This document shows, piece by piece, positions 1 to 64,000 of a DNA stretch of 64,000 nucleotides (position 1 is the stretch's first letter; each line of letters starts with the position of its first letter). The notes below the pieces were generated by a model. It did no database searches. It was not told where the DNA came from and was given only the letters and a program-made list of their open reading frames with translations. The stretch covers positions 2,276,824 to 2,340,823 of the forward strand of contig NC_014012.1 of NCBI RefSeq assembly GCF_000091325.1, read 5' to 3'. A program made the translations under genes and the position numbers. The DNA comes from Shewanella violacea DSS12. Its GTDB lineage: Bacteria; Pseudomonadota; Gammaproteobacteria; Enterobacterales; Shewanellaceae.

Positions 1-148
1 TCCAGATTCTGGGAAGCTCAAGCTGATCTTGACCACCTTTAACAATAGGATGCGGGGGAACGGCTCGGGACTTTATACAGAAAAATAGCTAACGATAGTC
101 TAATTTTTAGTCTAATTGTTAGCAGGAAAACACGGAATTAGGGTCATA

Positions 149-181
149 TTTTAGATCTACACGGCTTGTGCAGATCTAAAA
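149..181 (-). terminator. Hairpin downstream of the YecR-like gene
   Basis: A 10-bp perfect inverted repeat (149-158 against 172-181, core AGATCT) with a 13-base loop lies just past the stop of the minus-strand lipoprotein gene. Read on the minus strand it ends in a short T run, which fits a factor-independent terminator. Bases 1-148 hold no gene I can identify. Confidence 0.55.
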
Positions 182-190
182 GTGGCCTTT

Positions 191-508
191 TTAGATCTTG
201 GCTTGTTCTGGAATACACTGAAAGGCTTTGGTTACGATATGAGTTCCGCAACTCGCCCCGTGGGTTCTCTGGCATCGAACGTCTACAAACTGAAAAGGAC
301 GTGCCCCAGTGAAGCCCCAAAGTTGACATCTCTCCTCTGCAACCTTTAAAGCCTGTTCGTCGTCTGCTTGTGGGTTTCTATTACCACTGAAAGTGTAAGA
401 CAGCTTAATTATTCCCTCAGCCTTGCTGCCACCCGCTGCTTGCCAATCTTTCTTTCCAACACATCCACTTGTGGCCAAAACAATTGCCAAAGCTATTAGT
501 TTTTTCAT
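191..508 (-). CDS. YecR-like small lipoprotein
   Basis: A 105-residue protein with a short signal peptide ending in a lipobox-like ATSGC, so Cys16 would be lipidated and the mature protein envelope-anchored. The rest (GSKAEGIIKLSY, then a Cys-containing region with DEQALKVAEERC) matches what I know of the YecR-like lipoprotein family, whose E. coli member is expressed with flagellar genes but has no firm function. Four more Cys residues in the mature part may form disulfides. It is a single gene: its left neighbour is outside the window and the next gene (PAP2) ends 133 bases upstream. Family call is by recognition of the pattern; function unknown. Confidence 0.7.
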   Translation of the reverse strand: MKKLIALAIVLATSGCVGKKDWQAAGGSKAEGIIKLSYTFSGNRNPQADDEQALKVAEERCQLWGFTGARPFQFVDVRCQRTHGASCGTHIVTKAFQCIPEQAKI

Positions 509-641
509 AATTATCTCGTTAATGAATGATATTTCTTACCAGCAAAGGGAAGGTGCCTTTGCTGGTGGTCTGGAATATATAGGCAATCTGTTAACTAGAC
601 GCCATTAAGAGTGGTAATGCAGGCTAACTATTACAGGCTCA

Positions 642-1943
642 TTAAAATGCATATTTAACATTGAATCCTGTGTAATAGAGGGATAGGTCGTTATTGAAGT
701 GCTTAGACTCGACTTGTTGATCGAACCTGCCAGCCACTATCGACGCAGACCAGCGATTACTAAACTTGTAGTCAATGCTCGACCACAGATCCTGACTGCT
801 CACACTTGAGGAGGCTGAATATCTATAACCCATATTTGCTGAAAGGTTATCATTAAATTGATAACCAAACTCAGTGGCCATGGCTGGTGCAAAAGAGAAA
901 TGGCTTTCTTCACTGAGGTTATTGCCCTCTGTATAGTCCATTCTCATTGTGACCCAGCTCAGGCTAACTCCTAAGCCTATGTCTGCCTTCCAGTTGCTGT
1001 CTGGTAGCAGCTCGAACATATAATCTGCTGTAGAGTTCCAGACACTGTAGGCTGTAACTGTCTCTTGGCCAGCTTGATAATGATGGCCGGAGAAATCCAC
1101 ATCTTGATTGTGGTTAGTGATTGTTCTCGACTCGTATGGAGTGAATGAGAGATTCATGTACTGATTGTCACCCATATCGAATGTGAACTGAGATGCCGCG
1201 TAGGTGTTTAGTACGTTTTCGCGCTCGAAGTCGTACAGGTCAAAGGAAGGATGATAGCCATCATCGAGAACATTCTTATTAGTGAAAGAGCTACCGATAA
1301 ACAGAGAGTAGCTGTTGTTATACTCTTTGGTGTCTCTCACGTTACTGTATCCGGCTCGCTTCTTTTTGCCTCTGCCATACACGTAGTCAGCATTGAGGGC
1401 AAAACCGTCTTTTGTCATTGATGGTGCAAGCATTAAATCGCTTTGCTTGTATGGGTCGGTAAAATAGAGGCTGGTTAATACTGAAATAGCGCCACCCGCC
1501 ATCACATCGTCCATAAAGTGACGATTAGCATACACACGACTGAAACCAACGAAAGCAGCCGCACCGTATGCTGGTATGGCCCATGCGTCACCGTATCTAT
1601 GATGAAGGTATGCAGCACCCGCGAACGCGGCGGAAGTGTGGCCGGAAGGGAATGAGTTTCTTTTGGGGCCATCGGGTCTTGCCTTGGCATAGACAAACTT
1701 AAGGCTATGAGTGATGGTTGCTGAAGTGCCTAATACTTGAACTAACTGCCACGCTCCTTCTGTATCTCCTATGGCTAAACTGCCAGCCATGGCACTGGCT
1801 GGAATTACGATCTGCATCCAATCCCCTATATCTGAGATGGTGCCTTTGTTGGTTTGTAATATCTCACTTTTTGCCATGGCTGTGGTACTGAAAATACTTG
1901 TCGCAATTGCGATAGCGAGTGGGGTTTTAACTCTAAAAAACAT
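642..1943 (-). CDS. PAP2-family phosphatase fused to an outer-membrane-type beta-barrel
   Basis: A 433-residue protein with an N-terminal signal peptide (cleavage near AMA-KS, residue 24). Residues about 40-155 are a PAP2 acid-phosphatase domain with all three motifs: K82-x6-R89-P90, P99-S-G-H102 and S135-R-x5-H142-x3-D146. It should therefore dephosphorylate a lipid phosphate or similar periplasmic substrate. From about residue 180 to the end the sequence changes to alternating aromatic/polar strands and finishes in a terminal Phe (VKYAF), the usual signature of an outer-membrane barrel. The two-domain reading is inference from sequence pattern. No operon partner: the gene on the right is 64 bases away and of unknown function. 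The substrate cannot be told. Confidence 0.75.
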   Translation of the reverse strand: MFFRVKTPLAIAIATSIFSTTAMAKSEILQTNKGTISDIGDWMQIVIPASAMAGSLAIGDTEGAWQLVQVLGTSATITHSLKFVYAKARPDGPKRNSFPSGHTSAAFAGAAYLHHRYGDAWAIPAYGAAAFVGFSRVYANRHFMDDVMAGGAISVLTSLYFTDPYKQSDLMLAPSMTKDGFALNADYVYGRGKKKRAGYSNVRDTKEYNNSYSLFIGSSFTNKNVLDDGYHPSFDLYDFERENVLNTYAASQFTFDMGDNQYMNLSFTPYESRTITNHNQDVDFSGHHYQAGQETVTAYSVWNSTADYMFELLPDSNWKADIGLGVSLSWVTMRMDYTEGNNLSEESHFSFAPAMATEFGYQFNDNLSANMGYRYSASSSVSSQDLWSSIDYKFSNRWSASIVAGRFDQQVESKHFNNDLSLYYTGFNVKYAF

Positions 1944-2007
1944 GGTGAACTCTCTGTTACGCTTATCAGCTAAAGTTGCCGCTAAACAACGTAAGCTTTA
2001 GCTAGTG

Positions 2008-2406
2008 TTAGGATGGCCCTCGAATGGCCAGTGATGGTGCTTCTTTCGCATAGGCTATGAATCTTGTATCAAACTCCTTAGTGCCGATAATCGTATCTAA
2101 GGCACCCATAACGAGAGGGGTAGCCTGTTGCATTGCTTCTTTGTTCATCGACCAGTACCAAACCCTGGCGGCTATTAAGTTGATGTGGAATTTGTCTTCT
2201 TCCGGCGTCATAAGATGGCTTTTAATTTTTCGAGACCCGACGACTAATTTGCTTAAGCTTGTTGCATAGGAATAGTCCTCTGTGATCCCGGGCAGCATGC
2301 TGAACACTTCTGTGTTGGCTTGGGTTTGTTTCGCCTTGCCAGTACGTATTACTTTGGCTTTCGCGTTACTTAGTGCTTTACGTTTATCTTGGTTTCTCAT
2401 GTTCAT
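2008..2406 (-). CDS. Hypothetical protein
   Basis: A 132-residue protein that I do not recognise. The first 30 residues are rich in Lys, Ala, Arg and Thr; the rest looks alpha-helical, with a WYWSMNKEAM stretch and a hydrophobic helix around TPLVMGALDTIIG. No signal peptide, metal site or known motif is visible. The ATG at 2406 has GGAG only three bases away, so the second ATG two codons later (2400) is an equally good start. It lies in an accessory-looking region next to phage-like ORFs. Confidence 0.5.
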   Translation of the reverse strand: MNMRNQDKRKALSNAKAKVIRTGKAKQTQANTEVFSMLPGITEDYSYATSLSKLVVGSRKIKSHLMTPEEDKFHINLIAARVWYWSMNKEAMQQATPLVMGALDTIIGTKEFDTRFIAYAKEAPSLAIRGPS

Positions 2407-2693
2407 ATCTCCGATGTTAATTATTTTTTTATAGGTATATGAATTCGTTTATGTCGTGTACTGGTTAATCATCCTTTTTGTATTATTCAATCCTGTTTGT
2501 ATCATGGGCTCCCAGGGCTTAAGCAGAGTCTGGGGGCCGTTTGGTTTTAAGAGTGGCGATATTAGAGGGCAATTGTTCATATTGCTTCTCTAAGACTCTT
2601 AGTGATAGACCAGTGTTATTTAGGCCTCTAAGTAAGAAGATAGCTAAGCTAAGAGATAAGGTTTAAGAGAATCTCAGACATGAAAAAGACATG

Positions 2694-2725
2694 AAAAGGC
2701 CGCTATTAACTCATAGCGGCCTTTT
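2694..2725. terminator. Strong hairpin without an adjacent gene
   Basis: A 13-bp perfect stem (2694-2706 / 2713-2725, AAAAGGCCGCTAT) with a 6-base loop, A-rich on one side and T-rich on the other, as in a bidirectional terminator. The gap 2407-3044 holds no ORF that I can support, so it is either a leftover of a lost gene or the end of a small RNA transcribed from the gap. Confidence 0.5.
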
Positions 2726-2901
2726 GTAGATCCCCAGTTCCAGGTTTTCATAAACTTTGCTTTGCGCCGAATAGATTTTTAACTCTTTGCTATTTCAGTT
2801 AATGCTCTCTTACAGTCACTAGCGTGATAAAAGGGGCCTTTAGTTAATGTACACATAATGTGAGGTATGTGTGTCTCAGTAGCGGGGGGCGTTCATAGTC
2901 A

Positions 2902-2936
2902 ACTACTAACTACTAACTACTAACTACTAACTACTA
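2902..2936. repeat. 7-bp tandem repeat, five copies
   Basis: The unit ACTACTA occurs five times head to tail in a non-coding gap. The copies are identical, so the array is recent or kept uniform by slippage. Confidence 0.9.
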
Positions 2937-3044
2937 ATAGCCTTAATAGGGCTTAGATATAAACTAAGCAATAAACTGATCGGTATAACAGCTGGATTTA
3001 GTCAATGTCTGAGTTCAGTTTAAGCAGATGACAAACTTGTTAGG

Positions 3045-3437
3045 ATGAGCATGTTTAACGTACCAGAGCGATATAGATTAAAGGTACCAAAAGGCCAATA
3101 CCTCTATTCGGACGCTACTTTTGGCAATAATGGCGTGTTTAGTGTGCCCGTTAATCTCGCCATAGGCTCAAAGTATGGCCAAGGTATTTTGAGGATTCAA
3201 TGCAGTGATGGGGGCGGGTGGGATCATGTTTCAGTCTCCTTGCTCAGAAGAGTACCAAGGCGGGAGGAGATGTGTCTGATCAAAAAACTTTTCTGGTCTG
3301 ATTCTTCCTGTGTTGTTCAATGTCATTCGAAAAATGATGAATACCAGCATAATCATGAGTTCTGCTTGCACCTTTGGCGTTGCCAAACATCAGAGTTCCC
3401 ACAGCATGAAAGCATCTTGCTTGGGGTTAAGGTGTAA
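3045..3437 (+). CDS. Phage-type DUF7694-like protein
   Basis: A 130-residue protein. The blocks SDATFGNNGVF, SDGGGWDHVSVS, EEMCLIKKLFW and HEFCLHLWR are what I recall of a small family (DUF7694) common in phages and prophages; its function is unknown to me. The usual Trp before EEMC is Arg here (VPRREEMC). It is followed two bases later by a small membrane ORF, then by decayed sequence, so this looks like a prophage or island remnant. The call rests on remembered motif order and needs a profile search. Confidence 0.55.
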   Translation: MSMFNVPERYRLKVPKGQYLYSDATFGNNGVFSVPVNLAIGSKYGQGILRIQCSDGGGWDHVSVSLLRRVPRREEMCLIKKLFWSDSSCVVQCHSKNDEYQHNHEFCLHLWRCQTSEFPQHESILLGVKV

Positions 3438-3439
3438 TT

Positions 3440-3646
3440 ATGAATATCATTTTTTCCATGCCTCCATGGATATTCAGCTTTCTGGTAATAGTGCTCTCGA
3501 GTTTGATGATCTTAAGTCTTGTGAGCTTCTATTTGCGCATATCAGGCCGGAAGTTCCGCGAAGTAGAAGACCGTAGGGCCAGAGAAGCACAGGGTAGCTG
3601 TATCTTATCTCTACTTAGTACTCAGCCCAGGGAGAGATATCGATGA
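3440..3646 (+). CDS. Small membrane protein, phage-remnant context
   Basis: A 68-residue product with one strongly hydrophobic helix (about residues 8-30) followed by a basic tail (RISGRKFREVEDRRAREAQ). The ATG is two bases after the stop of the DUF7694-like gene, which suggests coupling. I do not recognise the family. Small single-span proteins next to phage genes are often holin or spanin parts, but nothing here proves that. Confidence 0.4.
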   Translation: MNIIFSMPPWIFSFLVIVLSSLMILSLVSFYLRISGRKFREVEDRRAREAQGSCILSLLSTQPRERYR

Positions 3647-3824
3647 GCTAGCATTACTGAGCAAATATAATTTAGCTTATCTTGCCGATGAAAATGGACA
3701 TAGACATAGACATAGTACCGAGAGCGCTGCCAGCGAGGATATATCCCTGACTTTTCCTAAATCCTATATTGTTAGGCTAGTTAAATGTTGGGGTTACATG
3801 AAATTCAGGTGTTTAACGTTATGA
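3567..3824 (+). other. Open frame without start, possible decayed coding remnant
   Basis: This frame stays open for 85 codons across the end of the preceding small ORF and reads as plausible protein (DELALLSKYNLAYLADENG), but it has no ATG near its beginning. It includes a hexamer repeat (ACATAG three times, near 3700-3717) giving His-Arg-His-Arg. It may be the 3' part of a gene joined to the preceding ORF by a frameshift. The rest of the gap to 4093 shows nothing I can support. Confidence 0.25.
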
Positions 3825-4093
3825 ATATTGCAGAGTATTATTCCGTTCCTTTCGGGCTTGCAACAATATCGCATCAAAATAATTGATGCCATCTGGTGCT
3901 AGGTTGCATTTATGGATTGTAATTTTCAAACAAACCATGAAAGTGGCTTTCAGTTTCAATTTGTTAATTTTAATTATGATAAAAATCAAATGATTACCAG
4001 TATTTTTTCTTGTGAGTAAACATTGGTTAACAGCCATTTATTCAGGGGCGAGTTATCGACAACTTGCTCTCCTCGCTGTATATTCACGCTCAC

Positions 4094-4134
4094 AATAAAG
4101 CCTTAAGTGAAAACTTTTCACTTAAGGCTTTATT
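4094..4134. terminator. 41-bp perfect palindrome, probable bidirectional terminator
   Basis: Twenty bases on each side of a single central base (4114) are perfectly complementary; the stem starts AATAAAGCCTT. It stands 120 bases before the sugar transporter and after decayed phage-like sequence, with no intact gene ending at it. Confidence 0.65.
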
Positions 4135-4254
4135 CTAGATAAGCTTAAGTTAGACGTTTCCATTTCCATGTATTTACATCAGGGTATGGGGGTTGAATCA
4201 TTTAGCCTAATAAGCACTAGCCTACATTTAGTCAATAACTAGAGAGAACAAAAA

Positions 4255-5520
4255 ATGGCTTCATCATACAACCCAGAGATAGCGACTGGCCTAGGTGAAA
4301 AACCTCAGGAAAACTACCGCTTCGCTCTGATATCACTGACCTCACTTTTTTTCATGTGGGGATTCATTACTTGTCTGAATGACATTCTGATCCCACATCT
4401 GAAAGCGGTATTTTCACTGAACTACACTCAGGCCATGCTGATCCAGTTCTGCTTCTTTGGCGCCTATTTTTTGGTGTCCCTTCCTGCGGGTAAGTTGGTT
4501 AAACGCCTAGGCTACCAGAAAGGGATAGTCACAGGCTTGGTGGTTGCGAGTCTGGGCTGTGCCTTGTTTTACCCTGCCGCCGAATTTGCCACCTACGGGC
4601 TCTTTTTAGGTGCATTATTTGTGCTTGCTTCAGGGATCACCCTATTACAGGTCGCGGCAAACCCCTATGTGAATTCCATGGGAAGCAGCGAGACCGCATC
4701 GAGTCGTTTAAATTTGACTCAAGCTTTCAATGCTTTAGGTACTACTGTGGCGCCTTTCTTTGGTGCAGTATTAATATTGTCTGTGGCCTCATCGGCAGCC
4801 TCTGATCTGGTTAACACTCAGGCCGAAGCTGAGGTGGTTAAGCTACCTTATCTCCTGCTTTCGGGTATATTGGCAAGCTTAGCACTCATTTTCTCGAAAC
4901 TTAAACTGCCAAAAATAGAAGCACATATGGCAGATGATACTAGCCAGATAAGCTATAAGGGCAAGACAAGCGCTCTGCAGTCTACCCATTTAGTATTGGG
5001 CGCTGTGTGTCTTTTTGTCTATGTTGGCGCCGAAGTGTCCATTGGTAGCTTTCTGGTCAGTTTCCTCGGTGAGAGCCATATTGCCGGATTAAAAGAAGCC
5101 GATGCCGCGCACTATATCGCCTATTACTGGGGCGGCGCCATGATAGGACGCTTTATTGGCTCGGTTGTGATGCAAAAAATTGCGGCGGGTAAGATGCTAG
5201 CCTTTAATGCACTAATGGCCGCTCTGTTAGTTGCTGTGGCCATGACAAGCTCTGGCAGTATGGCTATGTGGGCTATATTAGCGGTAGGCTTGTTTAATTC
5301 CATCATGTTCCCAACCATTTTTAGTTTGGCTCTGCGTGATCTTGGTCCCCATACGTCACAGGGATCTGGCATGCTTTGTCTGGCAATCGTTGGCGGCGCT
5401 ATCTTGCCTTTACTGCAAGGGATAACAGCCGATGCTTTTAGTATTCAGCAGGCTTTCTTCCTTCCTATTATCTGTTACGGCTATATTTTCTTCTACGGGG
5501 CGAAAGGCTCAAAAATGTAG
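4255..5520 (+). CDS. Sugar MFS transporter (glucose/galactose, FucP-type)
   Basis: A 421-residue inner-membrane protein with about 12 hydrophobic helices. [19 protein letters not shown] near residue 35, the [10 protein letters not shown] helix and ANPYVNSMG place it in the fucose-galactose-glucose:H+ symporter family. It should import a hexose (or GlcNAc, which some Shewanella members carry) with protons. It is transcribed alone: a strong terminator follows directly. galT lies 2.8 kb away on the other strand, so galactose is one possible substrate, but no kinase or regulator is beside it. Confidence 0.85.
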
Positions 5521-5546
5521 AGATGTTTTAACAGACATACTGACTT

Positions 5547-5575
5547 AAAATGGCGACCTAAGGGTCGCCATTTTT
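5547..5575 (+). terminator. Terminator of the sugar transporter
   Basis: A 12-bp perfect stem (5547-5558 / 5563-5574, core GGCGACC), 4-base loop TAAG and a T run, 26 bases after the transporter stop. Confidence 0.85.
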
Positions 5576-5719
5576 GTAATGATTTATTGACTTGGGCGAG
5601 ATGGGTAAAAATACTGAGCACAGGGCCAGACTTTACTTGCGTATTGATGGCTTAACTCCTATGATCCCCCACGTTTTCATTCCAGTCCTTATTTTCAGGC
5701 ATCCACCGCAGGCGATTTC

Positions 5720-6934
5720 ATGCTTAACTCACCACTTTCTCCCAGCTCGACCGAATTAGTCATCAATGTTTTAGATATGGTCTTATCTGAAGGTAAACCT
5801 TTAGACAGAGCTTACTCTCATCATTTCTCTGGTTTACAATTAGCACCGTCTGAGCAGGCTCGTATCACTGTGGTCGCCGGAGATATCCTACGTAAATTAA
5901 ACCTTTACTGTTATCTTTCCGATGTGAAATCTGAAGAGATGTCACGTATGGGTACTCGCTTACTCAACGTATGGCACATGTTCCATGAACTTGAACTGCC
6001 TAAGATGCAATATGCATTACAGATGGATGAGAGAGAATATTTTGACCGTTTGGAGAAGGCCAAGGTTCAGCCAGCGTTATGGGACGGTTGTCCTGAATGG
6101 TTAGATACCATGGGTCAGGCTCAGCTCGGTGATGCTTGGGCGAAAGAAAGAGCGGCATTAAGTACGCAACCTAAGCGTTATTTACGAGTAAATCTTCTTA
6201 AGTGTACTCGTGAAGACTTAGGCAAGAAGCTGAGAAATGAGCAAGTTCAAACAAAAGAAGTCGAAGGTGTCGATACAGCACTGGAAGTCACTTCGGATTC
6301 GGCACTATTTCGTACCGAGAGTTTCAAGAAGGGTTGGTTCGAGCAACAAGATGCCGGCTCACAACTGGTGGCAGCGGCAGTAGATGCTAAGCCGGGTATG
6401 CGGGTTGTTGATGCCTGTGCCGGTGCTGGTGGTAAGACTTTGTCCATCGCGGCTCAGATGCAGGGCAAGGGACGTTTACTGGCCATGGATGTTGAGCAGT
6501 GGAAATTAGACAGTTTGAAACAGCGTGCTCGCCGCGCCAACGCACACAATGTAGAGACTCGTATCATTGCCAGCTCTAAGACCATCAAGCGTCTTAAACT
6601 CAGCGCCGACCGTGTGCTGCTGGATGTGCCATGTTCAGGTCTTGGGGTACTTAAACGTAATCCAGATGCTAAGTGGCGCGATACGCCAGAACGTTTACCT
6701 GTCTTGGTCGCGCTGCAGAAACATATCCTGCAGAGCTATAGCCGTATGGTGAAAGTGGGTGGCATCTTAATCTACGCCACTTGCTCTATTATGCCCGAAG
6801 AGAACCGTGATCAGATTGATGCATTCCTGGCTGAAAATGATCATTTCAAATTAATCGAAGATGAGAACATCAGCGTTGCTGATTCAGGATTCGATGGTTT
6901 CTATTTGGCTAAGTTAGAACGTATCTCTGAGTAA
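5720..6934 (+). CDS. RsmB/NOP-family rRNA m5C methyltransferase paralogue
   Basis: A 404-residue protein. Residues about 1-140 form a helical NusB-like or NOP-type N-terminal part; residues 150-400 are the Rossmann methyltransferase. Visible motifs are the SAM loop D231-ACAGAGGKT, DVPC305SGLGVLKRNPDAKW and IYATC355SIMPEEN; the two Cys residues are the releasing and nucleophilic Cys of RNA cytosine-5 methyltransferases. It should use SAM to methylate a cytosine in rRNA. True rsmB usually lies beside fmt/def, so this stand-alone gene is probably a paralogue with its own target. Its last 15 codons are repeated downstream at 6977-7021. Confidence 0.8.
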   Translation: MLNSPLSPSSTELVINVLDMVLSEGKPLDRAYSHHFSGLQLAPSEQARITVVAGDILRKLNLYCYLSDVKSEEMSRMGTRLLNVWHMFHELELPKMQYALQMDEREYFDRLEKAKVQPALWDGCPEWLDTMGQAQLGDAWAKERAALSTQPKRYLRVNLLKCTREDLGKKLRNEQVQTKEVEGVDTALEVTSDSALFRTESFKKGWFEQQDAGSQLVAAAVDAKPGMRVVDACAGAGGKTLSIAAQMQGKGRLLAMDVEQWKLDSLKQRARRANAHNVETRIIASSKTIKRLKLSADRVLLDVPCSGLGVLKRNPDAKWRDTPERLPVLVALQKHILQSYSRMVKVGGILIYATCSIMPEENRDQIDAFLAENDHFKLIEDENISVADSGFDGFYLAKLERISE

Positions 6935-6976
6935 ACCATCTAGCCTATAGTTTGCTCGTTTGGCTTAGATATGATT

Positions 6977-7021
6977 TACCTGGATAAGTATTTGACTAAG
7001 CTAGAAGGTATCTCGGAGTAA
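6977..7021 (+). repeat. Partial tandem copy of the 3' end of the RsmB-like gene
   Basis: These 45 bases, ending in TAA, translate as YLDKYLTKLEGISE and stop, against FDGFYLAKLERISE and stop at the gene's true end (6934). The copies are 87 bases apart and differ at several positions. Confidence 0.7.
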
Positions 7022-7046
7022 TTCATACTCCTAGTGATATAGCTTG

Positions 7047-7074
7047 AAACAGAGGCGGGCTACCGCCTCTGTTT
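7047..7074 (+). terminator. Terminator after the RsmB-like gene
   Basis: A 12-bp perfect stem (AAACAGAGGCGG at 7047-7058 against 7063-7074) with loop GCTA. It lies beyond the duplicated 3' tail, so the tail would be transcribed with the gene. Confidence 0.8.
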
Positions 7075-7291
7075 GCTTCTTAATAATAATGCTCATTCCT
7101 CAATGACTGTTTTTTAATCTAAGCGTCTATTGTCTATTTTCATTCTTTCTCTGATACCTAATTATGGCTATTATTCCTAGCTACAATCATGACTCAAAGA
7201 TAACCCATTCTCAAAACCTGCGACAAGACACACTTATTCTACATATCATCTTGTTATAATTAATGAATAGTCACGTTAATCATATTGGAAA

Positions 7292-7357
7292 GGCGTAAAA
7301 TAATTCTATTAGTTAGCCGTAAAATACTCATATTAGATAGGCCTAAATAATTATATG
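7292..7357 (+). repeat. 24-bp direct repeats upstream of the cytochrome b gene
   Basis: Two adjacent 24-base units (7292-7315, 7316-7339), sharing GTAAAATA and TATTAG, and a partial third from 7340. They lie 64-130 bases before the cytochrome start, so they may be a regulator binding array. The rest of the 7075-7420 gap is AT-rich with a TATAAT-like box at 7255-7260. Confidence 0.5.
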
Positions 7358-7420
7358 GCTTGCTAGATTTCATTAGCCAGCATTGAATCAGACCAACTGT
7401 AAAGATCTAGGGGGATCACT

Positions 7421-8161
7421 ATGTCGTTATCGACAACCGAGAACACCATTCAGAGCAAAACCTACCGTGTGTGGGACAGGCCAACTCGAGTGTTTCATTG
7501 GCTTAATCTGTTATTGGTACTCAGCTTGATGTTTGTCGGCTTAATCATGATGTTTAAGAGTGAAATTGGTATTACTGGTTTAGAGGCTAAAATAGGCCTA
7601 AAAGAGTTACACACGATTATCGGCTATTTGTTCGCAATAAACCTGATGATAAGACTGGCGTGGGGCTTCATGGGTAATCGTTTTGCCAGGTTTGCTAGAA
7701 ACGTACCTAGAATAGCGGAAATTAAGGACTATAAAGCGGTATTGCGTGAAGGGGGAAACCCTCAATATATAGGTCATAACCCCATGGGTAAGCTGGCTGT
7801 GCTGGTCATTATGCTCACCTTGACACTGATCATGGTAACGGGATTGATCCGCGCCGGTACAGATATTTATTATCCGCCACTAGGAGCGTCATTGACTCAA
7901 TATATTGCCGCCGAGGGTGTCGATGCCTCTAGCATTAAGCCTTATGATGAAACTGGCGTAGACAAGGCTAAGCTGGCCGTTATCAAGCCCTACAAGAGCC
8001 TAGCGGGAACAGTGCACTTATATAGCGTCTATTTTCTTATGCTATTGATTGTGCTCCATGTGACTGGGGTGATTATCGCTGAGCTGCGTCATCAGCCTGG
8101 GATAATATCCGCCATGTTTTCGGGGAATAAGCATATAGTGGGATCGCCGTTAGATAAGTAA
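7421..8161 (+). CDS. Cytochrome b561-type membrane protein
   Basis: A 246-residue inner-membrane protein with four or five hydrophobic helices. Paired His residues suited to bind b-type haem are seen in RVFHWLN, KELHTIIGY, GTVHLYSVYF and IVLHVTGV. The DRPTRVFHWLN start and overall layout match the cytochrome b561 / Ni-Fe-hydrogenase b-subunit family, which passes electrons between quinones and a partner enzyme. No hydrogenase or cytochrome c partner lies beside it, so the partner is unknown. GGGGGAT precedes the ATG as a usable ribosome site. Confidence 0.8.
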   Translation: MSLSTTENTIQSKTYRVWDRPTRVFHWLNLLLVLSLMFVGLIMMFKSEIGITGLEAKIGLKELHTIIGYLFAINLMIRLAWGFMGNRFARFARNVPRIAEIKDYKAVLREGGNPQYIGHNPMGKLAVLVIMLTLTLIMVTGLIRAGTDIYYPPLGASLTQYIAAEGVDASSIKPYDETGVDKAKLAVIKPYKSLAGTVHLYSVYFLMLLIVLHVTGVIIAELRHQPGIISAMFSGNKHIVGSPLDK

Positions 8162-8214
8162 CTCTGGTATTGGTTTTTTGATCTAGGCGTTAGCTTCTAC
8201 TGCTATCTTTTTTT

Positions 8215-8250
8215 CAGCCAGATTAGCGGGTTACCCCACTAATCTGGCTG
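8215..8250. terminator. Hairpin between convergent genes
   Basis: A 16-bp stem with one mismatch (8215-8230 / 8235-8250) and loop TTAC lies between the convergent cytochrome and galT genes. A T run precedes rather than follows it on the plus strand, so it is not a textbook terminator, though its place suggests that role. Confidence 0.45.
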
Positions 8251-8288
8251 GAATATTAACTTCTGTTATTATCTAAATTATCTGATCA

Positions 8289-9350
8289 TCAATCTTTATC
8301 TAAATAATGGATATCTGTGGCATCTCTGAGTCTAGCCGCGGCTTGCTCTGGGGTTAGATCTCGTTGAGCCTCAGCCAGCATCTCATAACCCACCATAAAC
8401 TTCTTCACCGTGGCAGAGCGCAGTAATGGCGGGTAAAACACGCCGTGTAGCTGCCAATGGTCGCTATTGGTCAAGTCGCCATCTTGATCCCGTGCAAAGG
8501 GGGCGAAGTGCCAGCCCATAGAATAAGGAAAAGAACAATTGAACAGGTTGTCATAGCGAGTGGTCAGCTTCTTGATGGCTAGTGCAAGTGAGTCTCTAAC
8601 TTCATCGCTTAGTTCATCAAAACGGCGAATGTGTGTTTTTGGCATTAAGATGGTTTCGAAAGGCCAGGCTGCCCAATAAGGCACGACAGCTAACCAGTGC
8701 TCGGTTTCGACCACAGTACGGCTACCATCTTCTTGCTCGCGCTTTACATAATCCAAGAGTAAGTTAGTGCCATGCTCTTGTTGATAAGCTCTTAAATTAT
8801 GGTCTTTTTTTCTGAGTTCGTTGGGCAGATAACTATTGGCCCATACCTGTCCGTGGGGGTGGGGCTGAGAGCAGCCCATAACAGCACCTTTATTCTCAAA
8901 GGCTTGCACCCAGACATATTCCTTGCCTAACTCAGTTATTTCACTCTCCCAGGTATCTATGACTCGACGTAGCTGCTCCGTGGTGAGTTGAGGTAATGTC
9001 TTGCTGTGATCCGGTGAGAAACAGATCACACGACTCAAGCCTTGGACGCTTTCACTGCGCATAAGGGGATCGTCATTAAAGGGGGCTTTAGGCGTGTCGG
9101 GGGACAATGCTGCAAAATCATTACCAAATACAAATGTTGACTGATAATCAGGATTAATCTCACCACTTATGCGTTTATTGCCGGCACACAAGAAGCAGTC
9201 TTTATCGTAACTCTGACCTTGCTCATCGGACACCGCCTCGTCCTGGCCTTGCCAGGGACGCTTAGCTCTATGGGGAGAGACGAGTACCCAATCACCTGTG
9301 AGTGGGTTAAATCTACGGTGTGGATGTTCAATAGGATCGAAGCGAGTCAT
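8289..9350 (-). CDS. galT: Galactose-1-phosphate uridylyltransferase
   Basis: A 353-residue Leloir-pathway enzyme that exchanges UMP between UDP-glucose and galactose 1-phosphate. The zinc ligands C52, C55, H115 and H164 and the nucleophile H166 in SQPHPHGQ sit at the same numbers as in the E. coli enzyme, and the length is normal. It is cytosolic. Unusually, neither galK nor galE or galM is beside it: the downstream neighbour is the cytochrome gene and the upstream one is the divergent SNF2 helicase. The 9351-9654 gap should hold both promoters; I see no clear operator there. Confidence 0.95.
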
Positions 9351-9654
9351 AGCATTCTACAGAAGGATATTGTATACCACGGGATTATATAAGAATGAAT
9401 CCAAAAAGCGATAAGAGAATCGTACATTTATTGTATGTTTCAATCTGGCCAGCTTATTCATTAACCGATAGCTTGACTAGGGGAGAATAAATGACGTCTA
9501 TCAAGCAATAATATATTGGATTTAACACTCTTGATGATATAATTCTCCCTTTCATTTAAATTTATATTGTTTAAAAACTTATACTAGGTGTTCTGTTTTC
9601 CGTCACCTTGGTTTGTTTTTAGTATGAACGGATAATCATGATTGGAAGGCGATA

Positions 9655-12600
9655 TTGATCCAACTAGAAGCGTTTTTTAGCCAGTCAGTGTTATTTGACG
9701 GAATACAGGTTTTATTGGACATGCCACTGCTGAGATTCGATCACAGCGGGCCTATCTTGTCTGGTCAATTTGACTCGGTTCCGACTCTAGGAACAGTTGA
9801 GGGCTGTGGTGTTAGTGATGGCATTATTGATTCGATTGTCACTGCCACATTAGATTGGTCAGCGGGTCCTGTGATTGCTTCAGGCAACACGACTTGCAGT
9901 GTGTGTAGTGATTCCCAGTTACCTTGCATCCATATTGCTGCCATCGCCATCGATTATTTAGCCAAACAAGTGCCTATTACTCCCTATCCCAGTGAGACGA
10001 AACGGGCAGATACAGCATCAAGGCTTTTAAGGACTGAGCTCAATAAACGCTACGATCCTTATCCTAATATGGCCAGACATAGAGTCGTATATTTATTATC
10101 AGTCACTGATGGTGAGCTACACCTGAGCGTCCATAAAGGTTATGTCAGCAAATTAGGTAAATACTCAATCAAGACAGATTTAGGCTTCGAGGTGTTAGAC
10201 CGAGGCAATCTGCCAAAATTTGTGACTCAAACCGATGTTTATTTACTCCATAGGCTAAGAGAGCTAGCCCAAGCTTTAGATACAGGGGCGAGAGATGCTC
10301 TGCAAGAGAGGCTTTCAATAGGATTAGGAGACACTTGCGCTGGTGAGTTTCTTTACCATTTAATTGCAACTCAACGCTGTTTTTGGCTCCATTGCGATCA
10401 AGTTCCTCTTAAAATCGAGCAACATAATCTGGATGATTTTGTCGACCCCAAGGCCTTAATTAAAATAGATTCAGGGCAATTCCTGGACCTTGCCAGTATG
10501 AGCCTAGTATTGACCGATCTAGGGCCTTTTTGGGGTGAATTAAGCGACAAGCCTCTGGCCGAATATTTACGGCAATTAGCGGATGATGACAGGGAATGGG
10601 CACCTAAGCTTAAGATACATCGTGCAAGGGTCGACTTCCCTTGGGATGAACAAAATCATCTGGATATAGAAGTCGCGAGCTTTTCCCTTTGCAGCGAAAA
10701 TTTGGAATGCAGTTTAGCCGACATTTTTGCTCTCGCCAGTGAGTCTCCCCATCTATTAAAACTCGCCTCTGAACTGAGTATTCAGTTGTCAGATTTTCAA
10801 CTTCTTTCATCTGGATTTGAACCTATAGTCTGGCATCAGTTTTTACTTGGGGATCGTGAATTACCTCAGATATTGAGTCAACAAATGGTTGCAATACGAC
10901 GCCTGATGTTGGCAGGCTGGTCCATAGATTTTCAATTAATCAATCGTTATTCCTTAGTACAAGCTCATACATGGTATGGAGAGCTTAGTCATCAAGCCCC
11001 AGATAAACAATGGTTTGACCTTGAGCTAGGAGTCGAAGTTGATGGCAAGAAGATTAATTTACTGCCTTATCTGGTCAAAGCCATAAGACAGGGATTGTTG
11101 CAAAACCTCAGTGATACAGAAACGGTACTCATGGAGCTCGACTCTGGACAGCGCTTGTCGCTGCCTGCCGATAGGATAAAGCAGATCTTATCTGTACTCG
11201 TTGAGCTTTACGAAACAAAGCCGCTGTCGGTGGATGACACCTTAACCATGTCCATGAATCAGTTGACCCGAATTGCTGAACTGGCTGACCGAGATAAAAT
11301 CAACAAGAAAGAGTGGCAATGGCTCGGAAGTCAATGGTTACAAAATAAAGCTCAGCAGCTGTACTCTTATTTGGAAGTCGATGGAAATGATAAAGGCGCT
11401 GTGAGTAAAAACTCTCATGGTAAAAGACCCGGTTTCACGGTTCTACCCCCAGTCGGACTCAATGCTGAGCTCAGAGAATATCAGCAGTTGGGATTAAATT
11501 GGCTGCAATTTTTAAAGAAAAATGAATTTTCAGGCATGCTCGCCGATGACATGGGTCTGGGGAAAACCATTCAGACTCTGAGTAGTATATTACTCGATAA
11601 AGAGGCCGGAAACTTGTCCAGCCCCTGTTTAGTGGTCGCACCAACGAGTCTGTTAGCCAACTGGCTTCACGAAGCCGAGACCTTTGCCCCCGAGCTTAGG
11701 CTGCTGCTCTGGTCCGGACCAAAACGTCATCGTTTACAAGATAAGATTAAGGACTGTGATCTCCTGATCACTAGCTATGGCACCTTGCAACAAGATGTTG
11801 AGTTGTGGGCCAAGCAACATTTTCATCTGGTGATCTTAGATGAAGCCCAGACCATCAAGAATGTGCGTAGCCGAATAAATCGCGTGGTGGGCAGCTTGTC
11901 ATCGACACATAGGCTCTGCTTGACCGGTACACCTTTAGAAAATCACCTGGGTGAATTATGGTCATTGTTTAATTTCTTGATGCCGGGTTTCCTCGGTACT
12001 TATGCTCAGTTTCAGCGGCACTATCAAGTACCCATTGAAAAAGAGCAAGATGATGAGCGTCGTTGTGCATTAGTGCAAAGGATCGCTCCGTTTATGTTAC
12101 GTCGGCTTAAATCTGAAGTTGCCAAAGAGCTGCCCGACAAGACGGTTATTAATGAGTTTATTAGCCTCACTGAAACTCAGAGAGATCTCTATGAAACTAT
12201 CCGTTTAACCATGTCTGAAGAGGTCAGGAAAGCGGTTTCAGTCTCAGGAGTAAAGCGTAACCGATTAGCCATCAGTAATGCCTTACTCAAACTCAGGCAG
12301 GTCTGCTGCCATCCCAAATTACTCAAACTCGATCACTTACAGCAATCTAGCCAAGACAATGTCTATCTTGATACTGGCTGGGATACATCAAATATTGATG
12401 TATCCCATAAGCTGGGCTCGGTTAATGGGCTACAACTAGCCGAAGATGTCAGCAAGCTAGATACTCGCTCCGGAAAACTAAATTGGCTTGCCGATAAGCT
12501 GCCTGGCATGCTCGAAGAGGGCAGGCGGGTGTTAATATTTTCCTCCTTCACCAGCATGCTGACCTTGATAGGTGAACTTTTGGAAAACCTAGGCATTAGT

Positions 12601-12990
12601 TTTGTTGAGCTAACAGGTAAGAGTCGAGACCGTGGGGCATTGGTTAAGCGTTTTCAGCAGCGAGAAGTACCGGTATTTTTAATCAGCTTGAAGGCGGGAG
12701 GCGCGGGTTTGAATTTAACCGCTGCAGACGTGGTTATTCATACCGATCCTTGGTGGAATCCTGCTGCCGAGCAGCAGGCCAGTGATAGGGCTCATAGAAT
12801 TGGTCAGGACAAGTCGGTGTTTGTCTATAAACTCATCTGTAAGGAAACCGTTGAAGAGAGGATACAGCTGCTGCAGGAATCTAAAAATAACTTAGCTCAG
12901 AGTATTTATCAGCAAGAGAGTCTGGCTGTTTCTGATATGACAGGGGATGACTGGCTCGAGTTACTTAAGCCTATAAACTTAGATGACTAG
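9655..12990 (+). CDS. SNF2-family DNA helicase with SWIM zinc finger
   Basis: A 1111-residue SF2 ATPase. A SWIM-type zinc site (C-S-V-C, then C-I-H) lies near residues 80-96. The helicase core starts around residue 595: DDMGLGKT (Walker A, about 630), DEAQ (motif II, about 728), LTGTPLENHLGELW, then the C-terminal domain with LISLKAGGAGLNL and DRAHRIGQ. Such proteins use ATP to move along or remodel nucleoprotein; the bacterial SWIM-SNF2 role is not established. The start is TTG, preceded by GGAAGG at a good distance; no in-frame ATG suits. It is transcribed alone, divergent from galT. A decayed copy of its C-terminal coding part lies at 14404-14600. Confidence 0.9.
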   Translation: MIQLEAFFSQSVLFDGIQVLLDMPLLRFDHSGPILSGQFDSVPTLGTVEGCGVSDGIIDSIVTATLDWSAGPVIASGNTTCSVCSDSQLPCIHIAAIAIDYLAKQVPITPYPSETKRADTASRLLRTELNKRYDPYPNMARHRVVYLLSVTDGELHLSVHKGYVSKLGKYSIKTDLGFEVLDRGNLPKFVTQTDVYLLHRLRELAQALDTGARDALQERLSIGLGDTCAGEFLYHLIATQRCFWLHCDQVPLKIEQHNLDDFVDPKALIKIDSGQFLDLASMSLVLTDLGPFWGELSDKPLAEYLRQLADDDREWAPKLKIHRARVDFPWDEQNHLDIEVASFSLCSENLECSLADIFALASESPHLLKLASELSIQLSDFQLLSSGFEPIVWHQFLLGDRELPQILSQQMVAIRRLMLAGWSIDFQLINRYSLVQAHTWYGELSHQAPDKQWFDLELGVEVDGKKINLLPYLVKAIRQGLLQNLSDTETVLMELDSGQRLSLPADRIKQILSVLVELYETKPLSVDDTLTMSMNQLTRIAELADRDKINKKEWQWLGSQWLQNKAQQLYSYLEVDGNDKGAVSKNSHGKRPGFTVLPPVGLNAELREYQQLGLNWLQFLKKNEFSGMLADDMGLGKTIQTLSSILLDKEAGNLSSPCLVVAPTSLLANWLHEAETFAPELRLLLWSGPKRHRLQDKIKDCDLLITSYGTLQQDVELWAKQHFHLVILDEAQTIKNVRSRINRVVGSLSSTHRLCLTGTPLENHLGELWSLFNFLMPGFLGTYAQFQRHYQVPIEKEQDDERRCALVQRIAPFMLRRLKSEVAKELPDKTVINEFISLTETQRDLYETIRLTMSEEVRKAVSVSGVKRNRLAISNALLKLRQVCCHPKLLKLDHLQQSSQDNVYLDTGWDTSNIDVSHKLGSVNGLQLAEDVSKLDTRSGKLNWLADKLPGMLEEGRRVLIFSSFTSMLTLIGELLENLGISFVELTGKSRDRGALVKRFQQREVPVFLISLKAGGAGLNLTAADVVIHTDPWWNPAAEQQASDRAHRIGQDKSVFVYKLICKETVEERIQLLQESKNNLAQSIYQQESLAVSDMTGDDWLELLKPINLDD

Positions 12991-13028
12991 CTGTCGATTA
13001 ATCGTCCTGTCTCTTGTTGGGTACAGGG

Positions 13029-13727
13029 CTAAATAAACTGATTCAAGAGCAGGCCTTTGCGCTCTTCTTCATCCTTTTTCAAAATCACGGCAATTTTGAG
13101 TTGCAGCTCGGTCTTGAGTAAATCAGCCGAGCTTTGGGCATAATCGGTATCTTGAATTCGCGAGCGTGCCGCGCTGTTATTGATACTGCTAATTTGGTAG
13201 CTATCGATGCGACTATCTAGGCCATTGTACTGAGCGCCATCTGTGCCAGCACTGTCATCGATACTCGCACTTGCAGCATCGATGGCTGTCAGTGCAGCAT
13301 TGGGATCGCTGCTATCGAGTCCTGACACAAAATTATCCTGTCCCAGCACTTCTGCCGCGATGACATTGATCTCATCAGTTAGCTGATTTAGCTCGGCTTG
13401 TATAGCCTGTTTATCATAAATTGGGTTTCCCGCCAGTATGGTGAGCTCCCTGGCTCTGACAAGGTTGTCGGTAATAGAGGCGTATTGACTGGCTTTAATA
13501 TTGAGCATACCTTGCTCATCTCGTGCATTTCTGGCGCGTATCTCTGCCTCATTGATACTGGATGTGAGTCTATTGGCGATCTGTAGGCCTGCAGGGTCGT
13601 CTGCTGCCTTATTTATCTTACGTCCGCTACTGAGCTTCTCTATCAGTTCTTGGCGCTTCTCTTGCAGTTTCTCGAAGTTACTTAAATGCGAGGACTGTGC
13701 GCTTGGTAGTTTCATCTCTAGCCCCAT
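13029..13727 (-). CDS. Short atypical flagellin-like protein
   Basis: A 232-residue protein with flagellin ends: LSSGRKINKAADDPAGLQIANR near residues 31-52 (D0/D1 N-terminal helix) and ARSRIQDTDYAQSSADLLKTELQ near residues 183-205 (C-terminal helix). Normal flagellins begin MAxxVNTN and end in LLAQ-type helices; here the beginning is MGLEMKLPSAQ and the end is ERKGLLLNQFI, and the variable middle is nearly absent. It stands alone, far from any flagellar gene in the window, so it may be a minor or divergent filament protein, or not assembled at all. Start could be 13727 or the ATG at 13715. Decayed copies of its middle lie at 15336-15730. Confidence 0.7.
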   Translation of the reverse strand: MGLEMKLPSAQSSHLSNFEKLQEKRQELIEKLSSGRKINKAADDPAGLQIANRLTSSINEAEIRARNARDEQGMLNIKASQYASITDNLVRARELTILAGNPIYDKQAIQAELNQLTDEINVIAAEVLGQDNFVSGLDSSDPNAALTAIDAASASIDDSAGTDGAQYNGLDSRIDSYQISSINNSAARSRIQDTDYAQSSADLLKTELQLKIAVILKKDEEERKGLLLNQFI

Positions 13728-13867
13728 ATTTGTGTCATTAGCACTCTAGGCTAATTATCTAACTAGGCAGGTCAAAAAACAAACGTTTAAGCCGAGTGTT
13801 TAGAGCAAATCGAAGTAATAAAACCCAGCTTATACCTACAACTTATAAAGAGGCGTTATACGGATTG

Positions 13868-14299
13868 TTAAAGCGGTCGTGACTCTCCCTGCAGGGTGAC
13901 AACTAGCTTACGCTCACCCGCTGAATCTCTTGGCTCACACAGATAGATCCCTTGCCATATACCCAGGTTAAAATGGCCATTAGTGATAGGAAGCGTCAAT
14001 GATACGCCCAATAGACTGGATTTAAGGTGAGCCGGCATGTCATCCGGGCCTTCATAGGTATGGGTATAATAAGGTTCATTTTCAGGCGCGAGACGATTGA
14101 AATAGCGTTCGAAGTCGACCCGTACACTGGGATCGGCATTTTCATTAATGGTTAACGCGGCGGAGGTATGTTGCAGATGGATATGGGCTAAGCCTATGCT
14201 GAATTTTTTAATCTCAGGGATCTGCTCATAGATTTCGTCTGTGATCAGATGAAATCCCCGAGGTTTAGCAGGTAAATTAAATTCTTTTTGATACCAGAT
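13868..14299 (-). CDS. yjbQ: YjbQ-family protein (UPF0047) with apparent ATC start
   Basis: An uninterrupted frame of 143 residues that matches YjbQ throughout: it begins xWYQKEFNLPAKPRGFHL, contains LAHIHLQHTSAALTINEN, the acidic FERYFN block, THTYEGPDDMPAHLKSSL, and ends CEPRDSAGERKLVVTLQG. The HxxHTSAxL and DDMPAH motifs are the metal site of this family, for which weak thiamine-phosphate synthase activity has been reported. The codon where the family has its initiator Met is ATC. A GAGGAG site lies 8 bases upstream of that ATC (14308-14313), and a TGA stop lies four codons further back, so no ATG, GTG or TTG can serve. Either ATC is used, or the gene has just lost its start. Confidence 0.8.
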   Translation of the reverse strand: MWYQKEFNLPAKPRGFHLITDEIYEQIPEIKKFSIGLAHIHLQHTSAALTINENADPSVRVDFERYFNRLAPENEPYYTHTYEGPDDMPAHLKSSLLGVSLTLPITNGHFNLGIWQGIYLCEPRDSAGERKLVVTLQGESRPL

Positions 14300-14403
14300 G
14301 ACTTTCTCTCCTCACTCTTTATTCTTTAAATTAGACTGACAGGAATATATATTTAAGTTAACTCATTTTCAGTTTCGTGAGTAACCGCTAGTCTGCCAGC
14401 AGA

Positions 14404-14600
14404 CTAGATACTGCTGGGATGAACTCCTACCTATTCTACCAGGGCTTGGGAGCATGGCTCAGTTACCACAAGGCTAAGTATAATTGGAACACTGCTGGAT
14501 ACCTAGGGCATAAGTATCCTCAATTGACGGGAAAGAGTCGAACCTAGGGCTGTGTTTAAGCGATTGAAGCCGCGAGAAAGCCGATACTTCTGATGGGGTT
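14404..14600 (+). pseudogene. Decayed fragment of the SNF2 helicase gene
   Basis: Strongly similar to bases about 12366-12670 of the intact helicase with gaps: CTAGATACTGCTGGGAT matches the TTGATACTGGCTGGGAT region, and AAGAGTCGA followed by GTTTAAGCG and CGCGAGAAA matches the KSRDRGALVKRFQQRE region. All frames are broken. The orientation is the same as the parent. Bases 14601-14755 may hold a more degraded 3' end but the match is weak. Confidence 0.7.
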
Positions 14601-14764
14601 GGATTTTTCGATAAACTCAGGAGTATTAATACACCTGCTGCAGGTATAAAACATAGGTCAGCCTGGAATATTTATGAGTAATAGATGCTTGGAGAGTGTG
14701 GGATGATGAGCCGAGGGGCTTAATTCTGGATGACCAAGTCTATAATATAGCCCTGAATAATAAA

Positions 14765-14788
14765 TAGCCCTGTTAAGCAACAGGGCTA
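14765..14788 (-). terminator. Terminator of the 132-residue membrane protein gene
   Basis: A 10-bp perfect stem (TAGCCCTGTT, 14765-14774 / 14779-14788) with a 4-base loop; on the minus strand it is followed by a TTTATTATT tail. Confidence 0.7.
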
Positions 14789-14827
14789 AATTAGTTGATT
14801 ATCTAATTGGATTTCTAACCAAAATGT

Positions 14828-15226
14828 CTAAGCAAGGGATTGGTTCTTACTCGGTTTAAAGAAAGAGGTTATTGCTAAGATAAAACCTAATGCGCCAATG
14901 GCATTGACCGCTATTCCAGCAAATCGCCAAAATTCTGAAGGCCATAGACTGTGATCTTTAGTTAACCCACCGTAAATGGTCATAGCGGCGAGTAAAAAAG
15001 CTAAAAGAGAGATTGAAAAATAAAGGGGTTTCCACGCTTTGTTTAAACTGAAAACTAACAAACTTCCCGCAATTAACACCACCACGATTGCCATCATTGA
15101 GGCGGTAGGACCGATAGATTGTTCGCCGTTATGAAGCTGCCAGAGCCCGATAGCATTCCACAAAATACATAAAAATAGATGAGTGAGTTGCACTTTTAAG
15201 GCTAAAGCGTAGTTTGTTTTTAACAT
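14828..15226 (-). CDS. Four-helix membrane protein, function unknown
   Basis: A 132-residue protein with four hydrophobic helices (about residues 11-30, 42-60, 68-88, 102-122) and a basic Lys/Ser tail. It has no motif I recognise. The gene has its own terminator and sits between the decayed helicase fragment and the decayed flagellin copies, so it lies inside the disturbed block. Other small, four-span proteins of this look are common in Shewanella but their roles are not known to me. Confidence 0.6.
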   Translation of the reverse strand: MLKTNYALALKVQLTHLFLCILWNAIGLWQLHNGEQSIGPTASMMAIVVVLIAGSLLVFSLNKAWKPLYFSISLLAFLLAAMTIYGGLTKDHSLWPSEFWRFAGIAVNAIGALGFILAITSFFKPSKNQSLA

Positions 15227-15335
15227 GCTAAATTTCCCTGATTACGAGAAACCAAATCTGGTGCGGCTTCTCAATTGTGATAAGCGGGGATCTTGCTCCT
15301 AGTAGAGCAATAATACAAATAAAAAACACCCATGT

Positions 15336-15510
15336 GTCGCCTTGGTATTGATACTGCTAATTTGGTGTTATTGATGTGATTATCAGGGAAATATACTGAT
15401 CACACTAGGTGCCTGCACTGTTGCCCATGTGAGCATTTATTTCTTATCTAGACACACTAGTATCCTGAGGTTCTTGCTAGTGAAAATTAGGTTCGCTGAA
15501 GATTGTAAAC
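15336..15510 (-). pseudogene. Decayed copy A of the flagellin-like gene middle
   Basis: Bases 15346-15370 carry TATTGATACTGCTAATTTGG, identical to the flagellin gene around 13179-13198, and the match continues with substitutions through TATACTGATCACAC and CTGCACTGTTGCC to GACACACTAGTATCCTG (flagellin 13325-13341). The orientation matches the intact gene and the frames are broken. Confidence 0.65.
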
Positions 15511-15547
15511 TCAAGCTGCTACCTAAATGAGATTGCTATTACTTGAG

Positions 15548-15730
15548 TCTTATTTGGTGTCATTGATGTGACTATCAGGGCGTTGTATTGAACACCCAAG
15601 GTGCTAGTACTCTTGCCCATGTGAGCATTTATCTCTTTATTTATACTTATACAGAATTTTCCATAATCCTATCTAGACACACTAGTATCCTGAGTTTTTT
15701 CTAGACCTGATTAGGTATGTTGAAGATTGT
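15548..15730 (-). pseudogene. Decayed copy B of the flagellin-like gene middle
   Basis: Repeats copy A in order: ATTTGGTGT, GATGTGACTATCAGGG, TTGCCCATGTGAGCATTTAT, CTAGACACACTAGTATCCTG, TGAAGATTGTAAA. Copies A and B resemble each other more than either resembles the intact gene, so B was probably made from A after decay began. Up to 15869 nothing else is supported. Confidence 0.6.
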
Positions 15731-15869
15731 AAATTCAAGCAGACATCGAAAATTAAGCACAAAGGGACTGTGAATTCTTACTGCCATTAGGACGGGATCA
15801 GTGTCGTCATGTTAAATAATTGCTAAGTTAAATGAGTTTGCTGTCACTTGCGTCTTAGTTTGTGTATAA

Positions 15870-16472
15870 ATGAAGTACAGCCTCCAGATATCAGGTCGAC
15901 CGTTAATGTTTAATCTATCGTTTTGCCACATCAACTTGAGTCGTGTCTGCTATCAGTTTTTTACCATAGCGCTTTTCACCTTAGGGTTATTGACTATAGT
16001 GCTATTGACCTCGGTCCAGGGTATCGCCCAGCCGAGTTTGGATTATGAGGTGCAGACCCGAGAGGGCGAAAGCTATTCATTGTCACAATATTCTGGCCAA
16101 GTGATCTATGTGGATTTTTGGGCATCCTGGTGCGGTCCTTGTCGAAAGTCATTTCCCTGGATGAATCAGATGCATCATAAGTATGCAGCCCAGGGGCTCA
16201 AGATCATTGCTATCAACTTAGACAATGACTTATCACATGCCCGCCAGTTTCTCAGCCAGATCTCCGCCGATTTTACGATCGCCTATGATCCCAATACTCA
16301 GGTGGCAGGAGAATTTGATATCTTGGGTATGCCAACTAGCTACCTGTTCGATAGGAAAGGTCAATTGGTCGCTACACATGTGGGTTTCTTTTCGGAGCAT
16401 AAGGCGGACTATGAATCCGAAATTGTCCACTATCTTAAACAAGCACAGCCTTTACAGCGTAAATACAAGTAG
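15870..16472 (+). CDS. TlpA-like periplasmic thioredoxin
   Basis: A 200-residue protein with a hydrophobic N-terminal helix (about residues 28-50, a membrane anchor or signal peptide) and a TlpA/ResA-type thioredoxin fold carrying W87-C88-G-P-C91-R in FWASWCGPCRKSFPW, the cis-Pro in MPTSYLFD, and ends soon after the last helix. It should reduce or make disulfides in envelope proteins. The start could also be the ATG at 15906. Its stop (16470-16472) is 47 bases from the probable DUF4266 start, and the next two genes are tightly packed, so it is the first gene of a four-gene module; the Cys-rich DUF4266 protein is its likely client. Confidence 0.85.
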   Translation: MKYSLQISGRPLMFNLSFCHINLSRVCYQFFTIALFTLGLLTIVLLTSVQGIAQPSLDYEVQTREGESYSLSQYSGQVIYVDFWASWCGPCRKSFPWMNQMHHKYAAQGLKIIAINLDNDLSHARQFLSQISADFTIAYDPNTQVAGEFDILGMPTSYLFDRKGQLVATHVGFFSEHKADYESEIVHYLKQAQPLQRKYK

Positions 16473-16519
16473 TGAGTCGAATGAGCACGTGTGAGGCAGC
16501 CCATAAATTAGAGGTAGAG

Positions 16520-16762
16520 ATGATGACGTTCGAGACTGAACTGATTAAATCAGCCAGAAGCTTGTCGTTACTGGTGTGTTTATCTTTGACGGCCTGTTCG
16601 AGTTTAGGCGTAGAGCCATGGCAGCGGGATCAGTTTGCTCGTGAAGATATGGCCTTGGATAGTGAAAAGTTGGATCTAACCTTGGACGATCATATCTATT
16701 TCAGTAAAGAGGGCACCAGTGGGGGGCGCTCGCTCGCAGGGGGCGGTTGTGGTTGCAACTAA
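16520..16762 (+). CDS. DUF4266 lipoprotein with GGGCGCN tail
   Basis: About 80 residues from the ATG at 16520 (an ATG at 16481 and a GTG at 16472 are possible but spoil the signal peptide). A hydrophobic signal ends in LTAC, so it should be a lipoprotein. The mature part reads SSLGVEPWQRDQFAREDM, a helical acidic stretch, HIYFSKEGTSGG and the tail GGGCGCN, which is the conserved layout of DUF4266. The CxC tail could bind a metal, accept a disulfide from the TlpA-like neighbour, or be modified. Its end overlaps or abuts the start of the DUF3570 gene. Confidence 0.8.
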   Translation: MMTFETELIKSARSLSLLVCLSLTACSSLGVEPWQRDQFAREDMALDSEKLDLTLDDHIYFSKEGTSGGRSLAGGGCGCN

Positions 16763-18152
16763 AACACCAGGAAATACTGCAAATCAGACTCTAACTGAGT
16801 CACAAGCATACACACAAAGTAGGCTAAAAACGGGTGCCGGTGACGGGGGAACTTCGATTGCCGATGCGCTGTCGATGGCAAGCTTTGCGCTACTAAGCAT
16901 GACAAGCTCGGTGGCCAGTGCTACGGAGACAGCCAGCTTAGATGCTGTTGAGATAGACTCACCTAAAATAGATGCCGCTTTACTCTATTATCTGGAGCAG
17001 GACAGGGTGACGGTGGCCGAGGGAATATTTAACCTCAAATTGCCCCTAGGGGATAAGCGCATTTATGAAGCCAAGTTGGTGCTAGATACCTTAACGGGTT
17101 CCTCAGCCAATGGCGCTGTGCCTCAGGATCAACGCCAGACTTTTACCCGCCCATCCGGTAATGGCGAATACACTATAAATTCAGGTAACACTCCGTTAGA
17201 TGACACCTTCAAAGACACCCGGGTGCAGCTCAGCGGTAACTGGGCCGAAATATGGTCCCTTGACTGGAGCAGTAATCATGGTGTTTATCTGTCGAGGGAA
17301 TATGATTATACCTCCATGGGAATTAACTCGGCACTGGCGCGCTCGTTTAATAAGAATAATACTCAGCTGTCTTTAGGCATGGCTTATTACTATGATTTAG
17401 TCGACCCAGTGGGAGGACGGCCCCTAGCCATGAGTAATATGGTATTTCGGGATGACTTTGACTCCCACGCCGAGTTTCGTACTGAATTTGATAAGACTCG
17501 CCAGATAGCGAGTACCGATAAACAGACTGTGGATCTCAGCGTCGGCTTAACCCAGATCATCAATCGACATATGCTGGTGCAGCTCAGCTACAACCTGTCT
17601 TCTTTGCAAGGCTATATGACAGATCCCTACAAGGTACTCAGTCTGGTGGATGCGTCGGGAACCCGTGAGGCATATTTTTATGAGAGCCGACCCGATGAGC
17701 GTCTCAAGCAGAGCCTGTATCTGTTTAGCAAGCACGCCTTAGCCACTGGGGTCACAGATCTGGCTTACCGTTATAGCTATGATGATTGGGGCGTGGCCTC
17801 ACATACGTTCGAGAGTCACTATCGTTACAATTTCACCTCGTCCTTTTTTGGTCAGTTGCACCTAAGATATTACCGACAAGAAGCGGCTCACTTTTATCGG
17901 GTGTTCCTGAAATCAGAGGAAGTGCTGCCTGAATTTGCATCGGCAGATTATCGTATCGGAAACATGAATACCTATACGTTTGGGATAAAAATAGGTCATA
18001 CCTTAGCCGATGGCACTAAGGCCAGCTATCGTCTTGAATATTATCAACAAGATCCCTATTCAAACGGAGACCAAGCCCTAGGTCAGTTGGCTCAACATGA
18101 GTTATATCCCAGCGTTAAGGCAATTATTTTTCAGTTGGGATTGTCATTCTAA
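16749..18152 (+). CDS. DUF3570 outer-membrane barrel protein
   Basis: A protein of about 467 residues starting at GTG 16749 (a GTG at 16719 is also possible; AGGGGG precedes 16749). After a weakly hydrophobic leader (SMASFALLSMTSSVASA) it is made of alternating polar/aromatic strands and ends in Phe, as expected for an outer-membrane barrel; the layout fits DUF3570. Early in the mature part is D-T-L-T-G-S-S-A-N-G-A (Asp codon at 17085), which resembles the D-x2-[ST]-G-A-[ST] site where ApbE attaches FMN. The next gene is an ApbE enzyme, so covalent flavinylation of this protein is an attractive inference. The gene overlaps the DUF4266 stop by a few bases. Confidence 0.8.
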   Translation: MVATKTPGNTANQTLTESQAYTQSRLKTGAGDGGTSIADALSMASFALLSMTSSVASATETASLDAVEIDSPKIDAALLYYLEQDRVTVAEGIFNLKLPLGDKRIYEAKLVLDTLTGSSANGAVPQDQRQTFTRPSGNGEYTINSGNTPLDDTFKDTRVQLSGNWAEIWSLDWSSNHGVYLSREYDYTSMGINSALARSFNKNNTQLSLGMAYYYDLVDPVGGRPLAMSNMVFRDDFDSHAEFRTEFDKTRQIASTDKQTVDLSVGLTQIINRHMLVQLSYNLSSLQGYMTDPYKVLSLVDASGTREAYFYESRPDERLKQSLYLFSKHALATGVTDLAYRYSYDDWGVASHTFESHYRYNFTSSFFGQLHLRYYRQEAAHFYRVFLKSEEVLPEFASADYRIGNMNTYTFGIKIGHTLADGTKASYRLEYYQQDPYSNGDQALGQLAQHELYPSVKAIIFQLGLSF

Positions 18153-18272
18153 TGGGGCCAGCTCATCTTCCTGCCAATGCTATATTCATCTGTGCTGATG
18201 GGATGGCAAGTCTATGATGATTAGCTTGTATATAATGAGTGACGAAATACCCCACCAAGAGGATACTCGTCT

Positions 18273-19160
18273 ATGAGCGGAGACTTAATATTGGTGCCTA
18301 CTTCCAGGGGACATCATGCAAGCTTCAATGCCATGGCCAGTCGGTGTGAAGTGCTTATTCGCTCAACGGACAGAGAGTTGGCCTATACCATGGCCTATCG
18401 GGCCCTAGAGGAAACACGGCGTATAGAGCAGAAGTACAGTCGTTTTAATCCCTCTAGTCTACTGAGCAGACTCAATGCCAATGCCGGTAATTGGCAGAAT
18501 ATAGACGCCGAAACTTCGGCGCTGTTGTCATTTTCCAAGCAATGCTTCGACTTAAGTGCTGGCATGTTCGATATCACTGCGGGCCCTTTATTAACACTTT
18601 GGACCTTTGGCGCAGATGCAAACTTGCCGACGTCATCTTCAATCGAGAGGGCACTTAAACATGTGGGCTTAGACAAGCTGACCATAGAAGCAACACGTTT
18701 ATACCTACCCCTAAACATGAGTCTGGATTTTGGCGGCATCGCTAAGGAATATGCCAGTGACAAGGCTGCAAGTCTGTTAACGCTTCACTATCCTCATATA
18801 CCCGCCTTGGTGAATTTAGGCGGTGATATAGCCTGTGCTTCGATTGTTGAGAAACCATGGCGGGTGGGAATAGAAGATCCTAGCAAGCTGGATAATGCTA
18901 CTCGAACGATAAGCTTAACGGGTGGAGGGCTGGCCACCAGCGGCCATACACGACGTTATCTCGTGGATAAGGGCAAACGATACGGACATATTTTAAACCT
19001 TACAACAGGCTATCCGGTGGAACGTGCACCCTTGTCTGTGACCGTTATGGCCGCCAACTGTTTGGTGGCAGGTATGTTATCCAGTATCGCAATGTTAAAA
19101 GGGGCCAATGCTCAGGCCTTTATGGCAAGTCAGAATGTCGATTTTTATATCTGCAGTTAG
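18273..19160 (+). CDS. apbE: ApbE-family FAD:protein FMN transferase
   Basis: A 295-residue member of the ApbE family, which moves FMN from FAD to a Thr or Ser of an extracytoplasmic protein. Visible motifs: KYSRFNP-SSLLSRLN, DITAGPLL, DFGGIAKEYASD (150s), VNLGGDIA (180-187), GGLATSGHTRRY, GHILNLTTGYPV. No clear signal peptide or lipobox is seen at the proposed start. The usual C-terminal metal motif A-D-A-x-x-T reads A266-G267-M-L-S-S271, so the Asp is Gly and the Thr is Ser. It closes the TlpA-DUF4266-DUF3570 module after a 120-base gap. Confidence 0.85.
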   Translation: MSGDLILVPTSRGHHASFNAMASRCEVLIRSTDRELAYTMAYRALEETRRIEQKYSRFNPSSLLSRLNANAGNWQNIDAETSALLSFSKQCFDLSAGMFDITAGPLLTLWTFGADANLPTSSSIERALKHVGLDKLTIEATRLYLPLNMSLDFGGIAKEYASDKAASLLTLHYPHIPALVNLGGDIACASIVEKPWRVGIEDPSKLDNATRTISLTGGGLATSGHTRRYLVDKGKRYGHILNLTTGYPVERAPLSVTVMAANCLVAGMLSSIAMLKGANAQAFMASQNVDFYICS

Positions 19161-19286
19161 CATATCTTGGTTAGTGACTTGTAATAGCTTATTGCTTTTG
19201 TTAGTTTAATTGACGACATAATATGTCGTCTGTTAGCTTATGGCGTACAAGTGACTCATACCAATCGGTATATACAGGAGCAAGGA

Positions 19287-19586
19287 ATGCTGGAAAAAAT
19301 ATTTATCTACACCATTGCTGGGTTTGTGGTTATTTTAAAATGGTTAGCTATAGTGCTAGCGCCAACATTGGCATTGGGAATGGTGGGGCTGATTATCTCT
19401 GATATCCGTGATGTGATGGATATGAAACTTATCTTTATCTTGATGAGCTTAGGTGCCCTGATAGGCGCTATCTTGGCGGAAACAATCCGACGGAAATATG
19501 GGTTAATCGAATTTGATGGCAAGCTTATCGGTCACCCAGATATCGATGGGCATAATGTGTTAGCAACAAAGTCGACAAACTCTTAG
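19287..19586 (+). CDS. Small two-helix membrane protein
   Basis: About 99 residues from the ATG at 19287, which has AGGAGCAAGGA before it; an earlier GTG (19251) lacks a site. Two hydrophobic helices (about residues 5-33 and 46-66) are followed by a short basic and then polar tail (IRRKYGLIEFDGKLIG). I do not recognise the family. It lies 126 bases after apbE and may or may not belong to that module. Confidence 0.55.
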   Translation: MLEKIFIYTIAGFVVILKWLAIVLAPTLALGMVGLIISDIRDVMDMKLIFILMSLGALIGAILAETIRRKYGLIEFDGKLIGHPDIDGHNVLATKSTNS

Positions 19587-19603
19587 GTGCTATTGTAGAG
19601 TGG

Positions 19604-19644
19604 AAGGCACAAGGCACAAGGCACAAGGCACAAGGCACAAGGCG
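19604..19644. repeat. 7-bp tandem repeat, five copies plus a partial
   Basis: The unit AAGGCAC is repeated five times from 19604 to 19638 with a partial AAGGCG after it, directly behind the small membrane gene. The rest of the gap to 20011 shows nothing I can support. Confidence 0.9.
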
Positions 19645-20011
19645 AACAGCTAGACCTTAAGTTTTATACTCTATTCCTTGCGTTATTTTCGGCGTGATAA
19701 AGGGCATTTTCTGAAGCTTTGAATCTTTCATCAGTGCTGATATTTTGTTGTTTGCCTTTCATTGATACTGACAGCAACACCTATGCTGACAATGAGGTTT
19801 ATGGTTTTATCGACTTCAGAATGTTAGCCATATTTTATGGCATGTTTATCTAGAATGGGTCTTTCACGCTAGCTTTAAATCACCAGTGCCTAGTTAACTA
19901 TTTTATTTATTCCCTCATTGAGATAGGTTCAATATTGATTTGAGTGTCTCTTAAAAAAGAGATTAAACTCCATCCCCCTGAAGCCAGAAGAACACAAGTA
20001 TCGAGTCAGTT

Positions 20012-22069
20012 TTAATCTGTATTTGTGGCCATCCGTCTGCTATTTTCTTGTGTCTGTTGGCATCTATTCTGAGGATCAAAACCATTATCATCACGGTAAT
20101 GGGCACATAAATCCTTTAACATCTCACTCCAGGGAGCATCGCCCTGGTATTTTTCCAGGCTGTACCATCTGTTTTGACGGGTATCGACCAAGATTAGGTC
20201 TTCATAATCAGGTAGCATGGCTAACTGCCAGTGCTGAAAATATACCGAACGTTGCTTCTTAGCAATCATCTCTTGATAAATGGAGGGAACCAACACTGCT
20301 CGCCCATTATCTCTGATCTCATACTTAGACATGGTTTCAGAGAGTACCTTAGCCTCATCGATAAAGCTGGCATTGAGCGATTTGACCGGGATGGAGGATT
20401 CAACAAACACACTTAGTGGGATAACCTGGCTCATATCTTTGGGTAAAATATGGCCATCGAATGCTTTATCCTTCGTCTCTAATGATAGATCCAGCTCTTC
20501 AAATAGGCTTGGTGCTATGTCAGTTAAAGAGTAAATTCCTTGAATCTTCTTGGCTGTTTGTTTCTCTTCCTGTGGGCCAAATCGTCGATAAGCCATCAAG
20601 ACATTTACTTGTTCCTGACTCAGTACATTGGTGCCGTGACCCCAAGCATTAACATTGAGTTTAGCCTCATCCTTAGCTTGGTCCCCTTGTAAGGTGTCTT
20701 TTTCTAACATGAAACCTTCACCGTGATCTGAGATCAGGTATACCAAGGCGTTATCTAAGAAACCTCTGTCTTCTAGTGTGTCCATAAATTGCTGAAACTG
20801 AGCATCAACTTTTGGAAGCATGGTTTGATACATGAAGTGATTATAATTGCCCTTCCAGGTGGCATCGTTCACATCGATAAAGTTTTTAGAAGTGAAGGGC
20901 CAATGTAACTGACAAAAGTGAACGGCTAAGAAATTGGGGCGCTTCGTTGAGAGGGAATCCGTGATTTTACGGTTAAATAATAAGGGGTCATAGGCTTTTC
21001 CATAGGCCCGATTCATATATAGATAAGGAAAAAGTGATTCGGAAACACTAAGCTTTAGAAACAGGTTGATCAAAGGGATGTCACCTATATTGGCTATGAT
21101 GGCATCGGCGGCGCCGATCTTCGGACCTATTACCTTATCGAATCCATACTCCATATCTATTTGATTGAAACGTCTTTCGTCTATTCCATAGGTGGTTTGA
21201 TAGCCTAGAGCTTTGAGCTCTCTGATAAGTGGTAACGGTTTTTTGATCAGCTCAGGTGGAGCCAGGTTAAACCTTGCCCCATGAGTAACTGGGTACTGGC
21301 CGGTGAGTATACTCATCCAGGCAACATAGGTCCGACCTAGAGGTGTATAGGTCTTATCATAGAGATGGGCTTGTTGAATAAATTGATTTATACCTGGGGT
21401 AAAATGCTTGTCGGGATCGCGAAAGTTAAGATGATCAGGTCGCAGGGCATCTATACCGATAATGAAAACATTGGGGCTGGTTTTATCTGTTGGCGCATAA
21501 TGTTCGGAGCTGCCGCTGGTGGAGATGCCAACCATGAATAGGCCTATAGCGAGAAGAGAGTAGCTAAGGCGTTTTCCTATCAGGGTGACGAGTCCCCATA
21601 TAAAAAAACTACACAGGACTAATATCAAGGGAATCAAAATCCATGGATTTACTAAGAGGGTATCTCTGAAAAACCCGAGTAATGATGTTGGATACCAGTA
21701 AGCATTGATGCCTAATACCAAGGTAATATGGCTCAAGATGATAATTAACCATATCTGAGTTCTGATCCCAGCGTCTCTGAATATAGTGAACCAAGGCCTA
21801 CAGGAGACTGTAATAATGATCGACCAGAGCACATGTAAAACTAACACCAAGAAGACAAATTGTAATAAATCTAGAATGAGCCATAGACTGTGTAGATTAT
21901 CATCACCCAGATGAGTCATGGCTTGGGCAATAGAAAATGATGAGTAGTACTGCAGCAGCTGCTTAAAATTATATAGAGCGACCAAAGATAACAGCATCAT
22001 GGCGTTAGTGCGCCAAAATGTTCGTACCATGGATAGGTCATCGGATATATTTTTGTGTTGCTGGGTCAT
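20012..22069 (-). CDS. Membrane-bound sulfatase/phosphotransferase-fold enzyme with Thr nucleophile
   Basis: A 685-residue protein with about five N-terminal membrane helices (residues 20-182) and a periplasmic alkaline-phosphatase-superfamily domain. Metal ligands are visible in VFIIGIDALRPDH (D207), LISDHGEGF and NAWGHGTN. Aligning LTGQYP with the sulfatase signature puts T247 (GRTYVAW) where sulfatases have the Cys/Ser that becomes formylglycine. A Thr at this place is typical of phosphoethanolamine and phosphoglycerol transferases, so transfer of a phospho-group to envelope glycans or lipids is more likely than sulfate release. It is downstream of the 86-residue gene on the same strand. 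Confidence 0.75.
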   Translation of the reverse strand: MTQQHKNISDDLSMVRTFWRTNAMMLLSLVALYNFKQLLQYYSSFSIAQAMTHLGDDNLHSLWLILDLLQFVFLVLVLHVLWSIIITVSCRPWFTIFRDAGIRTQIWLIIILSHITLVLGINAYWYPTSLLGFFRDTLLVNPWILIPLILVLCSFFIWGLVTLIGKRLSYSLLAIGLFMVGISTSGSSEHYAPTDKTSPNVFIIGIDALRPDHLNFRDPDKHFTPGINQFIQQAHLYDKTYTPLGRTYVAWMSILTGQYPVTHGARFNLAPPELIKKPLPLIRELKALGYQTTYGIDERRFNQIDMEYGFDKVIGPKIGAADAIIANIGDIPLINLFLKLSVSESLFPYLYMNRAYGKAYDPLLFNRKITDSLSTKRPNFLAVHFCQLHWPFTSKNFIDVNDATWKGNYNHFMYQTMLPKVDAQFQQFMDTLEDRGFLDNALVYLISDHGEGFMLEKDTLQGDQAKDEAKLNVNAWGHGTNVLSQEQVNVLMAYRRFGPQEEKQTAKKIQGIYSLTDIAPSLFEELDLSLETKDKAFDGHILPKDMSQVIPLSVFVESSIPVKSLNASFIDEAKVLSETMSKYEIRDNGRAVLVPSIYQEMIAKKQRSVYFQHWQLAMLPDYEDLILVDTRQNRWYSLEKYQGDAPWSEMLKDLCAHYRDDNGFDPQNRCQQTQENSRRMATNTD

Positions 22070-22143
22070 ATTTTTCCCTATTAGTCAGCACTTATTCCTT
22101 CATCTGTAACTAGTCTATTGAGTGTCCAGTGTCTCATCTTCCT

Positions 22144-22404
22144 TCACTGGTTAAGTTTATTTTTTTTAGACGGAGTGACGGTATATTTATCATTTTCTTC
22201 GATGACACTGTTTAATTCTGTGGCGGCGGGCCAATCTCCCAGTATCAGATATCGCTCAGCAAGACTCGAGCCAGATGGGCTATCGGTTTTTATCGACATT
22301 CTAGATTGATAGACCTGCCAAGCTGGCACAATATTGACTGCCAGTAACAGAATAATGATGCAGCTAAGCCCTATTTTTATTGTGACTGTTGAGAAACTCT
22401 TCAC
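22144..22404 (-). CDS. Small single-span membrane protein
   Basis: An 86-residue product with one hydrophobic N-terminal helix (residues 8-28) and a polar outside part (SLAERYLILGDWPAATELNSV), ending in a Lys/Asn tail. It may be a signal-anchored periplasmic peptide. It stands 74 bases upstream of the sulfatase-fold gene on the same strand and may be its operon partner. I do not recognise it. The gap 22405-22721 between this gene and the divergent L,D-transpeptidase is AT-rich; nothing further is supported. Confidence 0.45.
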   Translation of the reverse strand: MKSFSTVTIKIGLSCIIILLLAVNIVPAWQVYQSRMSIKTDSPSGSSLAERYLILGDWPAATELNSVIEENDKYTVTPSKKNKLNQ

Positions 22405-22721
22405 CGCTATAATAATCCCTTGTTAGCGTTTATATGAGTCTTAGTCAGCATAACTAAGGCTTCTTGTTTAAAAGTATAGTTGGCTTTTTTCTTACCAGAC
22501 TATTCTTAACTGTCTAATAGAGCGGTGAGTTCACTGGATTATGAGGCCATATAATTTGTTTCTATCTGGATTTTGAACTAAAAGTTAAGGTAGCGGCTCA
22601 ATTATGCTTAAACCTATGATTGGCTGGGCTTGTGCCTAGCAGACGTAGCATATCTATGTCTATGCATCAGCTGTGATCATTCTTTTTTACGCATTTAACT
22701 CTATTTGCCTGGGGAGTACCT

Positions 22722-24170
22722 ATGAGGTCATGGCTGTTATTATTGGTCTCAATTGTGTTTTACCTAGGGCTTGTCACCGATATAGAAGCAAACAATAAAT
22801 CACCTGATATGCAGAAGTCTGCTTGGCTCTATGAAGGCGTCGAGGGAGATTTAATCTGGTTTGATGATAAAGGGATAACCCTTAGTGGAATGGCATTATT
22901 AGGGCTCTTCGATGATCTTGGTATAGATACAAGCGCTGCTCATGAACAGCAAATAAACGAGATTAAGATAACTGATAGCTTGTATTCACATGCCTTACTC
23001 GATCTCTTAGCACATATAAGAAGTGTGAAGGGGGGAGGCGAGGCCGATGATGAAGTACGGTTACTGGAAGCGATTAATAATGATGAATTAGCGGAGTTTA
23101 TAGCTAGTATTTTACCCTCCTATGATGAAGTCTCAAAAATTCGACGCATGATCCGAGTGTACAAATCTCAGTTAGATGTTAATTGGCCGACAATCACTCA
23201 GGTTAACTTCAAACTCGGTCAGAGCTCTAAGCAAGTTCAACGTCTGCGTTGGATGCTAACGGCCTTAGGTGATCTAGAAAATAGCGAGCTGACACGCTAT
23301 CGGGAATCAATCTATGACCCTATGGTTATCCATGGAATTAAAGCCTTTCAACGCCGGCATGGCATAAGGGTTAGCGGCGAATTAGATGAGTCTACAGCTC
23401 TGGTATTGAATATATCTCCTCAGCGAAGAGTCATTCAGATGCAACAAAATTTGTGGCGATGGCTTATGATGCCACCGAGTCCTCCTAAAAAATATATTAA
23501 GATCAATATCCCTGATTACTCTCTACAATTATTTGTCCTAGGTGAACTCGATTTATCAATGAAAGTAATAGTTGGTAAACCCAGCTCGCCCACTCCAGTC
23601 ATGATGACTCGAGTAACGAGAATGACGATAAATCCATATTGGACTCCACCTTCGAGTATTATTCGCTCAGAATTACTTCCCCTAAATAGCACAGAGCCTG
23701 GTTACTTGAACCATAAAGGATTTGAATTACATGCAGTGGGTAAAAATGAGATCTCTGTGGTTAAACTGACCAATATGGAGCCCAAGCAACTCAAAGGCCT
23801 GCTTACAGAATATCGCTTGGTACAAGCTCCAGGAAAAGATAATGCCTTAGGGCAGGTGAGGTTTACCATACCAAACACTCAATCTATTTACCTTCATGAT
23901 ACCCCTGCTAAGAATTTATTTGATGGAGAACATCTGGCTCTGAGTCATGGTTGCATCCGCCTGGAAAAAGCACTAGCACTCTCTGAATATTTAATCTCGA
24001 TACATGAAGACTCTAAAGAGATACAAGTGGCGCTGAGTGGGTCTAAGACCCGATATGTCTCTCTGCCTGATCCCATGCCTATATTCATTACCTATCAGAC
24101 AGCCTGGGTGGATAACCGCGGTAAGTTACAATTGAGACCCGATATTTATCACTTAGATAGAGAGAGATAA
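22722..24170 (+). CDS. Murein L,D-transpeptidase (YcbB/LdtD-like)
   Basis: A 482-residue periplasmic enzyme with an N-terminal signal (residues 1-23). A peptidoglycan-binding domain lies near residues 165-228 (VQRLRWMLTALGD ... IKAFQRRHGIRVSGELDESTA), followed by a YkuD catalytic domain from about 260 with the active site LSHGCIRLEKAL (Cys near 412). It should make 3-3 crosslinks in peptidoglycan or attach proteins to it. The conserved Met after CIR is Leu here. It is followed after four bases by an HTH gene, a coupled arrangement. Confidence 0.85.
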   Translation: MRSWLLLLVSIVFYLGLVTDIEANNKSPDMQKSAWLYEGVEGDLIWFDDKGITLSGMALLGLFDDLGIDTSAAHEQQINEIKITDSLYSHALLDLLAHIRSVKGGGEADDEVRLLEAINNDELAEFIASILPSYDEVSKIRRMIRVYKSQLDVNWPTITQVNFKLGQSSKQVQRLRWMLTALGDLENSELTRYRESIYDPMVIHGIKAFQRRHGIRVSGELDESTALVLNISPQRRVIQMQQNLWRWLMMPPSPPKKYIKINIPDYSLQLFVLGELDLSMKVIVGKPSSPTPVMMTRVTRMTINPYWTPPSSIIRSELLPLNSTEPGYLNHKGFELHAVGKNEISVVKLTNMEPKQLKGLLTEYRLVQAPGKDNALGQVRFTIPNTQSIYLHDTPAKNLFDGEHLALSHGCIRLEKALALSEYLISIHEDSKEIQVALSGSKTRYVSLPDPMPIFITYQTAWVDNRGKLQLRPDIYHLDRER

Positions 24171-24174
24171 GGAG

Positions 24175-24627
24175 ATGGCTGAGCGTATTCCTGAAACACC
24201 TGACTTTATGAAGCTTATTCGTCAGGAAAAAAATGCCAGGATGAAATTAAAGCTTTTGGCTTTACTCCATTTTCATGAAGGTAAATCAAGGTATCAGATA
24301 GCTGATTATCTCAAGGTGAGCCGCACCAGCGTCAATAAATGGGTGACGAGTTATTTGACACATGGATTAGGTGGCCTCAAAGAGAAGAAACACAGTGGTA
24401 GACCGGCAGCCTTGACGGCGGCTCAAATGCAACAATTATCACGCTACATCAAGTTTAAAACCACGACCAAGAAAAATGAACATCTCCATGGCAGTGACAT
24501 TCAAGCTTATATTATTGAACACTTTGGCGTGACCTATGAAATCTCTAATATTTATAGAATCTTAGAGAAATTAGGTTATGCCTGGGTGACACATTCATCA
24601 CATCACATTTTTTTCGATGGCATCTAA
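24175..24627 (+). CDS. HTH-only protein related to IS630-type transposase N-termini
   Basis: A 150-residue DNA-binding protein. A first HTH (KSRYQIADYLKVSRTSVNKWV, about residues 42-60) and a winged-helix part (FGVTYEISNIYRILEKLGYAW, about 120-140) are laid out as in the N-terminal half of IS630/Tc1-type transposases, but the DDE catalytic half is absent; the frame stops just after the second domain. GGAG and a 4-base gap after the L,D-transpeptidase stop suggest translational coupling. It may be a domesticated regulator or a truncated transposase. No inverted terminal repeats are evident. Confidence 0.65.
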   Translation: MAERIPETPDFMKLIRQEKNARMKLKLLALLHFHEGKSRYQIADYLKVSRTSVNKWVTSYLTHGLGGLKEKKHSGRPAALTAAQMQQLSRYIKFKTTTKKNEHLHGSDIQAYIIEHFGVTYEISNIYRILEKLGYAWVTHSSHHIFFDGI

Positions 24628-25272
24628 TATTATTTAATATCAGTATATTAAATAAGGCTGGATACAAGATAAAGCTTAAGTCTTTGAATATTCTATATTT
24701 GAATATTTCTCTATCCGATTGTGTCATTATAATATTCAGTGATGTTTGCCAATTATTTGCTGCATAGGGTTTAAATCCCAACAGATTAAAGGTCTTGACG
24801 TCTTTTTTTCTTGCTATTAGTAGGGAAAACCTAGATTCGTTGAATAATTAAGTGATCTGATTTCTCTGCCTACGACATTATTTTATCTCTGTCTATTTTA
24901 GTATCACCCTCTTTAATATTAATTATAGGTCCATGAAATGTGTGTATTTATCAATCAAATCAAAGTGAGTGTTTACAAAATTTAATCTTGGACTAACTAG
25001 CAGACTCAAAAATAACTGTAGATGTAAACTATGAAAAATATAGGAGTATTTCACTGGATCAGTTATTTATTCAGCGTGGAGTATATAAGGGTCCTTTGCT
25101 ACTTTTAAGTTAGCTCTAGTGTTTATATCTCGTATCACTAGAAGTTAGTATACAGGCTGCTATTTTTAAGATTTCGTGTCTCTGAGATGGCGTGCTTATA
25201 TATGAAAAAAGCTTATCAGCATGAGTATTAATTAAGATGTGCCGATATTTGGATGACTAGGAGAAACAGAGT
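24628..25272 (+). promoter_or_regulatory. Long AT-rich leader upstream of the Tad locus
   Basis: This 645-base gap has no supported gene. It has a short hairpin just after the HTH gene (TTATTTAATA near 24634-24659) and should contain the Tad promoter; I could not identify a clear -10/-35 pair. Confidence 0.3.
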
Positions 25273-25467
25273 ATGAACATTAAACAGATTTTTTCAGATT
25301 TTATTGAAGATGAGAGTGGACTTACAGCTGTCGAATACGCCATCGCTGGTGGATTAGTTGTCGGTGGCATGATTGCGGCATTTAATCAGTTAGGCACCAA
25401 TGCAACATCAAAAATTAGTTGTCTTGCGTCTGCTGTGAATGGTGCGAGTACCGACTGTGGTTCTTAA
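25273..25467 (+). CDS. flp: Flp-family type IVb pilin
   Basis: A 64-residue prepilin. The leader MNIKQIFSDFIEDESG is cut after Gly16, and the mature hydrophobic helix starts LTAVEYAIAGGLVV, with the Glu5 that all type IV pilins need and the Glu-Tyr pair typical of Flp pilins. Two Cys (in SCLAS and DCGS) may form a disulfide at the end. It is the main subunit of the Tad pilus used for surface adhesion. The start has AGGAGA upstream. A small hairpin after it would favour pilin over downstream genes. Confidence 0.95.
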   Translation: MNIKQIFSDFIEDESGLTAVEYAIAGGLVVGGMIAAFNQLGTNATSKISCLASAVNGASTDCGS

Positions 25468-25474
25468 CTGTTAG

Positions 25475-25499
25475 AACCCATAGGGACGTGGGTTTTCTT
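25475..25499 (+). terminator. Weak hairpin after the pilin gene (attenuator)
   Basis: AACCCA (25475-25480) pairs with TGGGTT (25489-25494), then TTCTTTT. A leaky terminator here would give excess pilin transcript over the assembly genes. Confidence 0.45.
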
Positions 25500-25516
25500 T
25501 TAAGGCATTACGACCT

Positions 25517-26104
25517 ATGGTGTCGCTTATGACTGTTTCACAGCTATCGCTACAGCTGATGCTTGCCGGAGCATTTTTTATCGCTGCAATTGTGATGGAT
25601 CTCTATAAAGAGAAGATCCCCAATAAACTCTGCTTATTGGCGATATTTTCTGGTTTTGCGATCAATGCCTATTATGCACAATTAGAGGGGGTGTTAATGG
25701 CATTTTTCGGCTTTGCCTTGGCTTTTATCATACTGTTTCCTACGTTTTTATTTCGCATCTTAGGTGCCGGAGACATTAAGCTAATGATGGGGATAGGTGC
25801 CTTGATGGGGCCAGATTTACTCGTCGCTAGTCTGGCTTATGGTATCGTTGCCGGCGCAGGCACCAGCTTACTCTTGATCATATGGAAGACAGGATTCTCA
25901 GGTCTAGCTAAGACCTTGAAACGATATTGGGATTGTTTCTATCTACGCAGTTATTTTAAACCCGAACCAGGAGAAGCGGCTGGGCTACGCGTACCTTATG
26001 CTCCCGCTCTTGCCCTTGGCTGGTTATGGGCTTGCTCATTAGACAGTGACATCTCTGAGTTATACTTCAACTGGCATATCTATTTAGGTTTGGGAGTCAC
26101 ATAG
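25517..26104 (+). CDS. tadV: Tad prepilin peptidase (TadV/CpaA)
   Basis: A 195-residue membrane aspartyl protease of the A24 family with about six hydrophobic segments. The two catalytic Asp residues are visible: D28 in AIVMDLYKEKIPN and the GAGDIKLMMG motif near residue 85. It should cut the Flp pilin and the TadE/TadF pseudopilins after their Gly. Length is normal for the short TadV type, which lacks the methylase domain. It lies 49 bases after flp. Confidence 0.9.
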   Translation: MVSLMTVSQLSLQLMLAGAFFIAAIVMDLYKEKIPNKLCLLAIFSGFAINAYYAQLEGVLMAFFGFALAFIILFPTFLFRILGAGDIKLMMGIGALMGPDLLVASLAYGIVAGAGTSLLLIIWKTGFSGLAKTLKRYWDCFYLRSYFKPEPGEAAGLRVPYAPALALGWLWACSLDSDISELYFNWHIYLGLGVT

Positions 26105-26220
26105 ATATTAGAGTGTTTAAGTACATAAAGTCTTTCAAAACAGATTATCAATCTAGTGATAACTGCTCACCTATGAAGATTAACTGGCATCAATATTAAT
26201 CGATCCGGGAGGCCGATATT

Positions 26221-27546
26221 ATGTTGCGACTAAGTACAGATAGCCCTTCCATAAATGACAGTAAGTCCAGTAATAAACATAATGCTAATGAACTGGCTCC
26301 CCGTCCAACTTCAATTAAAGATACAGGAATTCAAGAATCAGTATTACTTGAACTCATGCTTAAGCACCTTCTGAGTGGTGGGGTACTGACTAAGGCGCAA
26401 CTCGTCAATAAAATGGGGATAACTGGGGGCATTATCCAGGAGTTATTCGACAAGGCTAAGGGCTTGGCCTGGGTTGAAAATCGACAGTCATCGGCCGAGG
26501 GACACATGCGTTTTGCCCTAAGCGAAGCGGGGGATCGGTATGCCAAGCAAGCTTCTATGAAGAGTGGCTATCGTGGTTTGGTTCCTGTGCCACTGGCTCA
26601 ATATTCAAAAATTTGTCGTCTGCAGTCTAGTAGAAGAAACCCTATCACCTTCGAGATGCTACAAAACGGGCTTAAGGCCTTGGTTCTGCCCAATGATCTG
26701 CTGCATAAAATAGGTCCGGCGCTCAATTCAAGCAGGCCGGTACTCATCTATGGTCCGCCGGGCACGGGGAAGAGTTATTTATGTCGAAACCTTAATGCGA
26801 CCTTAGGTGACTCAGTATTAATTCCCTATGCGATTGCTATTGGGACCGAAGTTATTCAGGTGTATGACCCTCAACTTCACCACGCAGTAGATAATAATAA
26901 TGAGTCGGCTCAGCTGGATCTTGTTCAGGGGCATGATCCTCGTTGGATTGAATGTAAACGTCCCTTGAGGATCACAGGTGGAGAACTCACGGCTGAGATG
27001 CTGGAAGTGCAATTTGATAGTCACAGTCGCACTTATATGGCTCCTATTCAGCTTAAGGCCAACAATGGCATCCTGTTATTGGATGATTTAGGCCGCCAGC
27101 GTATCAGTGCGAAACAACTTTTCAATCGTTGGATTATTCCCATGGAAGAGAGGCGTGATTTTCTGTCCATGCAGTCAGGTGAGCATTTTGAGATCCCTTT
27201 CGAGTTAATTCTACTATTCTCTACTAACCTTAATCCTAACGAACTGGTCGATGATGCTTTTTTGAGACGGCTCGGATATAAGATCCACTTCGATGCCCTT
27301 GATGAGCCCTTGTATCGAAAAATCTGGTTTCAGGTATGTGAAGAACAGGGACTCAGCTGCAGTGAGGAGATGTTTCAACACTTAGTAAATGATTATCATC
27401 ACTTACTAGAGAAGCCCTTGATCCCTTGTTATCCACGTGATTTGTTAGGGATCATGGGAGATCAAATCAGTTTTATGGAGCTGAAACCTGTGGTGACCAA
27501 GGCCTTGATTGCTGAAGCTTGGTCTATCTATTTTGTTCAGGCTTAA
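26221..27546 (+). CDS. AAA+ ATPase embedded in the Tad locus
   Basis: A 441-residue cytosolic protein. Residues about 40-110 look like a winged-helix part (LSGGVLTKAQLVNKMGITGGIIQ), followed by a AAA+ domain with Walker A GPPGTGKS (residues 179-186), Walker B ILLLDDLGRQ and a sensor region LILLFSTNLNPNEL, then DAFLRRLGYKI as the arginine-finger area. This is not one of the standard Tad ATPases (TadA, TadZ). Its place between the peptidase and RcpC suggests a role in assembly or control of the pilus. The exact subfamily is uncertain, MoxR-like being the closest I can name. Confidence 0.75.
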   Translation: MLRLSTDSPSINDSKSSNKHNANELAPRPTSIKDTGIQESVLLELMLKHLLSGGVLTKAQLVNKMGITGGIIQELFDKAKGLAWVENRQSSAEGHMRFALSEAGDRYAKQASMKSGYRGLVPVPLAQYSKICRLQSSRRNPITFEMLQNGLKALVLPNDLLHKIGPALNSSRPVLIYGPPGTGKSYLCRNLNATLGDSVLIPYAIAIGTEVIQVYDPQLHHAVDNNNESAQLDLVQGHDPRWIECKRPLRITGGELTAEMLEVQFDSHSRTYMAPIQLKANNGILLLDDLGRQRISAKQLFNRWIIPMEERRDFLSMQSGEHFEIPFELILLFSTNLNPNELVDDAFLRRLGYKIHFDALDEPLYRKIWFQVCEEQGLSCSEEMFQHLVNDYHHLLEKPLIPCYPRDLLGIMGDQISFMELKPVVTKALIAEAWSIYFVQA

Positions 27547-27578
27547 CGTTCAGCTTAATACGTGCAAAGGAGCTTTCG

Positions 27579-28391
27579 ATGAACAATAAAACCATGTTAT
27601 TCGTCTTGCTATCACTCGCCTTCGGTGTGGTGGCGGTTTTTTTAGCTCAAAGTTGGCTCGAGTCTAACAGTGAGACTGGCGGACCAGAGAATACATCCAC
27701 TGTGATCACTATGGCAACCTTAGTTCCTTTGGGGGCGATACTGGAGCGAAAGCATCTAAAATTGACCCCTATGCCAAAATCAGTGATCCCTGAAACGGCC
27801 ATTAAAACCTTCGAAGAGGCTGAGGGCATGGTGGTTAAACACAATCTTTATACCGGAGAAATTCTGCGCAGTGAGCGGATTATCAAGAAGGGAGAGGGCA
27901 GTACATTAGCGAGTCTAATTAGCCCTAATATGCGAGCTGTAACCATCAGGGTGAATGATGTCGTCGGGGTCGCAGGATTTCTATTACCGGGCAATCGTGT
28001 GGACGTGCTTAACTTATTTAAGAAAGACGGCGCGTTACACACGGATATAGTATTAGCCAATGTTAAAATTCTTGCCATAGATCAAAGATCATCCAATGAT
28101 GAGAATAAGCCCAAATTGGTCAGGGCTGTGACTCTCGAGCTGAGTCTAGAGCAGGCGGAGATCTTACTGATCGCCAAGGGGCGTGGAAAGTTGCAATTGG
28201 CATTAAGAAATCCCAATGACTCGGCGGAAGTTGAACTAGCCTTAATCAATGAGACAGAAAAGAGGGAGAAGCGACCTGTGAGTAATATGGTGATGGCTCC
28301 TAAGAAAATAGTTCGTGTTTCATCAGAAAGTAAGTCAAAGGTCTATCTGCTCAAGGGGATGAAGGAGCAGGTTGTTAAGGTGAGTAATTAG
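27579..28391 (+). CDS. cpaB: Flp pilus assembly protein CpaB/RcpC
   Basis: About 270 residues from the ATG at 27579 (AAAGGAG before it; an ORF start 60 bases earlier overlaps the AAA gene and is not needed). A signal anchor (MLFVLLSLAFGVVAVFLA) is followed by a SAF domain with LVPLGAILERKHLKL and a C-terminal domain with RVNDVVGVAGFLLPGNRVDVL, both typical of CpaB/RcpC. In the periplasm this protein works with the secretin RcpA at the outer membrane. Confidence 0.9.
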   Translation: MNNKTMLFVLLSLAFGVVAVFLAQSWLESNSETGGPENTSTVITMATLVPLGAILERKHLKLTPMPKSVIPETAIKTFEEAEGMVVKHNLYTGEILRSERIIKKGEGSTLASLISPNMRAVTIRVNDVVGVAGFLLPGNRVDVLNLFKKDGALHTDIVLANVKILAIDQRSSNDENKPKLVRAVTLELSLEQAEILLIAKGRGKLQLALRNPNDSAEVELALINETEKREKRPVSNMVMAPKKIVRVSSESKSKVYLLKGMKEQVVKVSN

Positions 28392-28430
28392 GTGTAGATG
28401 GTTATCCATGTATTGATAAAGGAGTGCACT

Positions 28431-29885
28431 ATGCCACATTCAATATCAAAATTGACTAAGGTATTAGCGTGTTGTTTAGCTTTATGTTTTGTTTTTATAA
28501 ACTTTTCAGTCAAAGCTGGTGGTCCCACGGGGGCGAGCAGAGACATCATGTTGATCCCTATCTTCAAATCAAGGATCTTAAACCTTAAGCAAACCGTCCA
28601 CCGGGTATCAGTGGGTAATCCCAATATTGGTGATATCAAGTTACTGCCTAACAATGAACTCTATGTCTTAGGTAAGAAACTGGGCAGCACGAATATCATG
28701 ATCTGGGATGAAAATGAACGATTGGTTGATGTTATAGATATCGAAATCACTCATGATCTTAACGGACTCAAATTACGATTACATGAGTTTTTACCCGGTG
28801 AAAAACTGGGGGTACAAACATCCCAGGGTCACCTATTGATCAGCGGCCAGGCATCAAATCTACAAAAGATGAATACAGCTGTCGAGTTGGCTAAGGCCTA
28901 TGCAGATGCGGCATCCGTGTCTAAAGTGAATAGCACAGTATTGAACATGATGACGGTCGGTGGGGATCATCAGGTGATGTTGGAGGTGGTGATAGCCGAA
29001 GTTCAGCGAGAGGTAGCCCGTCAATTTGATTCTAAGTTTTTTATCTTCGGTCAAGGCTCTAAATTGTCAGGGGGCACGGCGGGGGGAGGTGCAACCTTCG
29101 ACCTAGATCCGGCGGCAGCAATTAGCAACAGAGGTTTTTTTGCTCGATATATTAATGATAACTTGTTGATGAACTTTGCCTTAGATGTGGCCAAACAAAA
29201 TGGTTTAGCTAAGGTGTTGGCCGAGCCTAATGTGACTGCATTGAGTGGTCAATCTGCTGAGTTTCTTTCTGGTGGTGAATTTCCTATTCCAGTTCCAGGA
29301 ACCAATGGATCTACGACCATTCAATATCGTGATTTTGGTGTTGGAGTCAGGTTTGTACCTACGGTGTTAGACTCTGGTCAGATAAATTTAAACCTTAACG
29401 TTATCGTGAGTGAGGTCAGTAATGCCAATTCGGTGTCATTATCTGGTGGAGGCTCGAATGCTACTCTGATTGTTCCTTCAATAGTCAAGAGAACCACATC
29501 GACTACGGTAGAGCTTGCCGATGGTCAGACTATTGCCATCAGTGGTCTCATCAACGATACCTTACGTGAAAACATAGATAAGTTACCCGGTCTCGGGGAT
29601 ATCCCTATCTTAGGTCAACTTTTTACCAGTAAAAGTTTCAAGAGTGGTCAGAGTGAACTCATCATCCTGGTGACACCAAGATTGGTGAGGCCTTTTAATC
29701 GGAAACATATCTCGCTGCCCACCGATGATTTTGTGTTGCCATCAGATATGGAGTTTTACCTATTAGGTAAAATGTCACATAAAAAACAGGATTCAGAGCG
29801 TAGCGAAACTCCCTATGAGGCGATTCTAGATGATGCAAGAGTCGATGACACTGGGACTCAACAGAAATACGGACACTCACTTTAG
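28431..29885 (+). CDS. cpaC: Tad secretin (CpaC/RcpA)
   Basis: About 484 residues from the ATG at 28431 (AAAGGAG upstream; an earlier in-frame ATG at 28398 lacks it). A signal peptide is followed by the pilus N-terminal domain (HRVSVGNPNIGDIKLLPNNELYV is in it), a BON-like part, and the secretin domain with VMLEVVIAEVQRE, ALSGQSAEFLSGGEFPIPVP and the terminal VELADGQTIAISGLI and LGDIPILGQLF blocks. It forms the outer-membrane pore for the pilus. It lies 39 bases after cpaB. Confidence 0.92.
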   Translation: MPHSISKLTKVLACCLALCFVFINFSVKAGGPTGASRDIMLIPIFKSRILNLKQTVHRVSVGNPNIGDIKLLPNNELYVLGKKLGSTNIMIWDENERLVDVIDIEITHDLNGLKLRLHEFLPGEKLGVQTSQGHLLISGQASNLQKMNTAVELAKAYADAASVSKVNSTVLNMMTVGGDHQVMLEVVIAEVQREVARQFDSKFFIFGQGSKLSGGTAGGGATFDLDPAAAISNRGFFARYINDNLLMNFALDVAKQNGLAKVLAEPNVTALSGQSAEFLSGGEFPIPVPGTNGSTTIQYRDFGVGVRFVPTVLDSGQINLNLNVIVSEVSNANSVSLSGGGSNATLIVPSIVKRTTSTTVELADGQTIAISGLINDTLRENIDKLPGLGDIPILGQLFTSKSFKSGQSELIILVTPRLVRPFNRKHISLPTDDFVLPSDMEFYLLGKMSHKKQDSERSETPYEAILDDARVDDTGTQQKYGHSL

Positions 29886-29903
29886 ATAAGGGAGAATGGG
29901 TGT

Positions 29904-30182
29904 ATGAATAAGTTCAATGTTAACTTAGGCTTAAAACATGTTTGCCTATTGGCCGCACTCACACAAGTGGGCTGCGCCGAACTCAACGACTTTCCTATGG
30001 ACGCCAGTTATCTGAAGGTGAAACAGATCCAGATCTTAGATCCTAGTGCGCCAGAGCGTAATGAAGGCATAGTTGGTGTCTTGGAGGGTAATTATGGTGA
30101 AAGGGTTATGAAGGCCTACCGTGAGAGTAATGTTTTGCCCAAAGAGGCCAGAAACAATATTTCAGTCAAAATAACTAACTAG
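29904..30182 (+). CDS. Small exported protein of the Tad locus
   Basis: A 92-residue protein with a signal-like N-terminus ending TQVGCAE; a Cys at the expected place suggests a lipoprotein, although the -3 residue is Gln rather than Leu. The rest contains DPSAPERNEGIVGVLEGNYGERVMKAYRES. Its position after the secretin is where other Tad loci carry RcpB or a small pilotin-like protein; I cannot assign it more firmly. Confidence 0.6.
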   Translation: MNKFNVNLGLKHVCLLAALTQVGCAELNDFPMDASYLKVKQIQILDPSAPERNEGIVGVLEGNYGERVMKAYRESNVLPKEARNNISVKITN

Positions 30183-30441
30183 TAAAATTTGACTAAGTTT
30201 GCTCATGTTTGGTCAAGTTTCACTATAGCACCGCATCTTAAATTGATTTGACTGGGGTGAGTGTCCGTGAGTCTGTCTATACTTAATTAAGTAATAGGAA
30301 CTCTGGAATTACGTGAGAGCCGCCTTGGTGTATCGGAGGAAGCATCCTAATGATGAACAGTACTGCACAGTGATACTTATTGGCAGCCAGTTTTGCCCAA
30401 CATAAGTATCGCTCTACCTAATTTTAGTGGTTGGAGGCAAG
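30183..30441 (+). promoter_or_regulatory. Gap inside the Tad locus with an inverted repeat
   Basis: The longest gap in the locus. GATACTTAT and ATAAGTATC (about 30371-30411) form a 9-bp inverted repeat with a 20-base loop about 30 bases before the TadG-like gene. It may be a second promoter with an operator, or a processing site. Confidence 0.35.
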
Positions 30442-31758
30442 ATGTTTCCCTCACACATGAGCTCGAAGTCATTATCTTCAATTAAGCAGGGTAAACAAGG
30501 CGGGGCAATACTCGTGATGTTTACCATAGGCTTATTCTCATTGCTGGCGGTCGCCGCCCTTGCATTAGATGGCGGGCATCTTTTGTTGAATAAGGGCCGT
30601 TTGCAAAATGCGGTAGATTCTTCAGTCTTATACGCGGCTAAAATACTACAAAATGACGGTAGCCTTTTTCAGGCCAGAGAAGCGGCGACCCTCATCTTGA
30701 TACAAAACTTAGGTTTTGAGGAAAACAGCGAACTCGATACCAGTATTGACCTGTCGTCACCGGATTATAACTCTACCTTGGTAACTTCAAATATCTATAT
30801 CGAGTTTTCCGAATGGCCCGACCCTTTCATTCCCGTGTTCGATGAGACCAGCAAGTATGTACGTGTTCGCATCGAAAATGTCGGCTTAGATAATTTTTTT
30901 GCTCAAATATTTAATTTTAATAAGACAGTGAGAGCATCTGCCGTTGCCGGTAAGAGTACCGATATCGAATGCCTGAATAAGGTCGTGCCTATGATGGTTT
31001 GTGGCCTTAATGACGAAGCTGATTATATCAATCCTGATACGGGTCTTGTTGAGCCATTTGGATTGCCACTCGATACACTCTATGTGATGAAAACGGGGTC
31101 GAACCAAGGGACCGCCATAGGCCCGGGTAACTTCCAATTACTCAGGTTAGACGGTGCCTCAGGTGGCGCCGATATTCGCCGCGCATTAGCTGGGGAGTTC
31201 ACTCCTGGATCTTGTGTCAGTCCAGGTGATGATGTCGAAACAGAGCCGGGTAATAGTGTTGGCCCTGTGGTTCAAGGGCTAAATACCCGTTTCGGTATGT
31301 GGCAAGGCGGTGGGCTGAGTTCTGACACCCACAAAAGAGACAGGAATATTTGTCAGGGGGACAGAATCGAGGTGGATAACGATGGCGTCATTATTCCTTT
31401 TACTGGAGGGGAGGCCGAGTACAGTCATCAGGACTACTTAGATGACGATGAAGATCTTCACTGCGATATAGGTGACATCTCAACTGATGCGACAACTTCT
31501 ATAGGTGGTCGCCGTGAGCTGCCAGTAGTCGTAGGTCTTTGTGATGGGATGACCAATGGTGCCAATACCATTACTTCATTGGGGACCGGCTGTTTCTTCC
31601 TGACCCAGCAAATCAGTCAGAAAGGTAATGAGGCTCATGTGGTCGGAGAGTTTGTCCGTGTATGCTCCAGTGCAGGAAGTGCGTCACTGGATCCTAGCTT
31701 TGTGAGTAATACCTCTACCATAGTGCTATACCGGGATCCGGACAGCCCGGATTCATAA
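30442..31758 (+). CDS. tadG: TadG-like pilus assembly protein
   Basis: About 438 residues from the ATG at 30442, which has GGAGG just upstream; an earlier GTG (30427) is less likely. The N-terminal GGAILVMFTIGLFSLLAVAALALDGGHLLLNKGRLQNAVD region is the TadE/TadG (PF13400-type) membrane segment, followed by a large external part with an acidic stretch (DYLDDDEDLHCD). It is probably a minor pseudopilin-like or envelope-spanning part of the Tad apparatus. No von Willebrand MIDAS motif is obvious. It precedes tadE by 9 bases with AGGAGG. Confidence 0.75.
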   Translation: MFPSHMSSKSLSSIKQGKQGGAILVMFTIGLFSLLAVAALALDGGHLLLNKGRLQNAVDSSVLYAAKILQNDGSLFQAREAATLILIQNLGFEENSELDTSIDLSSPDYNSTLVTSNIYIEFSEWPDPFIPVFDETSKYVRVRIENVGLDNFFAQIFNFNKTVRASAVAGKSTDIECLNKVVPMMVCGLNDEADYINPDTGLVEPFGLPLDTLYVMKTGSNQGTAIGPGNFQLLRLDGASGGADIRRALAGEFTPGSCVSPGDDVETEPGNSVGPVVQGLNTRFGMWQGGGLSSDTHKRDRNICQGDRIEVDNDGVIIPFTGGEAEYSHQDYLDDDEDLHCDIGDISTDATTSIGGRRELPVVVGLCDGMTNGANTITSLGTGCFFLTQQISQKGNEAHVVGEFVRVCSSAGSASLDPSFVSNTSTIVLYRDPDSPDS

Positions 31759-31767
31759 GGAGGAATT

Positions 31768-32238
31768 ATGGGTCATAGACAACAAGCTGGTGTCGCGGTC
31801 ATCGAGTTTACGATTTTGTTACCCTTCTTGTTATTGCTGGTTTTTGCCACTGCCGAGCTGGGTAGAGCCCTGTACCAATATAGTCATCTCACGCGCATGG
31901 TGAGAGATGCGGGACGATACCTGTCTACCACGGCTATTGTTGATACCACAGAAATCCTGCCGAACCCGTTTAATGATGCCAACTGTGGTAACTGTATCTC
32001 TAACACTAAAGATCTGCTGGTGTACGGTAAGTTGGGGGGCAGTATTCCCCTGTTATATGGACTCGATACTAGTGATGTCACCATCACAGGCGATTCGGTT
32101 ACCGACAGGGTCATTATCACTGTGGATTATGATTGGATGCCTCTGCTTGGTGAGCAGATATCTGGTTTCGGCTTAGGAAATGACAGCAATCTGAGTTTTA
32201 ATTTTCATGTGAGTTATGCGATGAGAGCAGGACTGTGA
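31768..32238 (+). CDS. tadE: Minor pseudopilin TadE
   Basis: A 156-residue protein with the TadE signature GVAVIEFTILLPFLLLL near residues 7-24 and a Glu at the pilin-like fifth place, followed by a polar periplasmic part. TadV would process it. It overlaps the next gene by four bases (GTGA junction at 32235-32238), so the two are co-translated. Expected to act in pilus assembly with TadF. Confidence 0.85.
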   Translation: MGHRQQAGVAVIEFTILLPFLLLLVFATAELGRALYQYSHLTRMVRDAGRYLSTTAIVDTTEILPNPFNDANCGNCISNTKDLLVYGKLGGSIPLLYGLDTSDVTITGDSVTDRVIITVDYDWMPLLGEQISGFGLGNDSNLSFNFHVSYAMRAGL

Positions 32239-32693
32239 GATATCAACGTGGAGTGTATGCGGTTGAATTTGCCATAGTTGGTAGCATCTTTCTTTTGCTT
32301 TTGTTTGCCATTATCGAAGTGGGTCGGTTGATGTACACCTACAATGTGCTCCATGAGGCCTCGAGGAGAGCGGCCAGAATAGCCGTGGTGTGTCAGATAG
32401 ATGATGCTGATGTTAAAACTATGGCGCTCTTTAATGGCGCAAATCTGATCCCTAACCTGACGACGGCCAACTTGAGCATCAGTTATATCGATGAGTTAGG
32501 GAATGATGCAACGGGTATCAATATCGTCTTGGTGAGGGCTGATATTGCCAACTACCAACATCAGTTCCTTGTACCTGGGTTATCCAGAGTCATAAATTCG
32601 CCAACATTCTCTACATATCTGCCAAGAGAGAGCTTAGGTGTTTATCATGTTGAGGAGGACGATCCCGGTAGCGGTTTTATCGATTGCAATTAA
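32235..32693 (+). CDS. tadF: Minor pseudopilin TadF-like
   Basis: A 152-residue TadE-like protein starting with GTG inside the tadE stop. The sequence GVYAVEFAIVGSIFLLLLF near residues 6-23 is the processing site and transmembrane helix, and LHEASRRAARIAVV is the downstream helix that is also seen in TadE. The remainder is a polar domain. TadF versus a second TadE cannot be separated by sequence alone, but its place after tadE favours TadF. Confidence 0.8.
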   Translation: MRYQRGVYAVEFAIVGSIFLLLLFAIIEVGRLMYTYNVLHEASRRAARIAVVCQIDDADVKTMALFNGANLIPNLTTANLSISYIDELGNDATGINIVLVRADIANYQHQFLVPGLSRVINSPTFSTYLPRESLGVYHVEEDDPGSGFIDCN

Positions 32694-32760
32694 ATCGTCT
32701 TCGAAACCAAATCCTTACTATAGTAAATGTAAGCAATTTTTATCAGGGAAAGACAAGTCA

Positions 32761-34047
32761 ATGGATAATCCGCTGGAGTTACTAGTGTCTAATGATAAAG
32801 AAAGAGAGACTAGCAAAAACACCAATGTAGACTCCCATCCGGCGGCGAAAACCTCAGTTAATAAGATATTGCCTTATCCGGTGCACGCACTCTTGATTAA
32901 TAGCTGTCATGAGAGCATCTCTGAGATAGAACTGATCCTAGATGCTTGCCTAAACCTCTCTTGGGAGGGGATAGAAACACTCAACCCATTTGCCGGAACT
33001 TCGGCTAATGCTAGGCCTTATAACCTCGTTTTACTTATATTGCCCAATGATAAAGTGAGTGCGGTTCAGGCACTTCAATCTGCGGCGGCCTATGATGTTG
33101 ATATCATCATTCTTGGTCAGGATACCCCTCAAGGCGTTTTAAGGTTAGCTTTTCAACAGGGGGTCAGTGATTTCGTGTCCTTACAGGACCCAGCAGTTGA
33201 ACTTTTACAGTCATTGGAAAAAATCGCATTTAAATTAGCTGATGAGGCCGACTTGGCTCCAGTTCTGGCTGTGGTTAATGCTAAGGGTGGCTCTGGTGCC
33301 AGCTTTATTGCGGCCAGTATCGCCATGATCGCATCGATAAGAGATGAAGGAGAAGTCTCTTTACTCGATACTGATCTGCTGCAAGGGACCTTAGCCCATA
33401 TGCTGGGGTTGGAGCCTCACTATTTTATTACCGAAGCGATAGTGGAGCTGGAGACTCTAGATGAAATGGCGCTAAAAGGCGCTATGACGAATCTGGGTCA
33501 TTTGCATCTACTGGCTGCCGAGCCATTTGCTGTGCTTAATGCCACCGAACCTATTGAGCTGCGTAATACCAATGAGCTGTTACTTAAATGTCGACAGTAT
33601 TACCAACAGGTCATTATTGATCTCTCCCGTGGCCCCGAAATCTGGAATGCCGATATGTTAACCAATGCCAATATTTTACTGGTAGTACAGCAAAATGTGA
33701 TGAGTATCCGTGAAGCTAAGGCCGTGGTTAATCAGCTGGTTGGCTTTATGGGGATAGATATTGACCGTATTCATTTGTTGGTTAATCGGTATCAAAAGAC
33801 CAGCTCAGGGATAAATTTGAAAGACATCATGGTGACGACAGGCATCAAGTCTCAATTCGTGGTGGCCAATGATTTTTCCCTTGCAAGTCAGTGTATTGAT
33901 ATGGGCGCACCGATCACAGATGTCGCTAAGCGTGAACAGATGCTTAAAGACCTTTCTCAAGTGACTGAATATTTCTTTCCCGGCTCAAAGGCAGCAGTTA
34001 ATCCAGCTAAGGGATTTTGGAATCGAATATTAGGGAATTGGTTATGA
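32761..34047 (+). CDS. tadZ: TadZ/CpaE-like pilus localisation ATPase
   Basis: About 428 residues from the ATG at 32761. An ATG at 32638 would overlap tadF by 56 bases and is not preferred. The first part resembles a receiver-like domain (NLVLLILPNDKVSAVQAL); residues about 175-400 form a ParA/MinD-type ATPase with the deviant Walker A KGGSGAS and DTDLLQGTLAHML. TadZ places the Tad apparatus at the cell pole. It overlaps tadA by an ATGA junction, so the motor and localiser are made together. Confidence 0.88.
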   Translation: MDNPLELLVSNDKERETSKNTNVDSHPAAKTSVNKILPYPVHALLINSCHESISEIELILDACLNLSWEGIETLNPFAGTSANARPYNLVLLILPNDKVSAVQALQSAAAYDVDIIILGQDTPQGVLRLAFQQGVSDFVSLQDPAVELLQSLEKIAFKLADEADLAPVLAVVNAKGGSGASFIAASIAMIASIRDEGEVSLLDTDLLQGTLAHMLGLEPHYFITEAIVELETLDEMALKGAMTNLGHLHLLAAEPFAVLNATEPIELRNTNELLLKCRQYYQQVIIDLSRGPEIWNADMLTNANILLVVQQNVMSIREAKAVVNQLVGFMGIDIDRIHLLVNRYQKTSSGINLKDIMVTTGIKSQFVVANDFSLASQCIDMGAPITDVAKREQMLKDLSQVTEYFFPGSKAAVNPAKGFWNRILGNWL

Positions 34048-35369
34048 GCAATATGCCGAATCAACAGCAAGTAGAATTTAAGCAACTCACGTCGGAAGAG
34101 CTGAGTTTAAAGGAGCAACTCTATAACAAACTCTTGAGTGTCATGGATCTCTCCCTGATTGAAACTATTTCGAAAGAACAGGCTCAACAACAGATTAATG
34201 AGATTTGTGACAAGTTGATCACAGACTTACATTTACCTATCAATCTGTCGGCTCGGCAACGCCTGATTAAACTGATAATAGATGAAGTCTTAGGCTTGGG
34301 GCCGTTAGAGATCTTATTGGCGGATCCCAGCATCTCAGATATTTTGGTTAACTCCTATAATCGTGTGTATATAGAGCGCAGAGGTAAGTTGGAGCGTGTG
34401 CCGATTGAATTTCACAACAACGCCCATCTACTCAATATTATCGACCGGATAGTCTCCAGTGTGGGTAGAAGAATCGATGAATCTTCCCCTATGGTCGATG
34501 CTCGTTTGGCGGATGGTTCTCGGGTTAATGCGATAATTCCACCACTTGCCTTAGACGGCCCCGCGTTATCCATTCGCCGGTTTGCCGTGGATAAAATGTG
34601 CGCCGAGGACCTGATCAAGATTGGCTCCATGACCAGTCAAATGAACGAGCTACTCAGCGCAGCTGTAGCCGGGAAACTGAACATCTTGGTTTCCGGAGGT
34701 ACGGGTAGCGGTAAGACCACATTACTCAACCTGCTCTCGGGCTATATACCCGTCGATGAAAGAATAGTGACCATAGAAGATTCTGCGGAATTACAACTAC
34801 GCCAACCTCATACGGTTCGACTTGAAACTAGGCCTGCGAATATCGAAGGGAAAGGTGAAATAAGTCAAAGGGATCTGGTTAAGAATTGCTTGAGGATGCG
34901 ACCAGATAGAATCGTCATCGGTGAAGTTAGGGGAGGAGAGGCCCTAGACATGTTGACTGCGATGAATACAGGTCATGAAGGTTCACTCACCACACTCCAT
35001 GCCAATAGCGCCAGAGATGCCTTGGGGCGGCTAGAATATATGGTGTGTATGGCAGGTTTCGATATGCCAGTGGCTAATATCAGGACCCAGATAGCGTCGG
35101 CTATCGATTTAGTGGTGCAGCTGGAACGATTAGAGGATGGAGGACGGCGAGTGACTAGTATCCAAGAGATAAATGGCATGGAGGGCGAGATCATCACTAT
35201 GTCTGAGTTATTTCATTTCCAGCGTGAAGGCAGAGAGGAAAATGGTGACATTATCGGCAAGTTTTCAGCTACCGGTGTGATACCTGGTTTTCATAACAAG
35301 TTAAAACAGCACGGTATCGATCTTTCACTGGATCTATTTGACTGCGGCGATCCTTTTGCCGATTTTTAG
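34044..35369 (+). CDS. tadA: Tad pilus assembly ATPase TadA/CpaF
   Basis: About 441 residues from the ATG at 34044, overlapping the tadZ stop; an earlier in-frame start at 34017 is not needed. A type II/IV secretion ATPase with Walker A GGTGSGKTTLL (near 219), Asp box, VTIEDSAELQL, RMRPDRIVIGEVRGGEALDM and the His box GHEGSLTTLHAN. It powers pilus extension (and perhaps retraction) from the inner membrane. Confidence 0.95.
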   Translation: MSNMPNQQQVEFKQLTSEELSLKEQLYNKLLSVMDLSLIETISKEQAQQQINEICDKLITDLHLPINLSARQRLIKLIIDEVLGLGPLEILLADPSISDILVNSYNRVYIERRGKLERVPIEFHNNAHLLNIIDRIVSSVGRRIDESSPMVDARLADGSRVNAIIPPLALDGPALSIRRFAVDKMCAEDLIKIGSMTSQMNELLSAAVAGKLNILVSGGTGSGKTTLLNLLSGYIPVDERIVTIEDSAELQLRQPHTVRLETRPANIEGKGEISQRDLVKNCLRMRPDRIVIGEVRGGEALDMLTAMNTGHEGSLTTLHANSARDALGRLEYMVCMAGFDMPVANIRTQIASAIDLVVQLERLEDGGRRVTSIQEINGMEGEIITMSELFHFQREGREENGDIIGKFSATGVIPGFHNKLKQHGIDLSLDLFDCGDPFADF

Positions 35370-35377
35370 GGGATAGT

Positions 35378-36355
35378 ATGTTTTCAAATGAAGTGATCTT
35401 TCTTGGGCTAATATTTCTGGCGGTGATCTTGCTCTCTCAGGCACTTTTTTTACCTGTATATAGCCCACAGAGAGCCAATACAGCATTGATCCGTAAACGC
35501 TTGAAGAAACTTTCGGCTAATGCAGGGGATACGAGTATAGAAGTGTCGCTATTGCATAAGAGCAAATTGGAAAAATTAAGCAATTTCGGTAGAAAATTAG
35601 AACGTATTGAGTTTATTGAGAATCTAAGTTATCGATTAGAGTTGGCCGATTATAAGATGATGGGACACCATTTTCTTATCTTAGGTGTGCTCACATCTAT
35701 CATTACGGCGATGATAACTTGGTTTTATATTAGTGATCCTTTTATGACCATTATTGTTTTTGTCATCACGGCTTTTCTGTTCAATATGAAGCTAAATCGT
35801 GACACCAATAAGAGAATGGATACCATAGAGGCCGATTTCCCCGATGGTTTGGATGTGATCCGCAGGGCCCTGCAGGCGGGATATTCCTTCACCGATGCAA
35901 TAAAATTGGCTACCGAAGAGCTGGAGGGGCCATTGGCGAAAGAGTTCAAGCTGATGTTTGTTAATATCAACTACACCAAAGATATTAAGCGTGCCTTGTT
36001 GGGGTTTATTCAGCGGGTTCCCAGTGTTTCTGCATTGGCTTTCGCCAGTGCGGTCATGGTGCAGAGAGAAACCGGAGGCAATCTGGCGGAGAATATTGAG
36101 AATTTAACTAGGGTCATAAGGCAGAGGTTTAAATTTAGACGTCGAGTTAAGACCTTATCCGCAGAAGGGCGCCTGTCTGCCTGGATATTAATCTTATTGC
36201 CCTTCGTACTTTTTGCGGTGATTTATCTTCAGACACCTTCATATGTTGGTGAGTTAACCGGCACCGAAGCGGGACACAAATTACTTATGTGGGGGGCCGT
36301 CGGAATGACAATCGGTGGCTGGTGGATCAGTAGAATCATTAAGATAGACGTCTAA
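35378..36355 (+). CDS. tadB: Tad inner-membrane platform protein TadB
   Basis: A 325-residue membrane protein with hydrophobic segments near residues 5-25, 100-140 and 270-320 and a T2SF domain in the middle (DGLDVIRRALQAGYSF, VMVQRETGGNLAENIENL). It pairs with TadC to form the platform that couples TadA to pilin. Only 8 bases separate it from tadA. Confidence 0.93.
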   Translation: MFSNEVIFLGLIFLAVILLSQALFLPVYSPQRANTALIRKRLKKLSANAGDTSIEVSLLHKSKLEKLSNFGRKLERIEFIENLSYRLELADYKMMGHHFLILGVLTSIITAMITWFYISDPFMTIIVFVITAFLFNMKLNRDTNKRMDTIEADFPDGLDVIRRALQAGYSFTDAIKLATEELEGPLAKEFKLMFVNINYTKDIKRALLGFIQRVPSVSALAFASAVMVQRETGGNLAENIENLTRVIRQRFKFRRRVKTLSAEGRLSAWILILLPFVLFAVIYLQTPSYVGELTGTEAGHKLLMWGAVGMTIGGWWISRIIKIDV

Positions 36356-36357
36356 TT

Positions 36358-37326
36358 ATGGATTATCTCATAGCTTTATTGGGTAGCCTGCTTGATGACC
36401 CTAGCCATGTTAAGTGGGCCGTCTATGCAATGGCAGCGGTGGCAGGTATAACCTTGGCCATTTCACTCTCTTTTCTCATCACAGGAATATACTCACCACT
36501 TAGAAAACGATTGAAAAGCATCAATAAAACTGATGCAGAACATCATATTTCTCATACTGATGTCAATACCACCATAGAGCATGGCATTGGTCGTGCAGCA
36601 AGAAAGACACCACTAAACTTGTCAAATGATGAAACCCGTCGGCTATTGATACATGCGGGTTTACATTCTGAGAATGCATTGGCAGTCTTTAGTTCTGTCA
36701 GGTTGATCTTACTGCTTATCTCGGCAAGTTTATCTGTACTTATCTTGAGTATGTTTCCTGAAATATCGGGCATGATGAGTGTGTATGTGGTGGCACTCTT
36801 AGTGGGTGGGGCCTATTTGCTACCTTCTATGGTATTACAGAACTTGGCATCCAGACGCATGAAGGAGCTCAGGGCCGGTTTTCCCGACGCCTTAGACTTG
36901 TTAGTCGTTTGCTGTGAAGCTGGGCTTGGTCTGTTAGCTGCGCTTCAACGGGTGGCGAATGAACTGGCGATCAGTCATGTTAGCCTAGCCAGTGAATTAG
37001 ATCTGGTTTGCAGTAAGGTTAGGGCTGGATTGACCATTAAGGTGGCTCTACAGGAGTTCACCGACAGAACTGGGTTAGATGACATAAAGGGTCTCAACTC
37101 GGCAATCTCACAGAGTATTCGTTTAGGCACGGGTATAGCAGCAACCTTAAGAGTATTTTCCGATGAATATCGTGATAAGCGCCTGCAAGAAGCAGAAGAG
37201 CAAGCGGCAAAGCTTGCGGTGAAGATGATATTCCCCATGATGCTGGGTATTTGGCCCTCATTTTTCATCGTTGCGGTAGGACCAGCTGTACTTAAGGTGA
37301 TGAAAGTATGGGGACAAGCTTTCTAG
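36358..37326 (+). CDS. tadC: Tad inner-membrane platform protein TadC
   Basis: A 322-residue T2SF-domain protein (PDALDLLVVCCEAGLGLLAAL, FTDRTGLDDIKGLNSAI) with membrane segments at the N-terminus, near 110-165 and at the C-terminus. It starts 2 bases after tadB. After its stop, a 14-base segment (ATTCGTTAAATT) is directly repeated at 37337-37362, before tadD. Confidence 0.93.
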   Translation: MDYLIALLGSLLDDPSHVKWAVYAMAAVAGITLAISLSFLITGIYSPLRKRLKSINKTDAEHHISHTDVNTTIEHGIGRAARKTPLNLSNDETRRLLIHAGLHSENALAVFSSVRLILLLISASLSVLILSMFPEISGMMSVYVVALLVGGAYLLPSMVLQNLASRRMKELRAGFPDALDLLVVCCEAGLGLLAALQRVANELAISHVSLASELDLVCSKVRAGLTIKVALQEFTDRTGLDDIKGLNSAISQSIRLGTGIAATLRVFSDEYRDKRLQEAEEQAAKLAVKMIFPMMLGIWPSFFIVAVGPAVLKVMKVWGQAF

Positions 37327-37382
37327 TCTAATTTTATTCGTTAAATTCTATTCGTTAAATTTTATAAGTATAAGGAGCGGCT

Positions 37383-38414
37383 ATGGCTGGTTCATTTAGG
37401 TATAGTTTGATGGTGGGTAATGCCCCATATTCTGTGTTGGTGCTCGTTTTTATGCTATTGCTGCCAGCATGTATGACATCTAAATCCCCGGAAGAGATAC
37501 TGGCATTAGAGGCCAGCGTTCCCCAGCGCCAAGATCTTTATGACGCCAAGGCTATGATCACTGTGGCGACAGCCAATCCTCCCAAGGATGAAGCCGATGC
37601 TTTGGCGCGGGCTAGCCGTGAAGAATCCCTAGGGAATTTAGACTCTGCTTTGTATCTCTATGTTCAAGCACTGGATTTCAAATCAGACAACGCCGATACC
37701 TTATATCAAATTGCTAGAATTCATAGTATTAAAGGCAATATTCAACTGGCATACCTGACATACAATGAAGCATTAATGTTAGATGCCGATATGATGATGT
37801 CCCACGCGGGTCTGGGTCTGATCAATATGGATAAGCGTCAGCACAGACAAGCCAGAATACACCTGGAAAAAGCAGTGAGTTTGGATCAGGCTAGGTTGAA
37901 ACCGCTTATTCAAAGCACAGGTGTTGACAGTTTTTATGCTCTGGACGAGGTTTCACCGGTTAGAATCTATAATGCTTTGGCCATTCTAGATGATCTGGAT
38001 AATGAGCATGATAGCGCCAGACTCTTGTATAAACTGGCTTTACAGAAGGAGCCACATTCGGCATTAATCATTACGAACTTAGGTTATTCCCATTACCTTA
38101 CTGGTAATTATACGTCGGCGGAGAATTATCTAAGACAAGCAATCAGAGAAGATCCTAATTTCGATCGAGGTTGGACAAATCTAGGTTTAGTCTATGTTAG
38201 GAAAGGTTTATACACTAGGGCATTGGCGACTTTTGAACATACTATGGAGCCAGCCGACGCATTGAATGATTTAGGTTATTTCTTGATGTTAGAGGGGCAA
38301 TATAAACAAGCTATAGTGCTATTTAAAAGGGCAATAGATAATTCGCCCAGCTATTTTGAACAAGCACAGAAAAACCTGAAACGTGCTTCTATGGAGCTAA
38401 ACAGTAGACATTAA
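37383..38414 (+). CDS. tadD: TPR lipoprotein TadD
   Basis: A 343-residue protein with a signal ending LLPAC (lipobox) and several TPR units (SLGNLDSALYLYVQAL, NADTLYQIARIHSIKGNIQLAYLTYNEAL, HSALIITNLGYSHYLTGNYTSAE and others - these are named by their first few residues). TadD works as a pilotin that helps the secretin reach the outer membrane. AAGGAG precedes the ATG. A strong terminator after it ends the Tad locus. Confidence 0.88.
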   Translation: MAGSFRYSLMVGNAPYSVLVLVFMLLLPACMTSKSPEEILALEASVPQRQDLYDAKAMITVATANPPKDEADALARASREESLGNLDSALYLYVQALDFKSDNADTLYQIARIHSIKGNIQLAYLTYNEALMLDADMMMSHAGLGLINMDKRQHRQARIHLEKAVSLDQARLKPLIQSTGVDSFYALDEVSPVRIYNALAILDDLDNEHDSARLLYKLALQKEPHSALIITNLGYSHYLTGNYTSAENYLRQAIREDPNFDRGWTNLGLVYVRKGLYTRALATFEHTMEPADALNDLGYFLMLEGQYKQAIVLFKRAIDNSPSYFEQAQKNLKRASMELNSRH

Positions 38415-38435
38415 TATATCAAATAGAATCGATAT

Positions 38436-38464
38436 AAAAAAACGCCCTGATGGGCGTTTTTTTT
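38436..38464. terminator. Bidirectional terminator between tadD and asnS
   Basis: A stem of AAAAAAACGCCC (38436-38447) with GGGCGTTTTTTT (38452-38463) and loop TGAT; eight Ts on the plus side and seven As for the minus strand serve both convergent genes. Confidence 0.9.
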
Positions 38465-38479
38465 ATTCGTAAGCCAAAC

Positions 38480-39880
38480 TTAGAAGCTTGCCGACTTAGG
38501 TGCGCGAGGGAATGGGATAACATCGCGTATGTTGGATACGCCAGTGACGTAAGAGACTAAACGCTCGAAGCCAAGACCGAAACCTGCGTGAGGCACTGTA
38601 CCGTAGCGGCGCATGTCACGATACCACCAGTAATCTTCCTTACTCAGGTTCATCTCTTCGAGACGAGCATCGAGTACGTCCAAACGTTCTTCACGTTGAG
38701 CGCCACCGATTATCTCACCGATCCCAGGTGCGAGTACGTCCATCGCGGCGACGGTCTTGCCATCATCGTTGAGACGCATGTAGAAGGCCTTGATGTCTTT
38801 CGGGTAGTTTTTCACGACCACAGGAGCCTTGAAATGCTCTTCCGCCAGGTATCTCTCGTGCTCAGATTGCAGATCGATTCCCCACTCGACGGCATACTCA
38901 AATTTCTTACCGCAGTTTTTCAGGATTTCTACCGCTTCAGTGTAATCAACTTGAGCAAAGTCGCTAGTAACGAAAGATTCAAGACGTTCAATGACTGTTT
39001 TATCGACACGTTGGGCGAAAAACTCAAGGTCGTCACGACGTTCTTCCAGTACGGCTTTGAAACAGAATTTTAGCATCTGTTCGGCGAGGGCAGCTACATC
39101 ATCGAGATCGGCGAAAGCAACTTCAGGCTCAACCATCCAGAATTCGGCAAGATGGCGACTGGTGTTTGAGTTTTCAGCACGGAATGTTGGGCCAAAAGTA
39201 TAGACTTTTGACAATGCACAGGCATAAGTCTCGGCATTCAGCTGACCGGATACTGTGAGGAAGGCCTCTTTGCCGAAGAAGTCTTCACTGTAGTCGACTT
39301 TACCTTCGTCGGTACGAGGTAAGTTTTCCATGTCTAAAGTCGAGACTTGGAACATCTCACCTGCACCTTCACAATCCGATGCTGTGATGAGGGGGGTCGA
39401 TACCCAAATAAAGCCTTCTTCGTGGTAGAACCTGTGTATCGCTTGTGACAAACAGTTACGTACACGTGCAACCGCACCGATAATGTTTGTGCGCGGGCGA
39501 AGGTGTGCTAGCTCTCTCAAATGCTCGATAGAGTGACGCTTAGCCGCCATAGGATAAGTGTCAGGATCTTCTACCCAACCAGCGACTTCAATACTGGTGA
39601 CTTGCAGTTCAAATGCCTGACCTTTACCCGGAGACTCAACCACTTCACCTGTCATGATGACTGAACAACCTGCAGTCAACTTTAAGATTTCGTTATTGTA
39701 ATTTTCTAAGCTATTAGGCACTACACCTTGGATAGGATCAAAACAGGAGCCATCATAGACGGCAAGAAAAGAGATACCGGCCTTGGAATCTCGGCGCGAT
39801 CTTACCCAACCGCGAACGGTGATCTGCGAACCAACCGCAAACTCACCTTTAAATACAGAAGCGACAGATGTAATGCTCAT
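38480..39880 (-). CDS. asnS: Asparaginyl-tRNA synthetase
   Basis: A 466-residue class IIb aminoacyl-tRNA synthetase of normal length. It has an OB-fold anticodon-binding domain (residues about 15-110, [17 protein letters not shown]) and the catalytic core with motif 2 ([25 protein letters not shown]) and motif 3 ([15 protein letters not shown]). It attaches Asn to tRNA-Asn. The start follows its own gap of about 250 bases upstream on the minus strand; no other gene is in the unit. Confidence 0.97.
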
Positions 39881-40139
39881 TGTTGCTTAGTTCTCCAACG
39901 AAACGTTATATATAAAATTTGGACGTTTATATTACCTTGCTGGCTGTTTTTCTCAAGTAGCAAAATCAGATAAACGGCCCAATAGAGGTCAATTTTGATG
40001 ATTAATCCTGCTTTTGAACTTTAACCTAAAGCTAGATAGCGGTCTTGGTTTACTAACTGCTTGAAATTGGCGGCCATAAGGCTTACTTGTTATGATTAAA
40101 TATAAGACGAAATAGTTTTATTTATTTGAGGAGTTTGCC

Positions 40140-40475
40140 ATGAAAAAAATTAAAATATTTCAGAGATTACTGGCAATTCTTTCTATCACTGGCTGGTCTC
40201 TTGCGATATATGCCTTGTTGATTTTCGATAAGGCCAGGCCAGATCGTGCCATAGGTTATTATTTAAGTAAGGGGTCGTCGGTTCGTCTTGGCTGGGATCC
40301 CATCCAAACGGTTCAGTTAGAACATATCATATGGGCGTGTGCGACGATCAGTTTTGTCAGCTTGGCATTTAATTACTATTTCGCTCATCACAGTAGGATG
40401 GGGTATTGGTTTAATATTCCTTTGCTACTGTTAAGTTCAGTGGCTGCAGGCTTGTATATTACCTTTATGATTTAA
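40140..40475 (+). CDS. Three-helix membrane protein, function unknown
   Basis: A 111-residue product with hydrophobic helices near residues 8-30, 62-82 and 88-110. FDKARPDRAIGYYL between the first two may be cytoplasmic or periplasmic. GAGGAG is placed 7 bases before the ATG. I do not recognise the family. It is followed by the repeat array at 40515. Confidence 0.6.
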   Translation: MKKIKIFQRLLAILSITGWSLAIYALLIFDKARPDRAIGYYLSKGSSVRLGWDPIQTVQLEHIIWACATISFVSLAFNYYFAHHSRMGYWFNIPLLLLSSVAAGLYITFMI

Positions 40476-40514
40476 CTAACCCTAGTTCCTAGATTTCTAA
40501 ATTCCTAGAGAATG

Positions 40515-41003
40515 AGGTGTTTGCAGAGTGTGTTTATCATGGCAGCGGTTGCGCCCCAGATTAGGTGTTTTCGATAACGGATAAAATTGGCTGCATGTGA
40601 TGTACCCCATGGTCTTGGTCTATCTACTTTCGACAGACCGACGACTGTGGTGCTGTAATAAATATTACTGGGAGTGTCTAAAGAATCAGGTGTTTGCAGA
40701 GTGTGTTTATCATGGCAGCGGTTGCTCCCCAGATAAGGTGCTCTCGATAACGGATAAAATTGGCTGCATGTCATGGTTCACATGGCCTTGGTCAATCTGT
40801 TTTTGAAGCCTGTAATCCTGTAATCCTGTAATAAATCTTATTGAGAGTGTTTAGATAATTAGGTGTTTGCAGAGTGTGTTTATCATGGCTGCGGTTGCTC
40901 CCCAGATTAGGTGCTCTCGATAGCGGATAAAATAAACCGGGTGATGGATCCCATGGCGTTGGTAAATCTGTTTTTGCCGATTTTCCGCCTGTAATAAATA
41001 GGA
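40515..41003. repeat. Triplicated 3' end of the Nudix gene, 173-bp steps
   Basis: AGGTGTTTGCAGAGTGTG starts at 40515, 40688 and 40861, exactly 173 bases apart each time. The third copy is the 3' end of the Nudix gene itself, the other two lie beyond its stop. Each copy reads on the minus strand as FIRYRxHLIWGATAAMINTL then CKHL and a stop. Copies differ at several positions and the second contains an extra CTGTAATC triplet of octamers near 40809. Confidence 0.9.
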
Positions 41004-41441
41004 TAAAGGCACAGTAAACAGTTCATCGACTTCACCCGGATCCAATTTAGGGGTAAAGGCTTCCTTTACCAGTCCTATGACAGGGGTTATCTCAAAACCG
41101 CTAAACGTTTTCATCGCAGGATATTGACCAATCACTTCTACATTATCAGGGTAAAGTGCAATCTCCTCGGCAGCCTCTCTCAATGCAGTTTCGATAAGTG
41201 AAGCATCACCCAGTTCAACTTTTCCGCCTGGAAAACTGATTTGTCCCGGATGAGATCTAAGATGAGTGGGGCGCCTGGTGAGTAGCACATGGAACTCACC
41301 CTCTTCATGTATTAAGGCAATGAGGACCGCAGCTTGTCGCAGAGTATCCTTAATATCCGGGTTCGATTCTTCGGGAGCTTGTAGGAGGTTATATCTGAGT
41401 TTGAAATCAGTTAATGCAATAGGCTTAATCATTTTTGGCAT
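40851..41441 (-). CDS. nudL: CoA-pyrophosphatase-type Nudix hydrolase
   Basis: A 196-residue Nudix enzyme. The Nudix box is GGKVELGDASLIETALREAAEE with the CoA-type preceding block RSHPGQISFPGG (the UPF0035 signature), which marks the CoA pyrophosphatase (NudL/YeaB) family. It should cleave CoA or its derivatives into 4'-phosphopantetheine and 3',5'-ADP. It lies 28 bases downstream of pabB and is probably in the same operon. Its last 27 codons are duplicated twice more downstream. Assignment to NudL rather than another Nudix subfamily is by motif. Confidence 0.85.
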   Translation of the reverse strand: MPKMIKPIALTDFKLRYNLLQAPEESNPDIKDTLRQAAVLIALIHEEGEFHVLLTRRPTHLRSHPGQISFPGGKVELGDASLIETALREAAEEIALYPDNVEVIGQYPAMKTFSGFEITPVIGLVKEAFTPKLDPGEVDELFTVPLSYLLQAENRQKQIYQRHGIHHPVYFIRYREHLIWGATAAMINTLCKHLII

Positions 41442-41469
41442 ATAACCTCTACTTATTTACGCTCAAATA

Positions 41470-42864
41470 TCAAGCCTGTAATACAGGCAAAATCTTACTG
41501 ACTTTATCATAGGTTTCTTTATATTCACTCTCTGCCGTCGAGTCGACAACGATTCCGCCGCCAGCCCAACAATGAATGATGCCATCTATAGCCACTAAGG
41601 TTCGTATGGTGATACTGGTGTCCATCTGCCCATCTTGACTGATGTAACCGATAGAACCACAGTAAAGACTTCTCCTTGAGGGTTCAAGTTCTTCTATTAT
41701 CTCCATGGCCCGAATTTTAGGGGCTCCTGTGATTGACCCCCCCGGGAAGCAGGCCTGCAATAAATCTGTAGCCTGATATTGTGGGGAAAGTTTTGCCGTT
41801 ACTGTGCTGACGAGATGATGTACGGCAGGAAAGCTTTCAATCTTAAACAGGTGAGGCACAGATACCGAGCCTGCTTTGGCAACCTTGCCCAGATCGTTAC
41901 GTAGCAGATCGACAATCATCAAGTTTTCAGCCCTGTCTTTGGCGGAATGGGCTAGCTGTAATGCCGACTCTTGATCTTGCTCCTGTGTGGGGTACCTAGG
42001 ACTCGTGCCTTTAATGGGTTTAGTCTGAATATCTTCACCTCTGAGCTGAATAAATCGCTCGGGAGAAATTGACAGTAAGGCGCCTTGGGGGAGTCGAATG
42101 AAGGCGGAGAAAGGCGCCTTATTGGATTCCCTGAGTTTGAGGTAAGCCTGCCATTCATCACCCTGATATTTAGCCGAGAATCTTTGGGTCAGGTTTATTT
42201 GATAGCAGTCGCCGCTTTGAATATATGCTTGAATAACGTCGAATTTCTCTTCGTAATCTGCCTTTGTTAGTTGGGGCCGCCAGTCACCTATAAGGGAAAA
42301 TTGTGCTTTGTTGGATTGGTGTTCAAGTTTGCCTTGCAGCCATGTCAGGCTGGTTTGTGCATCTATTTCATTGCCGTAATGCACTAAGCTCCAGGCTTGT
42401 GCTTGATGATCGAATACCAGTGCCCATAGATATAAGCCAATGTTCATGGCTGGCAGGGAAATGTCGTCGGCGGCTATTGCGGGGATTTTCTCGATTTTTC
42501 TTCCAAGATCATAGTTGAAGCTGCCCATTGCACCGCCGGAAAAAGGCAATGTACTGGATTTTTGTACCGGGAAGTTATGGCTTAACTCCTGTTTAACCAG
42601 ATCGAATGGATTTATCTGGCTAAGGCTAGAGCTTGTCAGTGAGTGGTCTCGATATCGGCTTATTTCGGTATGAGACCCTTCTGTGACAAGTGTCACAATG
42701 GGGTCAAGGCAAATGATGTCGAAGCGGCTATCACAATGATCGGCACTGGCCGAATCGAGTAACACAGCCCAGGGAATATCGGACAAGGATGAAAATAATT
42801 CTGTGGTGGTATATTTCCAATCAAGACGCAGTATAGACACACACTGCAGCGCCGATAAATTCAT
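41470..42864 (-). CDS. pabB: Aminodeoxychorismate synthase component I
   Basis: A 464-residue chorismate-binding enzyme. It converts chorismate with ammonia from PabA to 4-amino-4-deoxychorismate in folate synthesis. Motifs seen: QINLTQRFSA, SPERFIQLRGEDIQTKPIKGTSPR (the PIKGT Lys separates PabB from anthranilate synthase), LRNDLGKVAKAGSVSVP, FPGGSITGAPKIRAMEII and YCGSIGYIS. Length is usual for PabB. Transcribed on the minus strand ahead of nudL. Confidence 0.93.
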   Translation of the reverse strand: MNLSALQCVSILRLDWKYTTTELFSSLSDIPWAVLLDSASADHCDSRFDIICLDPIVTLVTEGSHTEISRYRDHSLTSSSLSQINPFDLVKQELSHNFPVQKSSTLPFSGGAMGSFNYDLGRKIEKIPAIAADDISLPAMNIGLYLWALVFDHQAQAWSLVHYGNEIDAQTSLTWLQGKLEHQSNKAQFSLIGDWRPQLTKADYEEKFDVIQAYIQSGDCYQINLTQRFSAKYQGDEWQAYLKLRESNKAPFSAFIRLPQGALLSISPERFIQLRGEDIQTKPIKGTSPRYPTQEQDQESALQLAHSAKDRAENLMIVDLLRNDLGKVAKAGSVSVPHLFKIESFPAVHHLVSTVTAKLSPQYQATDLLQACFPGGSITGAPKIRAMEIIEELEPSRRSLYCGSIGYISQDGQMDTSITIRTLVAIDGIIHCWAGGGIVVDSTAESEYKETYDKVSKILPVLQA

Positions 42865-43003
42865 TGTTTAACCTTATCTAAAATGTGATATTCCCCTAAA
42901 AGTCACGAAAGAGTATCATATCTCTCAGCTAGCATTAATAAAAACAGATATAGATGCCAAAAATGGCTCAAAGTGTTCCCATTGTGTGTATAAGGAAGTG
43001 ATT

Positions 43004-44527
43004 GTGAGTAAAGAAGTTGTCATTAAACAAGCAGATCTCATCGAGAGCGTCGCCGATGCCCTACAATATATCTCTTACTATCATCCTAAGGATTTCGTCG
43101 ATGCAATGACCCAAGCCTATGAGCGTGAAGAGAGCGCTGCAGCAAAAGATGCCATTGCTCAAATCTTGATAAATTCACGTATGTCAGCTGAAGGTAAGCG
43201 ACCTCTGTGTCAAGACACGGGTATTGTGACTTGTTTCGTTAAAGTCGGTATGGCTGTGAAGTGGGATAAAACAGACATGACCATTCAGCAGATGGTCGAT
43301 GAGGGCGTAAGACAAGCCTATCTCAATCCTGACAATCCACTGCGTGCATCTATCGTCGCAGATCCTGCCGGGGCACGCATAAATACCAAAGACAACACAC
43401 CATCTGTGGTCCATATCGACATGATCCCAGGCAATCACATCGAAGTAGCTATCGCTGCTAAAGGTGGCGGATCTGAAAATAAATCTAAGATGGCCATGCT
43501 CAATCCATCCGATGACATTGCTGCCTGGGTTGAGAGAACCTTACCAACCATGGGCGCGGGCTGGTGTCCACCGGGTATGTTAGGCATAGGTATAGGTGGC
43601 ACCGCCGAAAAAGCGGCTGTTTTAGCCAAAGAGTCCTTAATGGATCCGGTCGATATTCATGAGCTGCAGCAAAGAGGCGCGCAGACGGCGGAAGAAAAAT
43701 TACGTCTCGACATCTTTGAGCGTGCAAACAATCTGGGCATAGGTGCCCAGGGACTCGGTGGTTTGACAACTGTCTTAGACGTTAAGATAAAATCCATGCC
43801 CACTCATGCGGCATCTAAGCCCGTGGTGATGATCCCTAATTGCGCCGCTACGCGCCATGTACATTTCCATCTTGATGGCACTGGGCCTGCTGAATTAACG
43901 CCGCCTTCTCTGGAAGATTGGCCGGTGATCACCCGAGAAGTCGGGGAGAACACACACAGAGTCAATCTCGATACCGTGACTCAAGCCGAAATCGAAACAT
44001 GGAAGAGTGGCGACACCTTACTCCTAAACGGCAAGATGCTAACCGGCCGTGATGCGGCGCATAAACGCATTCAGACACTTATCGAATCTGGTGAAGGGCT
44101 GCCAGAAGGCGTCGACTTTACCGGTAAATTTATCTATTACGTGGGTCCGGTGGATCCTGTAGGCAGTGAAGTTGTCGGGCCAGCAGGTCCTACAACGGCG
44201 ACCCGTATGGATAAGTTTACCGATCTAATGCTCGAGAAAACAGGCTTGATGGGCATGATAGGTAAAGCCGAGCGTGGGCCTGCAACCGTTGCTTCAATCA
44301 AGAAGCACAAGGCGGTTTACCTTATGGCAGTTGGCGGCGCGGCTTACTTAGTGTCTAAAGCCATCAAGAAGTCACGAGTGGTAGCCTTTGCCGACTTAGG
44401 CATGGAAGCTATCTATGAGTTTGATGTTAAAGATATGCCAGTCACTGTGGCGGTAGACTCAGAGGGCGTGAATGTTCACGAGACCGGTCCTGCACAATGG
44501 AAAGTGAGCCTGGAACCCGCGAAATAA
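43004..44527 (+). CDS. fumA: Class I (iron-sulfur) fumarate hydratase
   Basis: A 507-residue cytosolic enzyme from the GTG at 43004, which has AAGGAAG before it. A GTG at 42986 is less likely. Class I fumarases hold a 4Fe-4S cluster and interconvert fumarate and malate. The N-terminal alpha part contains KRPLCQDTGIVTCF, GGGSENKSKMAML and GWCPPGMLGIGIGG; the C-terminal beta part contains GRDAAHKRI, YYVGPVDPVG, GPAGPTTATRMD and GKAERG. Iron-ligand Cys residues are in LCQDTG, and MIPNCAAT. It is a single gene with its own terminator. Confidence 0.95.
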   Translation: MSKEVVIKQADLIESVADALQYISYYHPKDFVDAMTQAYEREESAAAKDAIAQILINSRMSAEGKRPLCQDTGIVTCFVKVGMAVKWDKTDMTIQQMVDEGVRQAYLNPDNPLRASIVADPAGARINTKDNTPSVVHIDMIPGNHIEVAIAAKGGGSENKSKMAMLNPSDDIAAWVERTLPTMGAGWCPPGMLGIGIGGTAEKAAVLAKESLMDPVDIHELQQRGAQTAEEKLRLDIFERANNLGIGAQGLGGLTTVLDVKIKSMPTHAASKPVVMIPNCAATRHVHFHLDGTGPAELTPPSLEDWPVITREVGENTHRVNLDTVTQAEIETWKSGDTLLLNGKMLTGRDAAHKRIQTLIESGEGLPEGVDFTGKFIYYVGPVDPVGSEVVGPAGPTTATRMDKFTDLMLEKTGLMGMIGKAERGPATVASIKKHKAVYLMAVGGAAYLVSKAIKKSRVVAFADLGMEAIYEFDVKDMPVTVAVDSEGVNVHETGPAQWKVSLEPAK

Positions 44528-44546
44528 CTCAGTCTTACTAGAGTAA

Positions 44547-44582
44547 ACTTGGCTTAGGCATATTGCTTAAGCCAAGTATTTT
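44547..44582 (+). terminator. Terminator of fumA
   Basis: A 10-bp stem ACTTGGCTTA (44547-44556) with its partner (44568-44577), an inner 4-bp extension and then ATTTTGG. Confidence 0.75.
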
Positions 44583-44750
44583 GGATAGTGTTTACCCCAT
44601 CGGCTTATATGCCGAAACATTATGTCAGCGGGACACCTAAAACAAAACTAACTCGAGTCTTGGGTGAATGCCGGACAGCTTAATTCGCTAATCATCTGGC
44701 TGATATGCCAATTGATTAGACTTAATAAATCACAGAAGATGATAATAATA

Positions 44751-46802
44751 ATGAAAAAAACTGCAATCATACTCGCCATGGCTGGTGCCGGAGTCGCAAT
44801 GTCGGCTCAAGCCACATCGCCACAGCCTTTCAAGGTTCAAGACCTGGTTAAAATCAACAAACTTTATTCAACAACTTTATCTAATGATGGCAATAGCATC
44901 GTATTTGGCATCAAAAAATTTGATGCTGAAGGAAAAGCCAGTTCAGACCTTTATATCAAAGACTTGACGAAAAAGGACTCGAAGCCGAAGCAAATCACAT
45001 CCGCTGCCGGTACCGAGCATAACGCCGTATTTTCGGCCGATGACCAGTCAGTCTATTTTTTGGCCTCTCGTAATGGTTCTACCCAAGTATATCAATTACC
45101 TCTGACAGGGGGAGAAGCTCTACAAGTATCTGACTTACCACTGGATGTAGAAGGGTTTAAACTTTCTCAAGATGGCAAGCAAGTCGTGTTAAACATGCGT
45201 GTCTTCCCTGAATGCAAAGATCTTAAATGCTCTAAAGATAAATTCACCGCAGAAGCCGCACGTAAATCCACGGGCCGTGAATATAAGCAGTTGATGATCC
45301 GTCATTGGGATACCTGGAGCGACCACTCCCGTAGCCATCTGTTTGTGGCACAATTAAACGGCGAAAATATCACCACAGCCGTGGATGTCACCGCCGGCTT
45401 GGATACGGAAACGCCTCCCAAGCCATTCTCTGGCATGGAAGAGGTCACCTTTACTCCAGACGGAAAGTATGTGGTCTACAGTGCCAAGGCGCCGAGTAAA
45501 GAGCAGGCTTGGACAACTAACTATGACCTCTGGCAGGTGCCGGTAACAGGCGGTGATGGAGTTAATTTAACTGAGTCAAATAAGGCCTGGGATGCACATC
45601 CGACATACTCTGCCGATGGCCGTTATTTAGCTTATTTGGCGATGAAAAAGCCGGGTTTCGAAGCCGACAGATATCGCATCATGTTGCGTGATACCGTAAC
45701 GGGTCAGGAAAAAGAAGTGGCGCCTCTATGGGATAGAAGTGCGAGTTCAATGATTTTCGGTAAGGATAATAGAACCTTATACGTTACAGCCCAAGATGTG
45801 GGACAAGTCAGTATTTTTGAAGTGAACACGCAATTTGGTGACGTAAAAACCATTTACACCGAAGGCAGTAACAGCATAGTCGGTGTAACGGCTGATAAGA
45901 TTATCTTCAATAATAAGAGTCTGGTACAGCCAGGGGATCTCCACTCTATTAATTTTGATGGTCAAGACTTACAGAAACTGACCGATATCAATCATGAAAA
46001 ACTCGCCAAGATTAAATTCGGTGAATTTGAGCAGTTTAGTTTCAAGGGCTGGAATAATGAAGAGGTCCACGGTTACTGGATCAAGCCATCGAACTTCAAG
46101 GTTGGCACTCAATATCCTATCGCATTCCTAGTTCATGGCGGGCCTCAGGGTTCATTCGGCAATACTTTTAGCAGCCGCTGGAATGCTCAACTTTGGGCCG
46201 GCGCTGGTTATGGTGTGGTGATGATCGATTTCCATGGCTCTACCGGTTATGGGCAGGCATTTACTGATTCTATCTCTAAAGATTGGGGCGGTAAGCCACT
46301 TGAAGATCTTCAAAAAGGCCTAGCCGCGGTGACCAAGCAACAGAAATGGTTAGATTCAAGTCGTGCCTGTGCACTGGGTGGGTCATATGGTGGCTATATG
46401 ATGAACTGGATCCAGGGTAACTGGAGCGACGGCTTTAAATGTTTGGTGAATCATGCCGGACTATTCGATATGCGCTCCATGTATTATGTGACCGAAGAGC
46501 TCTGGTTCCCAGAATATGAGTTCGGTGGCACATATGATGAGAACAAGGAATTGTATGAGAAGTTTAACCCGGTCAATTACGTAGAGAACTGGAAAACACC
46601 CATGTTAGTGATCCACGGTGAGAAAGATTTCCGTGTTCCTTATGGGCAAGGATTGGCGGCATTTACCTTTATGCAGAGAAAAGGCATTCCATCTGAGTTA
46701 CTGATTTATCCGGAAGAGAATCATTGGATCCTCAACCCAGATAATCTGGAACTATGGTACGCCAATGTTTTGGGTTGGATGGACCGCTGGACTGAAAAGT
46801 AA
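44751..46802 (+). CDS. Secreted S9-family prolyl oligopeptidase-like peptidase
   Basis: About 683 residues from the ATG at 44751, where a good signal peptide begins (MKKTAIILAMAGAGVAMSAQA). An N-terminal beta-propeller (residues about 30-420) with repeated DG/G blocks precedes an alpha/beta hydrolase with the nucleophile in GGSYGGYMMNW (Ser near 544), Asp in HGEKDFRVPYGQ and His in ENHWI. It should release dipeptides from peptides in the periplasm. Not in an operon: a hairpin follows at 46837. The exact specificity (DPP-type or acylaminoacyl) cannot be told. Confidence 0.9.
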   Translation: MKKTAIILAMAGAGVAMSAQATSPQPFKVQDLVKINKLYSTTLSNDGNSIVFGIKKFDAEGKASSDLYIKDLTKKDSKPKQITSAAGTEHNAVFSADDQSVYFLASRNGSTQVYQLPLTGGEALQVSDLPLDVEGFKLSQDGKQVVLNMRVFPECKDLKCSKDKFTAEAARKSTGREYKQLMIRHWDTWSDHSRSHLFVAQLNGENITTAVDVTAGLDTETPPKPFSGMEEVTFTPDGKYVVYSAKAPSKEQAWTTNYDLWQVPVTGGDGVNLTESNKAWDAHPTYSADGRYLAYLAMKKPGFEADRYRIMLRDTVTGQEKEVAPLWDRSASSMIFGKDNRTLYVTAQDVGQVSIFEVNTQFGDVKTIYTEGSNSIVGVTADKIIFNNKSLVQPGDLHSINFDGQDLQKLTDINHEKLAKIKFGEFEQFSFKGWNNEEVHGYWIKPSNFKVGTQYPIAFLVHGGPQGSFGNTFSSRWNAQLWAGAGYGVVMIDFHGSTGYGQAFTDSISKDWGGKPLEDLQKGLAAVTKQQKWLDSSRACALGGSYGGYMMNWIQGNWSDGFKCLVNHAGLFDMRSMYYVTEELWFPEYEFGGTYDENKELYEKFNPVNYVENWKTPMLVIHGEKDFRVPYGQGLAAFTFMQRKGIPSELLIYPEENHWILNPDNLELWYANVLGWMDRWTEK

Positions 46803-46836
46803 CCTGTAATTTACCGCTTAATATAGTTAGATGAAG

Positions 46837-46863
46837 AGGTCAGATATTTATCTGGCCTTTTTT
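46837..46863 (+). terminator. Terminator of the S9 peptidase
   Basis: A 10-bp stem with one G-T pair (46837-46846 / 46849-46858) and a run of Ts, 35 bases after the stop. Confidence 0.7.
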
Positions 46864-46921
46864 GTCGATGATTTTTGTATAAACTGAATAATATCGTTTT
46901 AAGGTCTCAAAGGAGTGAAGC

Positions 46922-48247
46922 ATGCGGCTTATACAGTTATTAAAGAAAGAGTTGGCAAAAGAAGCCAGGGGCTGGGTAGATGAATCACTCATCACCCATG
47001 AGCAAGGCCAAGCTATTTTGGCTAAGTATGGTGAGTCATTGGATAATGACGCCAATAAAACCAGCTTTGGTTATTATCTCTTGATGGCATTAGGCAGTCT
47101 ATTTATCGGACTGGCCCTCATATTAATCATTTCACATAACTGGGATGAGATCCCAAGCTTGGTCAAAACCGGCGCCTTAATCTTACTCACGCTCACCACG
47201 AACCTAATAGGCTTACGTTTATATCTGACTAACCGGCATCAAGCCGCAAATATTTGGGTATTTTTTGGGGCCATATCCTATGGCACCAGTATTATGCTGA
47301 TTGCGCAAATTTACCACCTAGGTGAGCATTATCCAGATGGTATATATTGGTGGGCGTTAGGTGTTTTACCTTTAGTGCTATTAACCCGAAGTCGTTTGCT
47401 GTCATTACTGATGCTCGCGCTTGGGACAATCTGGCTGTGCGTAGAGGTAGGTGAAGCATTTTTCCCCGCGAGCTATCCTGTCTTTGTCTTATCTGCCCTG
47501 TTCCTTGCTCTGTATTGTCGCTCAACACCCATAATATTTGTCTTTAGTCTGTTTGCTCTGCTGGTTTGGCTTAACTTAGCCTTGGCTTGGCTGATGGGCA
47601 GCGGCATGAATTATGAGCCCTTTGGTGACTTGCTGCCATTCTCTCTTGCGCTTGGGCTGGTGTTTAATGGGCTGGCTTGGGCATTGATGCGTACATCGAA
47701 TCCTACATGGCGAGAGTATGGACTCGTGTTGCATCTTTGGCTCTTAAGAGTTTCAGTGGTGACTCTGCTCATACTCAGTTTTGAAGGTGTTTGGCACGAG
47801 TACTCATCTGAAAGTGACATGACTCTGGTATTAAGTATCGCTGCATTGATTATGTGCGGCGTGGTTTCTTGGCGACTGTCTGCTAAGAATGGCCGATACG
47901 CCTCGATGCCCGCGGTACTTTATAGTATTTGTTTCAGTATTTGTTTCATTGCTCAAGCCTACTTAAGCAGCGGGGATATGATTGCCGCTGTCACTATCAA
48001 TTTTTTATTGCTAGTGCTGGGCATAAGTTTGATTCGCCGAGGCATAGAGCAAGATGAAACCCAATACTTTTATACCGGAGTCGGGGTGTTGTTAGCGACG
48101 GCCTTTGTGCGATATTTCGATCTTATCGGTGATTATCTCGGCGGCGCGCTGCTGTTTCTTATTGCTGCGTCTATCATGATGCTGGCTGCCAGATATTGGC
48201 GATTACGCGGGCAAACAAAGCCAGGAGGGCGAGCGGATGAAGCTTAA
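46922..48247 (+). CDS. DUF2157 membrane protein
   Basis: A 441-residue membrane protein. An N-terminal cytoplasmic part (LAKEARGWVDESLITHEQ) that matches DUF2157 is followed by about 12 hydrophobic helices and a basic tail. Function unknown. It overlaps the GDYXXLXY gene by 11 bases, and the pairing is a known one. A G-rich GGAG lies before the ATG. Confidence 0.85.
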   Translation: MRLIQLLKKELAKEARGWVDESLITHEQGQAILAKYGESLDNDANKTSFGYYLLMALGSLFIGLALILIISHNWDEIPSLVKTGALILLTLTTNLIGLRLYLTNRHQAANIWVFFGAISYGTSIMLIAQIYHLGEHYPDGIYWWALGVLPLVLLTRSRLLSLLMLALGTIWLCVEVGEAFFPASYPVFVLSALFLALYCRSTPIIFVFSLFALLVWLNLALAWLMGSGMNYEPFGDLLPFSLALGLVFNGLAWALMRTSNPTWREYGLVLHLWLLRVSVVTLLILSFEGVWHEYSSESDMTLVLSIAALIMCGVVSWRLSAKNGRYASMPAVLYSICFSICFIAQAYLSSGDMIAAVTINFLLLVLGISLIRRGIEQDETQYFYTGVGVLLATAFVRYFDLIGDYLGGALLFLIAASIMMLAARYWRLRGQTKPGGRADEA

Positions 48248-48785
48248 TTCAGGGTTAGTACAAGACACGAACTGGTATCAGAGTCGTACCTTTAAGATAG
48301 GGCTCATCCTTGCGATCACTCTTCAGCTTTCGGTGCTAGTGGTAGAGTATTTGGGCTCAGTTTGGCCAATTTGGACCGGCACCCCAATCATACTCAAAAC
48401 CCAGCCTTATGATCCCAGAAGCTTGTTTCGAGGTAACTTTGTGCGTCTTAGTTATGATATCAGTCAAGTAGAGACTGATAATGCTAGTGATTATAAACTA
48501 GGCAGTGTCGTCTATGTCAGTGTAAAAGAAGGGCAGAGACATTGGCGCTTTCAAAGTCTCTCTAAGTTAAAACCGCTAACTGGGCTGTTTATACGTGGAA
48601 GGGTCAGGGCTAATTACGCTAACAGCTTATCTATCGAATATGGCATAGAGGCATTTTTCATGCCCAAAGAAAAAGCGCTTTTAGCACAAGAAACTCTGAG
48701 GGAGGGCGCATTGATGCGTATCTTTGTGTCAAGAAGCGGTAAAGCCCGGGTGCTGGAATTTGTCTGCCTAGGTGATGCTTGTTGA
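48237..48785 (+). CDS. GDYXXLXY-type membrane-anchored protein
   Basis: A 182-residue protein with one membrane helix (residues about 20-43) and an extracytoplasmic domain. The family signature G-D-Y-x-x-L-x-Y appears as G-N-F-V-R-L-S-Y (in LFRGNFVRLSYDIS), so two family residues are replaced but the frame is kept. RGRVRANYANSLSIEYGIEAFF is the second conserved block. It acts in an unknown process together with the DUF2157 gene it overlaps. Confidence 0.8.
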   Translation: MKLNSGLVQDTNWYQSRTFKIGLILAITLQLSVLVVEYLGSVWPIWTGTPIILKTQPYDPRSLFRGNFVRLSYDISQVETDNASDYKLGSVVYVSVKEGQRHWRFQSLSKLKPLTGLFIRGRVRANYANSLSIEYGIEAFFMPKEKALLAQETLREGALMRIFVSRSGKARVLEFVCLGDAC

Positions 48786-48924
48786 GATAAGTTGCTAAAT
48801 ACTGAACCAGACTCTGTATTCGGATCATCTTGGTACCAGTGTGGCCATCGAACAGGCGTTTAGCCAATAGACGGATTATATTTTGCAGTCCTTGATCTAA
48901 GATGAATCCATATAGCTGAAATAG

Positions 48925-48956
48925 AAAAACCGAAGTCGGGTGACTTCGGTTTTTTA
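48925..48956. terminator. Bidirectional terminator between the GDYXXLXY gene and aceA
   Basis: A 13-bp stem AAAAACCGAAGTC (48925-48937) with its partner (48942-48954), loop GGGT, T run on both strands. Confidence 0.85.
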
Positions 48957-49010
48957 TTTACCCTCTCCCGAATGTGGGATTCAGTAGGGGATTAGTCGAA
49001 CTGGATATGA

Positions 49011-50591
49011 TTAGAATTGGTTCATGGTGTTGTCTTTACCCGACGCCTTTAGCGCCTGATCACCAGAGAAGTACTGCTTGTGATCATCACCCATATCGGA
49101 ACCTGCCATGTTCTGGTGCTTAACACAGGCGATACCTTGACGGATCTCCTTGCGCTGAACATTCGCCACATAACCTAACATGCCTTGATCTCCGAAGTAC
49201 TCTTTGGCCAAGTTGTCGGTAGACAAGGCAGCCGTATGATACGTAGGCAAGGTGATTAGGTGATGGAAGATACCCGCTTCACGGGCTGAATCAGCCTGGA
49301 ATGTACGGATTTTCTCATCGGCCTGAATAGCAAGCTCGGTGCCATCGTAATCTATGCTCATCAAATCGGCACGGATATATGCAGAGACGTCTTGCCCTTC
49401 GAGCTTCATGCCATCGAAGATCTGTTGACGGAAGTTGAGTGTCCAGTTAAATGACGGCGAGTTGTTGTAAACCAGCTTAGCATTTGGCACGACTTCACGA
49501 ATGGCATTCACCATGGCACCTATTTGAGCCACATGGGGCTTTTCTGTCTCAATCCACAGTAAGTCAGCACCATTTTGAAGACTAGTGATACAGTCGAGTA
49601 CACAGCGTTCTTCACCAGTACCGGCGCGGAACTTGAATAGGCCGTTAGGCAGACGTGAAGGCTTAACCAGCTTATCGCCACGCTTAAAGACCACGTCGCC
49701 ATTTTCCAAATTGTTGCTAGTGACTTCCTCTGCTTCGATGAAAGAGTTGTACTTATCACCTAAGTCACCGGGCTCAGAAGTCACCGCAATTTTCTGGGTC
49801 AGACCCGCACCGAGAGAATCGGTACGTGCCACGATAACGCCATCATCTATACCCAGTTCCAGGAAGGCATAACGAACGGCATTGATCTTGGCCAAAAACT
49901 CAATATGGGGAACCGTTACCTTGCCATCTTGATGACCACATTGCTTCACATCAGAAACCTGATTTTCAAGCTGTATACAACAGGCACCGGCTTCAATCAT
50001 CTGCTTAGCCATCAAGTAAGTGGCTTCTTCGTTACCAAAACCCGCATCAATGTCGGCGATAATAGGCACAACATGAGTTTCGAAATTATCTATTTTATCT
50101 TGGATAGCGGCTTTATCGGCAGCCTCAGCTTTATCGAGTTCACGGAACAGGCCACCTAGCTCACGAGCATCAGCTTGGCGAAGGAAGGTATAAAGTTCGG
50201 CAATTAGGCTAGCGACTGAGGTTTTCTCATGCATGGATTGATCGGGCAGAGGACCAAACTCACTGCGCAGGGCTGCAACCATCCAACCAGACAGATAAAG
50301 ATAACATCGCTTAGTGGTCAGTAGGTGCTTCTTAATGGCTATCATCTTCTGTTGGCCGATGAAACCGTGCCAGCAACCTAACGACTGAGTGTATTTAGAG
50401 CTGTCAGTATCGTAATTAGCCATGTCTTCACGCATTATCTTAGCTGTGTACTTAGCAATGTCTAACCCTGTCTTAAATTGATTCTGAGCACGCATACGAG
50501 CGACTGACTCAGGGTTAATTGCATTCCAGGCATTACCTTCTTTCTTTATCAAGCTTGCTGCAGTATCAATATCGGTTGTGTAATTTGACAT
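49011..50591 (-). CDS. aceA: Isocitrate lyase
   Basis: A protein of 526 residues from the ATG at 50591 (GGAAGGGAC before it on the minus strand; a further upstream start at 50624 adds an unlikely 11 residues). It splits isocitrate to succinate and glyoxylate, the first step of the glyoxylate shunt. The substrate loop has K-Q-C-G-H (catalytic Cys, around residue 214) instead of the usual KKCGH, and the long form fits the large gammaproteobacterial type. It is divergent from the LysR gene, with glcB on the far side. Confidence 0.95.
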   Translation of the reverse strand: MSNYTTDIDTAASLIKKEGNAWNAINPESVARMRAQNQFKTGLDIAKYTAKIMREDMANYDTDSSKYTQSLGCWHGFIGQQKMIAIKKHLLTTKRCYLYLSGWMVAALRSEFGPLPDQSMHEKTSVASLIAELYTFLRQADARELGGLFRELDKAEAADKAAIQDKIDNFETHVVPIIADIDAGFGNEEATYLMAKQMIEAGACCIQLENQVSDVKQCGHQDGKVTVPHIEFLAKINAVRYAFLELGIDDGVIVARTDSLGAGLTQKIAVTSEPGDLGDKYNSFIEAEEVTSNNLENGDVVFKRGDKLVKPSRLPNGLFKFRAGTGEERCVLDCITSLQNGADLLWIETEKPHVAQIGAMVNAIREVVPNAKLVYNNSPSFNWTLNFRQQIFDGMKLEGQDVSAYIRADLMSIDYDGTELAIQADEKIRTFQADSAREAGIFHHLITLPTYHTAALSTDNLAKEYFGDQGMLGYVANVQRKEIRQGIACVKHQNMAGSDMGDDHKQYFSGDQALKASGKDNTMNQF

Positions 50592-50660
50592 GGTAAGTCC
50601 CTTCCTACAAAAAATTATTATCAACGATTGCTTCCGTCTAAAATAATAGTAATATTGAGC

Positions 50661-50677
50661 TAAATTAGTCTAATTTA
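50661..50677. promoter_or_regulatory. Putative LysR operator between aceA and lysR
   Basis: A 17-base palindrome TAAATTAGTCTAATTTA (7-base arms around GTC) in the 112-base divergent gap. The T-N11-A-like AT-rich form fits a LysR-type site. A closely related 17-base sequence at 51710-51726 precedes glcB. Confidence 0.55.
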
Positions 50678-50703
50678 TAGTAATTATCTTCGGTATTTGT
50701 TTT

Positions 50704-51648
50704 ATGAATATGTCTCGTATTGACCTGAATCTATTGGTTTATTTTGATGTTTTGCTCAGAGAGTTGAATGTGACACGCGCCGCAGATCAACTAGGTATCA
50801 GCCAACCTGCCATGAGTAATGGGCTTAAAAGGTTAAGAATTTTGTTCGATGATCCTCTGCTTATCAGAACCAGTAAGGGGATGACGCCGACGGAGAGGGC
50901 AAGTGAGCTAAAACCTGTGATCCGTGAGTTGTTAATCGGCTTGGAGAAAGCGGTACAACCTAAGGCCGAATTCAACGCGCGCGAGAGTGAGCAAGTGTTT
51001 CGCATGATGGCTTCGGACTATGCCGAGTCAACGCTCATTCCCTTATTAATCGCTCGCCTGCGCAATGAAGCGCCGAAAGTCATTTTGGATATCATGACAC
51101 CAAGTGACGTTAACTTTGCCGATGTAGAGCAAGGTAGAGTGGACATGGCGATTAACCGTTTCGATGAAATCCCTCAATCCTTTCATCAAAAAGTACTCTG
51201 GAAAGATACATTCAGTTGCCTTATTAACCGTAATAACCCTGTGCTTAAGGACTTTAATCTTAAAAATTATCTAAAATCACACCATGTATGGGTGAGTAAA
51301 ACCGGCATGGGAGTCGGAGTCGGCATGGATCCCGATGATGTCCAGCGTCTGGGATGGGTGGATGAAGCCCTAGCTAGAATCGATGCTAAGCGCCGTATCA
51401 CAGTGTTTACCCGCAATTATCAGGCGGCCAGTTCATTGGCAGAAAGGCAGGACTTGATTGCCACTGTGCCAAGTAAGATGGCCAGATTACAGCAAGATAA
51501 CCCTAGGGTGAGCATAGTGACACCGCCATTTGACATCCCACCCATAGAGTTGACCATGGCCTGGAGTCCTTTACTGCAACATAATCCGGCTCATCGATGG
51601 ATGAGAGAGCTCATCACAGAAACGGCTAGGATAATAGATAGATTCTAG
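50704..51648 (+). CDS. LysR-family regulator, probably of the glyoxylate shunt
   Basis: A 314-residue regulator. The HTH domain (RELNVTRAADQLGISQPAMSNGLKRLR, residues about 18-45 - split as shown by the LNVTRAADQLG and SQPAMSNGL parts) is followed by a LysR substrate domain (DYAESTLIPLLIARL). It is divergent from aceA and 187 bases before glcB, so both may be its targets. The effector is unknown. The ATG at 50704 or the one six bases later can serve as start. Confidence 0.85.
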   Translation: MNMSRIDLNLLVYFDVLLRELNVTRAADQLGISQPAMSNGLKRLRILFDDPLLIRTSKGMTPTERASELKPVIRELLIGLEKAVQPKAEFNARESEQVFRMMASDYAESTLIPLLIARLRNEAPKVILDIMTPSDVNFADVEQGRVDMAINRFDEIPQSFHQKVLWKDTFSCLINRNNPVLKDFNLKNYLKSHHVWVSKTGMGVGVGMDPDDVQRLGWVDEALARIDAKRRITVFTRNYQAASSLAERQDLIATVPSKMARLQQDNPRVSIVTPPFDIPPIELTMAWSPLLQHNPAHRWMRELITETARIIDRF

Positions 51649-51709
51649 TGGTTAGGCTGCAGCGTGATTCAAGCATTATAAGTTTTGTGAATGCTAACTA
51701 TAACTACGA

Positions 51710-51748
51710 TAAATTAGTGATATATATTCAGTCTGGATAGACTGAATA
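51710..51748 (+). promoter_or_regulatory. Operator-like motif and hairpin upstream of glcB
   Basis: TAAATTAGT (51710-51718) is identical to the left part of the aceA operator; the right half is imperfect. A separate 10-bp hairpin (TATTCAGTCT, 51725-51734 / 51739-51748) with loop GGAT follows; it may end the lysR transcript or help control glcB. Confidence 0.45.
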
Positions 51749-51835
51749 CAAGCTCTATTAACATCTTGCTCTATATGAGTCACCAAGTAGAGACGGCACT
51801 CATAGTGTCAATGTAACCTATTGGAAGGGAAAAAT

Positions 51836-54004
51836 ATGACATCACGTATTCAAGTTGGCAATTTACAGGTCGCTACCTCACTGTTCGAGTTAGTCAATCA
51901 GCAGATGATCCCCGGAACCGACATTTCATCGGAACGCTTTTGGATCTCACTTGAATCCATTATTGATGATCTAACCCCAAAGAACAGAGACTTATTAGCC
52001 CGTCGTGATGAGTTACAAGCTCAGATAGACAAGTGGCATACAGAACATAAGGTCCATGACCCTCTGGCCTATAAGGCATTTTTGCAACAGATAGGTTATC
52101 TGGTTACCGAAGGTGAGGATTTCACCATCACCACAGAAAATGTTGATATTGAAATTGCTCTGCAGGCTGGACCTCAGCTTGTTGTCCCGGTTAAAAATGC
52201 CCGTTTTGCCCTTAATGCTGCTAACGCGCGTTGGGGGAGCTTATATGATGCACTTTATGGTACCGATGCCATCAGTGAAGCTGGGGGCGCCGAGATTGGT
52301 AGTGGTTTTAATCCAGTACGTGGCAGTAAGGTCATAGCGTTTGCCAAGCAGCATTTAGACCAACTGGCTCCTTTAGCAATTGGCAGCCATAGCGAGGTAA
52401 GCCATTATCAAATTGATCGAGACCAGCTAGTAATCACCCTAAGCGATGGCACAGATACTCAACTTAAACAGCCTGGAAAATTGGTGGGATATCTGGGAAA
52501 TCTGGTGGCGCCACATGCCATTTTACTGAAGAATAATGGTTTGCATGTTGAGATTCAGATAGACAGAAATCACTCCATAGGCAAGACAGATCTGGCGGGC
52601 ATGAAAGACCTACTGGTAGAAGCTGCTGTAACCACCATCATGGATTGTGAAGACTCGGTGGCTGCTGTCGATGCAGAAGACAAGTGTGAGGTCTATCAAA
52701 ACTGGTTAGGCTTGATGAAAGGTGATCTCACCGCCCAGTTAATCAAAGGCGGTAAGACAATAACCCGAGAACTCAATCTAGATCGTCGTTATTTGTCTGT
52801 TCAGGGGCGGGAGTTTACGCTGCCAGGTCGAAGTCTGTTGTTTATTCGTAATGTTGGCCACCTGATGACTAATGATGCCATTTTAGACAAGGCGGGTGAC
52901 GAGATCCCTGAGGGGATCTTAGATGGTATGGTATCGGTATTGGCGGCCTTGCACGATCTTAAGGGCAATAATAAGCAACGCACTAATAGCCGAGCGGGTT
53001 CGATTAATATTGTTAAACCTAAAATGCATGGACCCGATGAGGTGGCATTTACCTGTGAGCTGTTTAGCCGTATCGAAGATGCACTCAGTCTCTCCAGAAA
53101 TACCATCAAACTTGGGATCATGGATGAAGAGCGCAGGACAACGGTGAACTTGAAAGAATGTATTCGCGTGGCTAAGGAGAGAGTGGTGTTTATTAACACA
53201 GGATTTCTCGATAGAACCGGCGATGAGATCCACACTTCTATGTTAGCCGGCCCCTTTGTACCTAAAACACTGATGAAGCAACAAGCCTGGATTAAGGCCT
53301 ATGAGGATTGGAATGTCGATGTAGGACTGGCATGTGGCTTACCCGGCCGTGCTCAGATAGGTAAGGGCATGTGGGCCATGCCTGATGAGATGGCGGCCAT
53401 GCTTGCGCAAAAAACGGCTCATCCCAATGCAGGGGCTAATACGGCCTGGGTACCATCTCCCAATGGCGCCATACTGCATTCAACACATTATCATCAAATT
53501 AATGTCGCCGAGAAACAACAAGAATTGTCTAACAGACCCCATGCAAAATTAGATGACATCTTGACGATCCCCTTGTTGTCACAAAGCTTAACCGATGAAG
53601 AGATCCAACGTGAACTGGACAACAATGCCCAGGGGATCTTAGGTTACGTGGTACGTTGGATAGATAGTGGGGTTGGCTGTTCCAAAGTGCCTGATATCAA
53701 CAACGTGGGACTAATGGAAGATAGAGCGACCTTGAGAATATCATCACAATATATCGCCAATTGGCTTGAGCATAAGATCTGTACCCAGGCGCAAGTTATC
53801 GCTTCCATGAAGAGAATGGCTGCGGTTGTTGATAAACAAAATGCCGGTGATGGCCTCTATCACAAGATGGCACCAGATTTCAGTGGCATCGCCTTTAACG
53901 CGGCGCTTGATCTGGTGTTTAAAGGAAAGGATCAGCCATCGGGTTACACTGAACCCTTGCTCCATGCTTATCGTATTAAAAAGAAGGCAGAGCAAACTCA
54001 ATAA
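51836..54004 (+). CDS. glcB: Malate synthase G
   Basis: A 722-residue enzyme from the ATG at 51836 (GGAAGGG upstream; a TTG five codons before is less likely). It condenses glyoxylate with acetyl-CoA to malate. Characteristic parts: [34 protein letters not shown] (catalytic Asp/Glu metal residues), NRKHDLK-type region here as [35 protein letters not shown], and the late WMPSPTAA-like strand. With aceA it completes the glyoxylate shunt, which allows growth on acetate or fatty acids. Confidence 0.95.
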
Positions 54005-54045
54005 AGAGATATGCATTAACTGAACTTATTGCGATCCAGGTAAAT

Positions 54046-54082
54046 AAAAGCCGGTTAACACCATGATGTTAACCGGCTTTTT
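54046..54082. terminator. Bidirectional terminator between glcB and adhE
   Basis: A 15-bp perfect stem (54046-54060 / 54067-54081, GCCGGTTAACA) with loop CCATGA and T tails on both strands, between two convergent genes. Confidence 0.88.
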
Positions 54083-54127
54083 AGACTCTATAGATTTTAT
54101 CTAGCGTGTAGAGTCAAGCATGGGCAA

Positions 54128-56728
54128 TCACTTATCGCTATAGGCGTTACCATAAAAACTGTCCAGCAGTACCTGCTTTAGCTCTGCTATCAAAGGATAC
54201 CTTGGGTTGGCGCCTGTGCATTGATCATCGAATGCGTCTTCGGCTAATGTATCCAGTTTAGCTAGGAAGTCGGCTTCGTTGACGCCGGCTTCTCGGATTG
54301 AAGCCGGAATGCCAATCGTCTTCTTGAGTTTATCGATTTTTTCAAGTAGTGCCTCAACTTTTTGTTCATCTGTATTACCACTTAGGTTTAGGTGATCGGC
54401 AATCTTTGCATAGCGACAAAGGGCCTTAGGTCGATCGTATTGGCTAAATGCCGCCTGTTTAGTGGGCATGTCAGTGGCATTGAAACGTATCACATTACTG
54501 ATGAGTAGGGCGTTGGCCAAACCATGTGCCAGGTGGAACTCGGCGCCCAACTTATGGGCCATAGAGTGGCAGACTCCCAGGAAGGCATTGGCAAAAGCTA
54601 TACCGGCTATGGTTGAGCCATTATGTACCTTTTCGCGTGCTACCGGGGCGCTAGCGCCTAGGTTATAGGCATCGGGAAGATGCTTAAATAACAAGTCTAA
54701 AGCCTGCAGAGCCTGACCATCACTGTATTCGTTGGCCATCACACTGACATAGGCTTCCAGTGCATGGGTGATGGCATCTATTCCACCGAAGGCGGTGAGA
54801 GATTTAGGCATGTCCATAACTAAATTAGGATCGATTATAGCCATGTTCGGTGTCAACTGATAATCGGCAATAGGGTACTTCATTCCTGTGGTTTCATCGG
54901 TTACCACCGCGAATGGGGTGACTTCAGAACCTGTGCCCGAGGTGGTCGGGATAGCGACCATCTGTGCCTTGACACCTAGTTTTGGGAATTTGTAGATACG
55001 TTTGCGAATATCCATAAATCTAAGGGCGAGATCGGCAAAGTCCACATCGGGATGCTCATACATGACCCAGATAATCTTAGCCGCATCCATAGGGGAGCCG
55101 CCACCGAGCGCGATGATCACATCGGGTTGAAAGCTTTGGGCCATCTTGGCGCCTTGTTTGACTATGGCTAAGGTGGGATCGGCTTCTACTTCATAAAATA
55201 TCTCGGTTTCTAATCCCTGCGCCTTAAGGATCTTGATGGTTTCATTACAATATCCATTATTAAACAAATACTTGTCTGTCACTATCAGGGCACGTTTCTT
55301 GTCACTTAGCTCCTCGAGTGCGATAGGCAAGCTGCCACGGCGGAAATAGATAGATGAAGGAAGCTTGTGCCACAACATATTCTCAGCCCTCTTGGCGACC
55401 ATTTTCTTATTAATCAGGTGACTGGGCCCCACGTTTTCTGAAATAGAGTTGCCGCCCCATGAGCCGCAACCTAAGGTGAGTGAAGGTGCGAGTTTGAAGT
55501 TGTACAGATCGCCGATGCCGCCTTGTGAGGCTGGGGTGTTGATCAAAATGCGGGCTGTCTTCATGCGAAAACCGAAGGCCTTGACGCGATCCTCTTGGGT
55601 ATCTTGGTTAGTATAGAGACCTGAGGTGTGTCCAATGCCACCTAAGGTGACTAGGGCCTCCGCCTTATCCATGGCATCATGAAAATCTTTGGCGCGATAC
55701 ATACCCAGTAAAGGTGATAGTTTTTCATGGGCAAAGGCTTCGGCGTCATTGATATCTGTGGCCTCGCCAATCAAGACCTTAGTCCAATGGGGCACGTCTA
55801 TACCTGCCATGGCAGCGATATCTAAGGCGCTCTGTCCAACGATGTCGGCGTTGAGTCCACCATTCTTGATTATGACCCCTTGCATGGCCTCTGACTCGTT
55901 AGCACTGAGAATATAACCGCCGTGAGTGGCGAAGCGCTCTTTAACTATGTCATAAATTTCATCGACGACAATCACAGCTTGCTCTGATGCACACACGACG
56001 CCGTTATCGAAGGTTTTAGACATCAATATTGAGCTAACAGCACGTTTGATATCGGCGGTTTCATCGATCACGATTGGGGTATTACCCGCGCCTACTCCGA
56101 TGGCGGGCTTGCCTGAAGAGTAAGCCGCTTTGACCATGCCGGGTCCACCTGTCGCTAAGATGAGGTTTATCTTGTCATGGGTCATCAATTTATTTGATAG
56201 TGCGACACTGGGCTCATCGATCCAACCGATAATATCTTTCGGGGCACCGGCTTTGACGGCGGCGTCCAGTACGATGCGTGCTGCGGTTGTGGTTGATTCC
56301 TTCGCCCTAGGATGAGGAGAAAAGATGATGCCATTACGGGTTTTTAGGCTAATAAGAGCCTTGAAAATTGCGGTGGATGTTGGGTTGGTGGTGGGCACTA
56401 TGCCACAGATGATACCGACAGGTTCGGCTATGGTTATGGTACCGAAGGTAGGGTCTTCATCCACAATGCCGCAGGTCTTAGAGTCCTTATACTTGTTATA
56501 GATGTATTCGGAGGCGAAGTGATTCTTAATAACCTTATCTTCAATCACGCCCATGCCGGTTTCTGATGCAGCCATCTTAGCCAGAAATATTCTTGCATCG
56601 GCCGCCGCGAGGGCCGCCGCTCTGAAGATGATATCGACTCGTTCCTGACTGAAGTTAGCGAACTGGGCTTGTGCATCTGCAACTCGCTGTACAAGAAGAT
56701 CGAGTTCTTGCTCATTGGTCACTGTCAT
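54128..56728 (-). CDS. adhE: Bifunctional acetaldehyde-CoA / alcohol dehydrogenase
   Basis: An 866-residue fermentative enzyme that reduces acetyl-CoA to acetaldehyde and ethanol with NADH. The N-terminal aldehyde dehydrogenase (1-about 440) has the catalytic Cys in FDNGVVCASEQ (near 245). The C-terminal iron alcohol dehydrogenase (about 450-866) has GGGSPMDAAK and GVCHSMAHKLGAEFHLAHG with iron His. It forms long spirosomes in related bacteria. It lies beside a broken marC/ychE gene, an arrangement also seen in E. coli. A CRP-like site lies upstream. Confidence 0.96.
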   Translation of the reverse strand: MTVTNEQELDLLVQRVADAQAQFANFSQERVDIIFRAAALAAADARIFLAKMAASETGMGVIEDKVIKNHFASEYIYNKYKDSKTCGIVDEDPTFGTITIAEPVGIICGIVPTTNPTSTAIFKALISLKTRNGIIFSPHPRAKESTTTAARIVLDAAVKAGAPKDIIGWIDEPSVALSNKLMTHDKINLILATGGPGMVKAAYSSGKPAIGVGAGNTPIVIDETADIKRAVSSILMSKTFDNGVVCASEQAVIVVDEIYDIVKERFATHGGYILSANESEAMQGVIIKNGGLNADIVGQSALDIAAMAGIDVPHWTKVLIGEATDINDAEAFAHEKLSPLLGMYRAKDFHDAMDKAEALVTLGGIGHTSGLYTNQDTQEDRVKAFGFRMKTARILINTPASQGGIGDLYNFKLAPSLTLGCGSWGGNSISENVGPSHLINKKMVAKRAENMLWHKLPSSIYFRRGSLPIALEELSDKKRALIVTDKYLFNNGYCNETIKILKAQGLETEIFYEVEADPTLAIVKQGAKMAQSFQPDVIIALGGGSPMDAAKIIWVMYEHPDVDFADLALRFMDIRKRIYKFPKLGVKAQMVAIPTTSGTGSEVTPFAVVTDETTGMKYPIADYQLTPNMAIIDPNLVMDMPKSLTAFGGIDAITHALEAYVSVMANEYSDGQALQALDLLFKHLPDAYNLGASAPVAREKVHNGSTIAGIAFANAFLGVCHSMAHKLGAEFHLAHGLANALLISNVIRFNATDMPTKQAAFSQYDRPKALCRYAKIADHLNLSGNTDEQKVEALLEKIDKLKKTIGIPASIREAGVNEADFLAKLDTLAEDAFDDQCTGANPRYPLIAELKQVLLDSFYGNAYSDK

Positions 56729-56817
56729 TTCGTATTTCCTTGAAAAAATTTAGCCAAAATCGGTTTTGGCTAAATCTTCTCGATGTATAAAAATTACAGT
56801 GAAACCCTAGCGATAAC

Positions 56818-56833
56818 CGTGATCTTAACCACA
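56818..56833. promoter_or_regulatory. Possible CRP-type site upstream of adhE
   Basis: CGTGATCTTAACCACA has GTGA-N6-CCAC, one mismatch from the CRP core GTGA-N6-TCAC, about 98 bases upstream of the adhE start. The gap 56729-57067 also holds the promoter for the divergent marC gene. Confidence 0.3.
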
Positions 56834-57067
56834 ATTTCCACTCATGTTGTAATTAAATAACATTGTTAACGACTTGTTTGCTTGTTTGGTGAGCTGTTAT
56901 GTTTTTAAACGGGATCATAAAATCTTATGTGAACTAGGGCCTAATAATCAAAAACTCATTTTTTCCAGATGAAAGCTTAGGTTAAACTTATGGGCAGAGC
57001 ACCAAGGCGATAACCAGTTCGTTAGCGCCATCTATTTTCAGTTAGCATTTCACTCGAGGATACGTCA

Positions 57068-57697
57068 TTGGATTTAACTCTTTATGTTAAGTTTTTTTTA
57101 GGTTTGGTGGCCATCATCAACCCTGTGGGTCTATTACCTGTGTTTGTGACTTTAACGAGTCACCAAAATGACATTGAACGTAATCATACTGGAAAGGTGG
57201 CCAACTTTGCCGTTGTGGTTATTTTACTGGTTACTATATTTGCCGGTCAGCATATTCTGAATATGTTCAGTATTTCGCTTTCGGCATTTAGGATCGCCGG
57301 TGGTTCATTGATTTCTATCATTGCCATGTCAATGCTCCAGGGTAAATTGGGTGAAGTTAAACGTAACAAGGAGGAGGACCGGGAATCCTCTGGCATGGAA
57401 TCTGTTGCCGTAGTACCTCTGGCATTACCCTTGATGGCAGGTCCAGGTGCCATCAGCTCTGTGATTGTCTCGGCGGCTGAAAACACACCTTTATAATCAT
57501 GTCGGTATGTCTATCACTGTCATAATATTCGGCTTTACCAGTTTTATGCTGTTTAGGGGCGCGCCTGTGATCTATTAAGTCTTGGGAAGACAGGCATTAA
57601 TGTGATTACCCCGTTGATGGGTCTCTTGATGCTCTCTATTGGTATCGAAGTGATAGCTGCTGGGCTTAAAGGCCTTTTTCCCAATGTACTGAATTAG
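57068..57697 (+). pseudogene. MarC/YchE-family membrane protein gene, frameshifted
   Basis: The first 142 codons are an intact MarC-family N-terminus (FFLGLVAIINPVGLLPVF, FRIAGGSLISI, ALPLMAGPGAISSVIV). The frame stops at TAA 57494-57496. HVGMSITVIIFGFTSFMLF follows in the next frame, and LGKTGINVITPLMGLLML to NVLN and stop follows in the original frame from 57581. The total, 209 residues if repaired, is the usual length. Two small indels, near 57485-57498 and 57565-57581, are needed. YchE beside adhE is conserved in E. coli. Confidence 0.85.
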
Positions 57698-57731
57698 CCT
57701 GGCATTGAACTTGAATATTCATTTACTGAGC

Positions 57732-57757
57732 GCAATGGGCTGACTTTAGCCCATTGC
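57732..57757. terminator. Hairpin between the marC pseudogene and dgt
   Basis: A 10-bp perfect stem GCAATGGGCT (57732-57741 / 57748-57757) with a 6-base loop between convergent genes. Confidence 0.6.
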
Positions 57758-57789
57758 AAATAATAGAGGAGATGTTGAGGATATTAAAT

Positions 57790-59124
57790 CTAGAGTTCCC
57801 GATTAAACTCTATCATGGAGCCAGCATTGGGGCTAAACAGTTGTTGGTGCAATCTAGCTGCAAATTCATCTGTCATGCCAGAGATATAATCAGCTATGAC
57901 TCTGTGACTGTTCAATCCCTCGTCGCGGCTATCACGCCATCTTTCCTGAGTATTGATTGGCAATAACCGCTCAGGATCAGATTCGAAGGCCTCGAATAAC
58001 TCCATCACAATCTGTTGTCCCTTGTATTCAAGCATCTGTATTTCGGGTTTTCTGATCACATATTTAAACACAAACTGCTTCAATATTTCCAATGCTTCCG
58101 AGAAGCTCTCATCTAAGCCAGCATTATAACGCAGTAAGTTTTCTTCAAAATCGGTATTGAGTCTAATATCGATGGCAGTGACGAAACCATTGACTAAGGT
58201 CCCTATGGCATCTTTTCTCAGGTGATGCTTACTGGAAAATAGTTTATTGCCAATCGAACCAAATTCAGCTCGAATCCAAGTGTCTTCACTGCAAGCGAGT
58301 TTACTGCCCACATCCTCTTGCCATTGCTCCTGGTTGACTATTCCCATGACAATTGCATCTTCGAGATCGTGCACCGCATAGGCGATATCATCGGCTAGCT
58401 CCATGACAGAGCAGTCTAATGATTTATAGCGCGTACGCTTGTGTTGTTGACCATGGATATCTTGGTGTGAGAGAAACTTCTGCCTGTCATTGTCAGATAG
58501 AGGAGACAAAACCCAATCTAATATTTCGATATCATCGTCGAATATACCTTTGACTGGCGGCCACTCAGAGGGTTTGAGTTGGCGAATGTTGTTGACTGGC
58601 TGGCTAGATGAAGTTTGATGAAGACTCGAGTATGGGGCTGGGTACTTTAAGATCCCCAATAAGCTTCTGCGGCACAGGTTCATGCCATAAAATTCTGTGT
58701 AAGGCTCTAGTCTCGATAGGATCCTGAATGTTTGGCCATTTCCCTCGAATCCCCCGTGATCTCGCATCATGTAATTAAGCGCAACCTCTCCACCATGGCC
58801 ATAGGGCGGATGGCCTATATCATGGGCCAAGCACAAGGATTCAATTAAACTCATGGAGTCAAACAAGTGGTCTAATTGGGGCTGCTTCTGTTTGAGTTGA
58901 GCACGTATGCCTGTGCCAATCTGTGACACTTCCAAAGAATGAGTCAGTCGAGTGCGATAGAAATCATTCATGCCAACACCCAAGACTTGGGTCTTAGCTT
59001 GCAGGCGTCTAAATGCTGCCGAATGTAAGATCCTTGCTCTGTCTCTCTGATAGGGACTGCGGTGATCATTTCTACGTTTCTTATCTTCTGTTAAACGTCT
59101 GGCATGCCATACTGACTCTGTCAT
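57790..59124 (-). CDS. dgt: dGTP triphosphohydrolase-like HD protein
   Basis: A 444-residue HD-domain enzyme. Motifs: [31 protein letters not shown] (first His), [20 protein letters not shown] (HD pair) and [16 protein letters not shown]. It should remove triphosphate from dGTP or other dNTPs. It starts 47 bases after the yfbR stop, on the same strand, so yfbR and dgt are likely one operon of nucleotide-pool enzymes. Confidence 0.92.
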
Positions 59125-59171
59125 AGGGATCCTTAATCTGAGTTAATCTTTGAAGTTATTAGCCTGAGTAA

Positions 59172-59759
59172 TTAGAGTAACTGGTTGATATCGTCTAAAT
59201 TTAATTTGAAACTCGGGATGAAACAATCGATAAAGTATTGTACGGCGGGATCAGGGTTATCTTTTAGGGATTTCTCGATCCGTTTTTTAGCAGTATTAAA
59301 CTCATGATTGCCGGCTCTATGCTCTTCTAAGCATTTAAGATAAGCACAAATCGTATCGGCGGATTTGACCAAGGTCTTATATTCAATATCGGCATGCTCG
59401 CTGGTGAGTAAGCTGGCATACTCTGATTTAAATTCTTCTGGAACCATCTCCAGTAACCTGTTTTCGGCAATGGCTTCAATTTTTTTGTATTCAGCCTCTA
59501 TCTCTTTATTGAAGTATTTAACCGGCGTGGGCAGATCCCCTGTGATGATCTCACTGGCATCATGAAAAATGGCAACCGTTGTCGCTCTGTCAGGGGAGAG
59601 TGACTTACCAAATTTTTTATTGCCTATGATGGCCAGGCTGTGCGCGACCATGGCTACTTGAAGAGAATGCTCCTGTACGTTTTCACTTCTAATGTTATAC
59701 ATCAAGGGCCAGCGTTGAATTAATTTCATGCGAGCAAGGTGAGCAAAGAGATGACTCAT
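59172..59759 (-). CDS. yfbR: 5'-deoxynucleotidase YfbR
   Basis: A 195-residue HD-domain phosphohydrolase that removes the phosphate from deoxynucleoside 5'-monophosphates. The metal residues are in ENVQEHSLQVAMVAHSLA and VAIFHDASEIITGDLPTPVKY, and DTICAYLKCLEEHRAGNHEF marks the family. The length is close to the E. coli protein. It precedes dgt; alaA lies upstream but has its own terminator between. Confidence 0.92.
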   Translation of the reverse strand: MSHLFAHLARMKLIQRWPLMYNIRSENVQEHSLQVAMVAHSLAIIGNKKFGKSLSPDRATTVAIFHDASEIITGDLPTPVKYFNKEIEAEYKKIEAIAENRLLEMVPEEFKSEYASLLTSEHADIEYKTLVKSADTICAYLKCLEEHRAGNHEFNTAKKRIEKSLKDNPDPAVQYFIDCFIPSFKLNLDDINQLL

Positions 59760-59826
59760 AGGGTGTATTACAACTTATGCTATTACTACATACGCTTACA
59801 TTAGCACAAGCAGACATTTAGACCAG

Positions 59827-59848
59827 AAAAAGCAAGCCTAAGCTTGCT
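59827..59848 (-). terminator. Terminator of alaA
   Basis: A 7-bp stem AGCAAGC/GCTTGCT (59831-59837 / 59842-59848) with a 4-base loop, then a T run read on the minus strand. Confidence 0.75.
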
Positions 59849-59877
59849 GTTTCATTGTTGAGAGATGAGATACTTGC

Positions 59878-61092
59878 TTATTGACGATAGCCGTCCATAA
59901 ACTCGCCAAAATCCATTAGCGCCTTTTCGAGATCTTCCTTATGGGGTAAGAAGACGACACGTAAGTGATCGGGCTCGGGCCAGTTGAATGCGGTGCCATG
60001 GACCAGTAATATTTTCTTCTCTTTCAATAGATCCAGCACCAGACGTTCATCATCGCGAATATTGAACTTCTTGGCGTCAAGTTTAGGAAAAGCATACATG
60101 GCACCCTTGGGACATTTAACGCTGATGCCGGGGATTTGATTGAGCAGGTCGACGCAGAGATCACGCTGCACCTTGAGGCGGCCATCACCCACAAGCAGTT
60201 CGTTAATGCTCTGATAGCCTCCAAGTGCCGTTTGAATGGCATGCTGGTTAGGCACATTGGAACAAAGACGCATGGAAGCCAGCATTTCAAGGCCTTCGAT
60301 ATAACTCTTAGCCGCCTTAAGATTACCCGAAAGCATCATCCAACCGACGCGAAAACCAGCCGCTCGGTATGATTTTGACAGACCATTAAAGGTGACGGTC
60401 AAGATATCATCAGATAGGCTTGCGGCTGGGATATGCTGAGCCTCATCGTAGAGGATCTTGTCATAGATTTCATCGGCAAACAGGATGAGATCGTGTTGTC
60501 TACAGATCTCGACAGCCTCTAACAGTAAGGCTCTGGAATACACTGCACCTGTGGGGTTATTGGGGTTGATCAATACCAGGGCCCGGGTCCTTGGGGTGAT
60601 CTTAGACTTGATATCTTGCAGATCGGGAAACCAGTCAGCCTCTTCATCACAGCGGTAGTGCCGTGCAGTACCGCCAGATAGATGAACAGCCGCCGTCCAA
60701 AGTGGGTAATCCGGAGAGGGGATCAATACTTCATCGCCGGAATTTAACAGGCCTTGCATGGCCATGACAATCAATTCAGATACGCCATTACCAATATAGA
60801 TATCTTCGATGTCGACACCGAAGATCCCCTGCGACTGATAATGCTGCACAATAGCCTTTCTGGCAGAGAAAAGACCTTTAGACTCACAATAGCCTTGGGC
60901 ACTAGGCAGATTTAAAATGACATCGCGAACTATCTCTTCCGGGGCTTCGAAACCAAACGGTGCCGGATTACCAATATTAAGCTTTAAAATTCTGTGTCCT
61001 TCATCTTCGAGTCGCCTGGCTTCCTTGTGTACCGGGCCTCTGATGTCATAACAGACTGTATCTAGCTTGTTCGATTTGATTATTGGTCGCAC
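59878..61092 (-). CDS. alaA: Alanine transaminase AlaA (YfbQ)
   Basis: A 404-residue class I PLP aminotransferase that makes alanine from pyruvate and glutamate. Family features: KLNIGNPAPFGFEAPEEI, YCESKGLFSARKAI, INPNNPTGAVYS, FADEIYDKILYD, and the PLP Lys in TFNGLSKSYRAAGFRVGW. The size and the sequence near the start match AlaA. In E. coli it is also beside yfbR. The gap to efp (61093-61489) holds the efp terminator. Confidence 0.94.
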   Translation of the reverse strand: MRPIIKSNKLDTVCYDIRGPVHKEARRLEDEGHRILKLNIGNPAPFGFEAPEEIVRDVILNLPSAQGYCESKGLFSARKAIVQHYQSQGIFGVDIEDIYIGNGVSELIVMAMQGLLNSGDEVLIPSPDYPLWTAAVHLSGGTARHYRCDEEADWFPDLQDIKSKITPRTRALVLINPNNPTGAVYSRALLLEAVEICRQHDLILFADEIYDKILYDEAQHIPAASLSDDILTVTFNGLSKSYRAAGFRVGWMMLSGNLKAAKSYIEGLEMLASMRLCSNVPNQHAIQTALGGYQSINELLVGDGRLKVQRDLCVDLLNQIPGISVKCPKGAMYAFPKLDAKKFNIRDDERLVLDLLKEKKILLVHGTAFNWPEPDHLRVVFLPHKEDLEKALMDFGEFMDGYRQ

Positions 61093-61383
61093 TCTCTAAC
61101 CCCTAAATTTCCCAAAAACACTTCTTGGTGTTCCGTGTATGCGAATAATGCATAAAGTCATTGGACAATAACGAATTACTAGAGCCTTGAGAAGTGATTT
61201 AAATCTCATCTTGGAAAATAACCAATAAAAAACCTTTAGTCATAATAACTAAATGTTAACATCACCACGAACCCTGTCGGAGTTATATCCTGTTAATGAG
61301 TCATATGTTGGTGTTTGTAACTTTTTGGTGGTTTGGGGTTTGAGCTTACTCAAGTGGGGAATTAAGAAGCCATATTTAGGTTA

Positions 61384-61414
61384 CAAAAAAGCCAGTGAAT
61401 AATTCACTGGCTTT
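61384..61414 (-). terminator. Terminator of efp
   Basis: A 13-bp stem AAAGCCAGTGAAT (61388-61400 / 61402-61414) with a T run on the minus strand. A second hairpin (CCTCTGT/ACAGAGG, 61452-61474) lies between it and the stop. Confidence 0.8.
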
Positions 61415-61489
61415 AATAATGTCACACTAATGGTTATAGGCGCTCATATATCCTCTGTATATAAGGACAGAGGGCGCCGCAAGTAACGC

Positions 61490-62053
61490 TTATACGCGCT
61501 TCTTGAACTCATGAGTACGAGTATCAATTTCAATCATATCGCCAGTTTTGACGAAGTCGGCAACGGTCAAGGTGAATTCAGTGCCAACCAATGTCGCTGG
61601 CTTCATGACCTTGCCAGAAGTATCGCCGCGAGCCGAAGGCTCTGTGTAACCGACTTCACGGGCCACTGTAGTAGGAAGTTCAACCGAGATGGCCTTACCT
61701 TCGTAGAAAGTCACTTGAACGATATCTTCCATGCCATCGACAATATAGTTAAGTGCATCGCCTACATTTTCGGTTTCTACATCGTATGGATTAAAATCTT
61801 CATCCATAAATACATACATAGGGTCGGCGTAATAAGAATAGGTACAACTTAAACGCTCAAGGATGATGTCTTCTAACTTGTCTTCGGCTTTAAATGCGGT
61901 TTCAGTGGCTGAACCCGTCAGTAGATTTCTAAGCTTCATCTTCACAACAGCAGCTGAACGGCCAGAGTTGTGAGTTTCAGACTTGAGAATGACCATAGGG
62001 TCTTTGCCTACCATGATCACATTACCGACTCGCATTTCATGAGCTGTTTTCAT
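61490..62053 (-). CDS. efp: Elongation factor P, Arg32 type
   Basis: A 187-residue translation factor that rescues ribosomes stalled at polyproline. The tip loop reads NS-G31-R32[13 protein letters not shown], with Arg32 rather than the Lys34 of E. coli, so it belongs to the class activated by EarP rhamnosylation. Domain II ([20 protein letters not shown]) and domain III ([19 protein letters not shown]) follow. EarP is encoded next to it, on the upstream side, but is frameshifted. Confidence 0.96.
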
Positions 62054-62100
62054 TTATTTAATTCCTAATATTCACAGACAATTTGTTTCAGCGCAGAATA

Positions 62101-63272
62101 TTAGCCTTTTTTGACAAATTGCACTAGTCGAGTTGCTAAATCTGCGTAATTTAATGCCAACATTGGCCATTTAACGGCGTGTTTATCCATCAAAGTGTGG
62201 CCTTGCTGTAACTTTTTCCACATTTGCACTGTGGTCTCGCCGTCTTCCTGGTTGAAGGCTAGATTGAGCTTTGACCATACTTGCCCTGTGTCAGAGTCCA
62301 GTGAGTCAATATACAGGGAAGTAAATGCCGATAATTTATCTAAATGTGCATCGTCTTCTTGACCATATATGTGCCAAATGAATGGCTTCGCGGCCCATTG
62401 GGCTCGAATAAAAGAGTCTTCACCGCGGACAATATTAAAGTCACAGCTCCAGAGTAAGCGATCGTAAGCGCGCTGATCTGTCATGGGTAAGATATGTATG
62501 CTTAGGGAATCTAACGTCAGTGAATCTCCTGGCACTAGGCTGAGATCATCAGGAAACAGGCTCCTGATGCTATTTAGGCTACGACCCATTGGGATAAGAG
62601 CATGAACTCGACTTTTACCTTGTCGCCAGGATTGGCAAAGACCTAGCAGTGCAGCACTCTCATAGCTAAAGATGCTGACGAGTGTGTCTTCACTGCTTAC
62701 ACCTTCAATATTTAAGTCTTTAAGCAAGCGAGCCCGGTTAGCAGGGTCCCGTTGCCACTGGTCTCTATCTTGGAATAAACCTTGCTCACAAAGCAGACCA
62801 CCACTGTTTGGTGTGAAGCCTGGAAAATAAAAATGCTTACTGATCCCGTTGGATTGCAAAGAGGGCAAGCCATGGCAGCTTTCTATCCAGTCCTCGGCGC
62901 TCAAGTATTCCAGATTAAGCCATCTTGGTGGCTTGTGGATATCGGCTAACTGTTCCAGTACAGATACTGGCAAGTGCAGGCAAAGGCTTCGATGAGTACG
63001 TCACCCGCTTGCCACTGCTCGGGTAAAGGCTGGCGCCAATGATATATCCTGACGCCCATGACTTCTTGCCGGGGAAGGCTGACATCGAGTCCTGGCAGAA
63101 TATGGGCGAAACTCTTAAGATCGTCGACCCAGAGTCTGACGTCGATACCGAAATCATGTACCAGTTGTTTGGCTAAGCGCCAGGTTACTCCTATGTCACC
63201 ATAGTTATCTATGACGGTACAGAAGATGTCCCAGTGCCCGGAAGGGCCGGAAGAGGAGAGCGGCTTAGTCAT
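62101..63272 (-). pseudogene. earP: EF-P arginine rhamnosyltransferase EarP, frameshifted
   Basis: Two adjacent frames together give a 390-residue EarP. Frame one (63272 down to 62946) contains WDIFCTVIDNYGDIGVTWRLA and VLIEAFAC and then runs to a stop. Frame two, from about 62973, begins LPVSVLEQL and continues PRWLNLEYLSAEDWIESCHG to FVKKG. The join is where EarP reads IEAFACxLPxxxL: one base is missing near 62974-62977. The TTG there could start a separate C-terminal piece, but it would lack the N-terminal domain. If real, the lesion leaves Arg32 of EF-P unmodified. Confidence 0.85.
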
Positions 63273-63384
63273 TATGTACTCATTTACTTGGCTGATATGG
63301 GTGGCTATGAGTAGTGTTACATGAAAGCAGGATCATAGTCGGTGAGATAGTCAGTTTTAATGTTTATCTATCACTAGACACAAG

Positions 63385-63548
63385 GTCAGTTTTTACACGT
63401 CCCTGTAAAACTGACATAAGTGTTCCTGACACAAAGTCAGTTTTTAATGACCTCCATGGATGGAGGAAATGTCGTAATAATGTCAGGAACATTAACGACC
63501 GTCCTTGTACTCTTTATAAAAGAAGGACATAAGTGTTCCTGACACAAA
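63385..63548. repeat. Composite intergenic repeat with nested hairpins
   Basis: A 23-base segment is directly repeated (63413-63435 and 63526-63548, core GTGTTCCTGACACAAA). Between them TGTTCCTGACA (63421-63431) faces TGTCAGGAACA (63481-63491) around the palindrome CCTCCATGGATGGAGG, and GTCCTT/AAGGAC forms a further hairpin. It looks like a mobile or dispersed REP-type element. Confidence 0.65.
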
Positions 63549-63581
63549 AAAGCGGCGCTATTTCTAGTCGCCGCTTTTTTT
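63546..63581 (-). terminator. Terminator downstream of fldA
   Basis: A 12-bp stem AAAAAAGCGGCG (63546-63557 / 63569-63580) with an 11-base loop and T runs on both strands, 15 bases after the fldA stop. Confidence 0.85.
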
Positions 63582-63595
63582 AGAACGATGGAGAA

Positions 63596-64000
63596 TTAAT
63601 CTTCTAATTCAGCCAGACACATCTCTTCGTAGATCTGCTTGACCCAAGCATCGACTCGCTCTTCGGTCAGTTCTGGTTGTCTATCTTCATCGATCCCCAG
63701 ACCGACGAAATGCTTCTCGTCTTCTGTTAAACCTTTAGACGCTTCGAAATCATAACCTTTGATTGGCCAGTGACCTATGACGATACCGCCACGGCCTTCG
63801 ACAATCTCATTGACCATGCCCATAGCATCGAGGAAGTACTCGGCGTAATCTTCCTGATCGCCACAACCAAAGATTGCAACGAGTTTATCTTCGAAGTTGA
63901 CTTGTTCTAAATCTGGGAAAAAATCATCCCAATCACACTGAGCTTCACCGTAATACCAGGTAGGAATACCAAACATCAGAAGATCAAATTCTTGAATCTG
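63596..64000 (-). CDS. fldA: Flavodoxin, C-terminal part (gene runs out of the window)
   Basis: The frame is open to the window edge, so only the last 134 residues are seen (the ATG at 63976 is internal, within EFDLLMFGIPTWYYG). Flavodoxin carries low-potential electrons with an FMN cofactor. The FMN-binding loops GIPTWYYGEAQCDWDDF and FGCGDQEDYAEYF are present, as is GHWPIKGYDFEASKGL, the insertion of long-chain flavodoxins. The C-terminus VKQIYEEMCLAELED is normal. Upstream parts and promoter lie beyond base 64000. Confidence 0.95.
   Translation of the reverse strand, partial: QIQEFDLLMFGIPTWYYGEAQCDWDDFFPDLEQVNFEDKLVAIFGCGDQEDYAEYFLDAMGMVNEIVEGRGGIVIGHWPIKGYDFEASKGLTEDEKHFVGLGIDEDRQPELTEERVDAWVKQIYEEMCLAELED

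Follow-up and report, generated by a model that had tools for sequence, protein, structure and literature searches.

The cassette examined here, from Shewanella violacea DSS12, raises the question of where in the cell a protein destined for the outer membrane would acquire a covalent flavin, and from which enzyme. The window (the whole stretch of DNA that was analysed, 64,000 nucleotides) contains an adjacent four-gene set on the + strand that encodes a TlpA protein, a DUF4266 lipoprotein, a DUF3570 protein and an ApbE flavin transferase. The features concerned are as follows.

15870..16472, + strand: TlpA/ResA-like thioredoxin; hydrophobic N-terminal segment; WCGPC active site, CGPC codons from 16131
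16520..16762, + strand: DUF4266 lipoprotein (reading frame open from GTG 16472); lipobox LTAC; C-terminal GGGCGCN, CGCN codons from 16748
16749..18152, + strand: DUF3570 protein, probable outer-membrane barrel (ORF 16719/16749-18152); start uncertain, GTG 16749 or GTG 16719
17085..17105, + strand: predicted flavinylation motif D113-T-L-T-G-S-S119 in the DUF3570 protein, numbered from GTG 16749; predicted FMN acceptor Ser119, codon 17103-17105
18273..19160, + strand: ApbE, 295 aa (open frame 305 aa), without signal peptide; K158-E159, S223, H239, G267

The first-pass annotation had described these four packed genes, and the open reading frames and Pfam matches confirmed them (E-values: Redoxin 2.4e-23, DUF4266 2.1e-20, DUF3570 8.1e-172, ApbE 1.1e-67), with ApbE at 228.8 bits against a PF02424 cut-off of 25.6. 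The GGGCGCN tail of the lipoprotein and the D-x2-T-G-S-S of DUF3570 from codon 17085, both reported earlier, were found in the translations, the latter as D-T-L-T-G-S-S. Judging from the lipobox position, the DUF4266 gene probably starts at ATG 16520 and not at GTG 16472. The DUF3570 gene probably starts within the DUF4266 gene, at GTG 16749 or GTG 16719, because ATG 16875 would truncate the signal sequence. No DsbD was present among the ORFs of positions 12500-22500 of the window; the S. violacea genome encodes three DsbD_TM proteins, away from this cassette, and carries a second cassette with a stand-alone DsbD_N. Promoter and terminator matches at the cassette were not above chance, and a search of plasmid records gave no match.

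The module had been called possibly uncharacterised, and this part of the earlier reading has to be given up, as the gene set and the CxC tail of DUF4266 are already described in the available part of Meheust et al. 2021 (PMC8238504). Clusters of ApbE, DUF3570, thioredoxin and DUF4266 are reported there with and without DsbD (316 clusters without a co-located DsbD), and the S. violacea cassette is a further, stand-alone member of these systems. The suggestion of a flavinylated outer-membrane redox system fared better: DUF3570 is an ApbE substrate family, since ApbE flavinylates the Chlorobium luteolum DUF3570 and flavinylation is lost once both sites are mutated (PMC8238504, same part), and in S. 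violacea a conserved site lies beside an ApbE. According to the sections consulted, the first survey in PMC8238504 excluded ApbEs lacking a signal peptide; for its DUF2271 pair the paper describes an apbE truncated to remove the signal peptide, and for C. luteolum a strategy termed 'similar', the treatment of the latter's ApbE not being plainly stated.

That the DUF3570 protein is a barrel is probable from its sequence. The C-terminus resembles that of outer-membrane proteins: 83 of 136 homologues end in F or Y, and hydrophobic residues are favoured at odd positions; the beta-moment signal was weak (z = 1.1), and the search for a relative in the PDB found none. For the lipoprotein, GGGCGCN ended 37 of the 38 DUF4266s of relatives found by whole-protein similarity; a separate tail scan was selected on GGGCGCN and so says nothing on tail conservation. 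DUF4266 itself was considered as an ApbE target (E-x2-S-G-A/G in the tail), which is unlikely, the hydroxyl position being A or R in many members.

FMN is attached to the final residue of the motif, according to the part of a review available (PMC12052999), and the predicted acceptor is therefore Ser119 and not the motif Thr that the first-pass annotation had named. Shuffling the DUF3570 protein produced D..[ST]G[AS][ST] in 278 of 20,000 cases. Among 103 aligned homologues, only 6 of them Bacteroidota-type, position 1 was D in 97, position 5 was G in 79 and position 7 was S or T in all 103. Outside the Bacteroidota-type loci, the Gly motif was found in 50/53 DUF3570s whose fetched stretch included apbE versus 9/29 whose stretch did not, and it was found in 0/38 Bacteroidota-type loci with apbE; these counts leave out 24 of 144 DUF3570s (short flanks), the Bacteroidota type is assigned from the DUF4266 tail (one such record, L092, is titled Klebsiella MAG), and the non-Bacteroidota group includes one Flavobacteriaceae-type locus (L085). 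The acceptor Ser/Thr was present in 28/28 aligned non-Bacteroidota proteins without apbE in the stretch. The Bacteroidota motif pattern matched 41 of 44, which is a match rate and not an acceptor test, as the pattern required A-S.

TlpA, DUF4266 and DUF3570 occurred without ApbE in 15-16 kb in 14 of 40 fetched loci, 12 of these 14 being n-type. The n-type genomes were at first taken as lacking a linked apbE; 9 of the 13 carry an ApbE on the same contig, at a distance of 12-24 kb, and their use as a flavin-free negative control was dropped. The idea put forward earlier for checking, that the motif is conserved only where apbE is linked, is borne out in part: the counts outside the Bacteroidota-type loci lean that way, those within them do not, and the n-type genomes blur the comparison. 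Conservation of the acceptor held throughout the alignment, and it is the glycine that varies, following the ApbE subfamily instead.

This glycine was present with 48/48 ApbEs of the KE/AG type, to which the cassette enzyme belongs, and was replaced by Ser with 41/42 of the KG/AD type. For these counts, four truncated ApbEs (L095, L127, L086, L098) were typed on one column of the two, and the pattern for the 'S' class required A-S. In the cassette ApbE, Ser223 and His239 are kept, Glu159 follows the active-site Lys158, and Gly267 replaces the metal-site Asp. The conserved Ser/His/Asp set is thus incomplete, a change common to the KE/AG subfamily; Ser and His were kept in 152/152 ApbEs. The Asp is one of three conserved active-site residues in the consulted part of a review and a metal ligand in Table 3 of PMC4767422, also seen in part. 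A signal peptide or hydrophobic segment before the domain was seen in 0/41 typed KE/AG ApbEs versus 27/42 KG/AD, not counting 15 ApbEs for which anchoring or typing failed; a secretion signal is typical of ApbEs but not obligatory. A KE/AG ApbE outside this count (L080) has a hydrophobic stretch within a long N-terminal extension, and in 2 of 30 further loci such a stretch lies upstream of the ORF's first start codon. One split of the ApbE tree (support 0.60) holds 98/98 KE/AG sequences and 0/51 others on one side, and the covariation of E159 and G267 may therefore be a single event; reading it as many independent events was rejected. No description of the signal-less subfamily to which the S. 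violacea enzyme belongs was found in the literature searched.

The pairing extends to whole genomes. The KE/AG ApbE and full-length DUF3570 occurred in an identical set of 23 of 60 genomes. DUF3570 was found in 35 and DUF4266 in 34 of the same 60, the sole difference being one genome (G057) with a weak DUF3570 match. Across 274 Gammaproteobacteria, 39 had the KE/AG ApbE, 40 had DUF3570 and 36 had both. Locus L263 is presumably the tested C. luteolum DUF3570-ApbE pair (ABB24424.1 / ABB24423.1), and if so the ApbE reported as active appears, from its sequence, to belong to the KE/AG subfamily.

An iron role for the cassette was considered and rejected, as Fur-like boxes were not enriched (1/42 upstream regions at or above the mean + 2 sd). 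FNR-like (6/42) and ArcA-like (8/42) matches were few, and four perfect FNR-like sites were in close relatives; two of the 42 regions, those of L075 and L078, come from loci of the tail scan.

The reading favoured here, at a probability of roughly 0.6, is that the signal-less ApbE would act in the cytosol, placing FMN on Ser119 of the DUF3570 precursor ahead of Sec export, and that the flavinylated protein, once exported, would enter the outer membrane. Thiol electrons might then pass from a DsbD encoded elsewhere to TlpA, on to the DUF4266 lipoprotein at its CxC tail and from there to the FMN of the barrel, which would reduce some acceptor located at the outer membrane or beyond it. This is supported by the flavinylation of the C. 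luteolum DUF3570 (PMC8238504, in part), the co-occurrence, the motif-ApbE pairing, the lack of a hydrophobic segment in the KE/AG enzymes, the L263 locus and the three DsbD_TM proteins. The gene set, motif, ApbE subfamily, missing signal peptide and co-occurrence are read directly from the sequences; the cellular site of flavinylation, the barrel, and the electron path in its direction and end point are deduced from them. The literature searched contained no precedent for a cytosolic ApbE modifying an exported barrel.

The loss of the metal-site Asp could mean altered activity, and the cassette ApbE might be impaired or otherwise employed, with another ApbE of the genome, such as that beside the Nqr genes, flavinylating DUF3570 in the periplasm before insertion. 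S. violacea does encode two more ApbEs, one of them, with an N-terminus that looks lipoprotein-like by eye, beside genes for FMN_bind and NqrF-like domains. This explanation appears improbable, given that the KE/AG subfamily is co-inherited with DUF3570 and retains Ser and His, and that the reported-active C. luteolum pair seems to share its altered site. It is somewhat less improbable, though still unlikely, that the core function is thiol or metal chemistry carried out at a pore in the outer membrane by TlpA and DUF4266, the flavin being accessory in one branch. The clusters without a nearby apbE, which mostly lack the motif Gly, and the near-constant GGGCGCN tail would fit such a role, against which stand the acceptor retained in every aligned protein of that kind outside the Bacteroidota type and the ApbE found further off in most n-type genomes. 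Very little weight is given to a third possibility, in which there is no flavin and D-x2-T-G-S-S forms a structural turn in the barrel: the motif Asp and Ser are near-invariant even without a nearby apbE, but a homologue is directly flavinylated (PMC8238504, in part) and the motif class pairs with the ApbE subfamily.

Loading in the cytosol by the cassette ApbE remains the preferred reading, and a broader form of it is put forward tentatively, at slightly less than even odds. A cytosolic ApbE subfamily would flavinylate unfolded outer-membrane precursors before Sec, the flavin being exported attached, with a metal site rebuilt by loss of Asp and gain of Glu beside Lys; a second ApbE class, which accompanies the DUF3570s of Bacteroidota and those of some gammaproteobacterial clusters, would place its flavin on a non-canonical [ST]-S-A-S site at the same position. 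Extracytosolic flavinylation is usually pictured with a periplasmic ApbE and periplasmic FAD. If FMN were loaded onto exported barrels in the cytosol, FAD export would not be needed, a periplasmic enzyme would not have to reach a membrane-inserted site, the question would arise of whether Sec can pass a flavinylated chain, and the ApbE metal site would be capable of being rebuilt. With the DUF3570 family divided into two enzyme-substrate classes, both cytosolic loading and the rebuilt metal site can be tested directly in laboratory strains.

Among known systems, the cytoplasmic ApbE of Klebsiella pneumoniae, which serves the cytosolic fumarate reductase (PMC12052999, available part), also lacks a signal peptide; its target stays in the cytosol, whereas the DUF3570 target in S. 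violacea is exported. The 'DsbD systems' of Meheust et al. have the same four families, and the flavinylation of DUF3570 shown there for C. luteolum is predicted for S. violacea. In the consulted part of that paper (PMC8238504), DUF3570 has two [ST]GA[ST] sites and one sub-group has DsbD in the cluster, whereas the S. violacea protein has a single site with A changed to S (TGSS) and DsbD is not adjacent; a signal-less ApbE or an altered metal site, features of the S. violacea cassette, are unmentioned in that part. Both the single-site and the GSS variants recur in relatives with a linked ApbE. The Nqr/Rnf-type ApbE, a lipoprotein FAD:protein FMN transferase, has the Pfam family and active-site Ser and His in common with the cassette enzyme, and differs in its lipoprotein signal, K-G and A-D as against no signal, K-E and A-G. 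For the C. luteolum pair, if L263 is that locus, the gene order is the same and the ApbE, with GGFGKEY and AAG, likewise has no signal peptide; its DUF3570 has two motifs (DALSGAS and DAVSGAS), where that of S. violacea has one, and DsbD lies directly downstream.

All four genes named by the first-pass annotation were present in the window, on the forward strand, as follows:

15870-16472, + strand: TlpA-like thioredoxin
16472-16762 (ORF), + strand: DUF4266 lipoprotein, ending in GGGCGCN
ending at 18152, + strand: DUF3570 protein
17103-17105, + strand: last Ser codon of the DUF3570 motif
18273-19160, + strand: ApbE

The D-T-L-T-G-S-S motif of the DUF3570 protein starts at 17085, as previously placed. 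A D..[ST]G[AS][ST] match occurred in 278 of 20,000 shuffles of this protein, so the window motif beats chance, homologues aside. Judging from relatives, the signal sequence lies upstream of ATG 16875, and the gene therefore probably starts at GTG 16749 or GTG 16719, within the DUF4266 gene. As no PDB relative of DUF3570 was found by sequence search, the predicted outer-membrane barrel rests on the C-terminal pattern and the judgement of the first-pass annotation.

The module had been considered possibly uncharacterised, but it is already published. In the literature searched, part of it as excerpts, DUF3570, DUF4266, PF12094 and PF14086 were mentioned only by Meheust et al. 2021 (PMC8238504). 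According to the available text of that paper, DUF3570/ApbE clusters include thioredoxin-like and DUF4266 genes, the latter with a conserved C-terminal CxC, and 316 such clusters lack a co-located DsbD; by these contents, the window cassette is a member of the published kind. The Chlorobium luteolum DUF3570 was flavinylated by its cognate ApbE, and flavinylation was abolished only if both [ST]GA[ST] serines were changed. The protein was mostly in the pellet, suggesting no need for a folded barrel; the available wording on truncation of the C. luteolum ApbE is not explicit. According to the excerpted review PMC12052999, the FMN-bearing residue of D-x-x-[ST]-G-A-[ST] is its final Ser/Thr, so that the predicted acceptor in the window is Ser119 (numbered from GTG 16749) rather than the Thr proposed earlier. 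In a model target, changing the motif Gly to Ala lowered flavinylation (about 50%; PMC12052999).

The window ApbE has an open frame of 305 aa, against 295 aa from its ATG, so that on sequence grounds there is no space for a signal peptide. In alignments with solved ApbEs it carries Glu159 at their Gly and Gly267 at their Asp, the equivalent of E. coli D280. Table 3 of PMC4767422 lists D280 of E. coli ApbE as a ligand of metal 1 and E169 as a ligand of metal 2; via an alignment with Salmonella ApbE, window Lys158 would be the equivalent of E169. These two columns were used for typing: 98 of 152 ApbEs had Glu and Gly (KE/AG, the window type), 51 had Gly and Asp (KG/AD) and 3 had other combinations, and the active-site His and Ser were kept in all 152. 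When both columns were left out, a tree split (support 0.60) placed 98/98 KE/AG enzymes on one side with 0/51 of the others. The KE/AG enzymes are thus one subfamily, and the swap may have been a single event. By a simple hydrophobicity rule for signal peptides, a hydrophobic segment preceded the ApbE domain in 0/41 KE/AG versus 27/42 KG/AD enzymes, with 15 ApbEs left out, including a KE/AG enzyme (L080) whose long extension contains a hydrophobic stretch.

Conservation of the motif was examined in two samples, of 40 loci (15-18 kb each) around DUF3570 or ApbE matches and of at least 118 loci obtained by searching genomes for the DUF4266 tail, at least 112 of which contained DUF4266. Of 144 DUF3570s, 24 were left out for short flanks. 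It had been proposed that the motif is conserved only where apbE is linked. Among the matches listed, this held in part outside loci assigned to the Bacteroidota type by their DUF4266 tail: [DE]..[ST]G[ASPG][ST] was present in 50/53 loci with apbE seen and in 9/29 without (Fisher 1.8e-9, ignoring kinship among sequences), and the stricter D..[ST]G[AS][ST] in 46/53 and 9/29. It did not hold for the Bacteroidota-type loci, where both patterns were found in 0/38 despite apbE in the locus; some other [ST]G[AS][ST] was present in 23/38. Across 103 aligned homologues (6 Bacteroidota-type), the acceptor position was Ser/Thr in all, the first position Asp in 97 and the Gly present in 79. By class, again among the matches listed, the Gly was found in 49/52 non-Bacteroidota proteins with apbE, 8/28 without apbE in the stretch and 0/41 of Bacteroidota type, a further 3 of which had no match. 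Two loci (L039, L071) had a Gly-motif DUF3570 and no apbE nearby, with a KE/AG ApbE elsewhere in the same genomes.

The Colwellia MAG DUF3570 at L126:2489-3805 packs three D..[ST]GAS motifs into about 30 residues, and its locus lacks apbE; KE-type ApbEs occur elsewhere in the genome, two adjoining other DUF3570s. Three motifs apiece were also seen in L127, L149, L173 and L185. The DUF3570 of genome G003 (L038:6433-7922) is split between a first frame of 434 aa and an overlapping second one of 62 aa, and may be broken or mis-sequenced.

ApbE type and motif were paired. Among the matches listed, a Gly-motif DUF3570 was present in 48/48 KE/AG loci, and [STA]-[SA]-A-S replaced it in 41/42 KG/AD loci (exception L098), with L094 untyped and four truncated ApbEs typed by one column. 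The first class included Shewanella, other Proteobacteria, L127 and L149 (labelled Campylobacterota) and green sulfur bacteria; the second, the Bacteroidota-type loci plus L090 and L132 (labelled gammaproteobacterial MAGs). As the classes largely track lineage, these are not many independent pairings.

In 60 genomes DUF3570 was found in 35 and DUF4266 in 34, differing only in G057, and window-type ApbE and full-length DUF3570 occupied the same 23, all 23 ApbEs being KE/AG by sequence. Among 274 Gammaproteobacteria, 39 had window-type ApbE (≥140 bits), 40 full-length DUF3570 (≥165 bits) and 36 both; G093, G115 and G251 had only the ApbE, and G111 only DUF3570, as did G092, G097 and G291, these with partial ApbE matches. 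K-E was found in 29 of 30 loci from this search (window included) and K-K in L227. Two 3.8-kb loci with window-type ApbE (L228:1495-3497, L230:1495-3498) lacked DUF3570; in both the enzyme adjoins a porin gene, which Pfam assigns to Porin_4 in L228.

Across 395 genomes from the phylum to which L146 belongs, window-type ApbE (≥141 bits) was set apart from other matches (≤118 bits). Carriers had genomes of 1.9-3.3 Mb, except G475 at 4.1 Mb, and FMO, a protein of green sulfur bacteria, was found in 9/10 tested carriers and 0/3 controls. Locus L263, which we provisionally take to be that of C. luteolum DSM 273, reads TlpA, DUF4266, DUF3570, ApbE, then DsbD. Its DUF3570 has DALSGAS and DAVSGAS, and its signal-less ApbE GGFGKEY and AAG. 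If the identification holds, the pair reported active in the available text of PMC8238504 belongs to the KE/AG subfamily.

Several neighbourhoods were recorded. In three genomes a second DUF3570 cassette (L034:45-10345, C1:1297044-1307344 of the own genome; also L036 and L037) follows a Tad-like pilus cluster by about 70-120 bp on the same strand. The DUF4266 of this cassette (248 aa in L034) lacks a lipobox, and next after its apbE comes a DsbD_N ORF, by a Pfam search of L034. In the window, about 6 kb separates the end of the cassette from a downstream Tad/Flp pilus-like cluster (25517-36355; A24 peptidase by Pfam, remainder by eye). Two - strand reading frames (13029-15226), a short flagellin-like gene of 232 aa and an ORF of 132 aa, separate the cassette from an 1111-aa helicase-like gene, which in L069 is immediately upstream. 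In two close relatives (L067:3287-5520, L038:3293-5474) the cassette directly follows PepSY, DUF2271 and DUF4198 genes, the DUF2271s having DGVSSAT and DGMSSAT, with Ser replacing the motif Gly. In L192 and L194, TlpA-DUF4266-DUF3570 genes first taken as lacking linked apbE lie within a large cluster, which in L192 encodes OMP_b-brl proteins as well as an HZS_alpha-domain lipoprotein and a LamG protein, each of these two carrying two CxxCH; about 12 kb off is an ApbE whose N-terminus is signal-like. Fur-like boxes were not enriched upstream.

Most likely, Ser119 of DUF3570 would be flavinylated in the cytosol, and the protein would then be exported via Sec and inserted in the outer membrane. 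Electrons would most likely pass from DsbD to TlpA, the DUF4266 CxC, FMN and a further acceptor, a path and acceptor that we infer. The window DUF3570 has no Cys, so any thiol chain would have to stop at DUF4266. Three DsbD_TM proteins are encoded elsewhere in the own genome, and the stand-alone DsbD_N domain ending its second cassette supports the DsbD link. In the literature searched, largely without subscription papers, a search for earlier reports of exported proteins modified by a cytosolic ApbE found only the K. pneumoniae and eukaryote cases given by the review (PMC12052999). Being published, the module itself is ordinary; the points deserving attention are the two motif classes and the dedicated ApbE, which is signal-less and has a changed metal site.
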